A DNA stretch of 32,417 nt from Phycisphaeraceae bacterium (GTDB lineage: Bacteria > Planctomycetota > Phycisphaerae > Phycisphaerales > Phycisphaeraceae). Made by a program: the position numbers and the translations under genes. The notes below the pieces were generated by a model. That model saw only the letters and a list, made by a program, of their open reading frames with translations. It was not told the DNA's origin and searched no databases. The stretch is taken from assembly GCA_029260715.1 (NCBI GenBank), contig JAJDCS010000008.1:123983-156399 (forward strand). The letters are read 5' to 3'. Shown piece by piece: positions 1-32,417 of the stretch. The stretch's first letter is position 1. Each line of letters begins with the position of its first letter.

Positions 1-160
1 CCGTGCTTGGGGTCCCCCTGCGACGGGTCGGTTGGTGTGGACTGCTTGCGGCTTGGCACTGCTTTCTCCCACGGTCGTTGTGACCCGTCACTTCCCAAGG
101 CAAGACGCGTCCGTATGACGCCTACCCACCGAGGGTCTCCTAGGGAGGTGTATCGGTTGA

Positions 161-2482
161 TTACAGAGCCAAATCGAGGGGCAGAGAAACCGTAGCCACG
201 GTGCCCGTGCTGTTGGCGCTTCGCAGGTCCAGCCGGCCGTTATGGGCCTTTACGAATAGCTGGGCGCGTGTCAGTCCCATGCCCATCTGCCTCCCGGCGG
301 GCTTGGAGCTGAAGAACGGGTCCATGGCGTGGGACATGGTGTACTCGTCCATGCCCTTGCCGTCGTCGATGACCTGAATAACAAGCCTATTATCGGTCAG
401 GTCTTGAAACGCCGTGACGTGCACCGCGGTCTTCGGCAGCGATTGCATCGCGTTAATCAGCAAGTCCGTTACAGCCTGACCGATCTGCTTGGGGTCCATG
501 GGGACGGGTGTGAGGGCTGATTTGAGTTGCAACGAGATGGGCGTCTTGCCCTCGGACAAACGCAGTTGGATTTTAACGGTCTTGACGACCGAATCGAGCA
601 ACGAGGTTACGTCGGTGATCTCCAACTCGGGCTTGGGCGGGTCGGCGAACATGCGCATGGCGGTGATCAGGTCGCTTAGGCGCTGGCTCTGATCAACGAT
701 GGTCTGGGCGGCGGTCTGCTCCTTTGAACCGGGCGACAGGCTCATGGCCAACAACTGGCTTCGCCCGGAGATGACCGCCAAGGGGTTGTTCATTTCGTGT
801 GCGGCGCCGGCTGCCATCTCACCCAATTTGGCCATCGACTCGGCGTGCAGCAGCTTGTCCTTGGCGTCGGCCAGCGCGTTGTTGGCGTCGGCCAGGTCGC
901 GGTTGGCGGTGGCGAGGTCTTCGCCGATCCGCCGCGACCCTTCGTGCTGGGCAGCCGCGGCGATCGCCGCGCCCCAGGTGGTGTTCAGTGCGACCAACTG
1001 GTTCGCCGACGGCAGCGACTGGTGGCTGTACGCCATCACCGCGACGGTACCCCAGCCCCCGTTCAACGGCATCAGTTGCAGCTTGCGGCAATCCTTGGCC
1101 TCGGTCAGGTGCTCGGCAAGCCACGGCAACACACCCATGAGGTTCATCGGGGCCGTCATGTCGCTGGTGAGCGTGGCCATTTCAGGCGAAAACGTGGGCG
1201 CTTCGACGTAGTCCGAGCTCAGAAGCCGCCCGTCATCGGCGTACTGGCTGACCAGCCAATTCTTGTCGGGCTGATCGCCGCCGATGTCTCGGCCCTGGTA
1301 CAGCATCGCGCAGTACCCCTTGCCCAAAGCAAAAGCGGCGCTGGCGGCGACTTCGTCCATCGCGTCTTGGATGCTGCGGCCGGGCGTGGCCTTGTGGTGG
1401 AATTTCGACACCGCGTCCAGGATGACAGCCTGGCGTGAGGCGATCTTGGTGCGACGCTCCAACGCCTCGTTCAGCCGCCCCAGCGCCTGGTTGGCCTGCT
1501 GGATCGACGCCATGAACAGCTCGCGGGAGGGCTGGTCGTTGAGCCCCAGCACCTCCGACCGTTGCTGGAGTTCTTCGTGGAGTTGGTGCGTGATGGCGCT
1601 GACGCTCTTGGGGTTCAGCCCCAGCTCTTTGGCCACCTCGGCGGGGTCTTTGTCGATGGCGAAGTTGCCGCTGTAGCCGATGTGGCTGCGGCGTACGATC
1701 AGGTCGGCCAGGCTTACCAGCCCGATCATGCGCTTGTGGCCCAGCTTGGGCAGGGTGCTGTACTCCGAGCCGTGCAGCCAAATACAGTCCTGGATCCAGT
1801 AAGGCAGCAGCCACTGCTCGCTGAGGCGTTTGCCGGCGGTGTGGTGGTCCAGCCCCATGACCCGGCGTTCGTACTCGGCGATCTTGCCGTGGTTGATCTC
1901 AGCTAATTCGATCACGCGCGCGTAGCTCTTGGGCAGCACGTAATCCAGCGCCAGCTTGCCCACGTCGTGCATCAGGCCGCAGACGAAGGCCTCCGACGGC
2001 GGCAGGTCTTTGAAATGCGGGTGGGCGGCTGCGATCAACTCCGCGGCGATGCCCACCGCCAGGCTGTGGCGCCAGAATCTCTCGCGGTCGAAGTGGTAAG
2101 AAAGCGCCGCCTGGCCGTCGTCGTCGCACTGGTTCGTTACCAGGTTCTGCGAGCCCGTGCCGGGGTTGTCGAATACCTCAAACACCTTGATCGACAGGGC
2201 CGCGTTGCGGATGGCGTTGAAACCCAGCAAGACGACGGCTTTGTCGATCGTCATCGCGTTGTCGCGCACGCCCCGGTCGGCTTTGCGACACATCGACAGC
2301 ACCTTGGCTGTGAGCGTCTGGTCGGAGCTGACCAGTTCGATGACTTCCCGGGCGTTTGTGTCGTCGCTGGCGGTAAGGGTCAGCAGGCGGGTGGCGATCG
2401 CGGGGAGTGTAGGCAGTGAGTCAATCTGATGAAGGATCAACTCGATACGGCGCGACTGGGCTGACTCGGTTGCCGTGGCCAT
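161..2482 (-). CDS. HDOD-GAF sensor histidine kinase
   Basis: The protein has 773 residues from the ATG at 2482. An in-frame TTG at 2506 is also open, but it leaves its own purine-rich stretch (GGGGAGGGG) inside the coding region. Roughly residues 15-215 are an HDOD domain (LPTLPAIATRLL near the start; LMHDVGKLALD retains an HD-like pair). About 345-520 resembles a GAF sensor region. About 545-770 is a histidine kinase: H-box HEMNNPLAVISGR with the phospho-acceptor His near residue 562, N-box LLINAMQS, and G-boxes DDGKGMD and GMGLTRAQLF. No membrane segment is visible, so it is probably cytoplasmic. It lies 84 nt downstream of a response regulator on the same strand, its likely partner. The signal is unknown. 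HDOD plus kinase architectures are known; the pairing is inferred. Confidence 0.88.
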   Translation of the reverse strand: MATATESAQSRRIELILHQIDSLPTLPAIATRLLTLTASDDTNAREVIELVSSDQTLTAKVLSMCRKADRGVRDNAMTIDKAVVLLGFNAIRNAALSIKVFEVFDNPGTGSQNLVTNQCDDDGQAALSYHFDRERFWRHSLAVGIAAELIAAAHPHFKDLPPSEAFVCGLMHDVGKLALDYVLPKSYARVIELAEINHGKIAEYERRVMGLDHHTAGKRLSEQWLLPYWIQDCIWLHGSEYSTLPKLGHKRMIGLVSLADLIVRRSHIGYSGNFAIDKDPAEVAKELGLNPKSVSAITHQLHEELQQRSEVLGLNDQPSRELFMASIQQANQALGRLNEALERRTKIASRQAVILDAVSKFHHKATPGRSIQDAMDEVAASAAFALGKGYCAMLYQGRDIGGDQPDKNWLVSQYADDGRLLSSDYVEAPTFSPEMATLTSDMTAPMNLMGVLPWLAEHLTEAKDCRKLQLMPLNGGWGTVAVMAYSHQSLPSANQLVALNTTWGAAIAAAAQHEGSRRIGEDLATANRDLADANNALADAKDKLLHAESMAKLGEMAAGAAHEMNNPLAVISGRSQLLAMSLSPGSKEQTAAQTIVDQSQRLSDLITAMRMFADPPKPELEITDVTSLLDSVVKTVKIQLRLSEGKTPISLQLKSALTPVPMDPKQIGQAVTDLLINAMQSLPKTAVHVTAFQDLTDNRLVIQVIDDGKGMDEYTMSHAMDPFFSSKPAGRQMGMGLTRAQLFVKAHNGRLDLRSANSTGTVATVSLPLDLAL

Positions 2483-2566
2483 CTCAGAAGATATTCCCCT
2501 CCCCAAGCAAACACGCTGATCACCATGACGGGCGGCACACCAGCCACGGTGTTGAATGCCGGCGCC

Positions 2567-3166
2567 TTAAAGCTCCAACAGGGCGTGGATCCGCTCGAGC
2601 AGTTTCTCAATATTAAACGGCTTCTTCACAAACTCATCGGCGCCGGCTTTGAGAAGATCCTCGATCTCGTCTTGCTTGACGACACCCGAAACGATGATGA
2701 TCTTCATATCAGCCAACTCTTGATTCTTCCGCACGGTCTTGCAGACCACGTTGCCGTTGATGTCCGGCAGCATGTAATCGAGCACCATCAGGTCGGGCCT
2801 GAACTGCTCGGTCACCACGCCCGCGTCATAACCCGTGGCCGCGGTCCGGACGTCCAGCCGGCTGTCCCTGCTGAAAACGTCTTCGAATAATTCGAGCATC
2901 TGCGGGTCGTCGTCCACGACCAAGATGCGACGCTTGCCACCACTTCGCAGGCGGTCAACCGGGATATCGTTCTCGCGCATGAACCGGATCAGCCCCTCGC
3001 GCGGGATCCGCCGAAACCGGCTGCCCGGGACCCGGAAACCCTGAAGCCTGCCGCTGTCAAAACACCGGATGATCGTTTGTTGGGATAATTGGCAGACCTC
3101 CGCGGCTTCACCTGTGGTAAAGATCTGCTTGGCGCTCAATTCGGCGTTGTCGTCGTTAGAACCCAT
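2567..3166 (-). CDS. Response regulator with N-terminal MerR/excisionase-type HTH
   Basis: The protein has 199 residues. Residues about 14-65 form a MerR/Xis-like helix-turn-helix (FTTGEAAEVCQLSQQTIIR, then RVPGSRFRRIPREGL). Residues about 78-198 form a receiver domain: acidic pocket VVDDD, phospho-acceptor Asp in LMVLDYMLPD, conserved Lys in FVKKPF. Receiver domains usually come first in DNA-binding regulators; here the DNA-binding part comes first. An SD-like GGAGGAAG lies about 9 nt before the ATG. It precedes the HDOD histidine kinase on the same strand and probably forms a two-component system with it. Targets are unknown. A one-component excisionase-like role is unlikely because the receiver residues are intact. 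Confidence 0.88.
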   Translation of the reverse strand: MGSNDDNAELSAKQIFTTGEAAEVCQLSQQTIIRCFDSGRLQGFRVPGSRFRRIPREGLIRFMRENDIPVDRLRSGGKRRILVVDDDPQMLELFEDVFSRDSRLDVRTAATGYDAGVVTEQFRPDLMVLDYMLPDINGNVVCKTVRKNQELADMKIIIVSGVVKQDEIEDLLKAGADEFVKKPFNIEKLLERIHALLEL

Positions 3167-3506
3167 TGCTCTACTTCCTCCCCAGTTTCCCTATACCTCA
3201 CCGCCTACCTTCCTTATCGAACCCTTCAGACCCGGACCATCAGCACACATTGCCTATTTTTTCCATTTTTAAATCGGCCGGGTTTGATATGAACTTGATT
3301 CAACAATCCGGGCGCTGACAGAGCCTTAAGCGAAATGCTAACCCCTCCTGAACCAAACCGCGAATGACGGACGCGGGCCGCCGCCCCCGCCGAGAATCGC
3401 TAGTTTAGACTAATTATTATAGGCTTAACCGCGGCTAACGGTATAGCACCTGCCTTTAAATATAATTACGAAGGTTTTTAGACCGTACGGGCGCAGTTAA
3501 TCGTCG
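3167..3506 (-). other. 340-nt intergenic region upstream of the response regulator
   Basis: No gene is visible. The region becomes AT-rich around 3400-3480. On the minus strand it holds a perfect TATAAT at 3416-3421, which could be the -10 element for the two-component operon. No convincing -35 lies at 16-18 nt, and the leader would be about 250 nt long. A short CCGTACGG dyad just after the HNH stop codon lacks a clear T-tract, so it is not called as a terminator. Confidence 0.3.
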
Positions 3507-4154
3507 CTATTTCAGCTCGACAGACCAATACGCGTGATCGAGAAATGCCCGCCAACTCGCGTATTTATTGGACCCTAATCGCATACTGACAATTGGGTTG
3601 CGTTTGGGTTTGACCGGTTCGTGGATCAGCTTCATCCCGGATTGGTTCGGCGTTCGCCCACCCTTTCGGACGTTGCAAGCCACGCAGCAGCAAACCAAGT
3701 TATCCCACAAGCTCTTACCGCCCTGGCTGCGTGGGACCACGTGATCAAGGCTCAACTCGGACGTTGCGAACCGCTTGCCGCAGTACTGACAGCGGTTTTG
3801 GTCGCGGGCGAAGATGTTACGCCGGTTCAGCTTCACGTCCTGGCGGGGCAAGCGGTCGTAGCCCAGCAGGCGGATGACCTTCGGCACGGCGATGCTCATC
3901 CGCACCGTGCGGACCCACTCATAATCACCAGCCCGCTCGCCCAAACTAAATTCAAAATCCTCACGCGCGGCGCTGAGTTGGGTCCAAGTATCAAAACTGT
4001 GAGCGGTGTACGACCCGTCGTCGACACGGATGACTTCCGCCAGGTCGCGGAAGAGCATGGAGAACGCCCGCCGGGCGCTGGTGACCCGAATAGCCATCCA
4101 CATCTTATTGAGCACCAAGACATGGGCGTTGAGGGCGGCGGATTGACTGATCAT
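3507..4154 (-). CDS. HNH endonuclease family protein
   Basis: The protein has 215 residues from the ATG at 4154. The frame stays open to 4229, but the extra residues look non-coding and the purine-rich GGGGTGAG lies about 10 nt before 4154. The C-terminal half carries a canonical HNH/zinc-knuckle nuclease: RNRCQYCGKRF (CxxC), then LSLDHVVPRSQGGK (the first H of HNH), then WDNLVCCCVACNVRKGGR (N and the second cysteine pair). The N-terminal 110 residues (ALNAHVLVLNKMWMAIRV) match the extension of stand-alone HNH proteins common in planctomycetes and proteobacteria. Substrate and role are unknown; it may be housekeeping rather than restriction. It is divergent from the small exported protein at 4466. 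Confidence 0.85.
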   Translation of the reverse strand: MISQSAALNAHVLVLNKMWMAIRVTSARRAFSMLFRDLAEVIRVDDGSYTAHSFDTWTQLSAAREDFEFSLGERAGDYEWVRTVRMSIAVPKVIRLLGYDRLPRQDVKLNRRNIFARDQNRCQYCGKRFATSELSLDHVVPRSQGGKSLWDNLVCCCVACNVRKGGRTPNQSGMKLIHEPVKPKRNPIVSMRLGSNKYASWRAFLDHAYWSVELK

Positions 4155-4465
4155 AAAAACTGACTCACCCCTGGCGTGTAACTCCAAAGCAATACGACAG
4201 ATGCTAGCCGTCCCGCGCGTGGATTGCAATCAAAGACGGCGGGTATCCCGTTACGGGCTTGCTCCAGCCCACCCGGCTGAGGTCTTGTATCGGAACCCGA
4301 ACCAGCCCCATGCGAACGGGCTTGGTTATCGGGCGTTGCCGCCGCGGCCCTAATTGGCGCCACCGTAACGGCAGAAAAATAGTTCGTATTGCCCCAACAG
4401 CGCTTAATGTCGTTGCCGCCGAATGCCGATCCGCAACACAAAGCCACAAACAAAAAGAGAACACC
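4155..4465. other. Hairpin-rich divergent intergenic region
   Basis: This 311-nt spacer separates the divergent HNH and small-protein genes and holds no convincing ORF. It contains several consecutive inverted repeats: GCCGTC 4207-4212 with GACGGC 4235-4240 (enclosing the palindrome GATTGCAATC 4222-4231); CCCG 4247-4250 with CGGG 4254-4257; GGGCT 4255-4259 with AGCCC 4266-4270; and a long bulged hairpin over 4296-4333 that pairs CCCG, AACCA and GCCC with GGGC, TGGTT and CGGG. It could be a structured leader or small RNA in either direction. No known riboswitch consensus was recognised. Confidence 0.35.
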
Positions 4466-4771
4466 ATGAAAAAGCTGCTTTGCCTGCTTCCACTATTGCT
4501 GTTGGGTGCCTCCGATCACCGGTACGTGCCAAACCACGCCCTGCAGCGGTTTGCCAACGGGGTCTATAACTACCTTGAATCGACCCCAAACAACCACTGG
4601 GGCATGGACCGGACCAGCTACGAGTTCCAACAACTCCAGCGGGCTTTCCGTGACGGCGAAGACGCCCAGGCGATCCGCCACCACGCCCAGGCGATTGCCG
4701 CTGCCGCGTTCATGCAGGCGCTGTTCGCGGAGTTGAGCGAAAACGAAAGCGAGTTGGCTAAACGTCCGTGA
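4466..4771 (+). CDS. Small exported protein, unknown function
   Basis: The protein has 101 residues and begins with a typical Sec signal peptide: KK, then the hydrophobic stretch LLCLLPLLLLG, with possible cleavage near GAS-D. The mature part is short, hydrophilic and probably helical, with motifs HRYVPNHALQRFANGVYNYL and DAQAIRHHAQAIAAAAFMQALFAEL. There is no cysteine, so it is not a lipoprotein. An AGAGA purine stretch lies about 8 nt before the ATG, which supports this start over the longer open frame upstream. I recognise no family. It is monocistronic, facing the end of the ribosomal operon. Confidence 0.65.
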   Translation: MKKLLCLLPLLLLGASDHRYVPNHALQRFANGVYNYLESTPNNHWGMDRTSYEFQQLQRAFRDGEDAQAIRHHAQAIAAAAFMQALFAELSENESELAKRP

Positions 4772-4891
4772 CCATACGGCCGCCGCATACGGTCTGGGTA
4801 TTACCGCTCTCGTTGTCACGCAAACTAATTGACTCGATCAATCTTTATGCGCTGAGGCCGTGAGTTTGCCGTCAAAAGTTGATGGCCCCAT

Positions 4892-4923
4892 AAAAAAACA
4901 ACCCCGACGCGGTGTCGGGGTTG
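4892..4923 (-). terminator. Rho-independent terminator of the L11 operon
   Basis: A perfect 10-bp stem pairs CAACCCCGAC (4899-4908) with GTCGGGGTTG (4914-4923) around a 5-nt loop. Read on the minus strand it is followed by seven T residues (4892-4898 as A on plus). It lies 33 nt after the rplL stop codon, so transcription probably ends here rather than continuing into rpoBC. Confidence 0.93.
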
Positions 4924-4955
4924 CTTCATGAATATACGGCTGGTGCTGTGTGGTC

Positions 4956-5363
4956 TTACTTGATCTCGACCTCGGCGCCTTGCTCTTTGATCTTCTCGGC
5001 CAAGGCGTCCGCCTCTTCTTTGGGGATGCCCTCTTTGATGGGCTTGGGGGCGCCGTCGACCAATTCCTTGGCTTCTTTGAGGCCAAGGCCGGTGACTTCG
5101 CGCACTGCCTTGATGACCTGGATCTTCTTATCGCCGACGCTCTTAAGGATAACGTCGAAGCTGGTCTGCTCTTCGGCCGCTTCGCCGCCACCTGCCGGGC
5201 CAGCCATCATCACCGCGCCGCCCGCGGCGGGCTCGATGCCGTAGTGATCCTTTAGATAATTGCCCAGGTCGACCGCTTGCTTGAGCGTGAGGCCGACCAG
5301 GTTGTCGCCCAGAGTCTTGATCTCGGGCGCGACTTCCGCTGTTGCTGTCGCTTCGTCTGACAT
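4956..5363 (-). CDS. rplL: 50S ribosomal protein L7/L12
   Basis: The protein has 135 residues, slightly longer than the usual 120-128. The N-terminal dimerisation/L10-binding helices ([21 protein letters not shown]) lead into an Ala/Gly-rich hinge ([17 protein letters not shown]). The highly conserved C-terminal domain follows: [20 protein letters not shown], then [21 protein letters not shown]. It forms the stalk that recruits translation GTPases. An SD-like AGGAAGG precedes the ATG. It is the last gene of rplKAJL, 127 nt after rplJ, and is followed by a strong terminator. Confidence 0.97.
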
Positions 5364-5490
5364 AATGAATCATCCTTCCTGAAACGGACTTGCATTCAAT
5401 AGGTCGGAAGACGCTCCCGATTTAACCCAGGGGCCAGTTGAACGCTGTTGTTCTGTTACGTTGTCGATCCAGACCATCACGCCGCTGCGT

Positions 5491-6030
5491 TTACACGGCC
5501 TGGATGGTTTCGCCTTTCTCCAGCTTTTCTTCGATGGCCTTGACCAGCGAGGCAATCTTGCGGCCCGGCCCGACGATCTGCCCGGCGAGGTTCTTGCCCG
5601 GGCTGAGGATAAGCTGCACCGCCTGGGCCTGCGCCTCTTCGCGTGTGGGGTACTTGCTCAGCGCGGTGATCTCATTGGGCCCAAACACCTGCCCCTCCAT
5701 GAGGGCGCCCTTGAACTCAAGGTTGGCGGTTTTCTTGGCCAGGTCGATCAGTTGCCGGGCGATGTGCACGACGCTCTCGCCGCCATAGACCATGGAGTTC
5801 GGCCCACTCAAAAGCTCGCTGAGCCCACCCATGGGCGTATCGTTGAACGCCTTCTTGGCCAGCGTGTTCTGGACGACCGTGATCCGGATGCCGTTCTGGT
5901 TTAGGTCCGACCGCAGTTGGTTCATGTCGTTCGACGCCACCCCGCGGATGTCGATCAACACGGCGCCGTCGAGTTGGCCGAACCGCTGGCGGTACGACTC
6001 GGTGATCAGGTTTTTAACCGGCTTACTCAT
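5491..6030 (-). CDS. rplJ: 50S ribosomal protein L10
   Basis: The protein has 179 residues from the ATG at 6030. The frame is open further upstream, but the start is fixed by the L10-like N-terminus (MSKPVKNLITESYRQRF) and by AAAGGAATG about 6 nt ahead. L10 signatures are visible: GAVLIDIRGVASNDMNQLR, VVQNTLAKKAFNDT, GALMEGQVFGPNEI, and the helical C-terminal tail IASLVKAIEEKLEKGE that binds L7/L12 dimers. It anchors the stalk to 23S rRNA. In many bacteria L10-L12 represses its own mRNA by binding the leader just upstream. Two stem-loops occupy that position here (6047-6078). Confidence 0.96.
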   Translation of the reverse strand: MSKPVKNLITESYRQRFGQLDGAVLIDIRGVASNDMNQLRSDLNQNGIRITVVQNTLAKKAFNDTPMGGLSELLSGPNSMVYGGESVVHIARQLIDLAKKTANLEFKGALMEGQVFGPNEITALSKYPTREEAQAQAVQLILSPGKNLAGQIVGPGRKIASLVKAIEEKLEKGETIQAV

Positions 6031-6046
6031 CGCGTCATTCCTTTTG

Positions 6047-6078
6047 TCGGCGTACGCCGAGGCTGCGGCGTCACGCCG
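6047..6078 (-). promoter_or_regulatory. Tandem hairpins in the rplA-rplJ spacer
   Basis: The 50-nt gap between rplA and rplJ is almost filled by two near-identical stem-loops. One is the 14-nt perfect palindrome TCGGCGTACGCCGA at 6047-6060. The other pairs CGGCG (6066-6070) with CGCCG (6074-6078). They sit just before the rplJ SD, where an L10/L12 autoregulatory site or an attenuator would be expected. Binding is inferred. Confidence 0.5.
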
Positions 6079-6080
6079 TG

Positions 6081-6761
6081 TTAAACCGTTATCAGCACGC
6101 CGGGCGTCATGGTGCCCGACAGCGAGATTTTCTTGACGTAAACGCCCTTGGTGGTTGTGGGCTTCATCTTGGTGATTGTGTCGATAAACGCCTGGGCGTT
6201 GTCCACGAGCTTCTGGGCGTCGAAGCTCTTCTTGCCCACCACCGCGTGGACGTTGCCGCCGTCGTCGTTGCGGAATTCGACCTTGCCCGCGGCGTATTCC
6301 TTGACCGCTTCGACCACCTTGGGTGTGACGGTGCCGCTCTTTGGCGACGGCATCAGCCCCCTGGGGCCCAACACGCGGCCCAGCTTGCTGACCACGCGCA
6401 TCATGTCCGGGCTGGCCACCGCCACGTCGAACTCCATCCACCCGCCCTCTACTTTTTTCACCAACTCCTCACCGCCCGCCTCGATCGCGCCCGCGGCTTT
6501 GGCGTCGTCCACCTTGTCGCTAGCGCAAAATGCGATCACACGCTTGGTCTTGCCGATCCCGTGCGGCAGCGACAGGGCGCCTCGCACCATCTGGTCCGCC
6601 TGCTTGGGGTCGATCCCCAGGTGGAGGCAGACATCAATGGACTGGTCAAACTTGGTGTCTTTAAATGATTTGATCTTGGCGACCGCTTCAGACAACGGCA
6701 TGGACTGCTCACGGTCCCAACCGTCTTGGTCGGCGCGTAGGCGCTTGGCGAGCTTCGGCAT
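6081..6761 (-). CDS. rplA: 50S ribosomal protein L1
   Basis: The protein has 226 residues, near the family norm of 225-235. Conserved L1 segments are [37 protein letters not shown], the RNA-binding [16 protein letters not shown], and the C-terminal [21 protein letters not shown]1 forms the mobile L1 stalk at the E site and commonly autoregulates the L11-L1 mRNA. An SD AAAGGACGG lies about 7 nt before the ATG. It follows rplK after an unusually long spacer of 109 nt. Confidence 0.97.
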
Positions 6762-6781
6762 TTGTATCCGTCCTTTCGATC

Positions 6782-6843
6782 GCCCGCTGCTGGGTGGTCA
6801 CACCCTTGTGAAGCGGGCCGGTCTCCCACGATCCGGCTCGTGG
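6782..6843 (-). promoter_or_regulatory. Structured rplK-rplA intercistronic region
   Basis: Two stem-loops are visible. One is compound: GCCCGCT (6782-6788) pairs with AGCGGGC (6812-6818) and encloses GGGTG (6792-6796) paired with CACCC (6801-6805). The second pairs CCACGA (6826-6831) with TCGTGG (6838-6843). In E. coli these two genes are only a few nucleotides apart. The two-helix fold with an internal asymmetric loop is the general kind of structure L1 recognises, but I could not match a specific L1-site consensus. Confidence 0.45.
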
Positions 6844-6870
6844 TAAGCCCCTGGCATCGTTAGCCAAGCC

Positions 6871-7308
6871 TTAAGTGGCCATCCCCTCCACGGTCACACC
6901 CATCGAACGCGCGGTGCCCGCGATGGTGCGCATCACCGCTTCGACGGTGTGGCCGGTCATCTCTTGCTGCTTTTCCTCGGCGATGGCGCGTAGCTGGTCT
7001 TGGGTCAGTTCGCCCACCTTGTCTTTGTTCGGCACGCCCGAGCCTTTTTCAAGTTTCAAAGCGTCCTTGATCAGCACGGCGGCCGGCGGGCTCTTGACCT
7101 CAAAATCAAACGACCGGTCCTGGTAGACCGTGATCACGCAGCCGACGACTTTGCCGTTGAGCTGGCGCGTGCGCTCGTTGAACTGCTGGATGAACTGCCC
7201 GGGGTTAACCCCGTTCTGCCCCAGCGCCGGGCCGATCGGCGGGGCCGGTGTGGCCTGACCGCCGGGGGCTTGGATCTTAAATACTGTTGTGATCTGCTTC
7301 TTTGCCAT
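6871..7308 (-). CDS. rplK: 50S ribosomal protein L11
   Basis: The protein has 145 residues, typical for L11. Visible signatures are the N-terminal proline-rich [29 protein letters not shown], and the C-terminal 23S GTPase-centre binding segment with [12 protein letters not shown]. It is part of the thiostrepton/GTPase-associated centre and is needed for stringent-factor activation. It is the first gene of the operon, behind the promoter at 7381-7409. The genes that usually precede it (secE, nusG) are absent; a secreted-protein gene on the same strand lies upstream instead. Confidence 0.98.
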
Positions 7309-7322
7309 AATTACGCCTCACC

Positions 7323-7361
7323 GAGCGGTACTCACACGGGCCCCACCGGCTCTACCCGCTC
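7323..7361 (-). promoter_or_regulatory. rplK leader hairpin, candidate L1 autoregulatory site
   Basis: GAGCGG (7323-7328) pairs with CCGCTC (7356-7361) across a G-rich inner region. It lies within the predicted 65-nt 5' leader of rplK. L1 represses the rplK-rplA message by binding this leader in several bacteria. The function here is by position only. Confidence 0.4.
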
Positions 7362-7380
7362 ATTTAATAACGAACCGAAT

Positions 7381-7409
7381 AAGATACCAAACCCGCCGGG
7401 GCTTGCCAA
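7381..7409 (-). promoter_or_regulatory. Sigma70-type promoter of the L11 operon
   Basis: On the minus strand a -35 TTGGCA (7404-7409) is followed after exactly 17 nt by a -10 TATCTT (7381-7386). This is the best-formed promoter in the window. Initiation near 7374 would give a leader of about 65 nt before rplK. Confidence 0.75.
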
Positions 7410-7452
7410 TACGGCCTTACCAGCGCCCCCCCACCGGCCCGACCAGCCGTGC

Positions 7453-8079
7453 TTACTGCAGGGGCTCGATCTTGAAACCCTCGATGAACTTTTCGCCCTC
7501 CGCTCTGAGCGCAGCGAGGCGGGCGTCTTGATCATCGGGCAGGTAACGCGCCGAATATCCGACATTGATCAAGAGCGTCCGGTCTTCCGGGTGCAGGATC
7601 ATGTACGTCAGTATCTCAAAAGTAAGCGTCTTGCCCGCGGCGCCGACCGCTTGGCGGTCCTGGCTCTTGATGTAGTGTTTAATGCAGTAAGGCCCAAACC
7701 GGTCGTCTAATTGCATCTGATGCTCGATAATGGCAAACCGCGAGTTATCGTTGTCTAATTTTTTGTCCGCGTCCGCCTGCACGTGCTTCAGAAATTGCTG
7801 AGGGGTTTCAAAATACATTTCCGTCTGCACGTGAAAAACCGAAGTGGTGAACGAATTCGGATACGACCCGGCTCGCTTCGCAAATGACACGCCGGACATT
7901 TGCTCTTGCGGCATACGGACCCACCCCTCACCGGGCGGGGCCGACAAGGAAAAACCCAAGCCTTCGATCCGGTCCGACTCGTAATCTTGAGCCCTGGCTT
8001 CGCGACTAACAGCCAGTTGCAGCCCAATTAGAGTCCACAGCAAAACACCACCGGCAACAGCCGCGCGTTGGATGCTCAT
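7453..8079 (-). CDS. Exported protein of unknown function
   Basis: The protein has 208 residues. It begins with a signal peptide (hydrophobic VAGGVLLWTLIGLQLAV, probable cleavage after AREARA near residue 30). The mature part starts YESDRIEGLGFSLSAPPGEGW and contains LTFEILTYMILHPEDRTLLINVGYSARY. This resembles secreted proteins with a short beta-rich domain describing resistance to a mild challenge or surface binding, but no family is recognised. GGAG lies a few bases before the ATG. It is 37 nt downstream of the GlcG-like gene and may share its transcript. Confidence 0.7.
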   Translation of the reverse strand: MSIQRAAVAGGVLLWTLIGLQLAVSREARAQDYESDRIEGLGFSLSAPPGEGWVRMPQEQMSGVSFAKRAGSYPNSFTTSVFHVQTEMYFETPQQFLKHVQADADKKLDNDNSRFAIIEHQMQLDDRFGPYCIKHYIKSQDRQAVGAAGKTLTFEILTYMILHPEDRTLLINVGYSARYLPDDQDARLAALRAEGEKFIEGFKIEPLQ

Positions 8080-8116
8080 AAGTGCTCCATTTTTAGACCG
8101 CGTCCTTTACCGCAAA

Positions 8117-8908
8117 TTACGGCATCGGCCCAACCGGGTGCGTCGTGGGCAGGTTCTCGCCGATCGTGCGCTCGGTGCCGGCGCACTCAGGGTGGCCCCA
8201 GCCGCTGGCGCTCGTACCGTCGGTGATGTCGTAGACAATATTGTCGTCGCCCGTAGCGCTCACACCAGCCGGCACATTATCCAGGTTCAGCGCGTGGCGG
8301 ACCTTCCAGGCGATGTTATGGTCGGCACAAGAGCTATCCCCGCTCACGCCGATCGCGCCCACCAGCTTGCCATCGGCGTTGTACAGCGCCAGCCCACCGC
8401 CGAACACGTTCACCCCGCCGATCTGCCCGCCGACCATGGGGTCGCGCCGGGTGCCGCTGCGGTGCGCCGGGCCTTTATAGGCCACCTCCTGGTTCACCGG
8501 GTTGCTGAACTGCAACCCGAACAGGCTGCCGCCTGGTTGGACGGCTGAATAGAGATTCGCGGTGGACAACGCCAAGCCGGGCAGGCTGAACGCGTTGGCG
8601 GTGTTGGCCTTCTGTGCGGAGATCCGCCGGCTGCCGGGCCACTGGTCGCCACGGTCTTCACCGGAAAACACCACCGTCTGCACCACGCCGTCGCGGTCCA
8701 CAACGGTGGCCCACATGTTCAAGTCAAACCCGCCGTTGCCCTCGGCCACCACGTCTCGCAGCACCTGCTGGAGCCGCTGGTGGCTCACGATCGAGTGCTT
8801 GTGATCCCACCGGTCGTCGTCATCACGGTCGGCAATGACGGGGCTTAGTGCGACAACGGACAACGCGATCACCGCGAATACAACCGCAAATCCATAACGA
8901 CTGACCAT
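8117..8908 (-). CDS. Exported GlcG/HbpS-type heme-binding family protein
   Basis: The protein has 263 residues, with an N-terminal signal segment (FAVVFAVIALSVVALSPVIA). The following region matches the GlcG/HbpS (DUF336) fold: RLQQVLRDVVAEGNGGFDLNMWATVVDRDG, RRISAQKANTANAFS, GGQIGGVNVFGGGLALYNADG, KLVGAIGVSGDSSCADHNIAW. Members of this family include the extracellular heme-binding HbpS of Streptomyces. Heme binding here is inferred from the family and no axial ligand can be assigned. A strong AAGGAGG lies 7 nt before the ATG. A short Asp/Arg/His-rich stretch (DRDDDDRWDHKH) after the signal could bind metal. It probably acts in the periplasm or outside the cell. Confidence 0.82.
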   Translation of the reverse strand: MVSRYGFAVVFAVIALSVVALSPVIADRDDDDRWDHKHSIVSHQRLQQVLRDVVAEGNGGFDLNMWATVVDRDGVVQTVVFSGEDRGDQWPGSRRISAQKANTANAFSLPGLALSTANLYSAVQPGGSLFGLQFSNPVNQEVAYKGPAHRSGTRRDPMVGGQIGGVNVFGGGLALYNADGKLVGAIGVSGDSSCADHNIAWKVRHALNLDNVPAGVSATGDDNIVYDITDGTSASGWGHPECAGTERTIGENLPTTHPVGPMP

Positions 8909-8970
8909 GGCTGAGCCTCCTTCTTTCTCAAAATGTTTGTGGGTCCTGTCGAACCAATGCCCCTAACGGG

Positions 8971-8991
8971 GTTGGGCTCTCCTAGCCCGAC
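8971..8991 (-). terminator. Stem-loop after the PHP-helicase gene
   Basis: GTTGGGCT (8971-8978) pairs with AGCCCGAC (8984-8991) with one G-T pair and a 5-nt loop. It lies downstream of the 9075 stop codon on the minus strand but has no T-tract, so it is only a weak terminator candidate. It could also act as an mRNA 3' end. Confidence 0.3.
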
Positions 8992-9074
8992 AAGCAGCCA
9001 TACTAACCGCTGACACACGGGTTGCCAATGCTTTTATTTTCAATCCGTAAGCCTCAGGGAAACCCGGCTGACCC

Positions 9075-12000
9075 TTACGAAAAAAATTCCATTTGGCGGT
9101 CGCGCGAGGCGCGTTTCTTGATGGCGGCGTGCCGGTGCGACTCCAACAGCCGCTGCTCAATGTCACGCAAGAACGGCGACGGCTGCATGTCTTGGGTCTT
9201 GCCCCGCCAGCGTCGCTTGGCAGCGTGTGTGAGGAACAGTTGATGTCGGGCGCGGGTCATGCCCACGAAGAACAGACGGCGCTCTTCGGCGATGTTTTCG
9301 TCCGCTTGGGGATTTATTGACTCTTTTCCAAGGGGCTTCTTGACCTTCCGGGGCCACCGCAGCGGCAACACGCCGTCTTCACAGCCGACGATGAACACAA
9401 CCGGAAACTCCAGCCCCTTGGCCGCGTGCAGCGTTAGCAGCGACACACGGTCGGCACGCGCGTCCCACAAGTCCGCGTCCACACCCAACGCCAACTCCGA
9501 CAGGAACGCAGCCATGTCTTTGTCATGCCGCGCCGCTAGCTCGCGCAGAGCCGTCACGTATCGCCAAGTCTGCGGATCGGCCTCGTCCGCTTCGACCTGC
9601 TTCATGGCCTGATCAATGGCCTGCTGGACGGTGCCGGCCGCACCGGCATTTTTAGTGTCCCTCTGCAACCGCTCGACCACCGCTTGCACGATCGGCTGAT
9701 CCCCCAGCCGGTTGTGGGCGTGTTTCTGGAACGGCATGCCCGAGCGGGCAAAAGCCTCGACCAGCGCGTCGGCTTGGGCGTCGCTTCGGTACAGCACGGC
9801 GAAATCGCTGAATGAAAGGTCCTGCCCCTCGTACGCTTGGGCCCGCCCGCTGTCCATAGAGAAAAACGTGGACCCGCCGATCATGCGCTCGACCGTGTGT
9901 ACGACAAACTCAGCTTCTGCCCGGTCGGTCGTGCATTTGTGTGCCTGGACGCGGTCGGGGCTTTCGATCAGGGCTTGCAGGCGGCGGTTTTCCACCAAGC
10001 TGCCCGGCGCGATCATCTGCAGCGACGCGTCCAGGATCATATTCGTCGAGCGGTAGTTGCGACCCAGGCGAACCGTTTTTGCGTTGGTGAAGTCCGCTTG
10101 GAACTTGTCGAACACACCCACGTCCGCACCGCGGAAGCCGTAGATGGACTGGTCCGGGTCGCCGATCACGCACACGTTCCCATCCGACGGAGCGAGCATC
10201 TTTAACAGCTTGTATTGCGCCGCGTCGATGTCTTGGAACTCATCAACGCTCACCCACGGGTACAGACGGTGGTAGTGATCCACAAGGTCGGGGTTGGCGT
10301 CAAACAGCCGCAACGGCAAGATGATCAGGTCGTCAAAATCAACCATCGCTTGGCTGTGCAAGGTTTCGTGGTAGACCTCGAAGGCCTCGGTGTGTTCAAA
10401 TTGCTCTTGGGTGTCATCGCCCTGTGCTTGGCGGCGTTTCTGTGTGGATATCTCAGCCAACAGGCTCTTTGCTTTGCGGTCCGACAGCGACAAGGCTTCT
10501 CGCAGCAACCCTAGGCGTTGGCCGTCGCTCGCCACGCGCAAGGGCCCCGGCAAACCGAGGCGCGTGCCGTGTTCATTGAGGATCGACAGCCCCAGGGCGT
10601 GGAACGTCATGACCGGTAAGTCGCTTGCCCACTTGGGCAGCAGCTTGGCCAAGCGGTCGGCCATCTCGCCGGCGGCGCGCCGGGTGAATGTGATCGCCAG
10701 ACATTGGCTTGGCTCGATGGCGTGGTCCGCTACCAGGTGCGCGATCCGGTGCGTGAGTGTGCGCGTCTTGCCCGTGCCGGGGCCGGCGATGATGACCAGC
10801 GGCCCATGCGTGTGCTCGGCGGCGGCGCGTTGGTCCGGGTCGAGGCCGGTGAGGATCGACGCGCTTGCATCGGTCGCATCCGTTGATTTGCTTTGGGTGT
10901 TGTCCACGGAAGCATCGCGGACCGTCTTAGTTTGTCGATCGGCTTTGCGTGACCCGGCTTTCGGGCGATCGCCCGCCTGTTTCGCCGGTGATTTGCGTGC
11001 GCGTTTCTCGGCTGCAGCCGGCTTGTCGTTTGAATCCGACGCCCCGTCGCTAAATAGCAGGCTCACCGACGCGCCCCGCGCCAATTCTTCTTTCGTGAAC
11101 AATCGGATTTTTCCGTACTCGCCGTCGTAACCCGCGTGGCGGATGACTTGGCCCTTGCGCATCCGAGACAGCGCCTCGGCCAGCAGCGTCAACCCGCCGC
11201 TTTTCACTTCGTCCAAAGGCAAGTCGCCAAGGATAAATAGCTCCGGCCCGAACCGCGCGATTACTTCTTCGTACCGCTTCTGCACCGCTTTGCTCTTGGG
11301 CCCAACGCCTTCGATCTCGCTCAACACCTCGTCCAGCGGGACAAGGCTGCTATACGGCACCGCCTGGGTAGGCCCCGCAGCCTGTTCTTCGTCACGGTCT
11401 GCTAGCTCATGCACGCGGTACATCACGCCCAGCGTCATCGGCTTGCCGCATTCGGGGCACAGCCCGTCGTGCTTGCGCGTCTCGCCCGGCTCCAGGCACA
11501 CGCCGCACTTGCGGTGGCCGTCGAGGTGATACTTGCCCTCCTCCGGGAAAAACTCCACCGTTCCGCCGTACCCTTGGCCGGTCTCCAGAGCCCGCTTCAT
11601 GGCGAAATAGTCCATGGGCGTGTTGAACGCGCTGGCTTCTCGTCCGATCTTCGGCGGCGAGTGCGCATCGGAGTTCGACACCAGCGTGTACCGGTCCAAG
11701 CAAGACAGCATCCGGTTCATGGCGGGGTCGGACGATAGCCCGGTTTCTAGCGCGAAAATCTGCGGCGTTAAATCGCCGTAACAATGATCGATCGTGTCGA
11801 ACCCGGACTTCGACCCCAGCACGGCGAACCAGGGCGTCCAGATGTGCGCGGGGATCAGGTAACACCCCTCCCCCGCTTCAAGCGTAATCTCCAGCAAGTC
11901 GCGCGAGTCCAGCCCCAGAATCGGCCGCCCGTCCGACGCGATGTTCCCTATGCGTGCCAGCCGCTGGTTGATGTGCTGGGCTTTGTCTAGGTCCGGGGCG

Positions 12001-12335
12001 TAGATCAGGTGGTGTACCTTGCGCGTCTTGTCGTCTTTCTTGTAGATCGTGGAGATTTCAACTTCGAGCATGAACCGGACGGGCTGGGTGGGAGCGCGGC
12101 CCAGCCAATCGCCGATCTCTTTTTCCAGGTCCGGTCGCAGGCGAAACAGCCCCGGCTCCGCGGGCACGAGCTTTTCTTTGATCTCCTCGAACCACTTGGG
12201 GTGCGTGAAGTCGCCCGTGGCGATGACGGACACGCCCTTCTTGGCTGCCCAAAAAGCCATGTGCTCCAGGTCGCAGTTGCGGCTGGTAGCGCGGGAGTAT
12301 TTCGAGTGGATGTGCAGGTCGGCGTAGAAAGTCAT
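9075..12335 (-). CDS. PHP-family phosphoesterase fused to UvrD/Rep helicase
   Basis: The protein has 1086 residues. Residues 1-265 are a PHP metal-dependent hydrolase domain (ADLHIHSKYSRAT, ATGDFTHPKW, VSNSDAHSP). A CxxC...CxxC zinc ribbon follows at Cys277, 280, 293 and 296. An HhH-like segment is at about 336-375 (IEGVGPKSKAVQKRYEE), and a basic low-complexity linker at about 436-495. The rest is a superfamily 1A helicase: Walker A GPGTGKT 518-524, SVDEFQD, GDPDQSIYGFRG, GRNYRST, TLHAAKGLEFPVVF, FVGMTRAR. PHP proteins of the TIGR00375 type fused to UvrD are known in bacteria. A combined 3'-5' translocase and nuclease/phosphatase in DNA repair is inferred. It is monocistronic, with GAGG before the ATG. 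Confidence 0.93.
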   Translation of the reverse strand: MTFYADLHIHSKYSRATSRNCDLEHMAFWAAKKGVSVIATGDFTHPKWFEEIKEKLVPAEPGLFRLRPDLEKEIGDWLGRAPTQPVRFMLEVEISTIYKKDDKTRKVHHLIYAPDLDKAQHINQRLARIGNIASDGRPILGLDSRDLLEITLEAGEGCYLIPAHIWTPWFAVLGSKSGFDTIDHCYGDLTPQIFALETGLSSDPAMNRMLSCLDRYTLVSNSDAHSPPKIGREASAFNTPMDYFAMKRALETGQGYGGTVEFFPEEGKYHLDGHRKCGVCLEPGETRKHDGLCPECGKPMTLGVMYRVHELADRDEEQAAGPTQAVPYSSLVPLDEVLSEIEGVGPKSKAVQKRYEEVIARFGPELFILGDLPLDEVKSGGLTLLAEALSRMRKGQVIRHAGYDGEYGKIRLFTKEELARGASVSLLFSDGASDSNDKPAAAEKRARKSPAKQAGDRPKAGSRKADRQTKTVRDASVDNTQSKSTDATDASASILTGLDPDQRAAAEHTHGPLVIIAGPGTGKTRTLTHRIAHLVADHAIEPSQCLAITFTRRAAGEMADRLAKLLPKWASDLPVMTFHALGLSILNEHGTRLGLPGPLRVASDGQRLGLLREALSLSDRKAKSLLAEISTQKRRQAQGDDTQEQFEHTEAFEVYHETLHSQAMVDFDDLIILPLRLFDANPDLVDHYHRLYPWVSVDEFQDIDAAQYKLLKMLAPSDGNVCVIGDPDQSIYGFRGADVGVFDKFQADFTNAKTVRLGRNYRSTNMILDASLQMIAPGSLVENRRLQALIESPDRVQAHKCTTDRAEAEFVVHTVERMIGGSTFFSMDSGRAQAYEGQDLSFSDFAVLYRSDAQADALVEAFARSGMPFQKHAHNRLGDQPIVQAVVERLQRDTKNAGAAGTVQQAIDQAMKQVEADEADPQTWRYVTALRELAARHDKDMAAFLSELALGVDADLWDARADRVSLLTLHAAKGLEFPVVFIVGCEDGVLPLRWPRKVKKPLGKESINPQADENIAEERRLFFVGMTRARHQLFLTHAAKRRWRGKTQDMQPSPFLRDIEQRLLESHRHAAIKKRASRDRQMEFFS

Positions 12336-12411
12336 GGCGTGCCTCGACTGGTGTCAGCATATCGGATCGGAGGCTCAACGCCATGCGCCCAGGCCCGCGC
12401 GGCGCCCGGCG

Positions 12412-12442
12412 ATAGCGTTATAGGAAGCGGTATAGCGTTATA
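12412..12442. repeat. Direct repeat pair in a divergent promoter region
   Basis: The 11-mer ATAGCGTTATA occurs at 12412-12422 and again at 12432-12442, starts exactly 20 nt apart (two helical turns). It lies between the divergent PHP-helicase (start 12335) and sulfotransferase-like (start 12579) genes. The spacing suits a dimeric regulator. Read on the minus strand each copy starts TATAAC, so one could also serve as a -10. Confidence 0.55.
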
Positions 12443-12545
12443 CTGGTGGATTCATGGGCTGCGCGTCACGGTGGCCGCGGATTGAGCCATCAAGGGTATT
12501 TTAAAATCCAAAGGCGTCTACAGCCGATCTGACAAGACGCCGTGG

Positions 12546-12551
12546 TATAAA
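12546..12551 (+). promoter_or_regulatory. Candidate -10 element for the sulfotransferase-like gene
   Basis: TATAAA at 12546-12551 lies 28 nt before the ATG at 12579 in an otherwise GC-rich stretch. No matching -35 was seen at 16-18 nt, so a weak or activated promoter is possible. Confidence 0.3.
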
Positions 12552-12578
12552 AGCGGCAATTTAAGAGACACACCGCGT

Positions 12579-13400
12579 ATGAAATTCCTACTGAACCCCC
12601 CGGCCAAGCTCTCCCCACCCGTGCGCAGAGGCGTACACCGGTTGGGGTTGGCGTTGAATTATTTTTTCTCGCGTAGCGGGCCGCATGAGAACGTTGTTCT
12701 GCTCTCGGTCGGCCGTGACGGCTCTAATTTGATGGTGGATTACCTCAACTCCATGCCCGGTGTCTCCATCGGCGGCGAGGTCCTCAACCGCGCGAACTAC
12801 GACGGCATCCGCCGCAGCTGTATTTCCAAGCGCGCGGTAATGCGCCACATCCGTTACTCCCTGCACGCGCGCGGCGGCAGCGTGGGCGGTGTCAAGATCC
12901 ACTTCCCACAGCTCGAGTCCCGCGGCATCACCCTCAACGAGCTACACGCCGCGTTCCCCGCGGCAAAGCTCTTAGTCCTCTACCGCGAGTCCCTCGCCCG
13001 CCAATACGTCTCCACCCAACTCGCAGCGAAAACAGGCCAGTGGCTGCTACGCGACCAAGCCAAGCGAAAGACCGCGACGATCAGCATCGACCGCCGGCAC
13101 CTGCTGGACTACTACAAAGACTTGCGGGCCTACTACGACAACCTGCTCAAACACGACTGGGTGCCAAGCCGATCGGCGATTGTCAGCTACGAACAACTCA
13201 CCGGCGACCCCCAGCGGCTATTCGACCACACGATCTGCCCGTTTCTTAAGATTGATTCCTGCCCCGTGAAGACCAAACTGGTCAAGCAAAACACCAAGGG
13301 GCTAGAGGACACCGTGGAGAATTACAGCGAGGTCGAAGACTTGCTCACGGGTGAGTTGTCCCGACACCACTACGACTTGTCGCCTGCTGAAGCGCCGTAG
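12579..13400 (+). CDS. Sulfotransferase-like protein
   Basis: The protein has 273 residues. A PAPS-type loop follows the first strand, VVLLSVGRDGSNLMVDYLNS (the usual form is R-[ST]-G-[ST]). Other family-like parts are the conserved strand KLLVLYRESLARQYVS, which holds the R..S of the 3'-phosphate site, and the late motif IVSYEQLTGDPQRL. The C-terminus (VKQNTKGLEDTVENYSEVEDLL) matches bacterial nodulation/Stf0-like sulfotransferases. Transfer of sulfate from PAPS to a glycan or lipid is inferred and the acceptor is unknown. AGAGA lies upstream of the ATG. It converges on xseA with only 4 nt between stop codons, so the transcripts may overlap. Confidence 0.75.
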   Translation: MKFLLNPPAKLSPPVRRGVHRLGLALNYFFSRSGPHENVVLLSVGRDGSNLMVDYLNSMPGVSIGGEVLNRANYDGIRRSCISKRAVMRHIRYSLHARGGSVGGVKIHFPQLESRGITLNELHAAFPAAKLLVLYRESLARQYVSTQLAAKTGQWLLRDQAKRKTATISIDRRHLLDYYKDLRAYYDNLLKHDWVPSRSAIVSYEQLTGDPQRLFDHTICPFLKIDSCPVKTKLVKQNTKGLEDTVENYSEVEDLLTGELSRHHYDLSPAEAP

Positions 13401-13404
13401 CCGG

Positions 13405-14796
13405 TCATGCGTCGTCTTGATCGTTTGTGTCGGCTTCAAATAGTGTTGGCAGGCCGGCGCCGGGGTCTGTCGCGGTTCGCTTTGTGCGTCTGCGTTTAGG
13501 GGCGGAAGGGTCGGCCTTGTCACCCTCCACCCGGCTGCGCACACGCCCGTCGCCCAACACGGTGGTCATCACCTCGCCCACCCCCACCGCTGCCGCCGAC
13601 CGCAGCACGCGCCCGTCCGGCCCCAGTGTGTAGCTGTACCCACGGTTCAAAACGTTCGTCGGGCTGACGGACTTGAGCTGTTTCGTTAACGCCTCTAGGC
13701 GCGTTGCGCTGGTTTCAACGCGCCGCGGCAGGCTCATCGCCAACCGCTTGGCCAGCGTGTCCACCGCTTGTGTCGCCGGTTCGAGCATGCTCGCGGGGCG
13801 ACGAAGCACCGGGCGACGCATCAGCGACTGGTACCGGTGCTCGTTGAACTCGTACGTGCGTTTAAGCTGGTGTGTCAGCCGCTGGGTCAGTTGATGCAGT
13901 TGATGCTCCAGCGCCGCTTGATCGGGTATGAGCGTCATGACCGCTTGTGTAGGCGTCGCGCAACGCACGTCGGCGACCAACTCAGCAATCGTCGTGTCCG
14001 TCTCGTGGCCGATCGCCGCGACCACCGGTAAGCGGCACTCATACACCGCGTCGGCCACCACGCGCTCGTTGAACGCCCACAGGTCTTCGATCGACCCGCC
14101 CCCGCGCGTGAGGATGATCGCGTCAATGCCAAGGCGTTCGCCTTCTTGCGACAACGCCCGTACCGCTGCGGCGATCTCGCCCGCCGCCTCGGCCCCCTGT
14201 ACACGCACGTCGTACAGCAATAGCTGACACCCCGCCCACCGCTGGGCTGTGGTGTTGATCACGTCCTGCAAAGCCGCGGCGCTTCGGGACGTGACCACCG
14301 CCACGCGTCGCGGCATCGCCGGCAGCGCCCGCTTGCGAGCGGGGTCGAAATACCCCAACTTGCGCAGCTCGTCGCACAGGGCCCGGAACCTCAACTCCAA
14401 CGCCCCCTGCCCCACCGGCTCAAGCTTGTCCACGTAGAGCTGCAGCCGCCCTTGGGCGTCGTAGTAATCGATCCGGCCCGTGGCGATCACCTGCAACCCG
14501 TCCGCCACCGGAAACTTCACCCGCTTGGCCGACGACGCGAAGCACACGCACGACAGCGTCGCCTGCTCGTCTTTCAAGCTGAAGAACCAGTGCGCCCGGT
14601 TGGAAAAATTGCTCACCTCACCGATCACGCGCACCTTCGGCGGCAGCCCGTCGGCCAACACCGCACGCACCCACGCAGACACCGCCCCCACCGTCAGCGG
14701 CCGATCAGCGCCAGCCGACCCGCCCGGTTGCCCCCCACCGGCCCGGCTCGCCTCGCCCAGGGCGTCAAACTCATCTTGAAAATCATCGTCCGTCAT
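13405..14796 (-). CDS. xseA: Exodeoxyribonuclease VII large subunit
   Basis: The protein has 463 residues from the ATG at 14796; a further in-frame ATG at 14817 would add seven residues. The N-terminal OB fold is clear (GEVSNFSNRAHWFFSLKDE, ATGRIDYYDAQGRLQLYV). The catalytic core follows: VVTSRSAAALQDVINT, the hallmark GGGSIEDLWAFNE, and AIGHETDTTIAELVAD. A helical region (about 290-400) and the C-terminal RGYSYTLGPDGRVL complete it. With XseB it degrades single-stranded DNA into oligonucleotides. No xseB neighbour is visible in this window. The C-terminus is extended by a basic and then acidic tail (PKRRRTKRTATD, EADTNDQDDA). Confidence 0.95.
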   Translation of the reverse strand: MTDDDFQDEFDALGEASRAGGGQPGGSAGADRPLTVGAVSAWVRAVLADGLPPKVRVIGEVSNFSNRAHWFFSLKDEQATLSCVCFASSAKRVKFPVADGLQVIATGRIDYYDAQGRLQLYVDKLEPVGQGALELRFRALCDELRKLGYFDPARKRALPAMPRRVAVVTSRSAAALQDVINTTAQRWAGCQLLLYDVRVQGAEAAGEIAAAVRALSQEGERLGIDAIILTRGGGSIEDLWAFNERVVADAVYECRLPVVAAIGHETDTTIAELVADVRCATPTQAVMTLIPDQAALEHQLHQLTQRLTHQLKRTYEFNEHRYQSLMRRPVLRRPASMLEPATQAVDTLAKRLAMSLPRRVETSATRLEALTKQLKSVSPTNVLNRGYSYTLGPDGRVLRSAAAVGVGEVMTTVLGDGRVRSRVEGDKADPSAPKRRRTKRTATDPGAGLPTLFEADTNDQDDA

Positions 14797-14862
14797 GCGT
14801 CGGCGATCGTCCCCCATGCCACGCCACGGGTCAAGGCTTATATAGACTTAAGATACAGCCGC

Positions 14863-14882
14863 GGCGGCGCCCAAACGCCGCC
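14863..14882. repeat. Inverted repeat between xseA and gap
   Basis: GGCGGCG (14863-14869) and CGCCGCC (14876-14882) form a perfect 7-bp dyad with a 6-nt centre. It ends 5 nt before the candidate -35 of gap, a classical position for an operator or activator site. Confidence 0.5.
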
Positions 14883-14886
14883 AAAC

Positions 14887-14914
14887 TTGACAGACCACAC
14901 GAAGTGCCTACCTT
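14887..14914 (+). promoter_or_regulatory. Candidate gap promoter
   Basis: A consensus -35 TTGACA (14887-14892) is followed after 16 nt by TACCTT (14909-14914), a weak -10. It lies about 95 nt ahead of the gap start codon. Confidence 0.4.
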
Positions 14915-14981
14915 CATGGGCTTGGCCAAGGGTGTGCTCGCACCGGGCCGGCTGGAATTAATCTAGGCACAACTCTGTTAA

Positions 14982-16031
<1,050 letters not shown>

Positions 16032-16287
16032 GACAAAGGTGTAGGTCCGGGCCCGTCCGGACATATCGAGATAAGTTTGTAGGCCCGACACCCATGCCGC
16101 GCGTCGGAAGGATGGACGCCGGGTGCCACGGCCAGCGAGCGCAGCGAGTCGGCCGTGCTCGATGTTACATCACTCACCGCCTCGCCTACCAAGTGGTAGT
16201 TTGGATGCCCGGCACTCATACCGGGCACCGGACTGATACTCAAACTCCCCTAGCCACCCCCGCGCCCGGTGCGTATGATGCACGCCC
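16032..16287. other. Dyad-rich intergenic region after gap
   Basis: The 256-nt spacer holds no gene. It has three inverted repeats. GTCCGG (16045-16050) pairs with CCGGAC (16057-16062). CACGGCC (16127-16133) pairs with GGCCGTG (16151-16157) around AGCGAG repeated at 16134 and 16143. TGCCCGG (16206-16212) pairs with CCGGGCA (16221-16227). The middle one has the look of a REP-type intergenic repeat, but only one copy is in this window. TATGAT at 16274-16279 is 8 nt before the ASCH gene and could be a -10 for a nearly leaderless transcript. Confidence 0.4.
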
Positions 16288-17064
16288 ATGCACGAACACG
16301 TGGCTATCCTGAAGTGGCCCTACATCGGGCTGATCCTCGACGGTTCTAAGACGGTCGAGAGCCGCTTGACCAAAACGCCGCGTCCGCCCTACCGGTGCGT
16401 CGAGACAGGCGACCGGATTTACTTCAAAGCCTCGGCGGGGCCGTACATGGCTACCGCGATCGCCGGGCGTGTCGAGCACTATGAAAACCTGACGCCACGA
16501 AAAATCGCCTCGCTACGCAAGCAGTTCGACGACGCCATCCGCGGTGAAGACGCCTACTGGCAGGCCAAAAGCGACAGCAAATTCGCCACGCTAATCGGGC
16601 TGCGCCAGGTCAAGCCCACCGCCACCGGGCCCAGCCTGCCGCGATCGCAGGGCAAGGCGTGGTTCGTGCTCGACGACCCCGCACAGCCACACGAATTCCA
16701 AGTGATCCTCTCAGACGGTGCTGTGCGAAACGGGTATGTGCGCGTGCCCAAAGAGATACACCGATTCCCCCCGGCTGTGTACGCGGCGCCTGGCCCGAGC
16801 GGCGCTGCCAAGAGCAAACCCGTCACGCTGGTTATGCCCAACGGCGAGGAAGTCCGCACCGATATCGTCCGGGGCACCATGTTCCGTTGGCGCGGCTGGC
16901 GGCTCTATTTCGAGAAGCACCAGATGCAGACCGGCGACGCGGTGCACTTTATCCAAGTCACGCCCCGCCGCTACCGCGTGAGCTTCGTGGAGTACTACCA
17001 CGGCCACCGCGGCCAAAACCGCCCCGCCGACCCCGGCCACCACTCCTCCCGGGCCAACACGTGA
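16288..17064 (+). CDS. ASCH-domain protein with B3-like C-terminal domain
   Basis: The protein has 258 residues. The N-terminal part (about 5-128) reads as an ASCH/PUA-like nucleic-acid-associated domain: ILKWPYIGLILDGSKTVESR, then CVETGDRIYFKAS. The C-terminal part (about 137-233) has the pattern of B3-type DNA-binding pseudobarrels: RNGYVRVPKEIHRFPP, VTLVMPNGEEVRTDIV, WRGWRLYFEKHQMQTGDAVH, RRYRVSF. The core 'GW..F......L..GD.v.F' of B3 domains appears as GWRLYFEKHQMQTGDAVHF. ASCH is seen directly; B3 is my inference from pattern. Its stop overlaps the nadC start (GTGA, 17061-17064), so it is translationally coupled to cofactor genes. It may bind or read modified nucleic acid, or regulate the operon. 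Function is not established. Confidence 0.72.
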   Translation: MHEHVAILKWPYIGLILDGSKTVESRLTKTPRPPYRCVETGDRIYFKASAGPYMATAIAGRVEHYENLTPRKIASLRKQFDDAIRGEDAYWQAKSDSKFATLIGLRQVKPTATGPSLPRSQGKAWFVLDDPAQPHEFQVILSDGAVRNGYVRVPKEIHRFPPAVYAAPGPSGAAKSKPVTLVMPNGEEVRTDIVRGTMFRWRGWRLYFEKHQMQTGDAVHFIQVTPRRYRVSFVEYYHGHRGQNRPADPGHHSSRANT

Positions 17065-17999
17065 CGAGCAAGCCCGCCAGCGCGACCGACCCGCCGCCGA
17101 CGCCCCCGCGTCTGGACGCCTACACCGCGCCGGACAGTCTCCGCCGCCTGATCCAACAAGCCAAAGCCGAAGACCTCGGCACTCACGAGCGAGACATCAC
17201 CTCCGAGTATTTCGTTGACGCCCAACGCACTGGCACAGCCCGGATCGTCGCGCGCGAATCCGGTCGGCTAGCCGGGGCAGCGCTGCTGACAGCGATCGCC
17301 GAGCTGTACGACCCCGCGATTGCCGTCACGGGCAAAATCAATGACGGGCAGGACCTAGCCGCCGGTGCCGTGATCGCTCAACTATCAGGCCCACTACAAA
17401 GCATCTTGGCCGTCGAGCGCGTGGCCCTGAACTTCATGACACACCTATCGGGCGTCGCCACGCTCACCTTCCGGTTTGTCACGGCTGTGGCGGGGACCAA
17501 CGCCAAAATCTACGACACACGCAAAACCCTGCCGGGCCTGCGTGCTTTGCAGAAATACGCCGTCGCCTGTGGCGGCGGGCATAACCACCGCGCCGGCCTA
17601 CACGACGCGGTGCTGATCAAAGACAACCACGTCGCCCAACTCCGTGCTGATGAAACCCTCGTCACCGCGGTAAAGCGGGCCAGCGAACAAGCACGCGCCG
17701 ACTCGCCACAACCGCGATTCGTAGAGGTCGAGGTGGACACACTCGACCAACTCCAAGTGTTGCTCAAGGGCGCGGGCGAACACGTGGACATGGTGCTGCT
17801 AGACAACATGCCGCCGGACGCGCTACGTCAAGCGGTGGCTGCCCGCGACAAGCTGGCACCGGGCGTGCTGCTTGAGGCTAGCGGCGGCATCACGCTTGAA
17901 AACGTCACCGGCGTGGCGAGGACCGGCGTCGACCGTATCTCCGTCGGGGCCTTGACCCACAGCGCCCCGGCCTTGGACATCGCTATGGATATCGCGTGA
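17061..17999 (+). CDS. nadC: Nicotinate-nucleotide pyrophosphorylase (carboxylating)
   Basis: The protein has 312 residues from the GTG at 17061, which overlaps the preceding stop codon; the frame is open much further upstream but overlaps the ASCH gene. The first 25 residues are a Pro/Thr-rich extension. QAPRTase signatures follow: EDLGTHERDITSEYF, VERVALNFMTHLSGVAT, KIYDTRKTLPGLRALQKYAV, GGGHNHRAGLHDAVLIKDNH, EVEVDTLDQL, VLLDNMPPD, and LEASGGITLENV. It converts quinolinate and PRPP to nicotinate mononucleotide in de novo NAD synthesis. The stop overlaps birA (GTGA), giving a coupled trio. Confidence 0.97.
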   Translation: MTSKPASATDPPPTPPRLDAYTAPDSLRRLIQQAKAEDLGTHERDITSEYFVDAQRTGTARIVARESGRLAGAALLTAIAELYDPAIAVTGKINDGQDLAAGAVIAQLSGPLQSILAVERVALNFMTHLSGVATLTFRFVTAVAGTNAKIYDTRKTLPGLRALQKYAVACGGGHNHRAGLHDAVLIKDNHVAQLRADETLVTAVKRASEQARADSPQPRFVEVEVDTLDQLQVLLKGAGEHVDMVLLDNMPPDALRQAVAARDKLAPGVLLEASGGITLENVTGVARTGVDRISVGALTHSAPALDIAMDIA

Positions 18000-19027
18000 A
18001 AACACCCGCCAAATCAACCGTTCCACCCAAGCCCGCTGCCGCTGGCACAAGCGTCAACGCCGCCCTGCTGGACCTGCTGCTGCGTTGCACCGAGCCGGTG
18101 GCGGTTGAATCAATCGCCAAGCGTCTGGCTCAACCCACCAGCCAAACGCTCCACGACTTGGACCAGTTGCGCCAAGCAGGCTGCCGGATCGAAGCCCACC
18201 CGCAGTTGGGCCTGTCCCTGCAAGAGACCGGGCTAGGCGTGTGGTCGGATTACCTGAAATGGTCGCGTGGCGGCCTTAGCCACAAACCCGTGGAGGTCTA
18301 CGCACAGACCACCAGCACACAAGACGCCGCACGACGGTTGATCGGCTCGGACGCGCGGGCTTGCGACGGGGCTGTGGTGGTGGCTGATGAACAAACCGCC
18401 GGGCGTGGGCGGTTGGGACGGCAATGGGTCGCCCCGCGCGGCACGGCCGTGACGTTTTCTCGCGTCTGTCTCATCAATGAAAGCGATCTATCGATCGACC
18501 GCCTCACGCTCGCCTCTGTGGTCGGGGCAGCCCAGGCCATCGAGCCGCACCTGCACGCCAAACGGGTGCAGATCAAGTGGCCCAACGACCTGCTGATCGA
18601 CGGCCGAAAGATCGCTGGTATCCTGGTTGAAACCTTCACGCCCACCGGCTCGTCACCCACCGTCGCGGCGGTTATCGGTGTTGGTATTAACGTTTCGCTG
18701 CCTGAGCAACACCTTCCGCCTGAGCACGAACACCTGAGGGAAAGTATCACCAGTGTCCACGCCGCGGGGCAGCCCGCCGACCGCCTGCTCGTGTTGGCTG
18801 ACACGCTGCGTCAACTTGACGAGGCGCTGACGCAGCCCGACCCCGCCCACCTGCTTCAAGCGTGGCGCAGCCGCTGCCCACTGCTGGCTCAAACGCTGAC
18901 GCTGCGTAACAACGGCCGGACGGTCCGCGGCCAAATCCTCGACCTCGACCCATCGGCTGGGCTGATCGTCCGGACCGACTCCGGCGCCGTGGTCCACCTG
19001 CCCGCGGCTACGACGACCGTGCTGTGA
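17996..19027 (+). CDS. birA: Biotin-[acetyl-CoA-carboxylase] ligase with N-terminal HTH
   Basis: The protein has 343 residues and starts with GTG overlapping the nadC stop. Residues about 20-75 form the BirA winged helix (LLDLLLRCTEPVAVESIAKR, TLHDLDQLRQAGCRIEA). The ligase core follows: TTSTQDAARRL, the biotinyl-AMP loop TAGRGRLGRQW, KWPNDLLIDGRKIAGILVE, and GVGINVSL. A C-terminal SH3-like domain ends VHLPAATTTVL. It biotinylates carrier proteins such as AccB. The HTH suggests it also represses biotin genes, but no biotin operator was recognised in this window. Confidence 0.96.
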   Translation: MKTPAKSTVPPKPAAAGTSVNAALLDLLLRCTEPVAVESIAKRLAQPTSQTLHDLDQLRQAGCRIEAHPQLGLSLQETGLGVWSDYLKWSRGGLSHKPVEVYAQTTSTQDAARRLIGSDARACDGAVVVADEQTAGRGRLGRQWVAPRGTAVTFSRVCLINESDLSIDRLTLASVVGAAQAIEPHLHAKRVQIKWPNDLLIDGRKIAGILVETFTPTGSSPTVAAVIGVGINVSLPEQHLPPEHEHLRESITSVHAAGQPADRLLVLADTLRQLDEALTQPDPAHLLQAWRSRCPLLAQTLTLRNNGRTVRGQILDLDPSAGLIVRTDSGAVVHLPAATTTVL

Positions 19028-19043
19028 GTCTGACTTAGCTTGC

Positions 19044-20219
19044 TTATTGTTTTGCCAACGCCACCAACACATCCATCCCGCGTGCCAGCGTGTCTTGGTC
19101 ACACGCGTAGCTAAGGCGGAAGTGTGTGTCGCGGTTGCTGAAGACCGAGCCGGGGATGATCAAGACATTTTTATCAACGGCTCGTTGGACAAACGCGCCG
19201 CCCGTGATGCCCAAGCGATCGGGCACTTTCGGGAACGCGTAAAACGCGCCGCCCGGCACCGTCAACTCGTACGAGCCCGACAGCCGCTGGGCCACGAAGT
19301 CCCGCTTGCCCCGGTATTGCTCGACGTATTCGCTCATGTCATGGTCCAGCGCCGCCACGCCCGCGGCCTGCACCATCGACGGCGCGCACACGAACGTGTA
19401 CTGCTGGAGCTTGGTCATCTGCTCGATAATCGGTTTTGGTCCCGCCGTGTAGCCCAATCGCCAGCCCGTCATGCCGTACGTCTTGGAGAACCCCCGCAAC
19501 AGCAGCACGTCCTTGCTATACGCCGCCGGCGTCGGGCACCGCCGCCGCCCGTCATCCGCCTGCGTCTTTTCATAACAAAACTCGTCGTAGATCTCGTCCG
19601 ACAGCAACAGCAGCCCGTGCCGGTCCGCCAACTGGGCCACGCCCCGACAGGCCTCCTCCGTCGCCACCACGCCCGTCGGGTTCGAGGGCGAGTTGAATAG
19701 CAGCAGCTTGGTCCGCTCGGTAATGTGCGGCTCAATGCGCTCGGGCGTGAGTTGGAAATCGGGGTAGGTGTCGATGTACACCGCCTTCGCGCCGGCCAGC
19801 GCGACCAGGTGTTTGTACATCACGAAATACGGATCGGGTATGAGCACCTCGTCGCCCGGCCCCACACACGCCAGGATCGCCAGCACCAGCCCGCCCGATA
19901 CGCCCGACGTGATCAAGACGCCGGTCTCGTCGCCCACCCCACCGCCGGGGCCCGCCCAGTTTGGCAACGCCTGGGCGATCCGCGTGGTGATTTTCTCGCG
20001 CAGCTCCGCGATCCCCTGCGTCACGGTGTAGCGATTCATCCCGCTCCGGATCGCGTCGATCGCCGCGTCTTTCACCGGGCCGGGCACGTCGAAGTCCGGC
20101 TGGCCTATCGACAGGTTGATCGGGTTGTCCAGCTTGGCAGCCAGGTCGAACACCCGACGAATGCCCGACGCATCGATGGCGCGTGCCCGATCCGAGATGA
20201 ACCGTTCAGGGTCCAGCAT
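19044..20219 (-). CDS. PLP-dependent aminotransferase, class I/II
   Basis: The protein has 391 residues. Fold-type I signatures are SIGQPDFDVP, FNSPSNPTGVV, LLSDEIYDEFCYE, the PLP-lysine motif GFSKTYGMTGWRLGY, and near the C-terminus FRLSYACD, whose Arg binds the substrate carboxylate. It resembles aspartate/aromatic aminotransferases of subgroup I-gamma; the amino-acid specificity cannot be read from sequence. It is 30 nt downstream of the small basic protein gene on the same strand, probably co-transcribed, and converges on birA with a 16-nt gap. Confidence 0.9.
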   Translation of the reverse strand: MLDPERFISDRARAIDASGIRRVFDLAAKLDNPINLSIGQPDFDVPGPVKDAAIDAIRSGMNRYTVTQGIAELREKITTRIAQALPNWAGPGGGVGDETGVLITSGVSGGLVLAILACVGPGDEVLIPDPYFVMYKHLVALAGAKAVYIDTYPDFQLTPERIEPHITERTKLLLFNSPSNPTGVVATEEACRGVAQLADRHGLLLLSDEIYDEFCYEKTQADDGRRRCPTPAAYSKDVLLLRGFSKTYGMTGWRLGYTAGPKPIIEQMTKLQQYTFVCAPSMVQAAGVAALDHDMSEYVEQYRGKRDFVAQRLSGSYELTVPGGAFYAFPKVPDRLGITGGAFVQRAVDKNVLIIPGSVFSNRDTHFRLSYACDQDTLARGMDVLVALAKQ

Positions 20220-20249
20220 GAACAGGTGTTATCCGGTTGAAGTCGATGC

Positions 20250-20474
20250 TCAAGACGCCGCGGCCGGTGTTGCCTCATCAGCGTCCTTGGTCTTCTTGAC
20301 CTTGCCCCCTGTAGAGACTTTGCGGTTGGCCACCTTGGGCAGCCCAATCGGGTTGTCGCTGGACAGGTCAAATTTCCCTAACTTCGCCAATTTTGCCACG
20401 CGCTCGGCCCGGCTAAGAACGTTGCGATGGCGGCTCAGGCCGGCTGCGGTTTTAAGGCTGCGGTCAATGCTCAT
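20250..20474 (-). CDS. PVC-type small basic protein
   Basis: The protein has 74 residues and is strongly basic. The N-terminal segment MSIDRSLKTAAGLSRHRNVL, followed by RAERVAKLAKLGKFD, matches the short basic protein I recall from Planctomycetes, Verrucomicrobia and Chlamydiae (TIGRFAM TIGR04137, from memory and unverified). The C-terminal part (KKTKDADEATPAAAS) is a disordered tail. A ribosome or RNA association has been suggested for this kind of protein; it is not shown here. The ATG overlaps the stop of the upstream gene (ATGA, 20471-20474), so the two are coupled. It is a useful taxonomic marker. Confidence 0.8.
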   Translation of the reverse strand: MSIDRSLKTAAGLSRHRNVLSRAERVAKLAKLGKFDLSSDNPIGLPKVANRKVSTGGKVKKTKDADEATPAAAS

Positions 20475-21232
20475 GTCTGCTCCTGTTGGACCAAAATGGT
20501 CTCGGCGACGGGTTCACCTTCGTATAAGTCCAGGTAGATCCCCGTCTGAGAAAAATCCGGGCCGTAACGCTTCGTGCTCCACAACCGGCCGAGCTCTCGC
20601 ACACGCTGCTCAAGCTGCTGGCGGGTCGGGCCTAAAATATCATCTTTCTCAAAGCCATGCAGCGCCATGACCTGGAAAAACCTTCCATTTTGCGCCCGAA
20701 ACGCCGCACTTTCAAGCCCATGCTCGTGCAGAAACTCGACCAACTGGGTCGCTTCTTCACGCGGGCAGTGCGCTAAGACGAAATAGTTCAAGCCGTTACG
20801 TCGCAAAGGAACGGGCCTCGCCATGGATTCCACACCCGCTGACCGCCCGTGACTCAAAGAATTCTGACGAATCGCCTCGACAGCCCCGGTGCCCACAACC
20901 ACGGCTTTTGATGCCGTGGCCGCGCGATGTTGACCGCTGCCGGTGAGCATCGTCAATTGGCCGTTGCGGAACCCCCTGGCCTGGCCCGCCCAATACGCCA
21001 ACAACACCGCAGCCAACAACCCGACCACACCCAACACCAACACCCCCGGCGGAACACGGATCACCAGCGGCTGATGTAGCTGCCCCCACCAACGCCCGCC
21101 TCGTGCGCCACCGGCGGGGGCGTCATCAGCGATTTCATCCGTGTACACCCGCCGCTTCACGCCCGAAGACGCGATCGCCTCCGTGCTCATCAATTCAAAC
21201 GGGGGTGTGCTGTTGCGCGAGCGTACCGGCAT
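20471..21232 (-). CDS. Single-pass membrane protein with SPOR-like C-terminal domain
   Basis: The protein has 253 residues from the ATG at 21232; an internal ATG at 21190 is a possible start, and neither has a clear SD. One transmembrane segment lies at about residues 60-80 (PGVLVLGVVGLLAAVLLAYWAG), with a short N-terminal cytoplasmic part. The C-terminal region (about 140-240) reads YFVLAHCPREEATQLVEFLHEHGLES, then FFQVMALHGFEKDD. This is the alpha/beta pattern of SPOR-type peptidoglycan-binding domains, though divergent. It is the first gene of a three-gene unit with the small basic protein and the aminotransferase. Confidence 0.65.
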   Translation of the reverse strand: MPVRSRNSTPPFELMSTEAIASSGVKRRVYTDEIADDAPAGGARGGRWWGQLHQPLVIRVPPGVLVLGVVGLLAAVLLAYWAGQARGFRNGQLTMLTGSGQHRAATASKAVVVGTGAVEAIRQNSLSHGRSAGVESMARPVPLRRNGLNYFVLAHCPREEATQLVEFLHEHGLESAAFRAQNGRFFQVMALHGFEKDDILGPTRQQLEQRVRELGRLWSTKRYGPDFSQTGIYLDLYEGEPVAETILVQQEQT

Positions 21233-21330
21233 GACAAAAACCCGATTCGACCTAACGATGTGAGAGAAAAATGACCGCCTGTGACAGCGACAAACCCTAC
21301 CCGTAAAAGCCCGTCTTTAGCTTAATAATG

Positions 21331-21364
21331 TACACCTAGCGACGCCTCATCGCTAGCTAGTGTA
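21331..21364. repeat. Bulged inverted repeat in a divergent promoter region
   Basis: TACAC (21331-21335) and CTAGCGA (21336-21342) pair with TCGCTAG (21350-21356) and GTGTA (21360-21364), with a 7-nt loop and a CTA bulge. It lies between the divergent SPOR-like (21232) and lipoprotein (21424) genes, where it could be an operator or an RNA structure in either leader. Confidence 0.5.
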
Positions 21365-21423
21365 GGCTCGCCGCCTGTCACTATTCAATGGATTCATCCT
21401 CAATATACGGGTAAACTGTCCGT

Positions 21424-22107
21424 GTGATCGCTTCTATTTATACAAAGACGATACAGCCTAACCGGCCCCACGCTTATATCGCATTGTGGGCCGTCGCCGC
21501 CGTAACAGCGGCCTTTGCCGGGTGTTCAGCCCAGCAGACAGCCGTGCCCAACCCGATCGAGATCGACCGCGTCGAGTACACGCGTATGTACCGCGCCGCG
21601 GTCGACGTGCTCCAAGATTATGGCTTCCGCCTCAACCGCCACAGCCACCGCTTCGGCCTGATCACCACCCAGCATCAAGACGCGCCCAGCGCCTTTGAGC
21701 CCTGGCGCCCCGCCAACACCTCCGCCAGCCAAGCCTGGGAAAATACGCTCAACCACCAACGCTACCAAGCGGTGGTGTCCATCGAGCCGGTCGATACAAA
21801 CCCCTCAAAGCGTCCCCGTGAACAAGCCGCGACCGCACAGCCCGCGTCCTACCGCTTGCGCGTGGAGGTCTTCATTGAGCGTCACCAGACGCCCGGCCAA
21901 CGCCTCAACGGCTCGACCGCCAGCCCGAATATCTACGACGCGCTGGACGCCATGCCCCAAGAACTCAAAGACAGAGGTATCGAACGCGCCTACTGGCTAC
22001 CGCTTGGGCGAGACCCGGACCTCGAACAGCACATTTTGGCTGACATCGTGCGCAGGTCCATGAACATCAACCCCACCGAACCCTCGCCGATCGCGTCCGT
22101 CCCATAA
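21424..22107 (+). CDS. Lipoprotein, unknown function
   Basis: The protein has 227 residues and starts with GTG. The N-terminus holds a signal sequence (IALWAVAAVTAAFAGC) with a lipobox-like AFAGC, so the mature Cys near residue 33 is probably lipidated. The mature part reads YTRMYRAAVDVLQDYGFRLNRHSHRFGLITT, then YQAVVSIEPVD and RLRVEVFIERHQ. This alternating beta/alpha pattern recalls small lipoproteins of unknown function in Phycisphaerae-like genomes. It ends with a basic, proline-rich tail. It is probably on the inner or outer membrane and precedes mqnD by 74 nt. Confidence 0.7.
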   Translation: MIASIYTKTIQPNRPHAYIALWAVAAVTAAFAGCSAQQTAVPNPIEIDRVEYTRMYRAAVDVLQDYGFRLNRHSHRFGLITTQHQDAPSAFEPWRPANTSASQAWENTLNHQRYQAVVSIEPVDTNPSKRPREQAATAQPASYRLRVEVFIERHQTPGQRLNGSTASPNIYDALDAMPQELKDRGIERAYWLPLGRDPDLEQHILADIVRRSMNINPTEPSPIASVP

Positions 22108-22181
22108 AGAACACTTGTTTACAACAACCGACACACACCGCTAACAACACGCACGCAAAAAACCAACCACACAGACCAACC

Positions 22182-23078
22182 ATGCCCACACTGACCCAAA
22201 AACAAACCATCCGTATCGGCCACTCACCCGACCCAGACGACGCGTTTATGTGGTACCCCCTGGCTGACTTCCCCGACGGCACCGGCCCCGGCGGCAAAAC
22301 CTACACCCCACGCATCGACACCGGGCCGTACCGCTTTGTCCACGTGCTTGAAGACATCCAATCACTCAACGAGCGCACCGAGCGCGCCGAGTTGGAGATC
22401 ACCGCCCTATCCATCCACCAATACCCGTTTGTCGCCAAGCAATACGCCCTGACCAGTTGCGGCGCGTCGCTGGGCGACAACTACGGCCCCATGGTCATCG
22501 CCCCGAAGAAGCTCGCGATCGACGACCTTCGCAACATGAAAATCGCCATCCCCGGCGAACGCACCACCGCGTTCCTGGCCCTGTCACTGCTACTGGGGAA
22601 AGGCGCGTTTGACTACGACGTGGTGATGTTCGACGAGATCATCCCCGCCGTAGCGCAAGGCAAATACGACGCCGGGCTGATCATCCACGAAGGCCAGCTC
22701 ACCTACGCCAACGCCGGGCTCCAGTGCGTCGTCGACCTGGGCAAATGGTGGAAGCAGACCAGGAACCTGCCGCTGCCCCTGGGCGGCAACGCCATCCGCC
22801 GCGACCTGGGCACCGCCATGGGCCCCATCTGCTCGATCCTGCTCAACTCCATCCAGTACGCGTTATCGCACCGAGACGAAGCCATCGAATACGCCCTCAA
22901 CTACGCCCGCGACATGGGCGCCCAACTGGCCGACGAATTCGTCGGCATGTACGTGAATCAGTGGACGCTCGACTACGGCCCCACCGGCCGCAAAGCCGTC
23001 CAGCAACTACTCGACGAAGCCACCCAAGCCGGCCTCACACCGCCCAGCGGGAAAATCGAATTTATCGAACCCGCTTAG
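22182..23078 (+). CDS. mqnD: 1,4-dihydroxy-6-naphthoate synthase-like (futalosine pathway)
   Basis: The protein has 298 residues with a periplasmic-binding-protein-like fold but no signal peptide, as in MqnA/MqnD. Motifs are IRIGHSPDPDDAFMWYPL, SCGASLGDNYGPMVIAPKK, AVAQGKYDAGLIIHEGQLTY, DLGKWWKQTRNLPLPLGGNA, and MYVNQWTLDYGPTGRKAVQQ. The 'HEG..TY' and 'LPLPLGG' stretches fit MqnD better than MqnA. MqnD cleaves cyclic dehypoxanthine futalosine to 1,4-dihydroxy-6-naphthoate in menaquinone synthesis. The leader is A/C-rich with no Shine-Dalgarno. No other mqn gene is in the window. Confidence 0.88.
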   Translation: MPTLTQKQTIRIGHSPDPDDAFMWYPLADFPDGTGPGGKTYTPRIDTGPYRFVHVLEDIQSLNERTERAELEITALSIHQYPFVAKQYALTSCGASLGDNYGPMVIAPKKLAIDDLRNMKIAIPGERTTAFLALSLLLGKGAFDYDVVMFDEIIPAVAQGKYDAGLIIHEGQLTYANAGLQCVVDLGKWWKQTRNLPLPLGGNAIRRDLGTAMGPICSILLNSIQYALSHRDEAIEYALNYARDMGAQLADEFVGMYVNQWTLDYGPTGRKAVQQLLDEATQAGLTPPSGKIEFIEPA

Positions 23079-23274
23079 TGGACAAACAGCCGGCGATCAG
23101 CTCGCTGAAATGAGGCAAGCCCAGCCTGATAACGCGCCGCCGCTACGTCTCAATAACCAAAAAGCCGCGCCACATCACTTTTTCAATAAATCGATTGTGC
23201 GATCTGAACGATCTGGTTTTAGTGAACGCTTTGCGCGTTCTGTGTTTTCGTGATCACGCAAGGGAGGCGAGAGA
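23079..23274 (+). other. Intergenic spacer after mqnD with a possible terminator
   Basis: GAACGC (23224-23229) pairs with GCGTTC (23235-23240), and the run TGTGTTTT follows. This could end the mqnD transcript or lie in the leader of the next gene. A clear SD, GGGAGGCGA, lies just before the ATG at 23275. Nothing else was recognised in this 196-nt gap. Confidence 0.35.
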
Positions 23275-25692
23275 ATGCTTAAGCCGTTTATTTTCTATCT
23301 GCGCGCAACGGTCGTGGCCAGTTGCGTAATCCCATACGCAGTCTGGCTCTACAACGCTATGCGCAAGGTGTACGGCTTCCACACGCCGTGTGAATGGTCG
23401 GACCTGTGGGTGAAACTCGCCGTAATCGTCGCAATCACAGGCGCGGCAATCACGACGGTCTTGCGTCTCACGAAGTGGTGCGGCCGAAGCATCGACGAGT
23501 TGTCACGCAAGCAAAGCGACTACCTCAAGCAGTTAAACACCAAGAGACTGACCCTGGCTATCTTCGGTTCGGCTGCCATCAGCTTAATCGCCGAATTGGC
23601 CATGATCCGCTGGCAAAGTTCGATCTTCGAGTTGTTCGCGCTGTACAAGAATTTCGGGCTGCTGGCCTGCTTCCTGGGGCTGGGCCTGGGCTACGCGATC
23701 TCCAGCCGCAAGCAGATACCCGTGATGCTGGTCATCCCGCTGCTGACGTGGCAGATTCTATTGCTGTCGCTGACCAAGTACGGCCCGCACAATTGGAACA
23801 TCCAGTTGCTACGAGCCATGCCGGTCACCGAGCAACTGAACATGGGCCTGCACGTCGCGACCAAGGGGTATGAGTACGCGGCAATGTACGGCTTTCTGTC
23901 CGTTGTGTTCATACTGACCGCGTTGACATTTGTACCGATCGGCCAACTCTGCGGCGTTTTGCTGGATCAAAAGCCCCGGCTCCAAGCCTACGGCCTGAAC
24001 CTGCTGGGCAGCCTCGCAGGCGTCGCTGTGTTTTTCGGCTTCAGCCTGCTGTGGACGCCGCCGCTGGTTTGGTTCAGCATCATCTTTATCTGCTTGATCC
24101 TGTTCCAGGCGTTTGACCGGCGCACGCTGCTCACAGGCTCCTGCGCCGCGGCGCTCGCCGTCACTGTGTTGGCGTGGCCGTCTTCTACCTTCTGGGAACA
24201 GATCTACTCGCCCTACCAGTTGCTTGAGCGTGGTTACGGATATGGCGCCGGCGCAAACGTGCGCGCCGCGGGGCATTATTTTCAAGAGATTAGCGTCTTT
24301 GCCAACGTCGACAGGGAACGCATCGCCCGGCTCGATGCCCAACGCGAGCTGCCCTACCGGATCTACGGCCCAGCCGAACGCGTCGCTATCGTCGGCGCCG
24401 GCTCTGGCAACGACGCCGCCGCCGCGATCCGCTGCGACGTCCAGCACGTCGACGCCATCGAGATCGACCCCGCCATCCTTGAGATCGGCAAGTACTACCA
24501 CCCCGAAAAGCCATACTCCAACCCACGGGTCAGCCCGATCGTCAACGACGCGCGGTCTTTCCTACGCAACACCGACGAGAAATACGACATCGTCGTGTAC
24601 GGGCTACTCGATTCGCACGCGCTACTGAGCACCGCCTCAAACGTGCGCGTCGATTCCTTTGTCTACACCGTCGAGGGGCTGCGCGAGTCCCGTGCCCGCC
24701 TCAAAGAAGGCGGCATGATCAGCCTCGCATTCTGCGTCATGTCACCGGAAATCGGCAGAAAACTGTACCTGATGCTCCAAGAAGCCTTCGACGGCCAAGC
24801 GCCGCTGTGCATCCAGCGACAAAACAACTCCGCGGTGGTCTTCCTGATCCGTGAGGGCATGCCCATCGAGATCAATGACAATCTCTTCGCCATGGGATCG
24901 CTCAATGACGTGACCGCTAAGTTCGCCGACCCAACAATCAAAGTGGACCTGTCCACCGACGATTGGCCGTTCTTCTACATGCCCAAACGCGTCTACCCGG
25001 TCTCATACGTCATCGTGGTGGGCATTATCCTCGCGCTGTCGCTGGTGTTCGTGCGGCCGTTCTTCAAAGCCGACTCGAACGCAACGCCCAAACGCTTCCA
25101 GATCAACCACGCCGTCTTCTTCCTGCTCGGCGCCGGGTTTATGCTGGTAGAAACCAAGTCCATTACCGAGCTTGGGCTTACCTTCGGCAACACCTGGCAC
25201 GTCATCGGCATCGTCATCGCGGGCATCCTGACCATGGCCTTCATCGCCAACCTGGTCGTGTACCGCCTGCGCATCCGTGGCCTGGCCATACCGTTCACGC
25301 TGCTGCTGGGCAGCCTCGCCGCGGGGTTGCTCGTGGCCAAGTCAGGCGGCTTCAGCTCCACCTTCGCCGGAAGGATCGCCACGCTGGCCGTGCTCACCAG
25401 TCCCATGTTCTTCAGCGGTATCTGCTTCTCAACCATGCTCCGGTACACCACGGACATGTCATCCGCGATGGCCGCCAACCTCATCGGTGCCATGGCGGGC
25501 GGACTGCTGGAATACAACTCCATGTACTTCGGGTTCCAGTGGCTTTACTGGCTGGCGTTAGGGGTCTACGGAACGGCCATGGTCTTCTCGTGGTTCGGCT
25601 GCAGGCCCGCAGCGCTTGAACAACACACCCAAGCAATACAAGACGCGGCGGCGAATCGCGGCATCACAAGCAGCCTCAAACACGCCGCGTAA
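23275..25692 (+). CDS. Polytopic membrane protein with spermidine synthase-like domain
   Basis: The protein has 805 residues. The N-terminal 300 residues hold several transmembrane segments (for example LTLAIFGSAAISLIAELAMI, FGLLACFLGLGLGYA, GFLSVVFILTALTFVP). Residues about 350-560 form a Rossmann methyltransferase/spermidine-synthase core: VAIVGAGSGNDAAAA (373-387), AIEIDPAILEIGKYY, IVNDARSFL, and YDIVVYGLLDSH. The C-terminal part (about 575-790) is again membrane-spanning. The dcSAM/SAM glycine loop and the acidic EID are present. The residues that make SpeE an aminopropyltransferase cannot be confirmed, so the substrate is unknown. The architecture is known among large membrane 'spermidine synthase-like' proteins of several phyla. 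It converges on the TerL-like gene. Confidence 0.85.
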   Translation: MLKPFIFYLRATVVASCVIPYAVWLYNAMRKVYGFHTPCEWSDLWVKLAVIVAITGAAITTVLRLTKWCGRSIDELSRKQSDYLKQLNTKRLTLAIFGSAAISLIAELAMIRWQSSIFELFALYKNFGLLACFLGLGLGYAISSRKQIPVMLVIPLLTWQILLLSLTKYGPHNWNIQLLRAMPVTEQLNMGLHVATKGYEYAAMYGFLSVVFILTALTFVPIGQLCGVLLDQKPRLQAYGLNLLGSLAGVAVFFGFSLLWTPPLVWFSIIFICLILFQAFDRRTLLTGSCAAALAVTVLAWPSSTFWEQIYSPYQLLERGYGYGAGANVRAAGHYFQEISVFANVDRERIARLDAQRELPYRIYGPAERVAIVGAGSGNDAAAAIRCDVQHVDAIEIDPAILEIGKYYHPEKPYSNPRVSPIVNDARSFLRNTDEKYDIVVYGLLDSHALLSTASNVRVDSFVYTVEGLRESRARLKEGGMISLAFCVMSPEIGRKLYLMLQEAFDGQAPLCIQRQNNSAVVFLIREGMPIEINDNLFAMGSLNDVTAKFADPTIKVDLSTDDWPFFYMPKRVYPVSYVIVVGIILALSLVFVRPFFKADSNATPKRFQINHAVFFLLGAGFMLVETKSITELGLTFGNTWHVIGIVIAGILTMAFIANLVVYRLRIRGLAIPFTLLLGSLAAGLLVAKSGGFSSTFAGRIATLAVLTSPMFFSGICFSTMLRYTTDMSSAMAANLIGAMAGGLLEYNSMYFGFQWLYWLALGVYGTAMVFSWFGCRPAALEQHTQAIQDAAANRGITSSLKHAA

Positions 25693-25744
25693 GAAGCGAA
25701 TTCACACAACGGCAGCGGATAATCGAGCGCACAGACCCGCCGCG

Positions 25745-27307
25745 CTAATACCTCCGCGTGATCACAGGCCGACTGCCCAGGTCCAAGCTCACGATCATGT
25801 AACGCAGCGCGTCGCACAAATGATCAGGGCCGTCTTTAACAGGGTCGTCCCGCTCCGGATTTGCCGCGTCGAAGTGGTATGTGGCCAGCGCCTCGATCAG
25901 CCGCTCACAATTCGGGCTGATTACAAGCGTGCCGTGGTCCAGCCTCCGCCGGACACACTCGATACCATCTCGCACACCCGCGCGCACCACACGCACCGCA
26001 TACCCCCGCCGCCGCAACACCTGCACATCGCTCAACCCCGTCTGCGAATTCCGACTCGCCCCAGCCGGATCAACCCCGACCCACACCGGCTCGGGCAACC
26101 CCGCCGACCCGATCGCATCAAGGTGCTGATCAAGCGGGATGTCGTGCTCTTGATACTCACCAAATACCTCGACCACACCGCCCCCAGAAACACACGGAGA
26201 CTGCCGACCCGGCAATCGCCCCTCTTCCGGGGGCAAGGGCCGCACCCTCGCCCACAGCATCACCAGCGGGCTACGCAACCCAAAGTCCATCCCACCGATC
26301 ACCACGCCATCTCGAATGGAAGCCCCACCCGCCTCAGCATGATCAACCGCCACCGGCACCGCGGCCACATGCCTCCCCCCTCGAGCCGAGTCAAAGCTCG
26401 GGTACACGCTGTCGCTGCGACGCGGCTGCTTGCACATCATCTCACTGGCCCACGCATCGCCGCTGCTGCGGTGCCACTGCGTCACCAAATCGTCCACAGC
26501 CACAAACCCCTCCGCCCGCTTAGCGCGTCCCTGGCAGTCATCCCACAACACACACACGCCGCAGTCCCGATCCGACGGGCAACGCTCGATCACGTCCAAC
26601 GCGCACCACCGAAACAACCGCCGCCGCTGTTTTTCGCCCGACAGGACTTTGCCCACCAACCGGCTCATCACCCCAAACGGCCGGTGCATCGTCGACATCG
26701 CCTCGACCGTGCCCCGCACATGTACACCCCCGCACACGCCCGATTGCGTCACGAGCTGTGCCGCCTCCCAGATATCAGGCTTAAACTCCTCAACCTCGTC
26801 GCAGCGCATCTTGTGTACTCGCTGGCCACGCACCGACTGCTGCGATTGGCTAAGCACCTCCACACGGCTGCCGTTGACCAGCTCGATCACCCGCTGCGTC
26901 GGCCGCCCCGCGACCACACCCCGCAGCAGCGGCCGCTCCACCATCCGCCGCAGATACCGATACATCTTGCTCGACTGCTCGAAACTGCCACCCAGAATCC
27001 GCACCTGGACCCCCGGCTTAAAAAGCAAATCCAGCAGCGTCGCCACCGCTCCAAGATAGGTCTTCCCGCCCCCACGGCTGGCCCAGACCACCGCATCGGA
27101 GATGGGCGAGTCGGACAGCTCATCTCCCACACCCTCAAAAAAACTATGACAGAGGTATTCGAACGGGGCGCTATGCCCCTCAAGCATCGCTCGCCGGGGC
27201 ACGCAAACACCCAACACCGCTTCAATAAACCGGTGAAGCTCTTGGGCTGTCTGTGGCCGAAGCGACTCGATCTCTCGCATCCGCTCCAAGGGGATCGTCA
27301 CAACCAA
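25745..27307 (-). CDS. TerL-like packaging ATPase/nuclease with four-cysteine insert
   Basis: The protein has 520 residues from a TTG at 27307, which has AGGAGG 7 nt ahead. A GTG at 27301, overlapping the upstream stop as GTGA, is the alternative start. The ATPase half has a Walker A-like ASRGGGKT (76-83) and Walker B MRCDEVEEF (Asp170/Glu171). The nuclease half has an RNase H-like acidic set: GGMDFGLRSP (Asp341), GVDPAGASRN (Asp413), and GPDHLCDALRYM (Asp495/Asp499). Between them sits Cys243-X5-Cys-X2-Cys-X5-Cys258, a likely Zn or Fe-S site. The family is phage terminase large subunit, but no portal, capsid or other virion gene is near. It is last in a six-gene cassette with ABC, GNAT and ParB-like genes. 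An active DNA translocase/nuclease is inferred. Confidence 0.82.
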   Translation of the reverse strand: MVVTIPLERMREIESLRPQTAQELHRFIEAVLGVCVPRRAMLEGHSAPFEYLCHSFFEGVGDELSDSPISDAVVWASRGGGKTYLGAVATLLDLLFKPGVQVRILGGSFEQSSKMYRYLRRMVERPLLRGVVAGRPTQRVIELVNGSRVEVLSQSQQSVRGQRVHKMRCDEVEEFKPDIWEAAQLVTQSGVCGGVHVRGTVEAMSTMHRPFGVMSRLVGKVLSGEKQRRRLFRWCALDVIERCPSDRDCGVCVLWDDCQGRAKRAEGFVAVDDLVTQWHRSSGDAWASEMMCKQPRRSDSVYPSFDSARGGRHVAAVPVAVDHAEAGGASIRDGVVIGGMDFGLRSPLVMLWARVRPLPPEEGRLPGRQSPCVSGGGVVEVFGEYQEHDIPLDQHLDAIGSAGLPEPVWVGVDPAGASRNSQTGLSDVQVLRRRGYAVRVVRAGVRDGIECVRRRLDHGTLVISPNCERLIEALATYHFDAANPERDDPVKDGPDHLCDALRYMIVSLDLGSRPVITRRY

Positions 27308-27801
27308 AACTCGTCCTCCTCGCCCAGGGCCCGCTCTTCGCTTGAATCCGTTTCCGGGGTATCGCGGATCTCGCCCACTGCTTTGTAAAGCAACTGCCTC
27401 AGCGATTCCGGTTGAACCTTATTAGCTTCGTCAGAATCTGCGGGCATTGCTTTGCTCACCGCCGCCGGCTCCGCTGGCTTCAAGTCCATTTTCAATAAGT
27501 CCACGCACGCCCGTCGTGCCACGTCGCGCGACTTCTCATCGCTGCTCTCTTCCGTGGCCAGCCGCACCAACCGCCCCGCGGCCAATCGCCGGTACCGACA
27601 CAGCAACAACCGCGTTTGGTAATCCGCAAGCAGGCAAAGACCATTGAGCACCCGCTGGTGCTCCTGTTCTTCAACCCAACCCGCTAATTCCTCGGGGCTC
27701 ATACCCAGGCTCTCCCCCAGAGACACCGGGTCGTGCTGGGCGGAGATCACCTCTTGAATCAGCCGCCGACTCTTTTCTTTGCTGGATTGTTTATCCACCA
27801 T
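27298..27801 (-). CDS. Small HTH-like protein, possible TerS-like partner
   Basis: The protein has 167 residues. The N-terminal part contains an HTH-like stretch, LGESLGMSPEELAGWVEEQE. A long amphipathic helical region follows (VLNGLCLLADYQTRLLLCRY, RRLAAGRLVRLATE, RRACVDLLKMDL). The C-terminal third is acidic and probably disordered, ending EEDEFWL. Small terminase subunits also combine an HTH with helical oligomerisation segments, and this gene overlaps the TerL-like gene by 10 nt, so a TerS role is plausible. No family can be named with confidence from the sequence. It starts 53 nt after the ParB-like gene. The SD is weak. Confidence 0.6.
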   Translation of the reverse strand: MVDKQSSKEKSRRLIQEVISAQHDPVSLGESLGMSPEELAGWVEEQEHQRVLNGLCLLADYQTRLLLCRYRRLAAGRLVRLATEESSDEKSRDVARRACVDLLKMDLKPAEPAAVSKAMPADSDEANKVQPESLRQLLYKAVGEIRDTPETDSSEERALGEEDEFWL

Positions 27802-27853
27802 TAATACATTTCTCTACAACAGGCCAACCGATCGGCTTACACCATCAACCCAT

Positions 27854-28450
27854 CTAATCTTGACCCTCAACCATCCGCATCAGCGCCCGCTCTCGCGTCC
27901 CGCCCATCGCCCGCAACCGCGATTCGAGTTGCCGCCGCTGCTTAGGCAGCAGAAAGAAATGCACCGCCTCAGGCATCTCATCCAACACCACAGCCCCCCG
28001 CGGCTGCGGCGGCGGCTCCGTCAGCGACAGCAGCTTATCGATCGCTTCCCTGTCCTCCGGCAGCAGCTTGACCAACTCCGCCACGTCAAAGCGGCTGTTC
28101 AGTTCCGCCACCAACGACGAACGCCTCACCGCGTCGTCGTGCCCGCTCAACCGGTTGAGCGTCCCCAGCAACAACAACGCCTCACCCTCATCCACTCTCC
28201 ATACCACGCACTGGGCTTCAGCCTCGCCAAGCTCTTCCAACGCGCGCACCCGGTGATGCCCATCAAGAATCTCATACCCCTCACCTCCGCCATCACCAAT
28301 CGGCCGCACAATAATCGGTGGGTACCTGCCGCTCCGCCTGATGTGCCCCACCAGTTTGCGGTACAGCGCCTTGGGCATCACATTGCTGTTCGCCGGGTGC
28401 CCACGGAGCAACCACAACTGGATTGTTTGAACGCCTGTCTCGTTATTCAC
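27854..28450 (-). CDS. ParB/Srx-fold protein
   Basis: The protein has 198 residues and starts with GTG overlapping the GNAT stop codon (GTGA, 28447-28450). The ParB/sulfiredoxin-type N-terminal domain is visible: LVGHIRRSGRYPPIIVRPI, then GYEILDGHHRVRALEELGE. DGHHR (63-67) takes the place of the GERRxRA box of chromosomal ParB. This DGHHR variant is typical of stand-alone ParB-like proteins of mobile DNA. The C-terminal half is helical (DDAVRRSSLVAELN, PKQRRQLESRLRAM). It may act as an NTP-dependent DNA-binding clamp or nuclease; neither is shown. No parS consensus was found nearby. Confidence 0.8.
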   Translation of the reverse strand: MNNETGVQTIQLWLLRGHPANSNVMPKALYRKLVGHIRRSGRYPPIIVRPIGDGGGEGYEILDGHHRVRALEELGEAEAQCVVWRVDEGEALLLLGTLNRLSGHDDAVRRSSLVAELNSRFDVAELVKLLPEDREAIDKLLSLTEPPPQPRGAVVLDEMPEAVHFFLLPKQRRQLESRLRAMGGTRERALMRMVEGQD

Positions 28451-29301
28451 GCCTTAACACTCGATTTGGTATCCACGCCCAACTCGCCCCGGTTATCCTT
28501 CAAGTAATACACCGGCTCACACACCAACCGCCCCTGCGCCGCGAGCAACAGATCATAATGCCCAACATTTTTTTGAACCGCCCACCCCAGCGTCTTCTTG
28601 TGCCACGCGCCCAGTTCCCTTAACAACCACGCTTTTTGTGTAACCGGCAATCCCGCAATCCGCCGGCACACACCGCGCAGCGCCGCCAAATCGTCAGGCT
28701 CAACCCCCGCCGCTCCCAATGCCGCGATTAGCCTCGCGTCGTGTTCGTGGCGGTGTCGCCGGTAAGCCGTCATCCCAGCACGCTCAAAAAACGGGTGAAC
28801 CCGCCCCATCGCCGCCATCGCTTCCGTATAAACCGTCGCCGCCGCCGCCAGCGTCGCCCCCACCAGCCGTACCGCAACGCCCAGCCCCCGCCACTGCGGG
28901 TGGACCACCACCCTGCTGATACACCGCACCTCTCGGTTCACTAGCGTTGCCCGCTGCCGACGGTCTTGCACACCCCCATACCGCCCGCCCAACGCCCAAT
29001 CACGCATACGACAACCAAGCACCGGCATCGACTCCACCAACACACCCACAACTCGCTCACCACTCGTACGCCCCATAAACCGATCACTAACCCCCTCCAC
29101 AAAATGCTTGGCAACAAAAACGCGGCTAACCGTCGCCGGGGCAGACCCTTTGTAGTGGTACTCCGCAAGCCCCAAGTAATCCCCCCAATCCCCCTGCTCG
29201 ACGGTCAAACGGCCTTCAACAGCCTCCGCAGGCAGCCGCGCAAAACGCTCCCGCAATTCATCGCCACACTGTCGCTCACACTCGCCCAAGCTACTCGCCA
29301 C
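28447..29301 (-). CDS. GNAT-fold acetyltransferase-like protein (COG2401-type)
   Basis: The protein has 284 residues. The GTG start follows directly after the ABC gene's TAA. The GNAT core is near the middle: CISRVVVHPQWRGLGVAVRLV (127-147), which has the Q-x-R-G-x-G acetyl-CoA loop, then MGRVHPFFERAGMTAYRRHR. The N-terminal 120 residues hold short strands (RVFVAKHF, RVVGVLVESMPVL). The C-terminal 100 residues are helical (LPVTQKAWLLRELGAWHKKTL). Such domains occur fused to an ABC ATPase in COG2401 ('ABC-type ATPase fused to a predicted acetyltransferase domain'); here they are two adjacent genes. The Mom DNA-modifying enzyme of phage Mu is also a GNAT fold, so DNA-base modification is one hypothesis. 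The substrate is unknown. Confidence 0.75.
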   Translation of the reverse strand: MASSLGECERQCGDELRERFARLPAEAVEGRLTVEQGDWGDYLGLAEYHYKGSAPATVSRVFVAKHFVEGVSDRFMGRTSGERVVGVLVESMPVLGCRMRDWALGGRYGGVQDRRQRATLVNREVRCISRVVVHPQWRGLGVAVRLVGATLAAAATVYTEAMAAMGRVHPFFERAGMTAYRRHRHEHDARLIAALGAAGVEPDDLAALRGVCRRIAGLPVTQKAWLLRELGAWHKKTLGWAVQKNVGHYDLLLAAQGRLVCEPVYYLKDNRGELGVDTKSSVKA

Positions 29302-30003
29302 TTACCGTCCCTGCCTCTCGTCCCCCCGCCTCATCACCTCGATCCGCTCACCCAGGTCTTTCACCACCAACACATCGGGCTCCAACGGCTCAAGCAAATC
29401 GTCGTGCGCCGTGGCCGCCACGAAGCACACGCCCCCGTCTCGCCGCGTCCATTTCCGAACATTTCGCGCGATCACCTTGGCCGTCACCCGGTCTAAAACG
29501 GAGCAGAACTCATCAGCCAACACCACACAAAGCCCGTCGCCTTTCACGCCCCGCACCTCGGCCATCGCTTGCGCCAAGCGCAACCGGTACCGCTGCCCAT
29601 CCGAAAGCTCGCTAGGCCGACGCAGCATCACAAACGCATCGCTCAAACCCGCCAAGCTCAACACCCTCAACGCACCCTCCAACCCCTCATCCCCCACAAG
29701 CTCCGCCAACGAATCCACCAGCGGCCGCCGCCCCAACGCCGCCAGCCCGTCAAATCGCACCACCCTGACCCCTTCTTGCCCCTCAAGCCCTCCTTCAATC
29801 AGCCGCAGTATCACGCTCTTGCCGCCACCGCTGGGACCGGTCACAAAAACGATCTGACCCGCCTCAATGTCAACCGACACACGCGGAACAATCACCGCCT
29901 CGCGTTGCTCGTCGACACCTAAACCAAACATCGCCGCCACGCGCAACACGCACGGCGACGGCTCAACCCTCGTCTTAACAGACCGCTCAAGTTCTAAACG
30001 CAT
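29302..30003 (-). CDS. Soluble ABC-type ATPase (COG2401-type)
   Basis: The protein has 233 residues with no membrane segment. All ABC motifs are visible: Walker A GPSGGGKS (56-63), signature ELSDGQRYRLRLAQ (the usual LSGGQ is LSDGQ at 133-137), Walker B CVVLADEF (159-166), and H-loop ATAHDD (His200). The two motor halves are therefore intact, and it probably acts as a dimer. It lies 58 nt after the tandem-HTH gene and its TAA is followed directly by the GNAT gene's GTG, which argues for a linked product. No permease gene is near, so transport is unlikely; a DNA-associated or regulatory ATPase is more plausible. Confidence 0.82.
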   Translation of the reverse strand: MRLELERSVKTRVEPSPCVLRVAAMFGLGVDEQREAVIVPRVSVDIEAGQIVFVTGPSGGGKSVILRLIEGGLEGQEGVRVVRFDGLAALGRRPLVDSLAELVGDEGLEGALRVLSLAGLSDAFVMLRRPSELSDGQRYRLRLAQAMAEVRGVKGDGLCVVLADEFCSVLDRVTAKVIARNVRKWTRRDGGVCFVAATAHDDLLEPLEPDVLVVKDLGERIEVMRRGDERQGR

Positions 30004-30061
30004 GAAACCAGCCGCCCTTCACCGACCCGCACGAGACGAACCCACCACACCGCAACACGGT

Positions 30062-30535
30062 TTAGACCAAAGACGATTTTTGGGAGGGGTTGACCTTCAC
30101 CGTTTTCTGCATAAGCACCGCAGCGCTGATGTCCGTTAAAGACTCCAGCGTCCGCAGGTGCTGACGCACCTGGTACAGGCTCACCCTGCTGAGCCTCGCC
30201 GCCCGACGCAGGCTGTGACCCTGCAACACGACAAGCTCCACGGTCTTGCGGATCGACACCGGCAGCAACTCCCAATGACCAAGCACAAACACGAATCTGT
30301 CAGAATCCATCCGCTTAAGAAGCTTCGTGATCCGCCGCTGAACCTTGCGTGGGTCGTCACCGCTTATGCACGCCGCGTCTGTGATGCTCATGCCGTTCCG
30401 GTAGACCTGCTCAATCAAGAGCCGGTCTGTTTTTTCCAGGTGCGCCGCGCGCTCCAGCAGACGCTCAGCGTAGTCGCGCTGAAGCATGCGGCGGTTCGAT
30501 GAAGACGACGATTCAAACTCGAACGATTGGGTCAT
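30062..30535 (-). CDS. Tandem HTH protein resembling sigma region 4
   Basis: The protein has 157 residues from the ATG at 30535. A GTG at 30568 would add 11 residues. Two HTH segments of the sigma70 region 4 type are visible. The first is at about 35-77 (LEKTDRLLIEQVYRNGMSIT, then DDPRKVQRRITKLLKR). The second is at about 90-133 (LPVSIRKTVELVVLQGHSLR, then RVSLYQVRQHLRTL). A serine-rich N-terminus and a short C-terminal tail flank them. Without a region 2 it cannot be a full sigma factor; it is probably a DNA-binding regulator or DNA-recognition subunit. It is the first gene of the cassette. It is a natural candidate to bind the 26-bp palindrome about 220 nt upstream. Confidence 0.7.
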   Translation of the reverse strand: MTQSFEFESSSSSNRRMLQRDYAERLLERAAHLEKTDRLLIEQVYRNGMSITDAACISGDDPRKVQRRITKLLKRMDSDRFVFVLGHWELLPVSIRKTVELVVLQGHSLRRAARLSRVSLYQVRQHLRTLESLTDISAAVLMQKTVKVNPSQKSSLV

Positions 30536-30755
30536 TACACGCAGGCCCGAAATCCGGCAACGGCCCACCCCCGGACAAAGCCCAAGCCCCCTGCCAAGGT
30601 CCGCTTAGGCCACGACGATCAAACGTGACATGCTGTGTTGGATGCTCATAAACCGGCGCCCGATAATCCCCACGCGTCTTTTTGTCGCCGGCTGTCCGCC
30701 CCAACACCTCCTCAACATGGCTGTTACACACGCCCCCCTACTATTCGTCTCGACC

Positions 30756-30781
30756 GTCGCATTTGTGCGCACAAATGCGAC
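30756..30781. repeat. Perfect 26-bp palindrome upstream of the cassette
   Basis: The left arm is GTCGCATTTGTGC and the right arm is its exact reverse complement, with no spacer. Pairing fails one base further out. It is adjacent to the AT-rich patch that probably holds the cassette promoter. It could be an operator for a dimeric regulator, or a recognition site for the ParB-like or TerL-like protein. It does not match parS or the usual LexA boxes. Confidence 0.85.
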
Positions 30782-30825
30782 ACTTACAATTCCAATATCC
30801 GGTTAAAATATCCCTCGCGCGCGCC

Positions 30826-30849
30826 ACAACCCCTACAACCGTTACAACC
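30826..30849. repeat. Three 9-nt-phased ACAACC direct repeats
   Basis: ACAACC starts at 30826, 30835 and 30844, an exact 9-nt period, separated by CCT and GTT. They lie on the far side of the AT-rich patch from the palindrome. This could be an array for an activator or for the cassette's tandem HTH protein. Confidence 0.5.
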
Positions 30850-30933
30850 CGAACCACACCCGCCACGCGCCCGCTCACGCGAAGACGTGCGCGCGGACCC
30901 GCCGCCGCCCGATAATTTAAGATCGTGTGTTAA

Positions 30934-32217
30934 TTACCAGTCGCGCAGGTAGCCCCACGCGTGTAGCCGGTCGCAGTCTTCTCGCCACCGATCCCCGATA
31001 TCCGTCCGGTAGTACATATTGGGGATCATGATATTTTTCACGCGACTATAAGCCTGAGCCTGAGCCTGCTTAACCGTCTGCCCCAGCCCCACCACCACCA
31101 GGATCACCCCCGACGACGCCGCGATCACCCACTCCCCATTGATCAGCTTCACATCCTCGATGTGGATGCCGTCGTAGTTCGGCTTCTTGAAAATCACGAT
31201 CCGGTCTTTGGAATTGACCTCAAACGTCTTCTCGTCCTCGAACGGGTAAGGCGGCACCACGATCCGCACACCCAACTGGAATCCACGCTTGACCTTGATC
31301 TCCAGCTTCTGCCCCGCAGCCATCGCGTGCAGCAGCTCACCCATCGGCGTGGTCATCCCCTCTTGCTGGATGCTGATCGTTGGATACCCGAACCGAGCCG
31401 TGAACTCCAGTGGGTAAATCCCCTGGCCGTTCACGATGCAGTTCAAGTCGATATACCCGGTGTACCCCTCCTGCCTGAACTTGCCCTCCATCTTCTTGAG
31501 CGTCTGGTTGAAGATTCTGTTCGGGTCGCTCCAGTACATCAGCGTGCCCATCTCGCCCGTCGCAGGCCCGATATTGCCGGGGAACAGCTTCTTGTGTTCG
31601 AAGTTCACGTTGATCGGCAGCAGGAATTCCTGCCCATTGAAGAACGCCCCCACCGCGATCTCCACACCTGTCACCCGCTTCTGCAACTGGAACTGCCGGA
31701 CCTTGTCCGAGTACACCGCCTTGTAAGACTCGAGCACGTGCACCACGTCCTTGCCGTCTTCCTCCTCCCCCACGAACACCAGCCGCTTGATGTTCTGAGC
31801 CTCCCCGCTGGGCTTGATCACGTACCGCGCGGGGTGGGCTTTGACATAAGCAATAGCGTCGTCAAATGAGAGAAAGTCTTGGAACGGGATAACGGATATC
31901 CCGTGCGCCCGCAGCTCGTTCTGCCCGTAGGTCCGGTCGTCTTCCAATCGATCGGTGTAGGGCGTTCCACCCACGACGGCCTTGCCCCGCTCGCGCAGCG
32001 CATGGGCCTTCTCCCCCTGCCCCAACACGTCGTCGAACACAATCACGTCAGCCCAGTCAACCTCATCCTCCCACCGCTCCGTCTTGGTCACAAAACCGTC
32101 ACCCACCGCCTTTTCTTTCTCGTTCTCGATATAAAACTTAACGCCGTGCCCCTCCCTAGCCACCTGCCAGGCGATATCGGTGATCAGCGCGTCAATGGAA
32201 ATAAACAGGAAGTTCAT
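30934..32217 (-). CDS. purD: PurD-like ATP-grasp ligase
   Basis: The protein has 427 residues from the ATG at 32217; an in-frame ATG at 32226 is also possible and no SD is visible. GARS-type ATP-grasp features are YVIKPSGEAQNIKRLVFV, VTGVEIAVGAFFNGQEFLLP, GPATGEMGTLMYW, GYIDLNCIVNGQGIYPLEFT, and the C-terminal YYRTDIGDRW. These match phosphoribosylamine-glycine ligase (purine synthesis step 2). The N-terminus (MNFLFISIDALITDIAWQVA) lacks the usual GGREHA loop, so this may be a divergent or repurposed PurD. It is not linked to other pur genes here. Confidence 0.72.
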   Translation of the reverse strand: MNFLFISIDALITDIAWQVAREGHGVKFYIENEKEKAVGDGFVTKTERWEDEVDWADVIVFDDVLGQGEKAHALRERGKAVVGGTPYTDRLEDDRTYGQNELRAHGISVIPFQDFLSFDDAIAYVKAHPARYVIKPSGEAQNIKRLVFVGEEEDGKDVVHVLESYKAVYSDKVRQFQLQKRVTGVEIAVGAFFNGQEFLLPINVNFEHKKLFPGNIGPATGEMGTLMYWSDPNRIFNQTLKKMEGKFRQEGYTGYIDLNCIVNGQGIYPLEFTARFGYPTISIQQEGMTTPMGELLHAMAAGQKLEIKVKRGFQLGVRIVVPPYPFEDEKTFEVNSKDRIVIFKKPNYDGIHIEDVKLINGEWVIAASSGVILVVVGLGQTVKQAQAQAYSRVKNIMIPNMYYRTDIGDRWREDCDRLHAWGYLRDW

Positions 32218-32353
32218 TTTTTGCATGCGGAGTAGTTTATCGTAATAAATCCGCCCTGGCGTACCCCGCACCGCGACGCTCTAGGTGCTACGGACATTCA
32301 TATTCTATGCTGATGTTTGCCGATCATCATGTTTTTGGCCAAGGAGGGCCACC

Positions 32354-32417
32354 ATGCGCCATCGCCATGAACTCACGGATGAACAATGGGAGCGGGTCCA
32401 CGATCACCTGCCGGGCA
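32354..32417 (+). mobile_element. Start of an IS5-type transposase, cut by the window end
   Basis: Only 21 codons are present: MRHRHELTDEQWERVHDHLP followed by G. This is the hallmark start of IS5-family transposases (R-H-E-L-T-D-E-Q-W). A strong AAGGAGG at 32341-32347 gives 6-nt spacing. The left terminal inverted repeat should lie in 32272-32353, but cannot be confirmed without the other end. Integrity is unknown. Confidence 0.8.

Follow-up and report, generated by a model that had tools for sequence, protein, structure and literature searches.

Organization and conservation of the six-gene operon

The window, i.e., the whole stretch of 32,417 nucleotides that was analyzed, carries an operon of six genes (the cassette) on the minus strand, and a palindrome upstream of it. 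The features are the following:

25745..27307, minus strand: TerL-like large terminase of 520 aa with ATPase, four-cysteine linker and RNase H-like nuclease (PF03237 4.8e-6, phrog_2 6.8e-13)
27298..27801, minus strand: small protein S, in the position of a small terminase, with a predicted N-terminal HTH and a long helical hairpin (AlphaFold2 pLDDT 77.8)
27854..28450, minus strand: ParB-like protein of 198 aa (PF02195 1.4e-5, just under the cut-off; phrog_723 7.8e-12)
28447..29301, minus strand: GNAT acyltransferase of 284 aa (GNAT 5e-4, phrog_886 1e-10; AlphaFold2 pLDDT 90.5)
29302..30003, minus strand: ABC-type ATPase of 233 aa, partner of the GNAT protein (PF00005, ABC_tran, 1.5e-10; phrog_293 1.4e-30)
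30062..30535, minus strand: tandem HTH protein, sigma-70 region-4-like, first gene of the operon (PF08281, Sigma70_r4-like, 1.9e-4; start codon ATG)
30756..30781, no strand: perfect palindrome of 26 bp, GTCGCATTTGTGCGCACAAATGCGAC, upstream of the operon, the only match in the window

A sequence-only reading of this DNA had described six tightly packed minus-strand genes. All six ORFs are present and free of stops, and the HTH ORF starts with the ATG at 30535, while an alternative upstream GTG would give 30568. Tight packing applies to three of the five junctions, i.e., the direct ABC/GNAT junction and the overlaps of GNAT with ParB and of S with TerL, but "packed" is not fully right, because gaps of 58 bp and 52 bp separate HTH from ABC and ParB from S. 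The family assignments hold (Terminase_6N 4.8e-6, ParB_N 1.4e-5, ABC_tran 1.5e-10, GNAT 5e-4, Sigma70_r4-like HTH 2e-4), and the housekeeping nature of the flanks was borne out for the flanking ORFs scanned, which are housekeeping-like, namely mqnD, a spermine-synthase-like gene, a GARS/PurD-like gene, UvrD, an aminotransferase, GAPDH, QPRTase, and a biotin/lipoate ligase. The window terminates at the contig end.

A test for conservation of gene order had been suggested; all six genes are present in 18 of 18 untruncated loci of the family and have an identical order in 16 of them. HTH, ABC and GNAT were found in 14 of the 16 class regions that have at least 8.9 kb upstream; no partner gene of TerL was recognized within 9 kb upstream in one class region (L197), and ABC alone in another (L198). 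The same three genes are present at all 56 contig loci that extend 6 kb or more beyond TerL on its upstream side; these loci were taken from the best 80 of 166, and the counts therefore lean to closer relatives. ParB is often, not always, a member of the conserved operon of HTH, ABC, GNAT, S and TerL.

TerL has retained its characteristic residues. Those that we take to be Walker A, Walker B, coupling and nuclease residues are present in the window, as had been claimed, and are invariant or nearly so in 101 TerL proteins of the class, and all 101 have kept the four cysteines. The window's TerL also matches several PHROG TerL families. Of 248 genomes from the class Phycisphaerae, 124 contain a relative of TerL, nearly always in a single copy. 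A sample of the phylum yielded TerL in 20 of 294 genomes, every one of them within the class, and none of the sampled genomes outside the class contained a relative; Cyanovirin matches to the TerL profile were taken as spurious. The suggested selection check gave TerL dN/dS values of 0.08-0.25 in all 12 pairs of relatives. Broken genes in relatives, which the sequence-only reading had regarded as contrary evidence, do exist but are not the rule: the 20 family loci contain one broken TerL (G045) and one broken ParB (G029), and an inside stop in TerL is listed in 4 of the 124 TerL genomes of the class (G045, G121, G139, G174).

Supported clades of the TerL tree are formed by the 10 rows of the window's family and by the 15 rows of known membership in its order. 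TerL distances track LexA distances (r 0.59; Mantel, 0 of 2000), and mqnD lies at most 4.5 kb from TerL in 11 of 21 loci. The TerL tree, the LexA distances and the synteny, read without a species tree, support a mostly vertical inheritance, or co-diversification with the hosts. The view that the genes have been domesticated is well supported: they occur across the class, almost always once per genome, they show purifying selection and partial synteny, and the TerL tree has a host-like signal.

Partners of the terminase

Protein S is present in all 18 untruncated family loci. It did not match any family significantly (lowest E values 0.24 in Pfam and 0.043 in PHROG), and no PDB sequence match was obtained. 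The similarity of its predicted fold to the TerS proteins of phBC6A51, Sf6 and PaP3 is weak (Foldseek E at least 0.67 or Z 5.4-5.6), and an identification as TerS by fold was not established. The DGHHR motif of ParB is invariant in an alignment of 19 sequences, and in the PADLOC scan ParB matched type II methyltransferases (6e-4).

The ABC and GNAT genes are fused in one reading frame at 23 of the 56 contig loci (from the best 80 of 166). In the accessible text of PMC7824862 an ABC ATPase together with a GNAT is a predicted base-modification pair, a prediction sourced there to Iyer 2013. The window's operon shares the coupling of GNAT and ABC ATPase with this system, which is described in that text for jumbo phages, e.g., Tenacibaculum phage pT24, whereas here the pair sits in a bacterial operon that also encodes a terminase. 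Foldseek ranked TmcA first for the predicted GNAT structure, followed by NAT10 and Mu Mom. The likeness to these nucleobase acyltransferases consists of the predicted fold and the top ranks; sequence identity is only about 13-15%, and generic GNATs reach a Z score equal to that of Mu Mom (12.2).

The fold similarity and the predicted base modification would both suit a chromosomal defence or DNA-modification module without a capsid, in which GNAT and ABC mark the host DNA, ParB and the terminase find and cut unmarked DNA, and a repressor senses damage. The ABC protein also matches ATPases of MADS (mad3 2.8e-10, mad8 9e-7), LmuB and others in PADLOC, which adds to this explanation. However, the PADLOC matches are at the level of the ATPase only, and there was none for TerL, S, GNAT or HTH. 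The distribution of virion genes, described next, makes such a module very improbable.

A head operon elsewhere in the chromosome

The sequence-only reading had found no virion genes. This holds for the 32 kb and the families searched, but not for the genome, as most cassette genomes contain a portal gene elsewhere. Exactly one match to the SPP1-type portal family PF05133 was found in 18 of 20 cassette genomes (it was absent in G019 and G040). The portal belongs to a conserved head operon, which encodes the portal, a scaffold-like protein, an SU10-type major capsid protein (MCP) and tail-like proteins and lies away from the TerL operon, often by 20-65 kb. The 18 head loci contain the portal in all cases, the scaffold-like gene in 17, and the capsid cluster in 16. 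The one capsid protein scanned matched SU10_MCP (PF17236) with an E value of 6e-87; the scaffold and tail-collar matches are weak. Earlier candidates (PF04860, phrog_145, PF05136, PF05065) had been absent from the window's genome or scattered like ordinary prophages and had seemed to leave a capsid-less module, an impression that was overturned by PF05133.

Across the class, using an MCP profile built on five sequences, 100 genomes have both capsid and TerL, 24 have only TerL, 7 have only the capsid, and 117 have neither. This co-occurrence contradicts the claim of a free-standing module without capsid, although the 24 of 124 TerL-positive genomes without a matching capsid gene, including the window's own, would be expected from a defence module. 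Further points against the latter are that TerL distances track portal distances (r 0.81) across separate loci, and that portal and capsid genes are close by in several families. Of the functions that the sequence-only reading had considered, stand-alone defence is accordingly disfavored, and gene-transfer-like packaging is the best fit.

Many genomes have two chromosomal loci, one for packaging and one for the head. TerL and MCP are on one contig in 38 of the 100 genomes with both, at a median distance of 30.7 kb, and are more than 100 kb apart in five of the 38 (G082, G095, G104, G068, G111). In some relatives both halves form a single same-strand stretch. Four genomes (G059, G108, G110, G117) have cassette genes, portal and capsid within at most 20 kb, and in a fifth (G069) portal and capsid accompany GNAT and TerL in such a stretch, these two being the only cassette genes on the contig. 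In G059 an S24 repressor gene is divergent from HTH-ABC-GNAT-TerL-portal-scaffold-MCP.

Could this be a family of ordinary prophages, whether active or defective, which is widespread in Phycisphaerae and has been split by decay or rearrangement? The CI-like repressor and the phage-like gene order of G059 would agree with this, and so would relatives of TerL and MCP on three viral contigs (L394, L395, L397; MCP 38-41% identical) and five viral-contig TerLs that are placed among deep class branches of the TerL tree. Temperate phages with this gene set may exist in the class. In addition, Escherichia phage PhiR41_1, Rhizobium phage RHph_X66 and Stenotrophomonas phage BUCTxx99 have distant ParB, ABC and GNAT homologs upstream of TerL, and in the latter two portal and major capsid genes are annotated after TerL. 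These free phages differ from the window in that ParB precedes ABC and TerL belongs to another branch, and the portal and capsid families of BUCTxx99 are different ones (phrog_145, phrog_212). Homologs inside intact phages with portal and capsid genes had been named as evidence against domestication; with the five genomes and the named phages, about half of that picture was found.

A prophage family is nevertheless unlikely. There is nearly always one copy per genome, the TerL tree recovers host family and order, and TerL, portal and capsid show purifying selection in nearly all tested pairs, despite the distance of tens of kb between the halves. For the MCP, dN/dS is 0.09-0.14 in four of five pairs; one pair has 0.54 for the MCP and 0.50 for the portal. 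The neighbors are housekeeping genes where scanned, also after the head cluster of G037 and, by similarity, of G038 and G024. No integrase or replication gene was recognized as a conserved neighbor in the minority of neighbor clusters that were family-searched. Capsid matches contain an in-frame stop in 12 genomes, and in eight of these the frame still comprises 383-400 aa. Loss is under way, because in G013 a recombinase-like gene disrupts the capsid gene, and in the window's genome an IS3-like ORF was seen by eye at the position of the scaffold gene.

Control elements and the case for gene transfer

A repressor gene with HTH_3 and Peptidase_S24 domains is divergent from the operon in 15 of 18 family loci, in 8 of 16 class regions and at 49 of the 56 contig loci (from the best 80 of 166). 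One of these repressors (L034) matches PF01381, PF00717 and phrog_4 (1.8e-28). The residues A-G, G.SM.P and TFKR are invariant in 13 of 13 family members, and we take them to be the cleavage site and the Ser-Lys catalytic dyad. Neighbors of many relatives thus have the predicted features of a CI/LexA-type autocleaving repressor, i.e., HTH, S24 domain, cleavage site and dyad. LexA is encoded by a separate gene. The operator GTTC-N10-GAAC is exact in 26 of 55 regions, compared to 0.1 in shuffles. It was rejected as a direct link to the head operon, and direct joint repression of both operons is not shown, because it is exact upstream of just 1 of 28 portal genes. A second shared genomic operator was also rejected: exact GTTCA-N8-TGAAC occurs solely at the cassette in three of six genomes, and each of the remaining three contains one to three such sites off the cassette, within long frames or at their edges. 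The few known LexA box motifs tried were not found upstream of lexA in 17 loci.

No S24 gene adjoining the operon was found in the window or in G029, G043 and G044. The cassette of the cultured strain ZRK32 (CP066225) likewise has none at its side. Instead, the window's operon has a palindrome of a kind that is seen at portal promoters. GTCGCATTTGTGCGCACAAATGCGAC is the sole match in the window, where 0.12 would be expected at two or fewer mismatches, and its 14-bp core recurs upstream of the portal genes of some relatives.

The state of the element in this strain is a question of its own. The window's genome is 96.5% complete and contains one PF05133 match, an intact portal gene on a contig other than the window's; by eye, the scaffold's place is taken by a short ORF, and an IS3-like ORF comes next at the contig end. 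Whole-genome searches with PF04860, PF05065, phrog_145, PF05136 and the capsid profile gave no match. The IS-like ORF and the lacking MCP match indicate that this strain may have a broken element, and function is uncertain here, because the head operon is either interrupted or, as the contig stops at this ORF, unassembled on its other side. It is quite possible, if somewhat doubtful, that the operon is a relic whose six genes are open but idle, which would be compatible with the class-level explanation below. The absence of an adjoining repressor gene fits this, as does G045, which combines a stop in TerL with the absence of an MCP match; the intact six ORFs and portal and the perfect palindrome in the promoter do not.

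Taken as a whole, the gene content points to a domesticated tailed-phage element of Phycisphaerae, most likely a gene transfer agent (GTA), of which the operon probably is the half for packaging, DNA modification and control. This suggests that gene-transfer particles may be produced by these bacteria. Self-cleavage of the repressor upon DNA damage or starvation would be the trigger, and the HTH protein would help to switch on the packaging and head operons. S and ParB would choose the DNA, ABC and GNAT would put an acyl group on a DNA base, TerL would pump mainly host DNA into heads and cut once they are full, and the particles would deliver the DNA to kin. The attributes tested were those listed in the available part of PMC9662315. 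Structural and packaging genes are homologous to those of tailed phages (TerL, PF05133, PF17236), and we infer particle formation and the packaging of host DNA. The head is likely too small to take up the whole gene set, because in many genomes tens of kb lie between the loci. A more specific version comes close to an even chance, namely a class-wide GTA of Planctomycetota that was independently domesticated from a phage with an SU10 capsid, has an ancestral self-cleaving CI-type switch, and uses the ABC-ATPase/GNAT pair to mark a base of the packaged DNA, perhaps for survival of the cargo against restriction by the recipient.

According to the accessible part of PMC12946183, the GTAs formally recognized so far come mainly from Alphaproteobacteria and Brachyspira, gut Bacillota being a recent addition, and new ones are challenging to find because they resemble defective prophages. 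Known GTAs (RcGTA-like Rhodogtaviriformidae, BaGTA, BhGTA) share with the present element chromosomal tailed-phage-like genes, often in several loci, and a mostly vertical inheritance, as far as described in the available text of PMC9662315. They differ in phylum, and here an SU10-type capsid, an SPP1-type portal, and ABC, GNAT and ParB inside the packaging operon are found, while the packaging of host DNA is a prediction for the present element. Repression of the Caulobacter GTA works through RogA, which is a LexA-like protein with HTH and autopeptidase domains, in parallel to the S24 repressor; the latter keeps the cleavage residues, whereas RogA is said to be without key ones (PMC9632790, as far as available). 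A planctomycete prophage of Zavarzinella formosa, with a TerL near RcGTA-like TerLs, has been discussed in GTA evolution; in the part of PMC7947584 at hand it belongs to the class Planctomycetia and is called an intact prophage. No described GTA of Planctomycetota was found in the literature (titles, abstract openings and some passages, with few subscription papers). As far as these searches show, the element is undescribed, in line with the earlier statement that no system with this gene set is known.

A GTA candidate is singled out by the co-occurrence of its genes, their split loci, the host-like signal, the purifying selection and the operator, in a phylum for which these searches yielded no described one. 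If true, this would give Planctomycetota a means of exchanging genes and would connect DNA modification and damage sensing with gene transfer in a directly testable way. Both operons are present in the cultured strain ZRK32.

The cassette and its conservation

The window forms the final 32 kb of contig C42 in G000, a 3.32 Mb genome assembled into 44 contigs, and the cassette occupies its minus strand at 25745-30535. It encodes a tandem-HTH protein, an ABC ATPase, a GNAT, a ParB-like protein, a small protein S and TerL, all with intact reading frames, as the sequence-only reading had implied. GC3 is 0.68-0.76 in the six genes versus 0.67-0.85 in seven other window genes. An 805-aa membrane protein with a spermine-synthase domain (23275-25692) is encoded between mqnD and TerL and was not found in the fetched regions of 20 relatives; mqnD is found on the TerL side, at most 4.5 kb away, in 11 of 21 loci.

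Judged from sequence, the six-gene set is conserved. TerL matched 30 of 51 genomes of the family, and regions of 20 of these were fetched. All six genes are present in the 18 untruncated regions and their order is the same in 16; in the exceptions, L043 and L048, the GNAT gene is upstream of the HTH gene. Damage among the 20 regions amounts to a stop in TerL (G045) and a split ParB frame (G029). In the class, TerL occurs in 124/248 genomes (100/194 of good quality), almost always in single copy and with an internal stop in four of the 124. All 20 phylum genomes with a match (of 294) belong to this class. Twenty class regions were fetched, and HTH, ABC and GNAT are present in 14 of the 16 with at least 8.9 kb upstream of TerL; ABC was the sole partner recognised in L198 and none was recognised in L197. 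ParB and S were recognised in fewer of these 16, and distant members may have escaped models built from the window's family.

A wider scan of genome_contigs gave 166 relatives, of which the best 80 were kept; their record titles name Planctomycetota or subgroups, except one Cyanobacteria and one plain "bacterium". Of these best 80, 56 loci extend 6 kb or more upstream of TerL. All 56 have HTH, ABC, GNAT and TerL, 49 have the S24 repressor, 40 ParB and 21 S; in 23, ABC and GNAT are fused in one frame. The record titled Cyanobacteria (L242) has the cassette and is probably mislabelled or reclassified. On a viral-classed contig (L080, 1-2400), GNAT and TerL are cut short next to genes of lower GC3, perhaps by an element inserted into a cassette.

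The sequence data indicate that TerL and the cassette are maintained. The ATPase and nuclease residues that TerL had been said to keep show no or almost no variation across 101 sequences; these are the Walker A Lys, Walker B, the coupling motif and the nuclease Asp residues. The same goes for four cysteines in the linker. TerL dN/dS is 0.08-0.25 in 12/12 close pairs, with maxima of 0.57 for S and 0.56 for ParB. TerL distances correlate with those of LexA (r 0.59, 16 genomes, 0/2000 permutations), and ParB distances more weakly (r 0.34, 7/2000). A TerL tree with 57 rows groups the window's family (10 rows) in one supported clade and pairs the two f17 rows; the 15 rows whose order is known to be the window's all fall into one supported clade of 24, the order of the other nine being unstated. 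The best tree does not show the class as a single clade, since five TerLs from viral contigs branch among its deep lineages.

The invariant four-cysteine motif (TerL residues 243-258), between the ATPase and nuclease domains, is perhaps a metal site. On viral contigs (L053-L076) most TerL homologues match the ATPase half alone (about 310-340 aa). Upstream of those that were read, a small ORF resembles the nuclease half, and the terminase may be split there.

A head operon, often at a separate locus

The absence of capsid genes held for the window's 32 kb, but not for many homologous loci: in the 38 of 100 both-positive genomes with TerL and capsid genes on one contig, their median distance is 30.7 kb, with at most 20 kb in 16/38 and at most 100 kb in 33/38. 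Of the 248 class genomes, 107 have a match to the capsid profile; 100 have both genes, 24 TerL only, 7 capsid only and 117 neither (Fisher p 1.8e-36, with phylogeny uncorrected).

A single PF05133 portal match was found in 18 of 20 cassette genomes, and none in G019 and G040. Portal and TerL are roughly 20-65 kb apart on one contig in 12 genomes, much further apart in G104, G068 and G111, and on different contigs in G000, G009 and G029. At 18 such portals a cluster is conserved (portal in 18, scaffold-like in 17, capsid in 16 and a further gene, v6, in 14, with tail-like genes behind it in fewer); the family names come from one locus, L331, with a strong SU10_MCP match (5.9e-87) and weak scaffold and tail-collar matches (E 0.0004-0.003). 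In four relatives traced downstream (G020, G024, G037, G038), recognisable head genes stop by about 11 kb and a short shared lipoprotein-like gene follows, with phosphoglucomutase and HAD genes after it in G037 and, by similarity, in G038 and G024.

In G059, HTH, ABC, GNAT, TerL, portal, scaffold-like, capsid, v6, v17 and v12 genes follow on one strand behind a divergent repressor; gaps between them reach about 1.5 kb, and ParB and S were not recognised. Cassette and head genes also share one stretch in G069, G108, G110 and G117, the last with head genes first. Distances correlate with those of TerL for portal (r 0.81, n=16; 0.56 within the family) and MCP (r 0.55; 0.34 within the family, 28/2000), and MCP dN/dS is 0.09-0.14 in four pairs and 0.54 in one. 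In L330 (G013, 11991-19275) the capsid gene of the head operon is interrupted by further ORFs and by a gene that by eye resembles a serine recombinase.

Contig C43 begins with the complete G000 portal, which is adjoined by a sigma-54 activator, as in 11 other relatives. At the scaffold position a 28-codon frame without profile match is followed by an ORF to the contig end (C43 1-300, L324), which by eye looks like an IS3-like transposase; the capsid profile gave no match in G000. The GAF-sigma54 activator is divergent from the portal gene in 12/18 portal loci (L324-L334, L340), as regulator or mere neighbour.

Repressor, operator and shared palindrome

The cassette often appears to have a switch of its own. 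An S24 repressor gene (HTH_3 plus Peptidase_S24, closest to phage repressors) is upstream and divergent in 15/18 family loci and 8/16 class regions; its cleavage and catalytic residues are invariant in 13 sequences. LexA is a separate gene in 16/16 cassette genomes checked. Between the S24 and HTH genes, GTTC-N10-GAAC is exact in 26/55 cases (shuffles 0.1, maximum 1) and present with at most one mismatch in 39/55 (shuffles 4.2, maximum 7).

No adjacent S24 repressor was found beside the cassette in the window, in its closest fetched relative G029, or in G043 and G044. Upstream of the window's cassette is a perfect 26-bp palindrome (core TTTGTGCGCACAAA), the sole such site in the window. The core recurs at at least 12 of 14 positions upstream of 6/31 portal genes (shuffles 0.1), including G029 with 14, and in 5/99 HTH promoter rows, the window and G029 (12 of 14) each being counted twice under two locus names. 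This recurrence suggests a possible common regulator of cassette and head operon in the window's lineage. The G000 portal promoter keeps just the 10-bp core TGTGCGCACA (10 of 14), and the G043 and G044 HTH promoters score 9 of 14.

Comparison with gene transfer agents and phages

As far as genes can reveal them, the attributes of a GTA are present in this element. The Caulobacter GTA is repressed through LexA-like RogA and aids survival of DNA damage (PMC9632790), so that a damage-linked role is plausible here by analogy. Strain ZRK32 (CP066225, 5,234,020 bases) has both cassette and head operon. A separate extrachromosomal 21.9 kb phage has been reported for it, and "terminase" and "capsid" do not occur in the main text of that report (PMC10945688).

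Acylation of a DNA base has been predicted for an ABC and GNAT pair (PMC7824862). Best Foldseek matches of the GNAT model (pLDDT 90.5) include TmcA, NAT10 and Mu Mom; in a second comparison the match to Mom (Z 12.2 over 142 residues, at 3.2 A) is tied by generic GNATs. Three named phages each have matches to the ParB, ABC, GNAT and TerL profiles, and in two of them TerL is followed by genes annotated as portal and capsid. The same head cluster is found on L392, an IMG/VR viral-classed contig, and such elements may be counted there as viruses.
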